In this document: positions 1-31,611 of the stretch, one piece after another | Layout of the letters: every line of letters starts with the position of its first letter | Numbering within the stretch: position 1 is the first letter of the stretch | Origin: a virus | Direction: 5' to 3' (one strand) | Virus record (IMG/VR): IMGVR_UViG_3300034283_002260 | Location: 1 to 31,611 of that record | DNA length: 31,611 nucleotides | The notes under the pieces: model-generated | Told to the model about the DNA's origin: nothing | Databases searched by the model: none | Seen by the model: the letters and a program-made list of their open reading frames with translations, nothing else | Program-made: the position numbers and the translations under genes

Positions 1-5
1 GATAG

Positions 6-39
6 GATACTAGTATCAAGGTTAATCAAGGTGATTAAC
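6..39. promoter_or_regulatory. Two adjacent palindromes upstream of the first gene
   Basis: GATACTAGTATC (6-17) is a perfect 12-bp palindrome. GTTAATC-AAGGT-GATTAAC (21-39) is a 7-bp inverted repeat with a 5-nt spacer. Both lie just before the start codon at 64, so they could be an operator or a leader hairpin. The window begins here, so the promoter itself may be outside. Confidence 0.35.
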
Positions 40-63
40 TTAGTAAAAAGAAAGGTAGTTAAA

Positions 64-279
64 ATGACTACACTAAATACAATAACATTAGAGCCTAACC
101 ATGTTATGGCTTCATCTAATACAGGAAGCCCTATGGTCTTTCGCAATACAGTAGGAAACTACATTAGCCGCAAGGCATACCTAGAAATGCTTGCTACTAA
201 GCAAGGTGTAGTGTCTCATCGCTACCTATCACCTAACGAAAGTCGTTGGGTTATCTCTAACATGAAGGAGTCTATCTAA
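64..279 (+). CDS. Hypothetical protein, 71 aa
   Basis: Not recognised. I chose ATG 64 rather than the upstream in-frame start at 31 because a purine-rich AAAGG ribosome binding site lies about 8 nt before it and the palindromes lie upstream. The product is soluble, with no membrane segment, and is rich in Ser, Thr and Asn. The C-terminal half has a possible short helix-turn pattern (SRKAYLEML, then SPNESRWVISNM), but I cannot assign a DNA-binding fold. The stop overlaps the next start (TAATG), so it heads a translationally coupled run of four small genes (64-697). Confidence 0.7.
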   Translation: MTTLNTITLEPNHVMASSNTGSPMVFRNTVGNYISRKAYLEMLATKQGVVSHRYLSPNESRWVISNMKESI

Positions 280-446
280 TGACTATCACTTACGCAATAT
301 GGCAGGGTAGCAATCTACTCTCAGTAAATAACACATCTACTAACATCAAAGATGTAGATAAGATTATCAAAGAACTAAACGATAGCGATGTCGCTAAGAA
401 AGTTAAGTTTTCTGCTAACATCCAAAAGATAGAGGTAAGCAAGTGA
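279..446 (+). CDS. Hypothetical protein, 55 aa
   Basis: Small ORF whose ATG overlaps the preceding TAA (TAATG), typical of translational coupling. The product starts MTITYAIWQGSNLLSV and has a Lys/Asp-rich second half (NIKDVDKIIKEL, then DVAKKVKFSANIQKIEV), likely alpha/beta and soluble. Its stop TGA is overlapped by the GTG of the next gene. I do not recognise a family. Confidence rests on the continuous chain of overlapping start and stop codons. Confidence 0.6.
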   Translation: MTITYAIWQGSNLLSVNNTSTNIKDVDKIIKELNDSDVAKKVKFSANIQKIEVSK

Positions 447-595
447 GTCTAGAACTATTAGTAGATAGCGAATACTTTTCTCTATACATCAATAACCTAT
501 GGCCTAACGGAGTAGGTATTGAGATCCCTACATGGTTGCTAGTTGCTAGCATTGGATTGGTTTATTCTATTAGACTAATTAGAAAAGAAAAATAA
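443..595 (+). CDS. Small single-pass membrane protein, 50 aa
   Basis: Starts with GTG at 443 in a GTGA overlap with the upstream stop. The N-terminal half is acidic and aromatic (LVDSEYFSLYINNLW). Residues about 30-44 (TWLLVASIGLVYSIR) are hydrophobic, and the C-terminus is basic (RLIRKEK), as expected for a transmembrane helix with a cytoplasmic positive tail. Function unknown; small phage membrane proteins of this shape include holin accessory or superinfection-exclusion proteins, but nothing here distinguishes these. Confidence 0.55.
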   Translation: MSLELLVDSEYFSLYINNLWPNGVGIEIPTWLLVASIGLVYSIRLIRKEK

Positions 596-697
596 ATGGC
601 TGAGTATTCTGCTGAGCAATTGAGAAGGCAAGCCCACCTCGCAAATGGTGGGACACTTGCTAACTATGATAGGACACACTACACAGAGTCAGAGTAG
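596..697 (+). CDS. Hypothetical peptide, 33 aa
   Basis: ATG directly follows the stop of the membrane protein gene. The peptide (MAEYSAEQLRRQAHLANGGT, ending YTESE) has a short amphipathic helix followed by a Gly/Thr-rich tail. Its stop codon lies within the stem of the terminator at 692-716, so it is the last gene of the first operon. No family recognised. Confidence 0.45.
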   Translation: MAEYSAEQLRRQAHLANGGTLANYDRTHYTESE

Positions 698-716
698 TGT
701 GCTCACTATTTTTTTT
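692..716 (+). terminator. Rho-independent terminator
   Basis: Stem AGTAGTG / CACTATT (693-699 with 704-710, one G-U pair), loop TGCT, then a T run through 716. It ends the operon 64-697 and overlaps the last stop codon. Confidence 0.75.
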
Positions 717-735
717 ACATTTTATTTTTTTAAAC

Positions 736-815
736 GTGTATCATACATCTCAGAAAAATATTCAGATTTTGTAAAAATGAAATTTTTCAAATTTTTATAA
801 AAAATGTGATACACT
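736..815 (+). promoter_or_regulatory. Inverted repeat flanking an extended -10 promoter
   Basis: TGATACACT at 807-815 reads as a TGn extended -10 (TACACT). The ATG at 822 is 6 nt downstream, where transcription would start. GTGTATCA at 736-743 is the exact reverse complement of TGATACAC at 807-814, so the promoter overlaps one arm of a 64-nt-spaced inverted repeat, a possible operator. The sequence between is A/T-rich. Confidence 0.45.
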
Positions 816-821
816 TATAGC

Positions 822-908
822 ATGACCGAGAATACACCAGAAAAATCTGCAAGCCAGTGCTGCACCACCTGCGTTTGCACAAATTTACACAAATCACAAC
901 CAGAGTAA
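822..908 (+). CDS. Cys-rich 28-aa peptide
   Basis: Short ORF starting where a leaderless transcript would begin (-10 at 810-815). The peptide contains a CCTTCVC cluster (Cys at about residues 13, 14, 17 and 19) followed by NLHKSQPE, which could bind a metal with the His. No Shine-Dalgarno sequence is present, consistent with leaderless initiation. Too short to identify; inclusion rests on promoter placement and the neighbouring series of Cys-rich small proteins. Confidence 0.4.
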   Translation: MTENTPEKSASQCCTTCVCTNLHKSQPE

Positions 909-943
909 TTTAATACCCTAACGCTACTTTCTGGCGGTATATG

Positions 944-952
944 TGATAAAAT
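944..952 (+). promoter_or_regulatory. Extended -10 promoter (TGATAAAAT)
   Basis: TGATAAAAT ends 6 nt before the ATG at 959, implying a leaderless mRNA for the zinc-ribbon peptide. Confidence 0.4.
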
Positions 953-958
953 GGATGA

Positions 959-1078
959 ATGAAATCCAACTATGAAAAATGCTATTTCTGTGATAGAGAA
1001 GCCCTCTATACACAGCCTTATCAATTTGCAATAGTTGAGGTATGCAAAAAACACTTTAGCATGGCCTTATCATCATGA
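959..1078 (+). CDS. Zinc-ribbon-like peptide, 39 aa
   Basis: The product starts MKSNYEKCYFCDREALY and contains CxxC (C8, C11) and a CKKH pair (C29, H32). This treble-clef or zinc-ribbon-like spacing fits one bound Zn. The ATG at 959 was chosen over the ATGs at 951 and 955 because it is in frame with the Cys motif and sits at the predicted transcription start. The end overlaps the next gene by 4 nt (ATGA). Small Zn peptides of this kind are frequent in phage accessory regions and often bind host enzymes or nucleic acid; that role is inference. Confidence 0.6.
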   Translation: MKSNYEKCYFCDREALYTQPYQFAIVEVCKKHFSMALSS

Positions 1079-1236
1079 CCCAATACAAGGTTTTTGATGA
1101 ACCTGTAATCTTAACAGTGAAAACCAAGAGACCAGAAAAGTGGTTATTAATAGATAGAGAAACTGGGCAGGTATATCAAGGAAATCCAAAAGAGTATTGG
1201 GATATACTTAATCCATACATAAAGGGGGAAGAATAA
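1075..1236 (+). CDS. Hypothetical protein, 53 aa
   Basis: ATGA overlap with the zinc-ribbon peptide gene. The protein reads as a short beta-rich domain: VILTVKTKRPEKWLLIDRET, then GQVYQGNPKEYWDI. The pattern 'WLLIDRETGQVYQG' resembles small beta-hairpin phage proteins, but I cannot name a family. The gene ends in AAGGGGGAAG, which serves as the ribosome binding site for the next gene. Confidence 0.6.
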   Translation: MTQYKVFDEPVILTVKTKRPEKWLLIDRETGQVYQGNPKEYWDILNPYIKGEE

Positions 1237-1237
1237 A

Positions 1238-1333
1238 ATGAAGTCAGCACTTATAGCATCTGGCTTATTGTTAGTTACATTACTCTCATTAGCAAAGGTG
1301 CAATCTAAATATTCTAAAAAGTGGTTAAGGTAA
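1238..1333 (+). CDS. Small membrane peptide, 31 aa
   Basis: Preceded by a good AGGGGGA ribosome binding site and 1 nt after the upstream stop. Residues 4-20 (ALIASGLLLVTLLSLAK) form a hydrophobic helix or uncleaved signal, followed by a strongly basic tail (KYSKKWLR). Likely inserted in the host inner membrane with the tail inside. Function unknown. Confidence 0.5.
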   Translation: MKSALIASGLLLVTLLSLAKVQSKYSKKWLR

Positions 1334-1337
1334 ATAT

Positions 1338-1478
1338 ATGTACTTACTAGGGCTAGAAATTAGAAAAAATCGTAGAGAAAAAGAATATTCTATGAAATCT
1401 TGTTATCGCTGTGGCAGGATTGTCTGGATTGCAAAAGACAATCTTCGTGTTAACAACTATTGTTCATCCTGTAATTAA
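1338..1478 (+). CDS. Zinc-ribbon protein, 46 aa
   Basis: Contains two CxxC knuckles: CYRC (C22, C25) and CSSC (C42, C45), separated by 16 residues, the classic arrangement of a small zinc ribbon. A shorter version could start at the internal ATG 1392 (MKSCYRCGR). The gene sits 4 nt after the membrane peptide gene and 1 nt before the next ORF. Function unknown; zinc ribbons of this size in phages are often transcription-related. Confidence 0.6.
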   Translation: MYLLGLEIRKNRREKEYSMKSCYRCGRIVWIAKDNLRVNNYCSSCN

Positions 1479-1479
1479 A

Positions 1480-1623
1480 ATGGGCATCTTAGAAAACCTC
1501 GAAGCCTCTATGGCAGATGACGACGGTATGCCAAGTCAAAAAGATATAAACGCTATTAAAGAAATACTTAAAGATCCACATCTTGAAGAACGATTAAAAT
1601 ACATGGAGGAAAATGGAATCTAA
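1480..1623 (+). CDS. Acidic helical protein, 47 aa
   Basis: ATG 1480 follows directly after the zinc-ribbon stop and was preferred over an in-frame start at 1411, which would run through the Zn-ribbon gene. The product (MGILENLEASMADDDGMPSQ, then KDINAIKEILKDPHLEERLKYMEE) is acidic and mostly helical, with a possible helix-turn-helix-like 'SQKDINAIKEIL' segment. Family not recognised. It overlaps the next gene by 11 nt and carries that gene's GGAGG ribosome binding site. Confidence 0.6.
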   Translation: MGILENLEASMADDDGMPSQKDINAIKEILKDPHLEERLKYMEENGI

Positions 1624-1801
1624 TTATCCAGAATCTTGGGCAAGACAGACACCAAAGGGCTATGAAACAAATATAGCAAGACTACAAGATGGCGAATCTA
1701 TTGTTATAAATGATGGTTTGGCATTAAAGGTTTTTCAAGATTATTGCTGTAATGGTTGTTCATGTAAATCTGAGAATGATCACAAAAAAGACGGAATTTA
1801 A
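1613..1801 (+). CDS. Hypothetical protein with C-terminal Cys cluster, 62 aa
   Basis: Start ATG 1613 lies behind a strong GGAGG (about 1604-1608) inside the preceding gene. The N-terminal part is globular (WARQTPKGYETNIARLQDGE). The C-terminal YCCNGCSCKSENDHKK carries Cys 45, 46, 49 and 51 and a His that could bind metal. The gene ends 1 nt before the end of a convergent minus-strand gene, and no clear terminator is visible between them. Confidence 0.6.
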   Translation: MESNYPESWARQTPKGYETNIARLQDGESIVINDGLALKVFQDYCCNGCSCKSENDHKKDGI

Positions 1802-1802
1802 A

Positions 1803-2000
1803 TCACCACTTCTTAATAGGACATCTAGCATCCAGTAAAGAAGTCTTAAGTTTCATAAAACATCCACACTTGCTGCACTTGTTAAACTTAGGTTTGTAAA
1901 ACTCGCAAGCCCTACAAATTTCGAGACGGTATTCAGCCAATTCTTCTGGCGATCTTGGTGATCCATTAATCAAATCCCAAGGCTTAACATCATCACTCAT
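1803..2000 (-). CDS. DUF6171-like zinc-ribbon protein, 65 aa
   Basis: The sequence has CRAC (C29, C32), then CSKCGCFMKLKT (C42, C45, C47) and a closing ARCPIKKW (C60). This pattern matches the DUF6171 family of small, probably zinc-binding phage and bacterial proteins of unknown function. I placed the start at the second Met (MSDDVKPW) because a TATAAT box on this strand (2008-2013) ends 7 nt upstream of it, giving a leaderless mRNA; the longer form (ATG at 2009) would start inside the -10 box. It is the only minus-strand gene in the left arm. Confidence 0.75.
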   Translation of the reverse strand: MSDDVKPWDLINGSPRSPEELAEYRLEICRACEFYKPKFNKCSKCGCFMKLKTSLLDARCPIKKW

Positions 2001-2007
2001 ACAAACC

Positions 2008-2013
2008 ATTATA
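2008..2013 (-). promoter_or_regulatory. -10 box for minus-strand DUF6171 gene
   Basis: Reads TATAAT on the minus strand, 7 nt before the ATG at 2000. This predicts transcription starting at or 1-2 nt from the start codon. Confidence 0.6.
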
Positions 2014-2036
2014 TCCTATCTGGATCATATGTATCT

Positions 2037-2183
2037 ATAGCCAAACCTCATATCGGGAATATCAAAGTATCGGGGATATTAGAGAATATATTCCATAGTA
2101 GACATATGTGGTTTGTTAAACCATTGTTGTCTATGGGGAGGTTTGTTATCTCTATTTTTCGGCTTCGTTAATTCCCGCCGAAA
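2037..2183. repeat. Divergent intergenic region with nested repeats
   Basis: Between the divergent genes at 2000 (-) and 2214 (+). The hairpin TGGTTT-GTT-AAACCA (2109-2123) is flanked by CCATAGTAGACA and TGTCTATGG, which pair apart from a small bulge. GGTTTGTTA occurs at 2110-2118 and again about 2140-2148. Two near-identical TATCGGG(A/G)ATAT elements lie upstream. A separate TTTCGGC / GCCGAAA hairpin spans 2157-2183. Possible operator cluster or replication element. Confidence 0.4.
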
Positions 2184-2197
2184 TTTAAAATATATAA

Positions 2198-2206
2198 TGT
2201 TATAAT
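2198..2206 (+). promoter_or_regulatory. Extended -10 promoter TGTTATAAT
   Basis: Perfect TATAAT with a TGn extension, 7 nt before the ATG at 2214; no Shine-Dalgarno sequence between. Predicts a leaderless mRNA. Confidence 0.7.
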
Positions 2207-2213
2207 TAACCTT

Positions 2214-2480
2214 ATGACTATATCAGACTGGGCAGCATTAGTTTTAACTGTTTTTTCTATTGTCGTATTAGTTGCAGGCGGAATTAGATTTCTCGTAAAG
2301 AACTATTTGTCCGAATTAAAGCCTGACGGAAATGGTGGACATAATTTAGAAGGTCGTATCGCAAGAGTTGAAAATCGAACTGAAAAAATGGAATCAAAAT
2401 TAGATCACATGTATGAGATATTGATCGATTTCGTTGCTAGTCAAAATAGTAAAAAGTCTAAAACTAAGACTAAAGACTAA
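2214..2480 (+). CDS. Membrane-anchored coiled-coil protein, 88 aa (holin-like candidate)
   Basis: One transmembrane helix near the N-terminus (about residues 7-27, AALVLTVFSIVVLVAGGIRF) is followed by a hinge (LKPDGNGGHNL). A helical heptad-like segment (RIARVENRTEKMESKLDHMYEILIDF, about 48-73) and a very basic tail (KKSKTKTKD) come next. The layout resembles small actinophage membrane proteins sometimes annotated as holins, but a single TM helix plus coiled coil also fits a spanin or scaffold-type anchor. Expressed from its own leaderless promoter at 2198-2206. It is isolated from the lysozyme gene, so the holin role is only a suggestion. Confidence 0.65.
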   Translation: MTISDWAALVLTVFSIVVLVAGGIRFLVKNYLSELKPDGNGGHNLEGRIARVENRTEKMESKLDHMYEILIDFVASQNSKKSKTKTKD

Positions 2481-2674
2481 CTATATATTATATATAAAAG
2501 ATATTTTAAAAACCCATTTACAGTATATTCTTTTCTTTATATATTTTAAGTATACACTATGAGGTCTGGATTTTTGAAACTTTACCCGAAAAAATTATAA
2601 CAATTTTATAACAATGATTTATATATCTGGATTATAACGTTTTGTTATCAAATTATATTTTTGTTAATATTAAC

Positions 2675-2683
2675 TGATATAAT
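2675..2683 (+). promoter_or_regulatory. Extended -10 promoter TGATATAAT before the hairpin RNA
   Basis: Perfect TATAAT (2678-2683) with TG extension. The expected start of transcription is at about 2690, the first base of the long inverted repeat. Confidence 0.55.
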
Positions 2684-2690
2684 CCTACTA

Positions 2691-2748
2691 GACTAGTCTC
2701 TTGGTTGCTCTACCCCCCACCCACTGCGCCAAGAGATTAGTCCTTTTT
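2691..2748 (+). ncRNA. Putative small hairpin RNA / terminator with C-rich loop
   Basis: GACTAGTCTCTTGG (2691-2704) pairs with CCAAGAGATTAGTC (2729-2742), a 14-bp stem with one G-U pair. The 24-nt loop is C-rich (CUACCCCCCACCCACUGCG), and the stem is followed by CTTTTT. A promoter ends just upstream (2678-2683), so a transcript would be almost exactly this about 58-nt hairpin. Alternatives are a plain terminator for the 2214 gene, or a tRNA-derived element: the reverse complement holds GGCGCAGTGGG and GGTAGAGCAAC, which look like tRNA D-arm sequence, but no full cloverleaf is present. Confidence 0.5.
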
Positions 2749-2750
2749 CA

Positions 2751-2759
2751 TGGTATAAT
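2751..2759 (+). promoter_or_regulatory. Extended -10 promoter TGGTATAAT
   Basis: Ends 8 nt before the ATG at 2768, with no Shine-Dalgarno sequence; leaderless or near-leaderless mRNA predicted. It follows directly on the T run of the hairpin RNA. Confidence 0.7.
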
Positions 2760-2767
2760 CTAGTATT

Positions 2768-3169
2768 ATGTGCGTATCTACAGTTGAGAAATATGGCGCT
2801 AGCCCAATTAATATCCAATGGACAGTGGTAAGAGGAGATAGCGCAACCCTAAAGGTTGAATTTTTTGAAGATGACGAGGTCACCCCTTACGATACATCAG
2901 ACTGGACCTTCAGTGCTACGTCCTATGATCCAAATGGAGATATTTTGGATGAACTTACAACTACCGCAGAAAACGGTTATGTAGAAATTTTTGCATCGTC
3001 CTCTATTACAGAAAATTGGGGCGCTACAAGTTTTAGATCAGTAGTTGCAGAACTTCAGTTTGACCTAGAGGTTGTGATTGCTGGCGGTAGTGGTGAAAAC
3101 ATTGATACAGTATGGACACCAGTAATTGGAACCATCTGTGTCCTGGGTGATGTTAGTTCGAGTTTATAA
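2768..3169 (+). CDS. RGD-motif tail/baseplate protein, 133 aa
   Basis: Beta-rich protein with the motif 'IQWTVVRGDSATLKVEF' near residues 20-35. The same pattern (aromatic, x, V/Y, RGD, S/T, hydrophobic strand) occurs in two other products of this window, at 4060-4413 and 15813-16226. This resembles the N-terminal beta-sandwich of phage upper-baseplate (BppU-like) proteins, which often read 'kGDt'. Probably a small virion protein of the tail tip. Start ATG 2768 is set by the promoter. It overlaps the next small ORF (TAATG). Confidence 0.65.
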   Translation: MCVSTVEKYGASPINIQWTVVRGDSATLKVEFFEDDEVTPYDTSDWTFSATSYDPNGDILDELTTTAENGYVEIFASSSITENWGATSFRSVVAELQFDLEVVIAGGSGENIDTVWTPVIGTICVLGDVSSSL

Positions 3170-3255
3170 TGCCAGTAGTTAAAATATCAGAAAAAAAAGA
3201 TAATCTACCGCCAATTGTAAAAATTGGTAAAAAAATATTTAAAGTTAAAAAGTAG
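3169..3255 (+). CDS. Basic 28-aa peptide
   Basis: TAATG overlap with the RGD-protein gene. The peptide (MPVVKISEKKDNLPPIVKIG, ending KKIFKVKK) is rich in Lys with alternating hydrophobics, like a pair of beta strands. No family recognised. It fills the gap between two virion genes and may be a decoration or linker peptide, or non-functional. Confidence 0.4.
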   Translation: MPVVKISEKKDNLPPIVKIGKKIFKVKK

Positions 3256-3264
3256 GTTTGTTTC

Positions 3265-3996
3265 ATGGCAAAAAGTATGGACTTTCCAGACACATCAAAA
3301 AAGAAAAAATACTCAGAAACAGTTAATCAAACACAAGCAACTGGTACTCAATATGTCGCTGTTCCTGGAATGCAGGGGGTACAAGGAGAGCAAGGACCCA
3401 AAGGAGATAGGGGAGAACAAGGCCCTAAAGGCGATAAAGGCGAAAAAGGAGATAGAGGCCTTACAGGTCCACAGGGAGAGCGAGGGGAGCCAGGAAAGGG
3501 TGCTGAAGGCTATGATAGCGTATCTGGACAATACCCAGGATGGGCATACTATAAAAATAAAAATTTACAAGAAGTAAGGCTTGGCCCAGAAAGAGGAGAT
3601 GATGGATGGGTATTAATAAATTTTATAAAAGATGAAGAAAAGTCAAACGAAATATACATTCCTAAAGGAGTAAACACTTTATGGAACAATGAATCAAAAA
3701 ATTTTAATTTTAAAACCTTAAAAATTGGAGCAAGGGTAGATGTAAGATATGACTTTACCATAACCACATATATGAACAATACAGAGGTTTGGACTAGGCT
3801 ATTTGTTCCAAACTATGATAACTCCCCAACAGGATATGTCTCAACATTAAAATATCAATATTCTTATGATATATCTTATAACCAAACCATATATGTTGAT
3901 GCCCAAAGAATTCGTACTTTAGGTGGTGCTATACAGTTTCGAGCAGATAATGAAAGCAATATAGCCTTAAATGGTATCTATATCTCTGTTTCTTAG
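3265..3996 (+). CDS. Collagen-like virion fibre protein, 243 aa
   Basis: A Lys-rich head (residues 1-34) is followed by an uninterrupted Gly-X-Y tract at residues 35-79 (14 triplets starting GMQ GVQ GEQ GPK GDR). Such tracts form triple helices and are common in phage tail fibres. A 160-residue beta-rich C-terminal domain (about 84-243) probably acts as trimerisation or receptor-binding head. In the tract, Pro is mostly in the X position and Lys occurs in the Y position (GPK, GPK, GDK, GEK). Y-position Lys or Pro are the residues that animal lysyl and prolyl hydroxylases modify. Eight hydroxylase genes lie downstream, so it is a candidate substrate (inference). Only a weak ribosome binding site is visible. 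Confidence 0.85.
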   Translation: MAKSMDFPDTSKKKKYSETVNQTQATGTQYVAVPGMQGVQGEQGPKGDRGEQGPKGDKGEKGDRGLTGPQGERGEPGKGAEGYDSVSGQYPGWAYYKNKNLQEVRLGPERGDDGWVLINFIKDEEKSNEIYIPKGVNTLWNNESKNFNFKTLKIGARVDVRYDFTITTYMNNTEVWTRLFVPNYDNSPTGYVSTLKYQYSYDISYNQTIYVDAQRIRTLGGAIQFRADNESNIALNGIYISVS

Positions 3997-4005
3997 TGGT
4001 ATAAT
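3997..4005 (+). promoter_or_regulatory. Extended -10 promoter TGGTATAAT
   Basis: Directly after the collagen-like gene's stop codon. Transcription would start near 4012, giving a leader of about 48 nt that carries the hairpin 4020-4045 and an AAAAGGAG site before the ATG at 4060. Confidence 0.65.
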
Positions 4006-4019
4006 GATATTGCTAATAT

Positions 4020-4045
4020 TTTAAGTTTAATATGTTAGACTTAAA
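4020..4045 (+). promoter_or_regulatory. Leader hairpin before gene 4060
   Basis: TTTAAGTTTAA / TTAGACTTAAA form an 11-bp stem (one G-U pair) closed by TATG. It sits between the predicted transcription start and the ribosome binding site at about 4050. With no T run after it, it is a leader structure rather than a terminator. Confidence 0.5.
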
Positions 4046-4059
4046 CAAAAAGGAGAAGT

Positions 4060-4413
4060 ATGGCATTTCCAGGTACCTATAATTTTAGTTACTATCGTGG
4101 TGACACTAATGAGTTTGTTATTCGTCCTAAAAATGCTAATGGCACTTCCTTTAATTTAACAGGCTATACAGCAAATTTTGTAATTGCAAATCGTCGTGGT
4201 TCAACTGGAACACAAACAGTAGCAGCAGCAACAGTTAATACATCTACAAATATAATTACCTGCACCATTACATCTCCAGTTGGAAGAACTCTTGTAGCAG
4301 GAACATATGTATATGATGTTCAACTTACTAATACTACGCCAGACCCAGATGTTATATTAACAGTACTAACTGGATCTATTACAGTTACTGATGACGTCAC
4401 AGGTGCTGTCTAA
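4060..4413 (+). CDS. RGD-motif tail/baseplate protein, 117 aa
   Basis: The product begins MAFPGTYNFSYYRGDTNEFV, so the RGDT motif is at about residues 14-17. Beta strands follow (GYTANFVIANRRGSTGTQTV and TYVYDVQLTN), and it ends ITVTDDVTG. It is a paralogue of the 2768 and 15813 products in motif and strand layout, and resembles BppU-type N-terminal beta sandwiches. Strong AAAAGGAG ribosome binding site. Its stop overlaps the next ATG (TAATG), so the two are co-translated. Confidence 0.7.
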   Translation: MAFPGTYNFSYYRGDTNEFVIRPKNANGTSFNLTGYTANFVIANRRGSTGTQTVAAATVNTSTNIITCTITSPVGRTLVAGTYVYDVQLTNTTPDPDVILTVLTGSITVTDDVTGAV

Positions 4414-5006
4414 TGACTGAGGTCATACTATCTAATGATGACTTAACAGTTTTAGGTCCACCTGATACCGTCGAAGTTTTAGTAGACATAGGACCAACAG
4501 GAACTCGTGGCAGTCAAGTATTTGTTGGTATTGGAGATCCAAATATTATTGAAATTGGTCAAACCCCTATTTTAAATGATCTTTATATAAATGCTTCTCC
4601 TGGAGAAGATTATTCTTACCTTTATCAATATGTTTCAGAACCTGGTGGAGATTTATGGGTTGAAATCCTTAAATTAAATCCAACAATATATTCTAAAAAT
4701 TTTTTAACATCTTTTTCTGATGGAGAAGCACAAATTGTTATTCCAATTTCAAGCATAGTTAGTGTATCTGGTGCACCATTAATTATAGAAAATTTTAGTA
4801 TTCAATATACTATTAGAAATAATAACCCCGTTGCATCTTCAATGATACTTCCAGCCCTCGCTGGTGCAGGTGAAGATTTGGTAATTAACTTAAAGGCGGT
4901 TGAATATACCCTAGACTCTGGACCATCTGCAGATTGGCAAGCGCTAGAAGGTACAGTGGGTGTTGATATTTTTATAACAATAGTGGCAGAGAATGAAGAA
5001 TCGTAA
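4413..5006 (+). CDS. Putative tail protein with short collagen-like element, 197 aa
   Basis: TAATG overlap with the RGD-protein gene. The N-terminus has 'VLVDIGPTGTRGSQVFVGIGDP', a two-triplet collagen-like stub (GPT GTR G) typical of phage tail-fibre adaptor segments. The rest is beta-rich, with no cysteines or enzymatic motif. Most likely a tail-tip or fibre component. The promoter of the following fibre gene lies just after its stop. Confidence 0.6.
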   Translation: MTEVILSNDDLTVLGPPDTVEVLVDIGPTGTRGSQVFVGIGDPNIIEIGQTPILNDLYINASPGEDYSYLYQYVSEPGGDLWVEILKLNPTIYSKNFLTSFSDGEAQIVIPISSIVSVSGAPLIIENFSIQYTIRNNNPVASSMILPALAGAGEDLVINLKAVEYTLDSGPSADWQALEGTVGVDIFITIVAENEES

Positions 5007-5022
5007 TATGGATAAAAAAATG

Positions 5023-5031
5023 TGTTATAAT
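5023..5031 (+). promoter_or_regulatory. Extended -10 promoter TGTTATAAT
   Basis: Perfect -10 with TGn. The predicted start at about 5038 coincides with the GAGGTG ribosome binding site, leaving a leader of about 13 nt before the ATG at 5051. Confidence 0.65.
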
Positions 5032-5050
5032 TATTCCGAGGTGATACATT

Positions 5051-5770
5051 ATGGCAGTTGAAAGTATTGGTACATTAGTACCAACAAAGATCCCAGGTTT
5101 ATCGGATGCAGCAGACATCCAAGCAGCACTAAGAGCATACCACTATGGCTCTTACACATTTGACACAGCAGAGTCAGATGCAAATAATTTAATTAATCCA
5201 TCTATTGCATACACAATCAATAATTTGCAAAGTCAAATTACAGCAGCAGTAGATGACTATGTAGATGAAGATATTTTAACAGCAAAAGGCTCATTAATTA
5301 CTGCATCAGCAGCGTCTACCCCAGTTCAATTAGAAATTGGAACTAATGGACATGTCCTTACTGCAAATTCTTCAGCGACATACGGACTTGAGTGGGCAGC
5401 CCCAGCAGTAACTGCATCAAACACAGTAACTTTAACAAACAAAACTTTAACAGCACCAATTGCTACATTAGCAACAAACGCACAAACAGCCTCTTATACA
5501 TTAGTATTAGCAGATCAAAGCGACATTGTAGAAATGAACGTTGGATCTGCAAATAACTTAACAGTTCCACCAAATGGCGATGTTGCTTTTCCAACAGGAA
5601 CAGTTATTACAATCCTACAAACAGGTTCTGGACAAACCACACTTGTCGCAGGAAGCGGAGTAACAGTAAACGGTTCTCCAGGATTAAAATTAAGAGGACA
5701 ATGGTCTAGCGCAACTTTAGTAAAGCGTGATACAAATACTTGGGTTGCTATAGGAGATTTAACCGCATAA
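5051..5770 (+). CDS. Tail-fibre protein, 239 aa
   Basis: Low-complexity, Ala/Thr/Asn-rich beta protein typical of tail fibres. It contains 'TVTLTNKTLTAPI' (around residues 123-137), a motif shared with the fibre proteins at 16933 and 19307. The C-terminal part (FPTGTVITILQTGSGQTTLV, then GSPGLKLRGQWSSATLVKRD) is a beta-sandwich found at the ends of many phage fibre proteins. GAGGTG ribosome binding site. Coupled through TAATG to the Fn3-Hint gene. Confidence 0.8.
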   Translation: MAVESIGTLVPTKIPGLSDAADIQAALRAYHYGSYTFDTAESDANNLINPSIAYTINNLQSQITAAVDDYVDEDILTAKGSLITASAASTPVQLEIGTNGHVLTANSSATYGLEWAAPAVTASNTVTLTNKTLTAPIATLATNAQTASYTLVLADQSDIVEMNVGSANNLTVPPNGDVAFPTGTVITILQTGSGQTTLVAGSGVTVNGSPGLKLRGQWSSATLVKRDTNTWVAIGDLTA

Positions 5771-6720
5771 TGTTAAACTTACTTGGGGCAGCAGCATCTG
5801 GAGGTGGACGTACACCTGGTACACCTACTATTGGTACAGCAACTGGTGGCGTTGTTGAAGCCTCTGTTGCATTTACTGCTCCAAGTTATTTAGGAAAACC
5901 ATCAAGTAATAATATTTATACAGTAACTTCATCTCCAGGCGGTGTTACAGCAACTGGAGCATCATCTCCAATTACAGTAACTGGATTAACAGCAGGTACC
6001 GCATATACATTTACAGTTACATTAAGCACAAGAACATCAGATAACACTATTATTCGTACAAGCGCAGCCTCATCAGCAAGTAACTCAGTTACCCCAACAG
6101 CACCAGGACCATTCTTTCCGCCATTCTTCCCATTCTTCCCATTTTTCCCAGGATTTGGACCATTCTTTCCACCGTTCTTCCCATTCTTCCCACCATTTTT
6201 CCCACCGTTTTTCCCACACTTCCCATCAAAGTGTATTCATGAAGATACATTAATCAAAACTCCAACTGGGTATATTGCAGCCAAAGACTTAAACGTTGGA
6301 GACAAAGTATATTCAGTAGATCTTGTTGAGTTAGCGAATGAAGATGTTGATTCTGATGAAATTAATTACATAAATTTTGATTCTACAACTCTAACTTCAC
6401 AATCTGGCTTAGTTGAAACTACAATTGTAAATGCTCTGCCTAATGCAAAAGATGAATTCATGTATTTTAATAATGAAGAAAATATTAAGTTTTCTTTGGA
6501 GCAACCAATGTTCGTAAAAAGAGAAAACGAATACGAAGTTCTTCCATCAGGAATGGTTCAACAAGGAGATTACTTACTAAAAATTGATGACAGTGGAAAT
6601 ATTGTTGAGTCCTTAGTAGAAGCAATAACAATAGTTGAAGAGTCATGCATGACCTACTTGTTTGACTGTGAACCACAGGATTGGTTTATCGCAGGCGGTT
6701 ATTTAGTTCACAACAAATAA
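5770..6720 (+). CDS. Fn3 - Phe/Pro tract - Hint domain protein, 316 aa
   Basis: ATG 5770 overlaps the upstream stop; an in-frame start at 5740 would run into the fibre gene. Domains: fibronectin-III-like beta sandwich (about 18-109); a 40-residue tract at 113-152 of 20 Phe, 16 Pro, 3 Gly and 1 His (PFFPPFFPFFP pattern); then a Hint (intein/hedgehog-type autoprocessing) domain from Cys155 to the C-terminus. Intein block A (CIHEDTLIKTPTGYIAAKDL, then GDKVYSVD) is clear and the C-terminal block ends GGYLVHNK. Where block B normally has TxxH, this protein has SLEQ (about 242-245), so the helper His is missing. Only Lys follows the terminal Asn, so splicing is not possible; cleavage or ligation remains possible. 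Probably a virion surface protein. Confidence 0.8.
   Translation: MLNLLGAAASGGGRTPGTPTIGTATGGVVEASVAFTAPSYLGKPSSNNIYTVTSSPGGVTATGASSPITVTGLTAGTAYTFTVTLSTRTSDNTIIRTSAASSASNSVTPTAPGPFFPPFFPFFPFFPGFGPFFPPFFPFFPPFFPPFFPHFPSKCIHEDTLIKTPTGYIAAKDLNVGDKVYSVDLVELANEDVDSDEINYINFDSTTLTSQSGLVETTIVNALPNAKDEFMYFNNEENIKFSLEQPMFVKRENEYEVLPSGMVQQGDYLLKIDDSGNIVESLVEAITIVEESCMTYLFDCEPQDWFIAGGYLVHNK
6106..6225 (+). repeat. Phe/Pro-coding tandem repeat
   Basis: Imperfect repeats of CCATTCTTCCC-type units with codon-level variation (TTC/TTT, CCA/CCG) encode the PFFP tract of the Hint protein. Such repeats are prone to slippage, so length variation between strains is expected. Confidence 0.8.
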
Positions 6721-6749
6721 CTAACACAATTTTGTAAGGGGGCAAAATA

Positions 6750-7325
6750 GTGAAAATTTATAGATTTGAAGATTTTGTTTCTGAGAAAGACCAACAGAGT
6801 ATTCTTGCATTTTGCAAAAATAATCCAAAATGGTCTTCAACCACGGGAGATAAAAAGTTTTCTAGTCAACAAAAAAATATGGTTAGCGCCAATGGTGATA
6901 ATACACATCTTCTTGATATAGATGAAACAATGCAAATACTGGATAAGTATAACCACGAAATAGCAAGGGTATTACATCAGGAAAACCTTATACAAAATAA
7001 TGTTTTTGGTATGCCTCCAACCCTATTTAAATACTCAAAAGGTTATAGCCTACCATTGCACATGGATACCAAATACTCCAAATGGATCACTTACGCTTCT
7101 GTTATATACTTTAATGATGAATATGATGGTGGAGAGTTATCATTTCCAAATTTAAATGTTAGCATTAAGCCAAAAGCAAGAGAGTTAATTATTTTTTCAC
7201 AAACAGAAGATGACTACTATCATGAAATAAAAAGAATTAAAGATGGCATAAGATATTCAAGTGCCACTTGGTGGGGATCAGAAGAAGAGCAAGAAAACAA
7301 TGTCATTGGTTACAACTTTAAGTGA
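6750..7325 (+). CDS. 2OG-Fe(II) dioxygenase, prolyl-4-hydroxylase-like (copy 1), 191 aa
   Basis: Double-stranded beta-helix dioxygenase that would couple 2-oxoglutarate decarboxylation to hydroxylation. Iron ligands are intact: H104-x-D106 (LHMD) and distal H158 (YYHEI). R168 (GIRYSS) fills the place of the residue binding the 2OG carboxylate. The family signature 'VIYFNDEYDGGELSFP' precedes the distal part. GTG start behind a strong AAGGGGG ribosome binding site. First of eight copies; the next gene overlaps its 3' end. Substrate unknown: protein proline, lysine or a small molecule. Confidence 0.9.
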   Translation: MKIYRFEDFVSEKDQQSILAFCKNNPKWSSTTGDKKFSSQQKNMVSANGDNTHLLDIDETMQILDKYNHEIARVLHQENLIQNNVFGMPPTLFKYSKGYSLPLHMDTKYSKWITYASVIYFNDEYDGGELSFPNLNVSIKPKARELIIFSQTEDDYYHEIKRIKDGIRYSSATWWGSEEEQENNVIGYNFK

Positions 7326-7758
7326 AAGATCCTGCGGAAGTTGTACAAAATGTTGTGAAGGCTGGCTTTCTTCAAACATAAGGGGACACAGAATGTATCC
7401 TGGAAAACCTTGTTTTTTTGTTGAGATAAGCAAAGGCTGTACAGATTATGAAAATAGACCTGCAATACCTTGCAAGGTTTTTAATTGCGAATGGATAAAA
7501 AATGTCAAACTTCCAGAAGAATTTAAGCCAAATAATATAGGCTTTATTATTCAAAAAAAATATCTAAAAAAGAGTGAGTACTATTCTTTAGTTCCAGCAA
7601 GCCAAACAATAGTCGTTGAAAATATTAAAAATATATCTAATTGGTTTAACCAAAATAGCATAAATTTCTTTTATATTTATGATAATGAAAAATATTTTTC
7701 GGGAGATGAAGAGTTTTTAAAAAAATGCTATAATGATAAAGAGTTTTTAAAAGTATAA
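7300..7758 (+). CDS. YkgJ-like Cys-cluster (zinc/iron-chelating) protein, 152 aa
   Basis: The N-terminal half carries the CxxCxxCC cluster of the YkgJ/UPF0153 family (CGSCTKCCEGW), then PGKPCFFV, KGCTDYENRP and PCKVFNCEW, all Cys positions expected for that metal-chelating domain. ATG 7300 was preferred to the GTG at 7261 because the signature begins soon after it; the gene overlaps copy 1 by 26 nt. The C-terminal half is helical and unrecognised. Set between two Fe(II) enzymes, it may load or buffer iron, which is inference from context; the biochemical role of the family is not settled. Confidence 0.8.
   Translation: MSLVTTLSERSCGSCTKCCEGWLSSNIRGHRMYPGKPCFFVEISKGCTDYENRPAIPCKVFNCEWIKNVKLPEEFKPNNIGFIIQKKYLKKSEYYSLVPASQTIVVENIKNISNWFNQNSINFFYIYDNEKYFSGDEEFLKKCYNDKEFLKV
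7726..7734 (+). promoter_or_regulatory. Extended -10 promoter TGCTATAAT
   Basis: Lies in the 3' end of the YkgJ-like gene, about 43 nt before the ATG at 7777. Would give a leader of about 36 nt with a GAGGG ribosome binding site. Confidence 0.4.
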
Positions 7759-7776
7759 AATGAATGAGGGAAAAAT

Positions 7777-8334
7777 ATGATGGATAAAGAGTCTTACGAT
7801 ATTCTAGTAGATAAGATTGGAAGTTCAACTGATAACATATTGGTAATAAATAATTTTCTTACCGAAGAAGAATGTGACTTAATAGTTAACAATCTAAATA
7901 CAAAGACTGCATTAAGTTTGACTGGGTTTTGGGAAAATAGAATTTTTTCTGAATTTTCTTTTCCTAAAGAATGTAAAAGTATTCTTAAAAAATATAGAAT
8001 TAAATCTCATGCCCAAGTAAAAAAAATATATGGCGATACTTTATTGGCCAATTCTATGAATCAACATATAGTCAAGTGGCCAGAAGGTCCAGGCATGGAA
8101 GAGCACATAGATGATGAAGCAAAAGAAAGATCTCACTATCATATAGCGTCTGTTTTGTATTTAAATGATAATTACGATGGAGGAGAGATTAATTTCCCTC
8201 AGCACAATCTTTCTATAAAGCCAAAAAAGGGAGATTTATTAATTTTCCCAGGGAATCAAAACTACGCTCATGAAGTTAAAGAGATACTGTCTGGTGAAAG
8301 ATTTACTGCTCCTGGCTGGTATAGATTTTTATAA
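7777..8334 (+). CDS. 2OG-Fe(II) dioxygenase, prolyl-4-hydroxylase-like (copy 2), 185 aa
   Basis: Iron ligands H110-x-D112 (EHIDD) and H165 (YAHEV), with R175 (GERFTAP) at the 2OG position. Signature 'VLYLNDNYDGGEINFP'. The N-terminal segment 'LVINNFLTEEECDLIV' is the usual entry strand and helix of phage and bacterial P4H-like proteins. GAGGG ribosome binding site; an alternative ATG lies one codon downstream. A strong promoter for the next group of hydroxylases lies directly after it. Confidence 0.9.
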   Translation: MMDKESYDILVDKIGSSTDNILVINNFLTEEECDLIVNNLNTKTALSLTGFWENRIFSEFSFPKECKSILKKYRIKSHAQVKKIYGDTLLANSMNQHIVKWPEGPGMEEHIDDEAKERSHYHIASVLYLNDNYDGGEINFPQHNLSIKPKKGDLLIFPGNQNYAHEVKEILSGERFTAPGWYRFL

Positions 8335-8341
8335 AATTTAC

Positions 8342-8369
8342 TTGACATAAAAATAGCAAGTGGTATAAT
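8342..8369 (+). promoter_or_regulatory. Consensus sigma70-type promoter (TTGACA -16- TATAAT)
   Basis: TTGACA at 8342-8347, 16-nt spacer, TATAAT at 8364-8369 with TGG extension. This is the only promoter in the window with perfect -35, -10 and extended elements. The start would be at about 8376, giving a leader of about 14 nt with an AGGGGG ribosome binding site for the ATG at 8390. Confidence 0.85.
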
Positions 8370-8389
8370 TAATGATATAGGGGGAATAT

Positions 8390-9136
8390 ATGGAAATAGT
8401 AAATAATGGCATTACTCATTGGACCGAATTGCCAAGAGAAGAAGAATTAACAAAAAGAATTCCAACAAGAATTATTGATAACGACATTACCGTTGTTAAC
8501 TTAGACTATGGGATTAATTTATACAAAAATGCAATCAAAAAAGATGAATGTCAAAATATAATTAATGCTTTAGAATCAGAAATTGCTTTGGGTGTTCCTG
8601 GAATACAATGGCGAGGTGCACAGGTTAACGGAAAAGAAGATGTTGAATTTGTAAGAAACTGTGTAGACTTAAAATATAAGAAAGAAAACTTAGGAAAACA
8701 CATTCCTTTTAGTCAAAAACTTTTTGATATTCATGAAAGTGTAGAAAAAAGTTTAGACTACTGCTTAAAACACTATGAGTCTTTGTGGCACTTAAAAATG
8801 GACTATAAGGAAGCGTTTAACTTTGTCAAATATCTTCCAGGCAAATATTTTAAAATTCATAATGACCATGGCCCATACTATGTTTGTACGATTTCTGCTG
8901 TTGTATACCTAAATGATAATTATGACGGTGGAGAGATAGAGTTTACTAGACATGGATTAACAATAAAGCCAGATGCAGGAGATATTGTCTTGTTCCCATC
9001 AAACTTTGTTTATGAGCATGCGTCTTTAGAGATTACTTCTGGTGTAAAATATTCTGTAGTTATTATGACAGACTATAATGATCTGCATCACAAAGATGAA
9101 ATAGGATATAAAAAGAAAGATCCTAATAATGACTAA
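8390..9136 (+). CDS. 2OG-Fe(II) dioxygenase, prolyl-4-hydroxylase-like (copy 3, Lys subtype), 248 aa
   Basis: Iron ligands H157-x-D159 (IHNDHG) and H210 (YEHAS). The 2OG-binding basic residue is Lys220 (GVKYSVV) rather than Arg; collagen prolyl-4-hydroxylases also use Lys here. Signature 'VVYLNDNYDGGEIEF'. Longer than copies 1-2 because of an N-terminal extension (about 1-50). It is closely related to copy 4 (9929): both have 'EAFNFVKY/IKY' before the HxD, an extra His after the Asp, and a 'DYN..H..E' C-terminus. Driven by the strongest promoter of the cluster; overlaps the DUF6065-like gene by 8 nt. Confidence 0.9.
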   Translation: MEIVNNGITHWTELPREEELTKRIPTRIIDNDITVVNLDYGINLYKNAIKKDECQNIINALESEIALGVPGIQWRGAQVNGKEDVEFVRNCVDLKYKKENLGKHIPFSQKLFDIHESVEKSLDYCLKHYESLWHLKMDYKEAFNFVKYLPGKYFKIHNDHGPYYVCTISAVVYLNDNYDGGEIEFTRHGLTIKPDAGDIVLFPSNFVYEHASLEITSGVKYSVVIMTDYNDLHHKDEIGYKKKDPNND

Positions 9137-9920
9137 TTCTGAAGATATTATTGAAAATTTAATAACATTTAATTCACAAAAACCTTGGCTAAATGAAACA
9201 AGCAACTCTACTCCATCCACAACTCAAAAAACAATACCTCAGTGGTATAAAGATGCAGATAGATTTGCAAAAAATACAAATACTGGAGAATATTATCAGG
9301 CAACAAAAGAAATATGTCCAGTTGCAAAAGAAGGTACGGAATCAGACTATGGAAAAGTCCCTACTTGGAAAGCATGTCCAGGAATTATGGATGGATTTTT
9401 AACTGGATATGTTCTTAAAACTCCGTGTGACCTTAAATTTTTTAAAAATAGCAATGGAATTATTGACGTCAAAATTTCTGACGCAAGATATAAAGATTTT
9501 TGCACTCAAAGATCTCCTATGCCACAATTTGAACATCCTGTAGGCTACGATAAAAATCATTTTGCATGGTATTCAGATTGGGGATTAAGTTTGCCAGAAG
9601 GATATAGCGCATTATTTATAACACCAATGAATAGATTTGATTTACCGTTTTTGAATACAACTGGAATTATTGATTGTGATAAGGTAAATCTATTAGGAAC
9701 TTTTCCATTTTTTGTTATAGATGGATGGGAAGGAATCCTTAAGGCTGGAACGCCATATATGCAAGTTATCCCTTTTAAAAGAGAGGATTGGAGTCATAAA
9801 ATAAATATTACAAATATAAAAGATATCTATCCAAACTTCAAAAAAAATATAGATTTATATAGACAGCCAGACGGCGGTATTTATAAGAATCAAGTATGGT
9901 CTAAACGAGAATACAGATAG
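9129..9920 (+). CDS. DUF6065-like protein (first copy), 263 aa
   Basis: Contains 'TIPQWYKDADRF' and 'CPGIMDGFLTGYVLKTPCDL' in the first half, then 'GYSALFITPMNRFDLPFLNT', 'FPFFVIDGWEGILKAGTPYM' and 'QVIPFKREDW'. This order matches uncharacterised beta-rich proteins often found in T4-like cyanophages and related to DUF6065. It aligns by eye with the product of 10585-11328 (G-[YW]-x-L, LF-x-[TI]-[PN]P-x-N-x-F, I-x-KAG-x-P, IIP/VIP). It sits between two Lys-subtype hydroxylases and overlaps the first by 8 nt, suggesting a partner or shared-substrate role (inference). No catalytic motif recognised. Confidence 0.65.
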   Translation: MTNSEDIIENLITFNSQKPWLNETSNSTPSTTQKTIPQWYKDADRFAKNTNTGEYYQATKEICPVAKEGTESDYGKVPTWKACPGIMDGFLTGYVLKTPCDLKFFKNSNGIIDVKISDARYKDFCTQRSPMPQFEHPVGYDKNHFAWYSDWGLSLPEGYSALFITPMNRFDLPFLNTTGIIDCDKVNLLGTFPFFVIDGWEGILKAGTPYMQVIPFKREDWSHKINITNIKDIYPNFKKNIDLYRQPDGGIYKNQVWSKREYR

Positions 9921-9928
9921 GATAAAAA

Positions 9929-10582
9929 ATGAGCAATTGGACAGAAAAAATAAATCATGGCAATGGTATAGTTTGTTACAAAGGTGTACTTAAAAAAAAG
10001 TTAAATATTATTGATAGACTTGAATCAAACCTTTCAGAGGTTGGTAGTCCAAATCGTTTTAGTTGGCTTCCAGCATATGTTGGATATAAACAACTTATAC
10101 CTGATTACAGAGATTGTGTAGACTTTAAATTTAAAAAAACTGACTTACAAGGTGATATTAGTACTAAATCTGTACAACTTCAAGAACTTTGGCAAGATGT
10201 TTACGATGCTCAATTGCCACCAGTTGAAGATTATTGTAAAGATTATAATATTTATGAATTAAAATACTGGGAAGCCTTTAACTTTATAAAGTATGGTCCA
10301 GGACAGCATTTTCAAGAGCACCACGATCATGGATATTCTTATAACTGTACAGTTTCTTTAGTTGGATATATTAATGATGACTATGATGGTGGAGAGTTAT
10401 TTTTTAGACTACAAGGTTTAAACATAAAACCAGAGGCTGGAGATTTGTTTGTATTCCCGTCAAACTTTATGTACCCACATAGAGCGATGCCTGTTCATTC
10501 TGGAACAAAATACTCAATTGTAACAATGCTTGACTATAACAAAAAGTTTCATACCCAAGAAATGTATACTGAAGATAAATAA
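9929..10582 (+). CDS. 2OG-Fe(II) dioxygenase, prolyl-4-hydroxylase-like (copy 4, Lys subtype), 217 aa
   Basis: Iron ligands H131-x-D133 (EHHDHG) and H184 (YPHRA), with Lys194 (GTKYSIV) at the 2OG position. Signature 'VGYINDDYDGGELFF'. Nearest relative in the window is copy 3 (8390). AGGAT ribosome binding site 8 nt after the DUF6065-like gene; 2 nt before the second DUF6065-like gene, so the four genes 8390-11328 form two hydroxylase/DUF6065 pairs. Confidence 0.9.
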   Translation: MSNWTEKINHGNGIVCYKGVLKKKLNIIDRLESNLSEVGSPNRFSWLPAYVGYKQLIPDYRDCVDFKFKKTDLQGDISTKSVQLQELWQDVYDAQLPPVEDYCKDYNIYELKYWEAFNFIKYGPGQHFQEHHDHGYSYNCTVSLVGYINDDYDGGELFFRLQGLNIKPEAGDLFVFPSNFMYPHRAMPVHSGTKYSIVTMLDYNKKFHTQEMYTEDK

Positions 10583-10584
10583 CT

Positions 10585-11328
10585 ATGCTTAATATTTCAG
10601 TTGAAAAAACGATGAACTCTAACATAGAGATTCGTCCAATGTCAATAAAAAGGGATTGGATGGACAATACCGCACAAGGACATGCCTATAGATGCTTTCC
10701 AGTAACACAGGCAAATGTAATTGGTTGGAGTCTCTCATCTACTAAAGATATACGTTTTACTTGGAATGGGACAATTGATCAAACTTCCGATACTGTTACC
10801 ATAACAGAGGGAAATGACTTTGCATATACTGGAAGAGGTCAAGGAACTGTAAGTTTTAATACTGGATTAGTTTTTAAAACAGAATCAAATATTAGTTTAT
10901 TCACAATTAATCCAGTAAATTATTTTAATAACGATTTTGAAGTTATGTCTTCTTTAGTATCTACATCTTTTTATGACAACCCTATTCCTTTGGCAATTAG
11001 AGCAAAAACTCCTAATCAAGAAATTATTATAAAGGCGGGATCTCCACTTGCCACAATAATTCCTATTTCTTTAACTAGTCTTGATAACACTTCTATTGAA
11101 ATATTTGATTATGTTGATAAAAATAATAAAAGGGCAAATGCCAACAAAAAATATGGTGAGGCTGCTCAAGCAATAAATCAAACAGGTGGATGGACAGACT
11201 GGTATAGAAATGCAGTTAATGAAAAAGGCGATATATTGGGAGAACATGAAACAAAAACCTTAAAACTTTCTGTAAAAGATAGTAGAAAACAAGAAGGCTT
11301 TATTCGCTCAAAAGAGGATAGGGTATAA
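10585..11328 (+). CDS. DUF6065-like protein (second copy), 247 aa
   Basis: Matches the DUF6065 layout well. It has 'RDWMDNTAQGHAYRCFPVTQ' (about 24-43), then 'ANVIGWSLSS' and 'FTWNG', 'GQGTVSFNTGLVFKTESNIS' in the middle, 'LFTINPVNYF', and 'IIIKAGSPLATIIPIS' near 175. The family is uncharacterised; bacterial members often sit near 2OG-dioxygenase or sugar-related genes, which is a recollection and not checked. Only 2 nt from copy 4 and without a clear ribosome binding site, so translation is probably coupled. The promoter for the next group lies at its 3' end. Confidence 0.7.
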   Translation: MLNISVEKTMNSNIEIRPMSIKRDWMDNTAQGHAYRCFPVTQANVIGWSLSSTKDIRFTWNGTIDQTSDTVTITEGNDFAYTGRGQGTVSFNTGLVFKTESNISLFTINPVNYFNNDFEVMSSLVSTSFYDNPIPLAIRAKTPNQEIIIKAGSPLATIIPISLTSLDNTSIEIFDYVDKNNKRANANKKYGEAAQAINQTGGWTDWYRNAVNEKGDILGEHETKTLKLSVKDSRKQEGFIRSKEDRV

Positions 11329-11329
11329 T
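11324..11329 (+). promoter_or_regulatory. -10 box TATAAT before copy 5
   Basis: Perfect TATAAT (no TG extension), overlapping the end of the preceding gene and 6 nt before the ATG at 11336. Leaderless mRNA predicted. Confidence 0.55.
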
Positions 11330-11335
11330 ATTATT

Positions 11336-12013
11336 ATGCAAAATATTAAAAATATAAAAACAGTAAAAAGAACACCATCAATCACACCATCTGGATTTTT
11401 TGGAAATAAAAAAGAAATGATAGTTGAACTAGAAAATTTTATGACTCAAGAAGAAATAGATTTTTTAGAAAATGCTGCAAAATCTATTACGATTTGGGAT
11501 GTAACAGAAAGCCACGTTAATGAAAATGGCACAGTCGTTTACGATTCTGATTATTGGAAAGATAGAGTTGCTACAAGGCCAACTTTAGATAAAAATGATC
11601 CTACAATTGGTCCTGTTATTTCTGGGTTATTTGAAAGATTGCAGCCAATAATTGAAAAATTTTATCAAGTAAAAGTAAAGCCAACTGGGACCACCATTGT
11701 TAAATGGCTTCCTGGACAGTTTCAAAATCCACATGCAGACAAAGAGTTGCATGATGGCCCAGACGCTGGTTTACCAAATGATTTTCCAAACTATGACCTA
11801 TCAAGTTTATTTTATTTAAATGATGATTATGAAGGGGGAGAATTATATTTTCCTCTTCAAGATATAAAATTTAAACCAAAAAAAGGTGCTGCTTATTTTT
11901 TTCCAGGAGATAAAAATTATATACATGGGGTAACAGAAATAAAAAGTGGTATAAGATATACATGTCCATTTTTTTGGGAAATAACAAAGCACACAGGAGA
12001 TAGACAACCATGA
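11336..12013 (+). CDS. 2OG-Fe(II) dioxygenase, prolyl-4-hydroxylase-like (copy 5), 225 aa
   Basis: Iron ligands H133-x-D135 (PHADK) and H197 (YIHGV), with R207 (GIRYTCP) at the 2OG position. Signature 'LFYLNDDYEGGELYFP'. Between HxD and the signature is an insertion (ELHDGPDAGLPNDFPN) that may shape the substrate channel. N-terminal 'MIVELENFMTQEEIDFLENA' is the normal entry segment. The stop overlaps the next start (ATGA), beginning a tight run of four hydroxylases. Confidence 0.9.
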   Translation: MQNIKNIKTVKRTPSITPSGFFGNKKEMIVELENFMTQEEIDFLENAAKSITIWDVTESHVNENGTVVYDSDYWKDRVATRPTLDKNDPTIGPVISGLFERLQPIIEKFYQVKVKPTGTTIVKWLPGQFQNPHADKELHDGPDAGLPNDFPNYDLSSLFYLNDDYEGGELYFPLQDIKFKPKKGAAYFFPGDKNYIHGVTEIKSGIRYTCPFFWEITKHTGDRQP

Positions 12014-12768
12014 ATTTAAGTAACAAAAAAAGAATAACAAAAGATATTGTGGTATATGAAAACTTTTTAGATAAAGAAACCTCTGCTAAAATTGTAAAGG
12101 TTTTAGATAAACATGCAGAAAGCGGAAGTATTTCTTGGATGCCAATATCTTTTTATGAATCGTATTCTTCAGTTTTACCATTAGATAATGATGAAGAGAT
12201 TATTGCTCTTGGTTTAAGTCCAACTATTTTTTCTGATATTGAAAAAACAATGCCAGAAGCAATAGCATCTGTACATGATCTTGACCCAAAAACAATTTGT
12301 AAGATTGGATACCATACACAAAAGTGGGAGCCAGGAGCATATGCAAGAATGCATTCAGATAATACAGATGCTGAAGGAAATTCTGGAGCATTTACAAGGA
12401 GTAGATATGCTGGGTTTCTTTATTTAAATGATGACTTTGAAGGTGGGCTATTAAAGTTTCCAGATCAAAATATAGAGATTAAACCACAGGTAGGAATGCT
12501 TGCTGTTTTTGATGGGGGATTTAATAATATGCATGAAGTATCATTAATAGAAAGCGGAGTAAGATACACAATAGGATCTTTTTGGGACGACAGAGAAGAA
12601 GACGCTTACCCACAAGAAGTAAGAGATGCTTGGGCAAAAGAAATGAAGGCAACAAGGGCACAGCAAGAGATTGAAAGGGCAGAGTGGCAAAATCTTTTAA
12701 AACAAGGGTATAAAATTGATAAAAGGGGTAATAAATATAAGATAGGACTGGATGACAAAAATGTCTAA
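12010..12768 (+). CDS. 2OG-Fe(II) dioxygenase, prolyl-4-hydroxylase-like (copy 6), 252 aa
   Basis: Iron ligands H115-x-D117 (MHSDN) and H175 (NMHEV), with R185 (GVRYTIG) at the 2OG position. Signature 'FLYLNDDFEGGLLKFP'. It has a C-terminal extension of about 60 residues (EDAYPQEVRDAWAKEMKATR, then AQQEIERAEWQNLL and a basic end) that is helical and absent from the other copies; it could mediate oligomerisation or protein binding. ATGA overlap upstream and 17-nt overlap downstream. Confidence 0.9.
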   Translation: MNLSNKKRITKDIVVYENFLDKETSAKIVKVLDKHAESGSISWMPISFYESYSSVLPLDNDEEIIALGLSPTIFSDIEKTMPEAIASVHDLDPKTICKIGYHTQKWEPGAYARMHSDNTDAEGNSGAFTRSRYAGFLYLNDDFEGGLLKFPDQNIEIKPQVGMLAVFDGGFNNMHEVSLIESGVRYTIGSFWDDREEDAYPQEVRDAWAKEMKATRAQQEIERAEWQNLLKQGYKIDKRGNKYKIGLDDKNV

Positions 12769-13420
12769 TTTTTTAAAAAAAGAACTTGAAGCAAATAACT
12801 TTCAATGTGTAGATATTAGTAATGAGATTTTATCTATAGAAAATTTTTTATCTAAAGAAGAATTAGATACTATTTTAAAAATTATAGAAAAAACTCCAGA
12901 AGAAAAATGGGGCATTGAATATACAAAAAATTTAAAACGTTTCTGTAGAGATAAGTTTGGAAGAGACGATGTTGAAAATTTAATAGCAGAGGGCAAGTAT
13001 GAAGTTACTCAAAATTGGGGGGATAAAAATCTTAACATAAATCATTCACCAATATATAGAGTAATTCATTCAAGGCTAGACGATATAGTACAAAAGGTAG
13101 ACCCTAATTTACAATTAAGTGGTTTTGCTACTCTTCAAAGAATGCAACCAGGAGTAGAGTTAAAGCCACATACTGATCAAAACACAGACCCATCAATTGT
13201 TGGGGCTGCAATATTATATTTAAATGATGACTATACAGATGGCCAGTTATTTTTTGAAAACTTTAAAATTGAATTAAAACCAAAACCAGGAACCCTACTT
13301 CTTTTTCCAGGAAATTCAGAGTACGAACATGGAGTGCGTGTAGTTGGCCCTGGCCCAATAAGATATGTTATTGTTGGTTTTATTAAAGTAAAAGGTTTTT
13401 ACATGAACAATAAGTACTAG
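12752..13420 (+). CDS. 2OG-Fe(II) dioxygenase, prolyl-4-hydroxylase-like (copy 7), 222 aa
   Basis: Iron ligands H140-x-D142 (PHTDQ) and H193 (YEHGV), with R204 (PIRYVIV) at the 2OG position. Signature 'ILYLNDDYTDGQLFF' departs from the usual DGGE (D-G-Q). The N-terminal helix region includes 'EILSIENFLSKEELDTIL'. The start could also be the ATG at 12761, three codons later. Overlaps copy 6, so translation is likely coupled. Confidence 0.9.
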   Translation: MTKMSNFLKKELEANNFQCVDISNEILSIENFLSKEELDTILKIIEKTPEEKWGIEYTKNLKRFCRDKFGRDDVENLIAEGKYEVTQNWGDKNLNINHSPIYRVIHSRLDDIVQKVDPNLQLSGFATLQRMQPGVELKPHTDQNTDPSIVGAAILYLNDDYTDGQLFFENFKIELKPKPGTLLLFPGNSEYEHGVRVVGPGPIRYVIVGFIKVKGFYMNNKY

Positions 13421-13434
13421 AGAAAAGGATAAAA

Positions 13435-14064
13435 ATGAAAAAAGAAATACTTGAAGAAAAAGTGTATTACTATACAGAAGTAATCGAAGATCCTAAAAAA
13501 CTTGTTGAAGCCATTGAAGATGACAACAAAAATCCTTGGGGCGAATGGATGGCCTGTAGTGGACAAGCATATGTTTATGGGACAGACAAAAGTATATCTT
13601 CATCAGATTCAGCAGATGAAAAAAATAATTATATTTATTCAACATTACAAAAGGCTTTTGATGATGTAGCAAGAGACTATGCAAATGCTCAGGGTATTAC
13701 TGATGAACCAAAACTTTTTCCAATGTATCCAATTAAAAAATATATGCCTGGAACTTTTATGGGAGCACATTTTGATCAACAAGAAGGTGACGAAAGACTT
13801 AAAGTTTCTTTTGTTTTGTATTTAAATGACGACTATGAGGGTGGAGAAATATCTTTTACTATTGCATCACCAAATGGAGTTTTAAAAAATGCAAGTCCAG
13901 AGCCAGATTTTGCTTTAGCAGAACAAAAAGGTGGTTATACTTTTGCAGTAAAACCAAAAGCGGGAAGTATAATTGTTTTCCCACCATCTCCTCCATATCA
14001 TCATACAGCCCATTTGGTTAAAAGCGGATATAAATATATGGTTCCACAACACTGGATTCATTAA
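13435..14064 (+). CDS. 2OG-Fe(II) dioxygenase, prolyl-4-hydroxylase-like (copy 8, Lys subtype), 209 aa
   Basis: Iron ligands H112-x-D114 (AHFDQ) and distal H190 (YHHTAH; chosen because it lies 10 residues before the 2OG residue, as in the other copies). Lys200 (GYKYMVP) is at the 2OG position. Signature 'VLYLNDDYEGGEISF', followed by an insertion (about 142-168, SPNGVLKNASPEPDFALAEQ) that separates the two sheets. The most divergent copy. AAAGGAT ribosome binding site; ends 8 nt before the following hypothetical gene, whose AGAGGT site begins here. Confidence 0.88.
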   Translation: MKKEILEEKVYYYTEVIEDPKKLVEAIEDDNKNPWGEWMACSGQAYVYGTDKSISSSDSADEKNNYIYSTLQKAFDDVARDYANAQGITDEPKLFPMYPIKKYMPGTFMGAHFDQQEGDERLKVSFVLYLNDDYEGGEISFTIASPNGVLKNASPEPDFALAEQKGGYTFAVKPKAGSIIVFPPSPPYHHTAHLVKSGYKYMVPQHWIH

Positions 14065-14072
14065 GAGGTATT

Positions 14073-14540
14073 ATGGGGGAAGAATTAAATAAATCTCATA
14101 ATGAAATGATTCAAGAATATTTATTTAACATAAATAATAGTAAGACTAGTCTGTATATGTTAACTGTAGCAAGAGATGGTGAAGAGCCAGTTAGAAGCAT
14201 CTTGTTCTACAATAACGCCATAGAGGCATCATCGGCCTATAACAAATACACAGACTGGGGATTTGCCAAAAACTTTTTAACGGTTTGCCTTTACGAACCA
14301 TCAGGCAGTATTAATACAAAAATATTAAAAAGAGATCAGGCTGGAGAATGCACGTTTGTTAGACAAGACTATATAGAGGCTCAAAGCATTATTGAAAGTA
14401 TAAAGGCAAAAGTTGACTATGAAGTATACAAAGAAATTTCTTTAAAATTTATGAGGCTATTTGCAAAAGATAATTGGAGATTTGATGGAGATCGTTTTTT
14501 AAAAAATTTAGGCATACAGGAAGACTATCCAGAGTATTAA
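14073..14540 (+). CDS. Hypothetical protein, 155 aa
   Basis: Last gene of the hydroxylase cluster. Not recognised. It has a compact alpha/beta first domain (about 27-90: SLYMLTVARDGEEPVRSILF, then NNAIEASSAYNKYTDWGFAK and TVCLYEPSG) resembling small single-sheet regulatory domains. A helical, charged C-terminal half follows (SIIESIKAKVDYEVYKEISL). AGAGGT ribosome binding site. It is convergent with the lysozyme gene, and its stop codon overlaps the T run of that gene's terminator. Confidence 0.7.
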   Translation: MGEELNKSHNEMIQEYLFNINNSKTSLYMLTVARDGEEPVRSILFYNNAIEASSAYNKYTDWGFAKNFLTVCLYEPSGSINTKILKRDQAGECTFVRQDYIEAQSIIESIKAKVDYEVYKEISLKFMRLFAKDNWRFDGDRFLKNLGIQEDYPEY

Positions 14541-14580
14541 AAATAGCCAAGCCTCAAAACTAAAAGACTTGGCTAAATTT
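14539..14580 (-). terminator. Rho-independent terminator between convergent genes
   Basis: Perfect 8-bp stem TAGCCAAG / CTTGGCTA (14544-14551 with 14568-14575). On the minus strand it is followed by TTTTT (14543-14539), so it mainly ends the lysozyme transcript. On the plus strand the following sequence is only weakly T-rich, so stopping in that direction is possible but less sure. Confidence 0.75.
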
Positions 14581-14581
14581 A

Positions 14582-15139
14582 TTAGTTTTTATTTTGTTTG
14601 CATGGATATTTGTTATACCACTCTTGGTATCGTGTTCCGTTTACAGAACTCCATGATGACCAGTCTTTTCCGCCCTTGGTCATATAGTGCGCCACTTGTG
14701 CATTAGTTACTGGGTTAAATAACTCAGCATTTGAATCTAGTTCAAACTTTTCTCTACGATCTGGACCTAAATCACCTATCATATTAATTTGAAAAATACC
14801 ATATGATGAGTCTCCAGTTTTTGTATTGCCATTAAAAGCAAAGGGCCTTCCATTAGATTCTGCTTTAGCGATTGCACATGCAGATCTTAAAGCAACTCCT
14901 TTGAACCCTACCGCCTTTAAAAGGTCAACCAATTGCCCATCATTTAAAGAATGGGCATTTTCATAACTCTCTAATATTTTTACCCTAGAAACCAAAAAAA
15001 CCCCTTGAGGGGGTTCGGCTGCCATTGTCGTAGTAATTAGAGTTTTAGTTTCAAGAGCATTGGCGGCATTTAAAAATGGTGCAAAAAGCCCAACCAGCGC
15101 TATCAAACCTAACCATATTCCTTTATTCTTGTCTCTCAT
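14582..15139 (-). CDS. Secreted lysozyme / lytic transglycosylase-like endolysin, 185 aa
   Basis: The N-terminus has a basic start, a hydrophobic stretch (about 8-23) and an ANA-L cleavage site near residue 28, so it is exported or anchored. The catalytic domain has the SLT/lysozyme-like signature: E94 in 'CAIAKAESNGRP' and 'SSYGIFQINM' (111-120). Further conserved-looking segments are 'FNPVTNAQVAHYM' and 'WSSWSSVNGTRYQEW'. C88 and C180 could form a disulphide. Cleavage of peptidoglycan for lysis, or in the virion, is the likely role. It is the only rightward-opposed gene in the structural region. Strong AGGAGGT ribosome binding site; the gene has its own promoter, leader hairpin, intragenic terminator-like hairpin and 3' terminator. 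Confidence 0.85.
   Translation of the reverse strand: MRDKNKGIWLGLIALVGLFAPFLNAANALETKTLITTTMAAEPPQGVFLVSRVKILESYENAHSLNDGQLVDLLKAVGFKGVALRSACAIAKAESNGRPFAFNGNTKTGDSSYGIFQINMIGDLGPDRREKFELDSNAELFNPVTNAQVAHYMTKGGKDWSSWSSVNGTRYQEWYNKYPCKQNKN
14994..15015 (-). terminator. Terminator-like hairpin inside the lysozyme gene
   Basis: On the minus strand AACCCC-CTCAA-GGGGTT (15015-14999) is followed by TTTTT (total T run of 7, counting two stem bases). It lies about 125 nt into the coding region, in codons for EPPQGVFL just after the signal sequence. It has the form of an intrinsic terminator. Confidence 0.5.
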
Positions 15140-15164
15140 TGAAATTACCTCCTAGAGCCAAATT

Positions 15165-15180
15165 GCTACCTTTCGGTAGC
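15165..15180 (-). promoter_or_regulatory. GNRA-loop hairpin in the lysozyme leader
   Basis: GCTACC-GAAA-GGTAGC on the minus strand: a perfect 6-bp stem with a GAAA tetraloop, lying a few nt after the predicted transcription start and before the AGGAGGT site. It may stabilise the 5' end of the mRNA. Confidence 0.55.
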
Positions 15181-15189
15181 ATTGTATTA

Positions 15190-15219
15190 ATTGTAGCATG
15201 AATTTGGGGTCAAAAGCAA
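15190..15219 (-). promoter_or_regulatory. Lysozyme promoter
   Basis: On the minus strand TTGCTT and TACAAT (15190-15195) are spaced 18 nt apart. The -35 box is a weak match. A second TACAAT lies 9 nt further on. The start of transcription would be near 15183, just before the GAAA-loop hairpin. Confidence 0.5.
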
Positions 15220-15267
15220 GTTTTAATGATATTTTTTTATTTTAATTTAAAACTATGTGCGTGAAGG

Positions 15268-15276
15268 TGGTATAAT
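15268..15276 (+). promoter_or_regulatory. Extended -10 promoter TGGTATAAT
   Basis: Ends 9 nt before the ATG at 15286 with no Shine-Dalgarno sequence; near-leaderless mRNA predicted. Divergent from the lysozyme promoter. Confidence 0.7.
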
Positions 15277-15285
15277 AATTATATT

Positions 15286-15813
15286 ATGGCATCTGGCGAA
15301 ACAAATACTTATGACTTTCCATATCCAATATTAACAGATCCTGTTAATGTTCATGAGGATATTCAGTCATTGGCAGAAGCCGTTGACGCCGTATTACCAA
15401 CACTTTTTGCACCACTACATACCTTAGAGGTTCGTAATGTCAGCGGTACATCAATAGTAAAAGGTGATCCAGTATATATAACTGGTTATACAACAAAGCC
15501 AACAGTTGCAAGATCTGTTGCAGAAAATCTTGAAACTTTTCCAGTAGTAGGTTTGGCTCAGTCTAATTTTGGAAGCGGTAGTGATGGAGTTATTGTCCTT
15601 TCTGGTATTTTTAGTTCAATAAATACAAATGCTTATAGTGCAGGAGATGTTCTTTATGTTGCAACTGGTGGTGGATTAACATCTACTCAACCAGCAGCAG
15701 GTTCTGGTGCAGTTGCAGTTGTTGCAAGAAATCATTCAACATTAGGTGTTCTTATAGTTGGACAACCAAAAGGTAATGGAACTTGGGGATCTATGAAAGC
15801 AGGGTTAGCATAA
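15286..15813 (+). CDS. Tail-fibre/adaptor protein, 175 aa
   Basis: The N-terminal 'YPILTDPVNVHEDIQSLAEA' pattern is common at the start of actinophage tail-fibre proteins. The remainder, 'LEVRNVSGTSIVKGDPVYIT', 'FPVVGLAQSN', 'DGVIVLSGIFSSINTNAYSA' and 'GDVLYVATGGGLT', is the repetitive beta domain (DUF2190-like) seen in phage surface proteins. Its stop is overlapped by the next start (TAATG). Probably a trimeric spike or adaptor of the tail tip. Confidence 0.75.
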   Translation: MASGETNTYDFPYPILTDPVNVHEDIQSLAEAVDAVLPTLFAPLHTLEVRNVSGTSIVKGDPVYITGYTTKPTVARSVAENLETFPVVGLAQSNFGSGSDGVIVLSGIFSSINTNAYSAGDVLYVATGGGLTSTQPAAGSGAVAVVARNHSTLGVLIVGQPKGNGTWGSMKAGLA

Positions 15814-16226
15814 TGGCAAGAGTTAGATCACAGCAAAATTCTTATTCAGTTGGCTTAATACCGCCACAGGTTACCTGGACAATAGTAAGAGGAGACACAG
15901 CATCTTTTAGAGTATACGTAACAGATGATAATAGAGATCCACTCGTTATAGAAGACTGGACTATTGCTATGGAAGTTAAAAGACCAAATACAACTGCTGG
16001 AGATTTTACAGATGATGCAGAGTTAATAGTTGAACTAGAGCCAATACCAACAGAAATCGATGGCGATGGAGAATTTACGGTCTCACTAACTGCAGATGAA
16101 TCAGTATTATTAGAGACTGGCGATATTTTTGATATTGAGTTAAGCGATGCAAGCAGGGTTTGGACGGTTGCTCGTGGAACACTTATTGTTATTGAAGATG
16201 TAACAAATAGCGAAGTAGTTTCATAA
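15813..16226 (+). CDS. RGD-motif tail/baseplate protein, 137 aa
   Basis: ATG 15813 (TAATG overlap) was preferred over an in-frame start at 15783 inside the previous gene. The protein has 'QVTWTIVRGDTASFRVYVTD' (about 19-38) and 'WTIAMEVKRPN', then ends 'VWTVARGTLIVIEDVTNS'. Third member of the RGD family with 2768 and 4060. The shared core (W/Y-T-x-V-RGD-[ST]-x-x-hydrophobic) suggests a conserved beta-sandwich virion module. Confidence 0.7.
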   Translation: MARVRSQQNSYSVGLIPPQVTWTIVRGDTASFRVYVTDDNRDPLVIEDWTIAMEVKRPNTTAGDFTDDAELIVELEPIPTEIDGDGEFTVSLTADESVLLETGDIFDIELSDASRVWTVARGTLIVIEDVTNSEVVS

Positions 16227-16228
16227 TT

Positions 16229-16450
16229 ATGGCTTTGTCAATAATTATTGACGAAAGTTTGCAAAAAACAAAATCTGTCAATCAAACTAGTTATCCAATA
16301 TCAGATATAGTACCTATAACAAGACAGGTTAGAATAAGCGAAGTCTTACCATTTAGAGTAAGATTTACAACAATTGGGCTTGCAGGAGCAAATGCCAATG
16401 TTCCAGGAATTGGTTTACAAATAATTGAGGTTAATAACTATATTCTTTAA
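16229..16450 (+). CDS. Small tail-associated protein, 73 aa
   Basis: Starts 2 nt after the RGD-protein stop. The product is beta-rich (LSIIIDESLQKTKSV, then RQVRISEVLPFRVRFTTIGL) with a Gly/Asn-rich turn (AGANANVPGIGL). It could be a linker or capping protein for the fibres on either side. Family not recognised. No ribosome binding site, so translation is probably coupled. Confidence 0.6.
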   Translation: MALSIIIDESLQKTKSVNQTSYPISDIVPITRQVRISEVLPFRVRFTTIGLAGANANVPGIGLQIIEVNNYIL

Positions 16451-16455
16451 AAATA

Positions 16456-16464
16456 TGATATAAT
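16456..16464 (+). promoter_or_regulatory. Extended -10 promoter TGATATAAT
   Basis: Ends 6 nt before the ATG at 16471; leaderless transcript predicted. Confidence 0.65.
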
Positions 16465-16470
16465 TCAAAC

Positions 16471-16917
16471 ATGGCCCGTACATCAATATCATCAGTAAAG
16501 TCACTATTTCAAACTGGAGATCGTCCAACCCAGGCAAACTATGAAGATTTAATTGACACCTCTTCAGCCCAAGCAACAGATTTGGGCAGTTATGGTAATA
16601 ACGAATTAACAATTAATGGCATCGAGAATTCAACCGTATTTGATAACTTTACGGCTTCTGAATGGAGATCAATGAAATATATGATCTCACTAAAATATGT
16701 AGCAGGTGGTGCAAACAAGTACTACTCTACAGAGTTAAACATATTAGTTGACGGATCAGATGTATCTGTTAGCGAATATGCAACAATTGAAAATGATGGG
16801 AATATTGGCACCATCTCTGTTTCAAGGGCTGGAGGCACAGTTTCATTAACTGTTGTTCCAGTAGGGGGGATTACACCGATAACTCTACGCTATATGCGTA
16901 TGGGATTAAAGGCCTAA
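16471..16917 (+). CDS. Tail-fibre protein, 148 aa
   Basis: A short N-terminal helical adaptor (ARTSISSVKSLFQTGDRPTQ, then NYEDLIDTSS) is followed by a beta-sandwich C-terminal domain (about 52-147). That domain has 'SEWRSMKYMISLKYV', 'STELNILVDGSDVSVSEYAT' and 'GGTVSLTVVPVG'. The same fold and motif order (KY-hydrophobic, E-x-x-x-L-V-D-G, V-x-EYA, GG-x-V-x-L) closes the 620-aa fibre at 16933. The pair therefore shares a C-terminal tip domain on different shafts. Confidence 0.75.
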   Translation: MARTSISSVKSLFQTGDRPTQANYEDLIDTSSAQATDLGSYGNNELTINGIENSTVFDNFTASEWRSMKYMISLKYVAGGANKYYSTELNILVDGSDVSVSEYATIENDGNIGTISVSRAGGTVSLTVVPVGGITPITLRYMRMGLKA

Positions 16918-16932
16918 CCAAGGAGATAAAAG

Positions 16933-18795
16933 ATGGCAACCGTAACAAAAGACTTTAGAGTCAAAGCGGGGCTGGTAGTTGAGGGATCAACCGCAACTGT
17001 AAACGGCCACGATATATTAACAGAAGCATTAGTAGACCAAAAAGGTGATTTACTAGTTGCTTCAGGTGCAGACGCAGTAACTCGTCTTGCAGTTGGAACA
17101 GACAACTATGTTCTTACAGCAGACTCAAATGCGACAAATGGAATTGCCTGGAAAGCACCAGCAGCAGTTGGTGTGTTTCAATCAAGCATTTCATTTGAAG
17201 GTGCAACAGCAGACGATTATGAAACAACACTTCAAGTAACTGATCCAACCGCAGATCGTACAATCACACTTCCAAATGCAACTGGAACTGTAGCATTAAC
17301 TTCAGATCTAAGTTCATTTATTACTGCATCAAGTACTGAGACACTAACAAATAAAACAATTAGTGCTGACAACAATACTATTTCTGGCATTGCAGCATCT
17401 AGTTTTGTTATATCAGATTCTTCTGGAAACATTGATGGATCTGCTGCTCAAAAAGCAATTCCAACTGGAACAGTTGTAGGCTCATCAGATACCCAAACTC
17501 TAACAAATAAAACAATTTCTGGTGCAGATAACACACTTTCAAACATTGCAAATAACTCACTTACAAATTCAGCAATTACTATTAACGGTACATCAACATC
17601 TCTTGGTGGTTCACGTACATTAGGTTCTGATGATATTGCAGAAGGCTCAACAAACCAATATTTTACAGCCGAAAGAGCACAAGATGCTGTAGGAGATGTT
17701 GTAGGCAATGGTCTTGACTATGATGATGCAACAGGCGCAATTTCTGTAGACCCTTCAGAATTTAAATTAAATGAAGTTGGCGCTCCAAACGCATCTGTAT
17801 CATTAAATAGTCAAAAAATTACTGGTCTTGCAACACCAACCGATGCAACAGATGCAGCAAACAAAGGCTATGTTGATAATGCAGTTGTAGGTATTGACTG
17901 GAAAGCATCAGTACGTGCAGCAACAACTACAAACGTAACACTTGCATCTGACCTAGAAAATGGAGATACTCTTGACGGAGTAACTCTTGCTACAGGAGAC
18001 CGAGTACTTGTTAAGAATCAATCAACAGGCTCACAAAATGGTATTTATGTAGTTAAAGCATCTGGTGCTCCAGATCGTTCAACTGATGCAGATACAGGAG
18101 CAGAACTTACTTCAAATTTTGCGGTATTCGTAGAAGAAGGAACTGCTAACGCTGATCAAGGTTATGTATTAACTAACGATGGCGCAATCACAGTTGGAAC
18201 CACAGCGCTTACATTTACACAGTTTACTGGTCTTGGACAAGTAATTGCTGGCGATGGTCTTACAAAGACAGGAAATACTTTAAACGTCGGTGCTGGAACT
18301 GGTATTCAAGTAAATGCTGACACAATTGAAAATACTGGTGTACTTTCTATTACTGGTACAGCAAATCAGATTACTGCAAGTGCATCAACTGGTGCAATTA
18401 CACTATCTGGTCCACAAGATCTTCACTCAGCAGCAACACCAACATTTGGTGGAGTTACTGTAGGATCTGTAACACTTGCAGATGCTCTTATGGGTTCTGC
18501 TCTTGCTACCGCTTCAACTTCAGCAACAGTTATTGACTCATGGTCAACATCAACATATTCATCTGCAAAATATATTGTTCAGATGAAAAAGGGTGGCGAC
18601 ATTGAGGTAATTGAAGTTCTTGTTACAGTTGATGGATCAAACAATGTTTACTTAACAGAATATGCAGATGTAATTAGCAACGCAGTACTAGGAACAACAG
18701 ATGCCGACTACAACGGTGGCAATGTTCGTCTTTTGGTTACTGGTGCATCTTCAGATACATCTGTTAAAGTACACAAAATTTACATCGAAGCATAA
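16933..18795 (+). CDS. Large tail-fibre protein, 620 aa
   Basis: Strong AAGGAGA ribosome binding site. It opens with 'MATVTKDFRVKAGLVVEG', shared with the next gene. It carries two 'TLTNKTIS' repeats (about 137 and 190), a 'DAANKGYVDNAVVGIDWKAS' segment typical of phage fibres (about 313-330), a 'GTGIQVNADTI' turn, and a C-terminal beta-sandwich tip (about 520-620) also present in the 16471 product. Low-complexity Thr/Ala/Asn-rich shaft. Likely the main long or side tail fibre that contacts the host surface. Base composition is slightly less AT-rich than in the hydroxylase genes (visual impression only). Confidence 0.85.
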   Translation: MATVTKDFRVKAGLVVEGSTATVNGHDILTEALVDQKGDLLVASGADAVTRLAVGTDNYVLTADSNATNGIAWKAPAAVGVFQSSISFEGATADDYETTLQVTDPTADRTITLPNATGTVALTSDLSSFITASSTETLTNKTISADNNTISGIAASSFVISDSSGNIDGSAAQKAIPTGTVVGSSDTQTLTNKTISGADNTLSNIANNSLTNSAITINGTSTSLGGSRTLGSDDIAEGSTNQYFTAERAQDAVGDVVGNGLDYDDATGAISVDPSEFKLNEVGAPNASVSLNSQKITGLATPTDATDAANKGYVDNAVVGIDWKASVRAATTTNVTLASDLENGDTLDGVTLATGDRVLVKNQSTGSQNGIYVVKASGAPDRSTDADTGAELTSNFAVFVEEGTANADQGYVLTNDGAITVGTTALTFTQFTGLGQVIAGDGLTKTGNTLNVGAGTGIQVNADTIENTGVLSITGTANQITASASTGAITLSGPQDLHSAATPTFGGVTVGSVTLADALMGSALATASTSATVIDSWSTSTYSSAKYIVQMKKGGDIEVIEVLVTVDGSNNVYLTEYADVISNAVLGTTDADYNGGNVRLLVTGASSDTSVKVHKIYIEA

Positions 18796-18814
18796 TTAGA
18801 ATAGAGGTAGGAAA

Positions 18815-19267
18815 GTGGCAACAGTAAATAAAGATTTTAGAGTAAAGCACGGCATTGCAGTAGCCGAAGGCGGTACTTTTGGAGGAACTGTTACAGTTGC
18901 CACTCCTACTCAAAACACACACGCAGCAACAAAACTATATGTAGATACAGCAGTAGCAACGCCTACTGTTGGAACCACAAAGCCAGCATCTCCAGTAAAT
19001 GGAAATTTATGGTTTGATACATTAACAGAACGTGTACATGTATATTATTCTGGTGAATGGGTTGCAATTGCAACACTTGAAGATGCAGAAACATTACAAG
19101 ATCACATTCATGATACTTCAATTGATGGCAGTGGATTAATAGTTAGTACGTTTGTTAGCGGTGGTGCATACAATGAGCCAGGAGTTCTTGTAGATGCAGG
19201 GTTTTACAATACTAATTCATGGGAGTACTCATGGGTTGGTGGAGAAGCATCAGATAACTTTAATTAA
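18815..19267 (+). CDS. Tail-fibre-related protein, 150 aa
   Basis: GTG start with a GAGGTAGG ribosome binding site. It begins 'MATVNKDFRVKHGIAVAEGG', a near repeat of the N-terminus of the 620-aa fibre, so it is probably a duplicated adaptor. 'ATKLYVDTAVATPTVG' and 'PVNGNLWFDTLTERVHVYYS' are common in phage fibre tips. The C-terminal 'DHIHDTSIDGSGLI' has a His-x-His pattern, which may bind a metal in the trimer. Confidence 0.7.
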   Translation: MATVNKDFRVKHGIAVAEGGTFGGTVTVATPTQNTHAATKLYVDTAVATPTVGTTKPASPVNGNLWFDTLTERVHVYYSGEWVAIATLEDAETLQDHIHDTSIDGSGLIVSTFVSGGAYNEPGVLVDAGFYNTNSWEYSWVGGEASDNFN

Positions 19268-19273
19268 ATTATC

Positions 19274-19282
19274 TGATATAAT
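19274..19282 (+). promoter_or_regulatory. Extended -10 promoter TGATATAAT
   Basis: Ends 24 nt before the ATG at 19307; leader of about 17 nt containing AAGGAG. Confidence 0.65.
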
Positions 19283-19306
19283 ATAACCAAGAATAAGGAG
19301 TAATAA

Positions 19307-20395
19307 ATGGCAACCAGAATGCAACAGCGCAAAGGAACCGCAGCGCAATGGGCAGCAGCAGACCCAATTTTAAATGCTGGAGAAATTGGTTGGGAGTCAG
19401 ACACTAACAAATTTAAGATTGGTGATGGTACAAATCATTGGGATGACTTAACATACTTTTTAGATGCAACTGATATGGGTGGAAGTTTTTCAGATTACGT
19501 TCCACTAACACAAAAGAATGCAGCAAATGGCGTTGCTCAACTTAATGCAGATATTAACGTAATGACAAAAACTGCAATTGAGTTTGAAGGTGCAAACGCA
19601 GATGCTTACGAAACAACACTAGGTGTAGTCGAACCAACAGCAGACAGAATAATTACACTTCCAGATGCTGGCGGAACTGTAGCACTTACAAGTGATATTA
19701 CAGTAACAGAATCATCAACTAATACCCTTACAAATAAAACTTTAACTTCACCAAAAATTAATGAAAATGTTGCTGTTACAGCAACTGCTACAGAACTTAA
19801 CTTAATAGATGGATCAGTATCGGGAACCATTGTAAATGGAAAAGCAGTAGTCTATGGTGCAGCAGGTGAGGTAAATGCCACAACATTACAAATTGCTGGT
19901 ACATCAATTACTTCAACAGCATCAGAACTAAACATTCTTGATGGAGTTACCGCTTCGACTGCAGAACTTAACTATGTTGACGGAGTAACTTCAGACATTC
20001 AGACTCAATTAAATAGCAAAGCACCACTTGCAGATCCAACATTTACAGGAACAGTAAATGCAGCATCACTAACACTTTCTGGAGACTTGACAGTAAACGG
20101 AACAACAACAACAATTAACTCAACTACTGTTGCAGTAGATGATAAGAACATTACTCTTGGAGATGTTGCTACCCCTTCAGATGCAACTGCAGATGGTGGC
20201 GGTATCACATTAAAAGGCGCAACAGATAAAACCCTTAATTGGGTAGATGCTACAGATGCTTGGACATCTTCAGAGCATGTAAACATAGTTTCTGGTAAAT
20301 CTTATAAAATAAACAATGTAGCAATTTCAACAGCCTTACCAGCCCTTACATGGGGAGATGTTAAAAATGGTAAGTCTGGTCTTGTAATTAGTTAA
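19307..20395 (+). CDS. Tail-fibre protein, 362 aa
   Basis: The N-terminal 'MATRMQQRKGTAAQW', then 'AADPILNAGEIGWESDTNKF' and 'KIGDGTNHWDDL', is the well-known phage fibre N-terminal module (tropism-determinant-like). The shaft has 'TLTNKTLTSPKINENVAVTA' and repeated 'TELN-x-hydrophobic-DG' units, for example TELNLIDG, SELNILDG and AELNYVDG. The C-terminus contains 'LTLSGDLTVNGTTTTINSTT', typical of marine and freshwater phage fibres. AAGGAG ribosome binding site. Ends before a strong terminator, closing this block. Confidence 0.85.
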   Translation: MATRMQQRKGTAAQWAAADPILNAGEIGWESDTNKFKIGDGTNHWDDLTYFLDATDMGGSFSDYVPLTQKNAANGVAQLNADINVMTKTAIEFEGANADAYETTLGVVEPTADRIITLPDAGGTVALTSDITVTESSTNTLTNKTLTSPKINENVAVTATATELNLIDGSVSGTIVNGKAVVYGAAGEVNATTLQIAGTSITSTASELNILDGVTASTAELNYVDGVTSDIQTQLNSKAPLADPTFTGTVNAASLTLSGDLTVNGTTTTINSTTVAVDDKNITLGDVATPSDATADGGGITLKGATDKTLNWVDATDAWTSSEHVNIVSGKSYKINNVAISTALPALTWGDVKNGKSGLVIS

Positions 20396-20440
20396 ACTAC
20401 TTAACAAAATACAAAGTACTTAACCCTAAAGTAAAGATTT

Positions 20441-20470
20441 ACACGCCTTAAACAAGCGTGTTTTTCTTTT
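20441..20470 (+). terminator. Rho-independent terminator
   Basis: ACACGC / GCGTGT stem (20441-20446 with 20456-20461), followed by a run of T with a single C. Ends the fibre operon and separates it from the ribonucleotide reductase. Confidence 0.85.
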
Positions 20471-20478
20471 TAAACTTA

Positions 20479-20504
20479 TGATATACTTAACACTACTTTA
20501 TAAT
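20479..20504 (+). promoter_or_regulatory. Promoter candidates for the B12 module
   Basis: TGATATACT (20479-20487) is an extended -10 and TATAAT (20499-20504) a second -10. Either gives a leader of about 40-55 nt before the ATG at 20549. The leader is too short for a cobalamin riboswitch, and no B12-box was seen. Confidence 0.5.
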
Positions 20505-20548
20505 TCTTAAAGTACTTATCATATTTTTATTAGAAAGTTGGAAAAATC

Positions 20549-22579
20549 ATGTCAGATACCTTTTCTTTTCGTTTACTAGAGGACTTTGTAGCAAAGTATA
20601 AAGATACTCCACCCCCATTTGGATTCTCAGATGCTGGCTCAAATTCTTTAGGTGAGATAACTTTTATAAGAACCTACTCACGTATGAAAGAAGACGGTAC
20701 AAAAGAAAGATGGTATGAAGTCTGTAAGCGTGTAATTGAAGGTATGTATTCAGTTCAAAAAAATCATGCTAAAGAAAATCGTCTACCATGGAATGACAAC
20801 AAGGCTCAAAAGTCTGCTCAGGAGGCATTCCAAAGAATGTTTGAATTAAAGTGGACACCACCAGGTCGTGGACTATGGGCATTTGGCACCCCTATGACTA
20901 TGGATAAACGCAACTCTGCTGCCTTGCAAAACTGTGCAATGGTATCTACTCGTGATATTGATCGCAATGATCCAGGAGCCTTATTTGCATGGGTTATGGA
21001 TGCATTAATGTTGGGTATAGGTGTAGGCTTTGATACTCTAGGACAAGAAAAAGAAATGTTAATTTATGCCCCAACAGAGCCACCCTCAATATATGAAATT
21101 CCTGATACTAGAGAAGGATGGGTTGAGTCTGTAAGATTATTAATAAATTCATATCTTCGTCCAAACCAGCCTATACAGCAGTTTGAATATAGCCTTATTA
21201 GACCTTTGGGGGCACCTATCAAGGGCTTTGGTGGGGTAGCCAGTGGTCCAGGACCATTGATGGATTTACATACCCGCATTACAAAGATTGTAGGATCTAG
21301 AGCAGGAGACAAGTTTGATTCTCGTGCAATTGTGGATATTATTAATCTTATTGGTACTTGCGTTGTTTCTGGTAATGTTCGTCGTTCCGCTACCCTCGCT
21401 TTAGGAAATGCAGAAGACAAAGACTTTAGTAATTTAAAAAATGCAGAAGTTTTTCCAGAGCGTAATTCTTATGATCCAAAAAATCCAGGGTGGGCTTGGA
21501 TGTCTAACAACTCTATTGCTGCAGAGGTTGGAACAAACTATGAAGATTATGTTGATTTAATTGCAGATAATGGAGAGCCAGGATTTATTTGGCTAGATGT
21601 TGCTCGCAATTACGGAAGACTAGCAGATGCACCAGATGGCAAAGATTATCGTGTAATGGGTTTTAATCCATGTGCAGAACAACCATTAGAATCATACGAA
21701 CTATGTACATTAGTAGAAGTTCACTTAAACCGTCACGAAGATAAAGAAGATTTTCTTCGTACACTAAAGTTTGCGTATCTATATGGAAAAACTGTAACCC
21801 TGATGCCAACACATTGGCAAACCACAAATGGCATTATGCAACGTAATCGTCGTATTGGGACATCTTTGACTGGTATTGCATCTTTTGCAGATACAAAGGG
21901 TATGCCAGCAGTTCGTGAATGGATGGACGAAGGGTATAAAAAAATTAAAGCATACGATCATTCATACTCAGAATGGTTGTGTGTACGTGAATCAATTCGT
22001 GTAACTACCGTCAAACCTTCAGGATCTGTTTCACTACTTTCTGGTGCAACACCAGGAGTTCATTGGGGTCCAGGAGGAGCATTTTATCTACGTGCTATAA
22101 GGTTTGGAAATACAGACCCAATGCTTCATTTATTTAAAGCAGCAGGGTATAAAGTTGAAGCAGACTTAGTTTCTGCCAACACTTCAGTAGTATATTTCCC
22201 AGTAGCATCTGGACATCCACGTTCTGAAAAAGATGTAAGTCTTTTTGAAAAGATTGGTTTGGCTGCTACCGCTCAAAAATACTGGTCTGATAATGGGGTA
22301 TCTGTAACTCTATCATTTGATAAAGAAACAGAAAAGAAACATGTTGCTCCAGCACTTCATCTTTATGAGGGTGAATTAAAGGCTGTTTCATTCTTACCAA
22401 TGGGTAATGAAACATTTCCACAACAGCCATATAACAATATTACAAGAGAAGAATACAATTCTTACGTAGGCAAAATTGCAAAGATTGACTGGTCTGCCAT
22501 CTATGATGGAGTAGAAAATCTAGAAGCACAAGGTGAAGCCTATTGCAGTACAGACGCTTGTGAGATAAAATTATACTAA
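20549..22579 (+). CDS. nrdJ: Adenosylcobalamin-dependent ribonucleoside-triphosphate reductase (class II), 676 aa
   Basis: Reduces ribonucleotides to deoxyribonucleotides using adenosylcobalamin to make a thiyl radical; supplies dNTPs for phage DNA. The monomeric RTPR type is indicated by 'GRGLWAFGTPM' and redox Cys129 in 'ALQNCAMVST', plus 'GNVRRSATLALG' (276-287). The active-site 'NPCAEQPLES' has thiyl Cys375 and Glu377, with Cys386 close by (YELCTLVE). 'VKPSGSVSLLSGATPGVHWG' follows, then a C-terminal CxxxxC reducing pair (C666, C671) in 'YCSTDACEIKLY'. Length is near the family's 700 or so. All essential residues are present. First gene of a run with a B12-binding-like protein and an adenosyltransferase. 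Confidence 0.95.
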   Translation: MSDTFSFRLLEDFVAKYKDTPPPFGFSDAGSNSLGEITFIRTYSRMKEDGTKERWYEVCKRVIEGMYSVQKNHAKENRLPWNDNKAQKSAQEAFQRMFELKWTPPGRGLWAFGTPMTMDKRNSAALQNCAMVSTRDIDRNDPGALFAWVMDALMLGIGVGFDTLGQEKEMLIYAPTEPPSIYEIPDTREGWVESVRLLINSYLRPNQPIQQFEYSLIRPLGAPIKGFGGVASGPGPLMDLHTRITKIVGSRAGDKFDSRAIVDIINLIGTCVVSGNVRRSATLALGNAEDKDFSNLKNAEVFPERNSYDPKNPGWAWMSNNSIAAEVGTNYEDYVDLIADNGEPGFIWLDVARNYGRLADAPDGKDYRVMGFNPCAEQPLESYELCTLVEVHLNRHEDKEDFLRTLKFAYLYGKTVTLMPTHWQTTNGIMQRNRRIGTSLTGIASFADTKGMPAVREWMDEGYKKIKAYDHSYSEWLCVRESIRVTTVKPSGSVSLLSGATPGVHWGPGGAFYLRAIRFGNTDPMLHLFKAAGYKVEADLVSANTSVVYFPVASGHPRSEKDVSLFEKIGLAATAQKYWSDNGVSVTLSFDKETEKKHVAPALHLYEGELKAVSFLPMGNETFPQQPYNNITREEYNSYVGKIAKIDWSAIYDGVENLEAQGEAYCSTDACEIKLY

Positions 22580-22589
22580 GGGAGATAAA

Positions 22590-23045
22590 ATGAAAAAAAT
22601 ACTAGCATCATTAGCAATTTTTATAGCAGTTGGAGCAACACTGTTTGTTATAGACAAACCAGATGACAACTGTATAAATCTTTATGTTGATTATGGAGTT
22701 TTAGATAATCAAACAAAGTTAGAAAAATGTGTAGAATCATTTAGCAGCATTCTTGCTTTAGATGTTTTAAAACAAGCCAACCTTAAAATAGAAGGTACTA
22801 AAAAGTATGGACTTGGCGTGGTTTGTAGAGTTAATGGTTTGCCAGATGAAAAGGCAGAGTCTTGTGAAGTTATGCCACCCGCAGAAGCGTATTGGGCAAT
22901 TATTATTAAAGAAAAACAAGTTATTCCATTTCCACGTAATGAGTGGGGTTGGGGACAACTTGCCATAGATCAACAATATTTAAATCTAGGAGACTCAGTT
23001 GGATTGGTTTGGACTGGTCCTAAAGGAGAGTTAATATTTCCATGA
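22590..23045 (+). CDS. Secreted transcobalamin/DUF4430-like protein, 151 aa
   Basis: Hydrophobic signal or anchor at residues 4-20. The body reads 'NLYVDYGVLDNQTKLEKCVE', 'ALDVLKQANLKIEGTKKYGL', 'GVVCRVNGLPDE', 'CEVMPPAEAYWAIII' and 'EWGWGQ'. This is the pattern of DUF4430/transcobalamin C-terminal-like domains in secreted actinobacterial proteins (V-D-F/Y-G, paired Cys, PPA-x-AYW). Cys79 and Cys92 may form the conserved disulphide. In transcobalamin that domain helps hold cobalamin. Between nrdJ and the adenosyltransferase this suggests corrinoid binding at the cell surface, but the family function is inferred and not proven. GGGAGA ribosome binding site. Confidence 0.7.
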   Translation: MKKILASLAIFIAVGATLFVIDKPDDNCINLYVDYGVLDNQTKLEKCVESFSSILALDVLKQANLKIEGTKKYGLGVVCRVNGLPDEKAESCEVMPPAEAYWAIIIKEKQVIPFPRNEWGWGQLAIDQQYLNLGDSVGLVWTGPKGELIFP

Positions 23046-23206
23046 GATTAGCCTATAAAGAATTAGATAATGTTATAGAGTTTCCGTTACAAAAAAAGAA
23101 ACCTACTAAAATTGAGTACGCATTTCAATTGGTTATAAATTTGGTTGGACTTTATATAGCCAACAATATTACAGTTGATATCTGGCGTTCTTTGACAGGA
23201 CACTAA
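23042..23206 (+). CDS. Small protein with possible membrane helix, 54 aa
   Basis: ATGA overlap with the upstream gene and TAATG overlap with the adenosyltransferase gene, so it is a real member of the run. A basic middle segment (QKKKPTKIEYAF) is followed by a moderately hydrophobic stretch (about 28-40, FQLVINLVGLYIA) and an aromatic end (ITVDIWRSLTGH). It may associate with the membrane. Not recognised. Confidence 0.65.
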   Translation: MRLAYKELDNVIEFPLQKKKPTKIEYAFQLVINLVGLYIANNITVDIWRSLTGH

Positions 23207-23700
23207 TGGTTCACTTAACTCGTATTTATACAAAGACTGGCGATGATGGAAAAACCTCTACCGCTACAAATGAAAGAATAGACAAAAGCAGTTCTTTAAT
23301 TGAAGCAATAGGTGCAGTAGATGAAGCCAACTCCGCTATTGGAATGGCGACAGAATATCATAATGACATCATAGACAGAATCCAAAGTGATTTATTTGAT
23401 CTTGGTGCAGAGTTATCTGGTGCCCCAACAATAACAATATCAGAGGATAGAATTACTTACTTAGAAAATATAATTGATGATTACAACGAATACTTAGAGC
23501 CACTTCACTCTTTTGTTTTGCCCACAGGCCCTCTCCACAATGCAAGAACTATTGTAAGAAGGGCAGAGCGTGAGGTTTGGAAGGTAGAAGGACTAAATGT
23601 AAATATTCCAAAGTATCTAAATAGACTTTCGGACCTACTATTTGTTATGGCAAGATATCACAATAAAGGCAACGAAAAGTTGTGGATTCCTAGAAATTAA
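23206..23700 (+). CDS. pduO: Cob(I)alamin adenosyltransferase, PduO type, 164 aa
   Basis: Transfers adenosyl from ATP to cob(I)alamin to make adenosylcobalamin, the cofactor of the class II reductase encoded upstream. Diagnostic segments: 'TRIYTKTGDDGKTSTATNER' at the N-terminus (ATP-binding), 'EAIGAVDEANSAIGMA' and 'IQSDLFDLGAELSG'. 'FVLPTGPLHNARTIVRRAER' (about 105-124) contains the conserved RRAER, followed by 'YLNRLSDLLFVMAR'. A little shorter than the 180-195 residues of bacterial homologues. Coupled to the gene before it. Confidence 0.93.
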   Translation: MVHLTRIYTKTGDDGKTSTATNERIDKSSSLIEAIGAVDEANSAIGMATEYHNDIIDRIQSDLFDLGAELSGAPTITISEDRITYLENIIDDYNEYLEPLHSFVLPTGPLHNARTIVRRAEREVWKVEGLNVNIPKYLNRLSDLLFVMARYHNKGNEKLWIPRN

Positions 23701-23709
23701 CGCTTCCCC

Positions 23710-23718
23710 TGCTATAAT
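23710..23718 (+). promoter_or_regulatory. Extended -10 promoter TGCTATAAT
   Basis: Ends 17 nt before the ATG at 23736; short leader with an AGGAG site. Confidence 0.65.
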
Positions 23719-23735
23719 AAGGGTATAGGAGAACA

Positions 23736-26700
23736 ATGGCTAACCCATCAAATTTATATGCAGAAAAGATTTATTCTGAACACCCTTTATTTTTATGGGC
23801 ATTAGACGACAACGCCGATTATATATCTTTAATTTCTGAACAAGAAAGAGATATTTCTACAGAATGGTCTATTTCTGAAGGAACGGCATCTGAAGAAACT
23901 GTTGGAAACGAACCATTTAAACAAAGCATAACTACAAAAATAACTGCAAACCCTCCTGTTGGTGTTACAAATGAAACTATATTAATTAGTCCAGATCTTG
24001 TTAATTTTGATATGCTAAACTCTAATTTTGGCACATTTTGTATAGGTACTTATTTTTACTCTAATAGTGCATACTTAGAATCAATATCTATTGGCTTTGA
24101 GTATACAGATACAACAACATCTTTAATTGTTGACGAATTTAAAACTTTTGATACTAATATATTTCAAAAGTGGAGTTTTATATCTGAGACATTTGATATA
24201 CCTAACGAATCTGCAGATTTTCGCATAGTTATTAAAATTAAAACAACAAGTGGTAGCATAAATTCAGGAGACTATGAATTTTATTTTAATGGCATTACGG
24301 CTGGTCAATGGTCTGAAGAATTTAACACCCAATCTCTGGGTATTGAAACACAAGCGTTTCCATCTGATATTGCTTTAGATATAACGGATAGGGTTGTCAC
24401 TGCAGCAGCCTATGGAGTATCAACAGATAATGGTTATTACATTGTTAATAAAAATTCACTAACTGCAAAAAATTGTGGCGTTCCAATAGTATTTGGATCA
24501 TCAAATATTACAAAAATAACACCAAATAACATTGGAGATCCATCTTTAATTATACCTGGAAAAGGATTTTTAAACGAGGTAGGAAGATATAAAAATTATA
24601 CATTAGAGTTTTGGGCAAAAATTAATTCAAATACAACTATACCTAAAAAAATCTTTGGTCCAATAACTGGGCCAAGTGGACTTTATGTTGAAGGTGGATT
24701 TTTAACCTTAGTTATAGATAATTTATCATCTTCACATTTTGTTGGTTATTGGAATAGACCAATGCTTATACATATTCGATTGGTCGAAAATTCGGCAACT
24801 GTTTTACTTAACGGAGAGCAAGTAATTTCTATAAATTTAAATAGAGAAAGCATAAACCTTCCATCAGAAAAAGATGGGCTACAGTCACAGGATTGGCTAG
24901 GATTTTATGCTTATGAAGATGTAACTCCAATTGAAATTGACTGTGTAGCAATTTATTCTTATCAGGTACCCACCATTATTGCTAAAAGAAGATGGGTTTA
25001 TGGTCAAGGTGTTGGATCTTCAGAAATTATAAATTCTGTATCTAATGGAGAATCGGCATTTATAGATTATGCTTTTGCTGATTATACTGCTAACTATAAA
25101 TATCCAAGTTTTGCAAAATGGGAGCAAGGATCTTTTGATAACTTACAAACAAGTGAAAAGTTTTTAACAGTTCCAACTTATAGCCTTCCTGAAATATTTT
25201 TAAGCAATAAGACATTGCAAGATTTATATGATGATTGCAAAATAATTCAAACTGGATATAATGAATCACAACCAGAATCTTATAAGTTTATAACATTTAG
25301 ACCAAACAACGAATGGATAACAGATCAATGTTATTTTAATTTTTCTAAATTTAATGTTTTAAATGATGAAGTAAATTCTGTTTATGCTATTTTTAGCACG
25401 GAAGACATCGAGTCGCAGTCTGGACCAGTTCAGCCACAATCATTATTAAAGGTATATAATTCTTTAACTGGAGATTATTTTTTAATAAAACAAGAAGAAG
25501 ATGTCATAAAATATATTTTAAATTATAATGGCATAAATGAAGAAATTTACACTACTCCATTAATTGAATTTGGGCAGTTGTTTGCAGTTGGATTTAATAT
25601 TAAAACACTATCAAATGTTTTTGGTCAAAATGTTTCATCATTCTTTAACAACAAAAATTCTCTAAGTCTGTACATTGGTGGCAGCGAGCAGTCAGAAGAA
25701 ACTTTTACTGGTAAGATATATTCTGTTGGATTTTCTACAGATTTAAATGCAAATGAAATAAAAGATTATTTTGATAATAACGGAATTGTTATTTTTGATG
25801 ATTTATCAGAAAGCGGAGTTTTAGAAGAAGAAAATGCAATAGCATTAATTAATCATATAGCAAGTTATACCTTAGTTCCTTCAGAGTTATATGAAAAATT
25901 CTTTTTAGACATCAATGTTTCTGGATATTGGGAAGACTATGTTCCTCTTTCATATTTTGGACAATATGTAAAAAATAGTTCTGGAAATGAATTTTATGAC
26001 TTAGACTTTTTACAATTTAATATTGATTATCCAGAGCCACAAGATTTAGTAGAAAATGAAGTAGCAGTAGAATCTTGGACTTACGAAGATTTAAAAAATA
26101 ACTATGGATTTCCTATACAGCAAACCTATGAGCAGTTAGACAATGTTTTTTATAGTGGATGGTCAAATTATGAAGACATGTCTCAAAGATCTGAAAAGTT
26201 TTATGAATATGATACCTCTAATTCTTCTGTTAGAAGTTATTTAACTTTTCAATATATATCTGCAGGCGCCAATGCCTCAAAAGACTATTTTATAAATACA
26301 GCAAATGCTAGAAATAATGGAATAATTGATATAGATGAGCATCCTCAATGGAGTATAACAAAATTTGAAGTTCTTAACGATACCATTATATATCCAACAA
26401 AAACTATTGATTTTAATCAACTTGCAATTGTTATTCATTTAGAGTTTAAAGTTAAAAACTCATTAACTAAGCCAGTTAAAATAAAAAATCTAGAACTTAC
26501 ATCTCAGGCATTTAATGATAATTCTTTTAATCCAATTGGGACTAGTTCAGGACTTAATCTTTTCCCATATAAACGATCTGGATTGTATTATGATTATAAA
26601 TTTAAAAATCCGTTTAGCATTTATAAAGAAAGTACCCCATATCTATACTTAACGCAAAAAAGTGGCATTAGGCTTAGAGGAGACTTTGAACAAAATATAG

Positions 26701-27392
26701 ATCGTGGACTTTCAATTCCAATTAATAAACAAAAATCTAGTGATTTTAAAATTAGTGCTTCTCAATTATGGATGCTGTATGAAAACGATCAGTTTTCAAT
26801 AATTCCAACAAAATTATTTGAAATAGAGTATAAAGATGATGTTATTCAATTTTATGTAGTTGCAAATGGAGACAATAGAACTAGAGGTAGGATATATGCA
26901 AAAAGCAAAGAAACTGGCTTAAACTTTAATGAAATATCTTATTTTTGGAATGGAGCGTTGGTTCGAGAGCCAATAATCACAGTTAAAGAATGGGGAGTGT
27001 TAGGGCTTGCATTTTTAAACGCATTAAACCTAAACTCTTATATTGGGAAAATAAATCTAAATGGTCCAGTTTTATTCAATAATGTTGCATATTATAAGGC
27101 TACAAATTTACAACAGGTTCAAAGTTCTATAACCAGGCCATGGCTAAACGTTAAGACAAACAACGGAATAGATTTTGAATGGATAGACTGGTTTAATAGT
27201 TATACCTGGGAAGGTGTTTTGGTTATTGCCACTTCCGAACTATACTCTACCGACCCATCAAGTATCTATAAATCTTATATTGGAACTAATAAGATTATCA
27301 TTGATGACGAAGAAGGATTGATTTTTGACGCAGAAAAGGTTAAAATTTACAATAATGTTATTTGGGAAGGCTCTGTTCAGATTCCAGTATAA
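23736..27392 (+). CDS. Large minor tail protein with LamG-like domains, 1218 aa
   Basis: Begins 'YSEHPLFLWALDDNADYISL', a start typical of large actinophage minor tail proteins. A concanavalin/LamG-like jelly-roll is clear at about 287-375 (YTLEFWAKI, then WNRPMLIHIRLVENSATVLL and NGEQVISI). A second jelly-roll-like region is near 570-690 (LFAVGFNIK, LSLYIGGSE, FTGKIYSVGFS). These domains usually bind carbohydrate, so host-surface recognition is likely. No enzymatic motif seen. AGGAG ribosome binding site. The -10 box of the next gene overlaps its end. Confidence 0.75.
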   Translation: MANPSNLYAEKIYSEHPLFLWALDDNADYISLISEQERDISTEWSISEGTASEETVGNEPFKQSITTKITANPPVGVTNETILISPDLVNFDMLNSNFGTFCIGTYFYSNSAYLESISIGFEYTDTTTSLIVDEFKTFDTNIFQKWSFISETFDIPNESADFRIVIKIKTTSGSINSGDYEFYFNGITAGQWSEEFNTQSLGIETQAFPSDIALDITDRVVTAAAYGVSTDNGYYIVNKNSLTAKNCGVPIVFGSSNITKITPNNIGDPSLIIPGKGFLNEVGRYKNYTLEFWAKINSNTTIPKKIFGPITGPSGLYVEGGFLTLVIDNLSSSHFVGYWNRPMLIHIRLVENSATVLLNGEQVISINLNRESINLPSEKDGLQSQDWLGFYAYEDVTPIEIDCVAIYSYQVPTIIAKRRWVYGQGVGSSEIINSVSNGESAFIDYAFADYTANYKYPSFAKWEQGSFDNLQTSEKFLTVPTYSLPEIFLSNKTLQDLYDDCKIIQTGYNESQPESYKFITFRPNNEWITDQCYFNFSKFNVLNDEVNSVYAIFSTEDIESQSGPVQPQSLLKVYNSLTGDYFLIKQEEDVIKYILNYNGINEEIYTTPLIEFGQLFAVGFNIKTLSNVFGQNVSSFFNNKNSLSLYIGGSEQSEETFTGKIYSVGFSTDLNANEIKDYFDNNGIVIFDDLSESGVLEEENAIALINHIASYTLVPSELYEKFFLDINVSGYWEDYVPLSYFGQYVKNSSGNEFYDLDFLQFNIDYPEPQDLVENEVAVESWTYEDLKNNYGFPIQQTYEQLDNVFYSGWSNYEDMSQRSEKFYEYDTSNSSVRSYLTFQYISAGANASKDYFINTANARNNGIIDIDEHPQWSITKFEVLNDTIIYPTKTIDFNQLAIVIHLEFKVKNSLTKPVKIKNLELTSQAFNDNSFNPIGTSSGLNLFPYKRSGLYYDYKFKNPFSIYKESTPYLYLTQKSGIRLRGDFEQNIDRGLSIPINKQKSSDFKISASQLWMLYENDQFSIIPTKLFEIEYKDDVIQFYVVANGDNRTRGRIYAKSKETGLNFNEISYFWNGALVREPIITVKEWGVLGLAFLNALNLNSYIGKINLNGPVLFNNVAYYKATNLQQVQSSITRPWLNVKTNNGIDFEWIDWFNSYTWEGVLVIATSELYSTDPSSIYKSYIGTNKIIIDDEEGLIFDAEKVKIYNNVIWEGSVQIPV

Positions 27393-27394
27393 TA

Positions 27395-27403
27395 TGCTAT
27401 ACT
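27395..27403 (+). promoter_or_regulatory. Extended -10 promoter TGCTATACT
   Basis: Ends 7 nt before the ATG at 27411; leaderless mRNA predicted. A perfect TATAAT also overlaps the upstream stop (27388-27393). Confidence 0.6.
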
Positions 27404-27410
27404 TGTGGCT

Positions 27411-27782
27411 ATGGATAATGAAATTCTTAAAAAAGTTGGTAACGTTCGTCGCAAAGTAATTGAAAAAGATTACAATTGGGGTCTTTACGTGTACAAAAAA
27501 TCAAGCGGAGCGTGGTTTACTGACGGAGATGGTAGTGTTTTAAATATACCGTCAGAGCGTGGAGACATTTCAAAGATTGCAGAACTAAGAAAGGTTGCTA
27601 TGCATTATGGCGATGATGGTGAAGGCAAGGCAGTATTTGTACCTGGATTAACTAGAATTAGCGAGGAAGAGCATTCAGAGCAGTTAGATAGAATGAAGAA
27701 TGGTTTAATTCCTTCCATGAATGATCATGGTGCTTGGGTAGCAGCACGACAAACCTATGATAAGTACGGTAGCAATGAATGA
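27411..27782 (+). CDS. Hypothetical protein before portal, 123 aa
   Basis: I use ATG 27411 rather than GTG 27405 because it lies at the predicted transcription start. Soluble and charged, starting MDNEILKKVGNVRRKVIEKD and with 'YNWGLYVYKKSSGAWFTDGD' in the middle. It ends 'GAWVAARQTYDKYGSNE'. No family recognised; its place immediately before the portal gene, with an overlap, suggests a head or packaging accessory role, though it bears no terminase motif. Confidence 0.7.
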   Translation: MDNEILKKVGNVRRKVIEKDYNWGLYVYKKSSGAWFTDGDGSVLNIPSERGDISKIAELRKVAMHYGDDGEGKAVFVPGLTRISEEEHSEQLDRMKNGLIPSMNDHGAWVAARQTYDKYGSNE

Positions 27783-29370
27783 TGATTATGTAAGAGTTGG
27801 GTTAAATACCCAAGAAAAAGATGACAACCCTTTTAGTTCACAAGATCCATTTAATAAATCTTGGGACCAACTTAAAGATTTTTCTGGATTAGAACAAAAC
27901 TTTCGTAGAAAAACTGCACGGAATGTAACAAAAGCAATGACTTTTGCAACAAATGAATATCTTGATTCTGCCAATGCAACTCCATCTGGTGTAGATGCTG
28001 GATCAAAAGCAATCAATCCTGGCACGGTATATAGAAATGGCTATGGACTATTTGACGTAATTACTCCACCATATAATATGTATGAGTTGGCAAACTTCTA
28101 TGATACATCATTTGCTAATCATGCTGCTATTGATGCTAAAGTAGAAAATGTAGTTGGTTTAGGATACCGCTTTGATATTGCAGATAGAACAATGTTAAGG
28201 TTTGAAATGAACGAGGATCAAGCAGCGGTAGATCGTGCTCGTAATCGTATTGAAAGAATGAAACTAGAACTTAAAGATTGGTTAGAAAACCTTAACGATG
28301 ATGATTCATTTACTAAAACAATGGAAAAGTTTTACACAGATGTGCAGGCGACAGGTAATGGATTTCTTGAAGTAGGTAGAACAGTTACTGGTGAGATTGG
28401 CTATCTTGGTCATATCCCAGCAACAACAGTACGTGTACGTCGCTTGCATGATGGATTTGTCCAGATTATTGGAAATTCAGTTGTTTACTTTAGAAACTTT
28501 GGGGCAAAGAATAAAAACCCAATGACTACTGATCCACGTCCAAATGAAATCATTCACTACAAAGAATATTCTCCCTTAAACACATTTTATGGTATTCCAG
28601 ATATCGTAGCAGCAATGCCTTCGCTAATTGGAGATCAACTTGCTTCACAATACAATATTGATTACTTTGAAAACAAGGCTGTTCCAAGGTATATCGTAAC
28701 GCTCAAAGGTGCAAAGTTATCTTCTGACGGAGAAGACAAGATGTTTAGATTTTTGCAAACTGGACTTAAATCTCAGTCTCATAGAACCCTTTATATCCCA
28801 CTTCCTGGCGATACAGAAAATAATAAGGTTGAGTTTAAAATGGAGCCAATTGAAAACGGTATCCAAGATGGCTCATTTAAAGAGTATCGTAAACAAAACA
28901 GAGACGATATTCTTATTGCTCATCAAGTGCCTATTTCTAAACTTGGTGGTGCTGATTCAGGTATTGCTGCTGCCCTTTCACAGGACCGAACCTTTAAAGA
29001 GCAGGTATCACGACCAGCACAAAAACATCTTGAGAAGGTTGTCAACAAGATTATTAGAGAAAAAACAGATATCCTTGAACTTAAGTTTAATGAGTTAACC
29101 TTGACCGATGAAATTGCTCAATCTCAGATTATTGAAAGATATGTAAAGACACAGGTTATGACTCCAAATGAGGCTCGTGAAAAGTTAGACTTGCCACAAA
29201 GACCAGATGGGGATGAACCATTCATGATGTCTCCAAGACAAGCAACTGATGCTAGAGCAAACTTGGCGGGAACTCGTCAAAGAGATGCAGAAAGAACAAA
29301 TAACAATTCTGACTCTCCAACAACCATATCTGGTCGTAATGCACAGGGTGAGGGCAGAGCGTCTCAATAG
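27775..29370 (+). CDS. Phage portal protein (PBSX/HK97-like family), 531 aa
   Basis: Forms the dodecameric ring through which DNA enters the head. Recognisable stretches: 'YGLFDVITPPYNMYELANFY', 'GNGFLEVGRTVTGEIGYLGH', 'YGIPDIVAAMPSLIGDQLAS', 'QYNIDYFENKAVPRYIV', 'DILIAHQVPISKLG' and 'RTFKEQVSRPAQKHLEKVVN'. All belong to PBSX-type portals. ATG 27775 follows the hypothetical gene by overlap; ATG 27757 is an alternative. The C-terminus is disordered and polar (NNNSDSPTTISG). Its stop codon TAG lies in the loop of a small hairpin. Confidence 0.9.
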   Translation: MNDDYVRVGLNTQEKDDNPFSSQDPFNKSWDQLKDFSGLEQNFRRKTARNVTKAMTFATNEYLDSANATPSGVDAGSKAINPGTVYRNGYGLFDVITPPYNMYELANFYDTSFANHAAIDAKVENVVGLGYRFDIADRTMLRFEMNEDQAAVDRARNRIERMKLELKDWLENLNDDDSFTKTMEKFYTDVQATGNGFLEVGRTVTGEIGYLGHIPATTVRVRRLHDGFVQIIGNSVVYFRNFGAKNKNPMTTDPRPNEIIHYKEYSPLNTFYGIPDIVAAMPSLIGDQLASQYNIDYFENKAVPRYIVTLKGAKLSSDGEDKMFRFLQTGLKSQSHRTLYIPLPGDTENNKVEFKMEPIENGIQDGSFKEYRKQNRDDILIAHQVPISKLGGADSGIAAALSQDRTFKEQVSRPAQKHLEKVVNKIIREKTDILELKFNELTLTDEIAQSQIIERYVKTQVMTPNEAREKLDLPQRPDGDEPFMMSPRQATDARANLAGTRQRDAERTNNNSDSPTTISGRNAQGEGRASQ

Positions 29371-29376
29371 TTGAGA
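29362..29376 (+). repeat. Hairpin around portal stop codon
   Basis: TCTCAA-TAG-TTGAGA: perfect 6-bp stem with the TAG stop codon as the loop. No T run, so not a terminator. It lies about 20 nt before the next -10 box. Confidence 0.45.
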
Positions 29377-29392
29377 TATGTGTAAAAATGTT

Positions 29393-29401
29393 TGGTATAA
29401 T
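29393..29401 (+). promoter_or_regulatory. Extended -10 promoter TGGTATAAT
   Basis: Ends 9 nt before the ATG at 29411. Its position inside an upstream extension of the ORF argues for start 29411 rather than 29378. Confidence 0.7.
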
Positions 29402-29410
29402 GGTAACGAT

Positions 29411-30742
29411 ATGTTAATAAATAAAGCACATTGGGAAACTAATGGCGACAGCGTTCGCCTATCAATGCCTATCGGTAAGGTAGATGTAGAGCGCCGCATA
29501 GTTTCAGGTTTTGCAACTCTTGATAATATTGATAAGCAAGGCGATATTGTAACTACAGAATCTAGCGTTGAAGCATTTAAAAATTTTAGAGGCAATTTGC
29601 GTGAAATGCACCAACCATCCGCAGTAGGTAAAATTGTATCATTTAAAGAAGATCGTTATTTTGATCCATCAGTAAAGAAATTTTATAGCGGAGTTTACGT
29701 ATCTGCTTATGTTTCAAAAGGTGCACAAGATGCATGGGAAAAAGTATTAGATGGAACTTACAAAGGGTTTTCAATTGGTGGAAACATTAAAACTTGGGAC
29801 GATGCATACAATGATGATTTAAAGAAAAGTATTAGAATTATTAAAGAATATGACTTATACGAGTTGTCCTTGGTTGATAATCCAGCAAACCAATTTGCAA
29901 ACATTGTATCCATTGAAAAAGTTAATGGTCAAAGTGTAATTAGTGGATATCTTTCAAAGGCAGAAATTGAAAATGTTTTTTGGGATAAAGAATCTGGAAT
30001 TGTTATGGTTTCAGAATCTGAAAGTGAAACAAGCCCTACATCAGGAAATCCAATGCAAAATATTGGGTTTATTGAAAAGGGAGATAAAAATAATACAGAA
30101 ATGATAAAGTTCTTAGTTGATAGTGCTAAAGGCATTAGTACAATTAAGATTACAAAGGAGGTTAGTCCTATGACTGAAGCAACAGAAGCAGTAGTTGAAA
30201 CTGCAGTTGAAGAAGTACAGGTCGCTCCAGAGGCACAGCCAGCAGAGGTAGTTGCAGAAGCAACAGAAGCCCCTGCAGTCGTTGAAGAAGCATCAGCAGT
30301 TGAAGAACTTGCTATTGCTAAATCAGAAGACGGTAGTGCAGATTCTTCTGAAGTAAAAACAGAAGAGGGAGAAGTTGCTGCAGCAGAAACTGTTGTAGCG
30401 AAGTCTGATGAAACAATTGTTGAGGCAGTTGCAGAAATCAAAAATTCTCTTACAAATGCCTTTGGCGATTTAGCAACAACCGTTAAGTCTCTTCATGAGC
30501 AGGTCGTTGCATTAAGCAAGTCTCTTGACAATGTATCAGGTGAGGTTAAAGCCGTATCTGCTGAAGTAAGCAATGTTAAGGGTTCTTTTAATGAGTTTGG
30601 CAAGCGAGTAGATCTTGTAGAACAAGACACCGCTTTCCGCAAGTCTGGCGATCTAGGCGAGATCGTGCAGTTTGAACCTTCAAAAGTTCAGAAATCCCTA
30701 TGGGGCGGTCGTTTCCTCACATCAACCGACCTATTTAAATAA
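29411..30742 (+). CDS. Prohead protease fused to scaffold domain, 443 aa
   Basis: The N-terminal half is an HK97-type prohead serine protease: 'SGFATLDNIDKQGDIVTTES', catalytic His67 in 'LREMHQPSAVGKIVSF', and Ser121 in 'YKGFSIGGNIKTWDD', followed by 'YDLYELSLVDNPANQ'. The C-terminal half (about 254-443) is Ala/Glu/Val-rich and helical, as in scaffolds. Start 29411 chosen because a -10 box at 29396-29401 would make the longer form (29378) untranslatable from this promoter. Cleaves scaffold and capsid delta domains during maturation. An internal ribosome binding site lies at 30155-30161. Confidence 0.85.
   Translation: MLINKAHWETNGDSVRLSMPIGKVDVERRIVSGFATLDNIDKQGDIVTTESSVEAFKNFRGNLREMHQPSAVGKIVSFKEDRYFDPSVKKFYSGVYVSAYVSKGAQDAWEKVLDGTYKGFSIGGNIKTWDDAYNDDLKKSIRIIKEYDLYELSLVDNPANQFANIVSIEKVNGQSVISGYLSKAEIENVFWDKESGIVMVSESESETSPTSGNPMQNIGFIEKGDKNNTEMIKFLVDSAKGISTIKITKEVSPMTEATEAVVETAVEEVQVAPEAQPAEVVAEATEAPAVVEEASAVEELAIAKSEDGSADSSEVKTEEGEVAAAETVVAKSDETIVEAVAEIKNSLTNAFGDLATTVKSLHEQVVALSKSLDNVSGEVKAVSAEVSNVKGSFNEFGKRVDLVEQDTAFRKSGDLGEIVQFEPSKVQKSLWGGRFLTSTDLFK
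30155..30161 (+). promoter_or_regulatory. Internal Shine-Dalgarno AAGGAGG
   Basis: A perfect AAGGAGG, 8 nt before an in-frame ATG (30170) inside the protease gene. It decides the start of a nested scaffold product. Confidence 0.75.
30170..30742 (+). CDS. Nested scaffold protein (in frame within the protease), 190 aa
   Basis: Starts MTEATEAVVETAVEEVQVAP, in frame with the protease, behind a perfect AAGGAGG. The product is acidic, rich in Ala, Glu and Val, with a C-terminal coiled-coil-like region (AFGDLATTVKSLHEQVVALS, then KSLDNVSGEVKAVSAEVSNV). It ends 'SLWGGRFLTSTDLF'. This repeats the arrangement of lambda C/Nu3, where an internal start makes extra scaffold relative to protease. Lies directly upstream of the capsid gene. 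Confidence 0.7.
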   Translation: MTEATEAVVETAVEEVQVAPEAQPAEVVAEATEAPAVVEEASAVEELAIAKSEDGSADSSEVKTEEGEVAAAETVVAKSDETIVEAVAEIKNSLTNAFGDLATTVKSLHEQVVALSKSLDNVSGEVKAVSAEVSNVKGSFNEFGKRVDLVEQDTAFRKSGDLGEIVQFEPSKVQKSLWGGRFLTSTDLFK

Positions 30743-30770
30743 GTAATAAATCACTAGGAGGTGAAAAATA

Positions 30771-31611
30771 ATGTCGGAACAAAATAAAGACCTAGAAAAA
30801 AACTATCCAGGATCAGGCGGAGCAGGCGCAGAGATTAACTCTCAAGGCAGTTTCGTTTCTGGTGGTATTGGTAGTGCAACAGGTTTAGATTCAGCAGCAC
30901 AGTCTGTAGGATCACAACTTGGTAACACTGCAACTGCAGCATTCGGTTCAACAACTGGAGCAAACGCAGTAAACCCAACAGGCGTAGCAGGTGGTATTCT
31001 AGCACCAGAGCAGGCTCGTCGCTTCATCGACTATGTGTGGGATGCAACAGTTCTCGCTAAAGATGGTCGTAGAGTTACAATGCGTGCTAACACAATGGAG
31101 ATCGAAAAGGTCAACGTTGGAGAGCGTGTAATCCGTGCAGCAGCACAAGGTGCACCAGATTATACAAACATCGGCGCAACTTTTACAAAGGTTGAATTAA
31201 CTACCAAGAAGATTCGTCTTGATTGGGAAGTATCAACTGAAGCACTAGAAGACAATATTGAAGGTGGTGCACTTGAAGATCATTTAGTTCGCTTAATGAC
31301 CAATGCATTTGCTAACGATATCGAAGACCTTGCTATTAATGGTCTAGGATCAGGCTCAGATGCCTTCCTTTCTATCATGCCTGGTTTCGTAAAGCAAACT
31401 CGTGGAACAGTCGGAAACGACGCTCACGAATATGCTGCAACAGTTGCAGACAATAACTACACTACATCAGTAATGCAAGGTTTACTATTAGCAATGCCTC
31501 GCAAGTATCGTGCACTTAAGTCAAACCTTAAGTTCTACGCAGGTACTGATGCTTTTGCTGGTATTGTTCGTAACAACGGTACACTTGCTGATGCAGTTGC
31601 AGAAGCATTTG
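30771..31611 (+). CDS. Major capsid protein, HK97 fold (3' end outside window)
   Basis: AGGAGGTG ribosome binding site before ATG 30771. The open frame runs to the window end (280 codons), so the gene is incomplete. The first 60 or so residues are Gly/Ser/Ala-rich (N-terminal arm). HK97-type features follow: 'GGILAPEQARRFIDYVWDAT', 'TTKKIRLDWEVSTEALEDNI', 'HLVRLMTNAFANDIEDLAIN' and 'MQGLLLAMPRKYR'. This is the expected order after protease and scaffold. It forms the icosahedral shell. Confidence 0.9.
   Translation, partial: MSEQNKDLEKNYPGSGGAGAEINSQGSFVSGGIGSATGLDSAAQSVGSQLGNTATAAFGSTTGANAVNPTGVAGGILAPEQARRFIDYVWDATVLAKDGRRVTMRANTMEIEKVNVGERVIRAAAQGAPDYTNIGATFTKVELTTKKIRLDWEVSTEALEDNIEGGALEDHLVRLMTNAFANDIEDLAINGLGSGSDAFLSIMPGFVKQTRGTVGNDAHEYAATVADNNYTTSVMQGLLLAMPRKYRALKSNLKFYAGTDAFAGIVRNNGTLADAVAEAF

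Follow-up and report, generated by a model that had tools for sequence, protein, structure and literature searches.

An array of eight prolyl-hydroxylase-like genes and its Phe-Pro repeat neighbor: a candidate fiber-modification cassette in a probable aquatic actinophage

Oxygenases that use 2-oxoglutarate (2OG) and Fe(II) are among the commonest unexplained genes of phages, and the locus described here raises the question of what eight of them, encoded together in one virus, act on. The window (the whole 31,611-nucleotide stretch analyzed, IMG/VR record IMGVR_UViG_3300034283_002260) had been described in an earlier note as carrying eight prolyl-4-hydroxylase (P4H)-like dioxygenases starting at 6750, 7777, 8390, 9929, 11336, 12010, 12752, and 13435, and open reading frames (ORFs) were found at all of these starts. 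The features of the region, with their evidence in parentheses, are as follows.

5770 to 6720, + strand: proposed substrate, fn3-like protein (316 aa), Pro-Phe repeat, Hint/intein-like C terminus (ORF)
6112 to 6216, + strand: Phe-Pro repeat (PFF tail), FFPPFFPFFPFFPGFGPFFPPFFPFFPPFFPPFFP (sequence)
6232 to 6720, + strand: Hint/intein-like C-terminal domain, which begins with C and finishes with VHNK (weak Hint_2 match; sequence)
6750 to 7325, + strand: P4H1, 2OG-Fe(II) oxygenase, HMD...H...R (PF13640, E 9.7e-10)
7300 to 7758, + strand: Cys-rich small protein, ORF listed from 7261 (ORF; CxxCxxCC match insignificant, E 0.61)
7777 to 8334, + strand: P4H2, HID...H...R (PF13640, E 4.4e-14)
8390 to 9136, + strand: P4H3, HND...H...K, orthologue in the core cassette (PF13640, E 9e-12; synteny)
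9129 to 9920, + strand: DUF6065-like protein a, predicted dUTPase-like beta-barrel (PHROG 7084, E 6.5e-33)
9929 to 10582, + strand: P4H4, HHD...H...K, orthologue in the core cassette (PF13640, E 1.8e-14; synteny)
10585 to 11328, + strand: DUF6065 protein b (PF19541, E 2.7e-31)
11336 to 12013, + strand: P4H5, HAD...H...R, the core copy with the best conservation (PF13640, E 6.6e-9; AF2)
12010 to 12768, + strand: P4H6, HSD...H...R, C-terminal extension (PF13640, E 2.4e-8)
12752 to 13420, + strand: P4H7, HTD...H...R (PF13640, E 5.1e-11)
13435 to 14064, + strand: P4H8, HFD...H...K, ~30-residue insertion (PF13640, E 1.1e-10)
14073 to 14540, + strand: protein without a Pfam match (ORF)

All eight products belong to PF13640 (2OG-FeII_Oxy_3), with scores of 35.3 to 54.9 bits at a Pfam gathering cutoff of 27 bits, and a six-frame search of the whole record recovered these eight P4H genes, with zero internal stops and no further copies. 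As had been claimed, every copy in the alignment retains the H-x-D triplet, the distal His, and the Arg or Lys that anchors 2OG (residues of copies 1 to 8 as listed above), and H133, D135, and H197 were invariant when 36 diverse P4H copies were aligned. The copies do differ in insertions and extensions, with a long C-terminal extension in copy 6 only and an insertion of ~30 residues in copy 8, and their pairwise identity is low (maximum, 43% between copies 3 and 4), indicating that they are old paralogues rather than recent duplicates. The description as a tandem array holds for the eight copies but not for an uninterrupted run, since two DUF6065/PHROG 7084 genes of one family and the Cys-rich ORF lie inside it. 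For DUF6065, few alignment columns are invariant (W, C, G, G, P, and Y) and a PDB sequence search gave no match; the AF2 model of DUF6065a (pLDDT 92) is matched by dUTPases with a Z score of ~9, a predicted resemblance that points to no function. In the cassettes of many relatives, a homologue of the 14073 to 14540 protein is encoded between DUF6065b and P4H5. No tRNA genes were found in the window.

Median dN/dS values in ortholog sets were 0.07 to 0.23 for copies 3 to 8 (for comparison, 0.09 for the ribonucleotide reductase [RNR] and 0.10 for the portal), and these copies are under purifying selection. Window and relatives together gave 561 near-full-length P4H ORFs, and the full motif was present in 544. 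Motif retention and the low dN/dS of copies 3 to 8 suggest that the eight paralogues are active, as the earlier note supposed; decay of the copies is ruled out by dN/dS together with motif retention in relatives. The beta-helix core, which had been named there as a mark of intact copies, is present in the AF2 model of P4H5, the one copy modeled (pLDDT 90.9; double-stranded beta-helix as in prolyl hydroxylases). This model matched prolyl hydroxylase structures with Z scores of 15 to 16.6, the top Foldseek match being the PBCV-1 collagen prolyl hydroxylase, and the nearest PDB sequences and folds were peptidyl-prolyl hydroxylases (Bacillus anthracis P4H, P3H1, Chlamydomonas P4H, PBCV-1 collagen P4H, and PHD2); the enzymes of the array are putative peptidyl-prolyl 4-hydroxylases.

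The T4-like cyanophage setting in which the array had been placed proved inapplicable. The portal (46% identity to Streptomyces phages) and the class II RNR (61% to Actinomycetia phage DSL-LC01) match actinophages, and of the 20 records searched for WhiB, 14 carried it (DSL-LC01 and 13 of the 19 relatives), indicating an aquatic actinophage, not a T4-like one; the source is a lake-water phage that probably infects actinobacteria. The copy number is far above that of T4-like cyanophages, which carry up to 5 scattered 2OG oxygenase copies per genome (PMC3037559), but it is not unusual within the phage's own group: relatives from IMG/VR viral contigs, searched with the P4H5 alignment, had 3 to 11 P4H genes per locus and up to 13 per contig, in a conserved cassette order with the two DUF6065 genes interleaved. 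P4H2 as a single query returned zero close relatives among the viral contigs, and no close relative of the cassette was found in the isolate-phage collection.

Directly upstream of the array lies the gene at 5770 to 6720, whose ATG at 5770 overlaps the stop of the preceding gene (TTG at 5740 is an alternative) and whose product carries a repeat of the (FPPFFPFF)n type. It has two Pfam matches that miss the Pfam cutoff, with E 0.0021 for fn3 and E 0.0035 for Hint_2. Similar genes adjoin P4H cassettes in relatives, where the tails are ~42% P and ~54% F, with prolines in FPP, PPF, and FPF contexts. The product is likely a tail-fiber or adhesin protein and would be expected in the virion.

Does the repeat follow the array? 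Gly-rich genes read in antisense overwhelmed an initial proline-richness filter, and a Pro-plus-aromatic filter and then a PFFP count took its place. Upstream sequence of 2.5 kb or more was available for 44 cassettes; a repeat gene was found upstream in 40 of them, or in 41 if the shorter repeat of L374 is counted. Conversely, when 2.9 million viral contigs were searched at the DNA level with the repeat as the only query, P4H genes lay downstream of it at 73 of the 77 loci that were informative. Of the four exceptions, L379 and L391 had six P4H genes elsewhere on the contig. L418 and L440 represent phages with repeat and array at separate sites or a fragment showing no array. Relatives L156 and L157 carry two P4H genes without the FPPFF repeat, and in relatives without P4H genes the repeat is absent, often with Gly-rich tails in its place. 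The pair was found at two genome sites. At the RNR site, 27 loci had both, 49 had neither, and 2 were discordant (Fisher p 1e-18), and loci covering both sites were likewise concordant (3 with both, 24 with neither, none discordant). On their own, the portal and SLT sets gave uninformative 2x2 tables because their loci cover just one of the two sites. Independent phylogenetic contrasts comprised seven pairs, of which five agreed, none opposed, and two tied (p 0.06). The pair also occurs in phages with portal identity of 47 to 49% but P4H5 identity of 64 to 78%, and P4H count rises with tail prolines (rho 0.53, p 0.004, n=27, without correction for kinship). Among 84,980 cellular genomes, the sole ORF with two repeat matches lay on a 5.3-kb contig carrying three P4H genes. 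Judged from these genomes, array and repeat co-occur near-exclusively and are transferred together.

Adjacency is not proof of an enzyme-substrate pair, and P4H substrate specificity cannot be read from sequence. Other readings were weighed. The customary one for phage 2OG oxygenases is host reprogramming (PMC3037559 and PMC10611076), in which the enzymes target host proteins or small molecules or deplete 2-oxoglutarate and the repeat gene is just a variable-region neighbor; structure titles also point to EF-Tu hydroxylation by a bacterial P4H. However, the array lies in the tail-fiber region in conserved order and is found with the repeat gene at two sites and in divergent phages, and many close relatives lack P4H genes, meaning that the array is dispensable for host takeover in this group; we consider this reading unlikely. 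That the repeat and the oxygenases are a hitchhiking block, co-inherited through linkage and not as enzyme and substrate, would fit fiber regions being recombination hot spots and the loci being mostly related, with few independent contrasts. Yet the linkage holds at two integration sites despite insertions between genes, it persists where the phages' structural proteins share less than 50% identity, and P4H number tracks proline number, making simple linkage quite improbable.

A different substrate, ranked lower again, is the collagen-like protein encoded at 3265 to 3996 (PF01391, E 6.6e-9), by comparison with the chlorovirus viral collagen hydroxylases and in keeping with the closest Foldseek fold. 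Such genes do not track the array, being present in at least 10 of 24 P4H-less relatives spanning both sites, and at the other site the cassette adjoins the Phe-Pro repeat, away from the collagen gene. Least probable of these, and very remote in our view, is the reading in which the enzymes modify nucleotides or DNA and DUF6065 assists them as a dUTPase-like protein: PHROG families matching the copies are labeled "DNA endonuclease," DUF6065a has its predicted dUTPase-like barrel, and an RNR gene lies in the same region, but the fold matches of P4H5 are peptidyl-prolyl hydroxylases (the Tet/JBP match is insignificant), the invariant DUF6065 columns are few, and the cassette tracks the fiber protein rather than the RNR, which P4H-less phages also have.

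Because the array is nearly always inherited with the repeat protein, its enzymes most likely act on the repeat tail. We thus favor, with fair though not high confidence, the reading that the fiber protein's Phe-Pro tail is the substrate the array hydroxylates and that the region is a mobile fiber-modification cassette of an aquatic actinophage. The upstream gene would supply an fn3-like, probably tail-fiber, protein with a long Phe-Pro repeat near its C terminus, and the downstream prolyl-hydroxylase-type oxygenases would hydroxylate the repeat prolines. This would convert a strongly hydrophobic chain into a rod or adhesin that is soluble, patterned, and perhaps open to glycosylation, with a possible effect on adsorption. 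The paralogues may divide the work by context (F-P-P, P-P-F, or F-P-F), by ring position (C3 or C4), or in successive steps, and the DUF6065 pair may be accessory factors. A single repetitive substrate in the neighboring gene is more plausible than the "many distinct substrates" first suggested, and the "decorating system" offered beside them is the reading favored here. Relatives L127, L119, and L215 have PF11397 glycosyltransferases, which we take to be the family of Gnt1 (Skp1 hydroxyproline-GlcNAc transferase), within such modules or next to them; none is among the window's annotated genes or in its cassette. Eukaryotic Gnt1 glycosylates hydroxyproline (PMC6939170), and the repeat may be glycosylated in the relatives with such enzymes. 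A literature search found neither hydroxylated phage fibers nor Phe-Pro repeats, which is weak evidence, since most subscription papers were outside its scope. Genomic data here point to one likely substrate for a large group of phage 2OG oxygenases, and array and repeat form a directly testable enzyme-substrate pair. If the reading is true, abundant freshwater phages build or tune receptor-binding fibers via peptidyl hydroxyproline, a post-translational chemistry for which the search turned up no description in phage virions, and they would supply work on new biomaterials with compact prolyl hydroxylases that can be expressed in bacteria.

Among known systems, Chlamydomonas and plants use several P4H paralogues on hydroxyproline-rich wall proteins, whose low-complexity proline repeats are glycosylated afterward. 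The Chlamydomonas and plant enzymes (PDB 2jig) share the fold of the copy 5 model but are eukaryotic secretory enzymes whose substrates are Ser-Pro or Pro-rich, not Phe-Pro. Chlorovirus PBCV-1 vCPH (PDB 5c5t and 5c5u) is, like the array, a virus-encoded P4H fold, with a name that denotes action on a proline-rich repeat protein; unlike the array, it is a single algal-virus enzyme (18 to 21% identity), without tandem copies or a Phe-Pro repeat partner. The 2OG-Fe(II) oxygenases of T4-like cyanophages (PHROG 61 and others) belong to the same superfamily, are phage encoded, and give the strongest isolate-genome matches, but identity is at most ~33% among the matches listed, and neither an array nor a repeat partner has been reported for them. 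In the Skp1 prolyl-hydroxylase/Gnt1 (GT60) pathway of Dictyostelium and Toxoplasma, a P4H acts before GlcNAc is added onto hydroxyproline, comparable to the PF11397 enzymes in some related phage modules, although that pathway is eukaryotic, concerns one proline on one protein, and involves a transferase absent from the window. The wider proposal is a dedicated hydroxyproline-writing system for a phage tail-fiber protein, one that could be exchanged for glycine-rich adhesin tips and in which five to thirteen prolyl hydroxylases would pattern a Phe-Pro repeat that some relatives would then glycosylate. We see the case for it as evenly balanced; such a system would parallel, in a bacterial virus, the processing of plant extensin or animal collagen.

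The cluster of eight prolyl-4-hydroxylase-like (P4H) 2OG-Fe(II) oxygenase genes described in an earlier sequence-only note proved to be real. The features concerned are as follows.

5770-6720 (+), repeat gene: fn3-like protein with a Phe-Pro repeat tail and a Hint/intein-like C terminus
6750-14064 (+), P4H1 to P4H8: the eight-copy array
9129-9920, DUF6065a: between copies 3 and 4
10585-11328, DUF6065b: between copies 4 and 5

The ORF listing confirmed all eight starts, every copy matched PF13640 above the curated cutoff, a six-frame search of the window returned exactly eight P4H without internal stops, and the alignment bore out the claimed active-site residues, with complete Fe(II) and 2OG ligands in 8/8 copies. 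A Cys-rich ORF sits between copies 1 and 2, and the two DUF6065/PHROG 7084 proteins are paralogous. DUF6065a is predicted to form a dUTPase-like barrel; DUF6065 homologues occur in many haloarchaeal tailed viruses, including Halophage HF1 (L499, 5001-5582, near a ribonucleotide reductase [RNR] gene). The predicted-structure check proposed in the earlier note, carried out for one of the eight copies, gave a prolyl hydroxylase fold: the AF2 model of P4H5 (36-copy alignment; pLDDT 90.9, pTM 0.87) best matched, by Foldseek against the PDB, PBCV-1 collagen prolyl hydroxylase, Chlamydomonas P4H, human P3H1, bacterial P4H, and PHD2, with VIA-align Z values of 15 to 16.6 against prolyl hydroxylases, and the sequence profile assigned the same class. 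The closest solved relatives largely act on proline in proteins, although PiuC-type hydroxylases, also among the matches, are an exception.

Pairwise identity among the eight copies reached only 43% (copies 3 and 4; others ∼23 to 42% over aligned parts), so the array did not arise by recent amplification. The six core copies (3 to 8) formed ortholog sets spanning dozens of contigs, with median dN/dS values of 0.07 to 0.23 (NG86, sampled pairs; RNR, 0.089, and portal, 0.097, for comparison). The motif pattern was matched by 544 of 561 near-full-length P4H ORFs; the nonmatching ORFs shown were truncated at contig ends, were missed by the regular expression, or belonged to a distinct, degenerate paralogue close to RNR. 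In the maximum likelihood tree, P4H3, P4H4, P4H5, P4H6, P4H7, and P4H8 resolved as separate lineages; P4H1 and P4H2 had long branches and uncertain placement. Together, these results indicate that the core paralogues are ancient and retained, and the dN/dS values and motif retention contradict the decay of most copies that had been considered previously. A paralogue that resembles P4H but no longer carries H-x-D lies close to RNR in several relatives (L144, 3367-3966; L151, 9687-10286; L152, 5137-5736; L155, 12689-13288) and may be a pseudoenzyme.

The T4-like cyanophage context suggested before was wrong. A search of 20 records, namely, 19 related contigs and phage DSL-LC01, found WhiB, a regulator of actinobacteria and actinophages, in DSL-LC01 and in 13 of the contigs (14 records in all). 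The window portal showed 46% identity to Streptomyces phages. The class II RNR was 61% identical to that of Actinomycetia phage DSL-LC01 from Dishui Lake, whose predicted host is Actinomycetia (PMC10611076). Judged by these matches, the source of the window, a 31.6-kb fragment, is thus an aquatic actinophage; IMG/VR is rich in its portal relatives (79 to 98% identity). With few exceptions, the records used for comparison are fragments from metagenomes. The B12-dependent RNR is followed by a cobalamin adenosyltransferase (20549-23700), so the phage would bring its own cofactor step. The copy number, previously called far beyond usual, is indeed high against T4-like cyanophages, with at most five scattered copies (PMC3037559), but typical for P4H-bearing members of the window's group, which carry 3 to 11 per cassette; the maximum per contig was 13 PF13640 matches (G060, 114 kb), and many close relatives lack P4H entirely. 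The cassette order in relatives is P4H3-DUF6065a-P4H4-DUF6065b-(hyp)-P4H5-(extra)-P4H6-P4H7-P4H8, often with a short-chain dehydrogenase next, and the cassette occupies either of two sites, one between fiber genes and RNR and the other, used in the window, ahead of a lysozyme-like gene. The L124 cassette includes a JmjC_2-like protein (7796-8383), a putative additional hydroxylase. In relatives, the interval from the repeat gene to P4H3 often contains a homologue of a small Cys-rich DUF6171 protein (window 1803-2009, −). An alternative module at the same site (L211, L213, L216, and L120/L121) encodes a giant repeat fiber (∼1,735 aa), a sulfotransferase, DUF6065, and a GT1 glycosyltransferase.

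At both sites, an fn3-like protein with an (FPPFFPFF)n tail is encoded upstream of the cassette (fn3 and Hint assignments both under Pfam cutoffs). In a forward test of 44 cassettes, each with at least 2.5 kb of upstream sequence, the repeat gene was present in 40, and a shorter form occurred in a 41st (L374). Two of the other three (L156 and L157) represent a different module type with two P4H; in the third (L215), a tryptophan halogenase (PF04820, E = 2e-91) and a PF11397 glycosyltransferase fill the upstream end (149-3263), followed by a contig break. The reverse test, which avoids selection on P4H, searched 2.9 million viral contigs with a DNA pattern for PFFPPFFPFF: of 77 repeat loci followed by 3 kb or more of sequence, 73 had P4H downstream (two or more P4H in 71). 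Among the four exceptions, two (L379 and L391) have six P4H elsewhere on their contigs and one (L407) is short, whereas the 38-kb contig of the fourth, L418, carries no P4H; L440 is a second repeat contig without P4H. The same pattern gave 10 matches in 84,980 cellular genomes, where the single ORF with two repeat matches came from a contig of 5.3 kb that also contains three P4H ORFs. Loci covering both sites had neither repeat nor array (24) or both (3), with 0 discordant; de-duplicated loci at the RNR site had both (27), neither (49), or one without the other (1 and 1; Fisher P = 1e-18, kinship ignored). Seven independent pairs on the RNR tree comprised five concordant, none opposed, and two tied (P = 0.06). 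Moreover, L397, L426, and L478 share only 47 to 49% portal identity with the window but 64 to 78% in P4H5, and the repeat gene still precedes the array, which points directly to co-transfer. Counterparts of the fn3-like protein in P4H-less relatives often have Gly-rich ends. Tails with more prolines tended to go with more P4H (rho = 0.53, n = 27, uncorrected for kinship), which is a weak hint of a relation. A collagen-like gene (3265-3996) was rejected as an array-tracking partner, since at least 10 of 24 P4H-less relatives carry one.

The Phe-Pro tail (∼54% Phe and ∼42% Pro, mainly in FPP, PPF, and FPF contexts) would be extremely hydrophobic if unmodified. The repeat protein is the likely candidate substrate, and hydroxylation of its tail by the array is the most economical reading of the sequences, which strengthens the former guess of a decorating system and makes it specific. 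Such hydroxylation would make the tail more soluble, and the hydroxylated prolines would fix polyproline-type geometry and offer points for attachment. Short Cys-rich caps (e.g., CTYNNCTRYGGYCTCACLYCC) close the tails of L344, L350, and L372 and may be tips held by disulfides or bound metal. In the window, a Hint/intein-like domain follows the repeat (6232-6720) and reads FSLEQPMF versus FSLNHPMF in relative L151, a difference that may leave it without the usual His and less able to cleave itself. Glycosyltransferases occur in or beside such modules of relatives, namely, PF11397, the family to which Gnt1 belongs, in L127 (E = 1e-19), L119, and L215, and DXD-type enzymes in the L126 module, with a sulfotransferase in an alternative module. 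Because the window's cassette holds no recognized glycosyltransferase, a glycosylation step would be limited to the relatives. The known counterpart of such a step is the Skp1 pathway, in which Gnt1 adds GlcNAc to hydroxyproline (PMC6939170).
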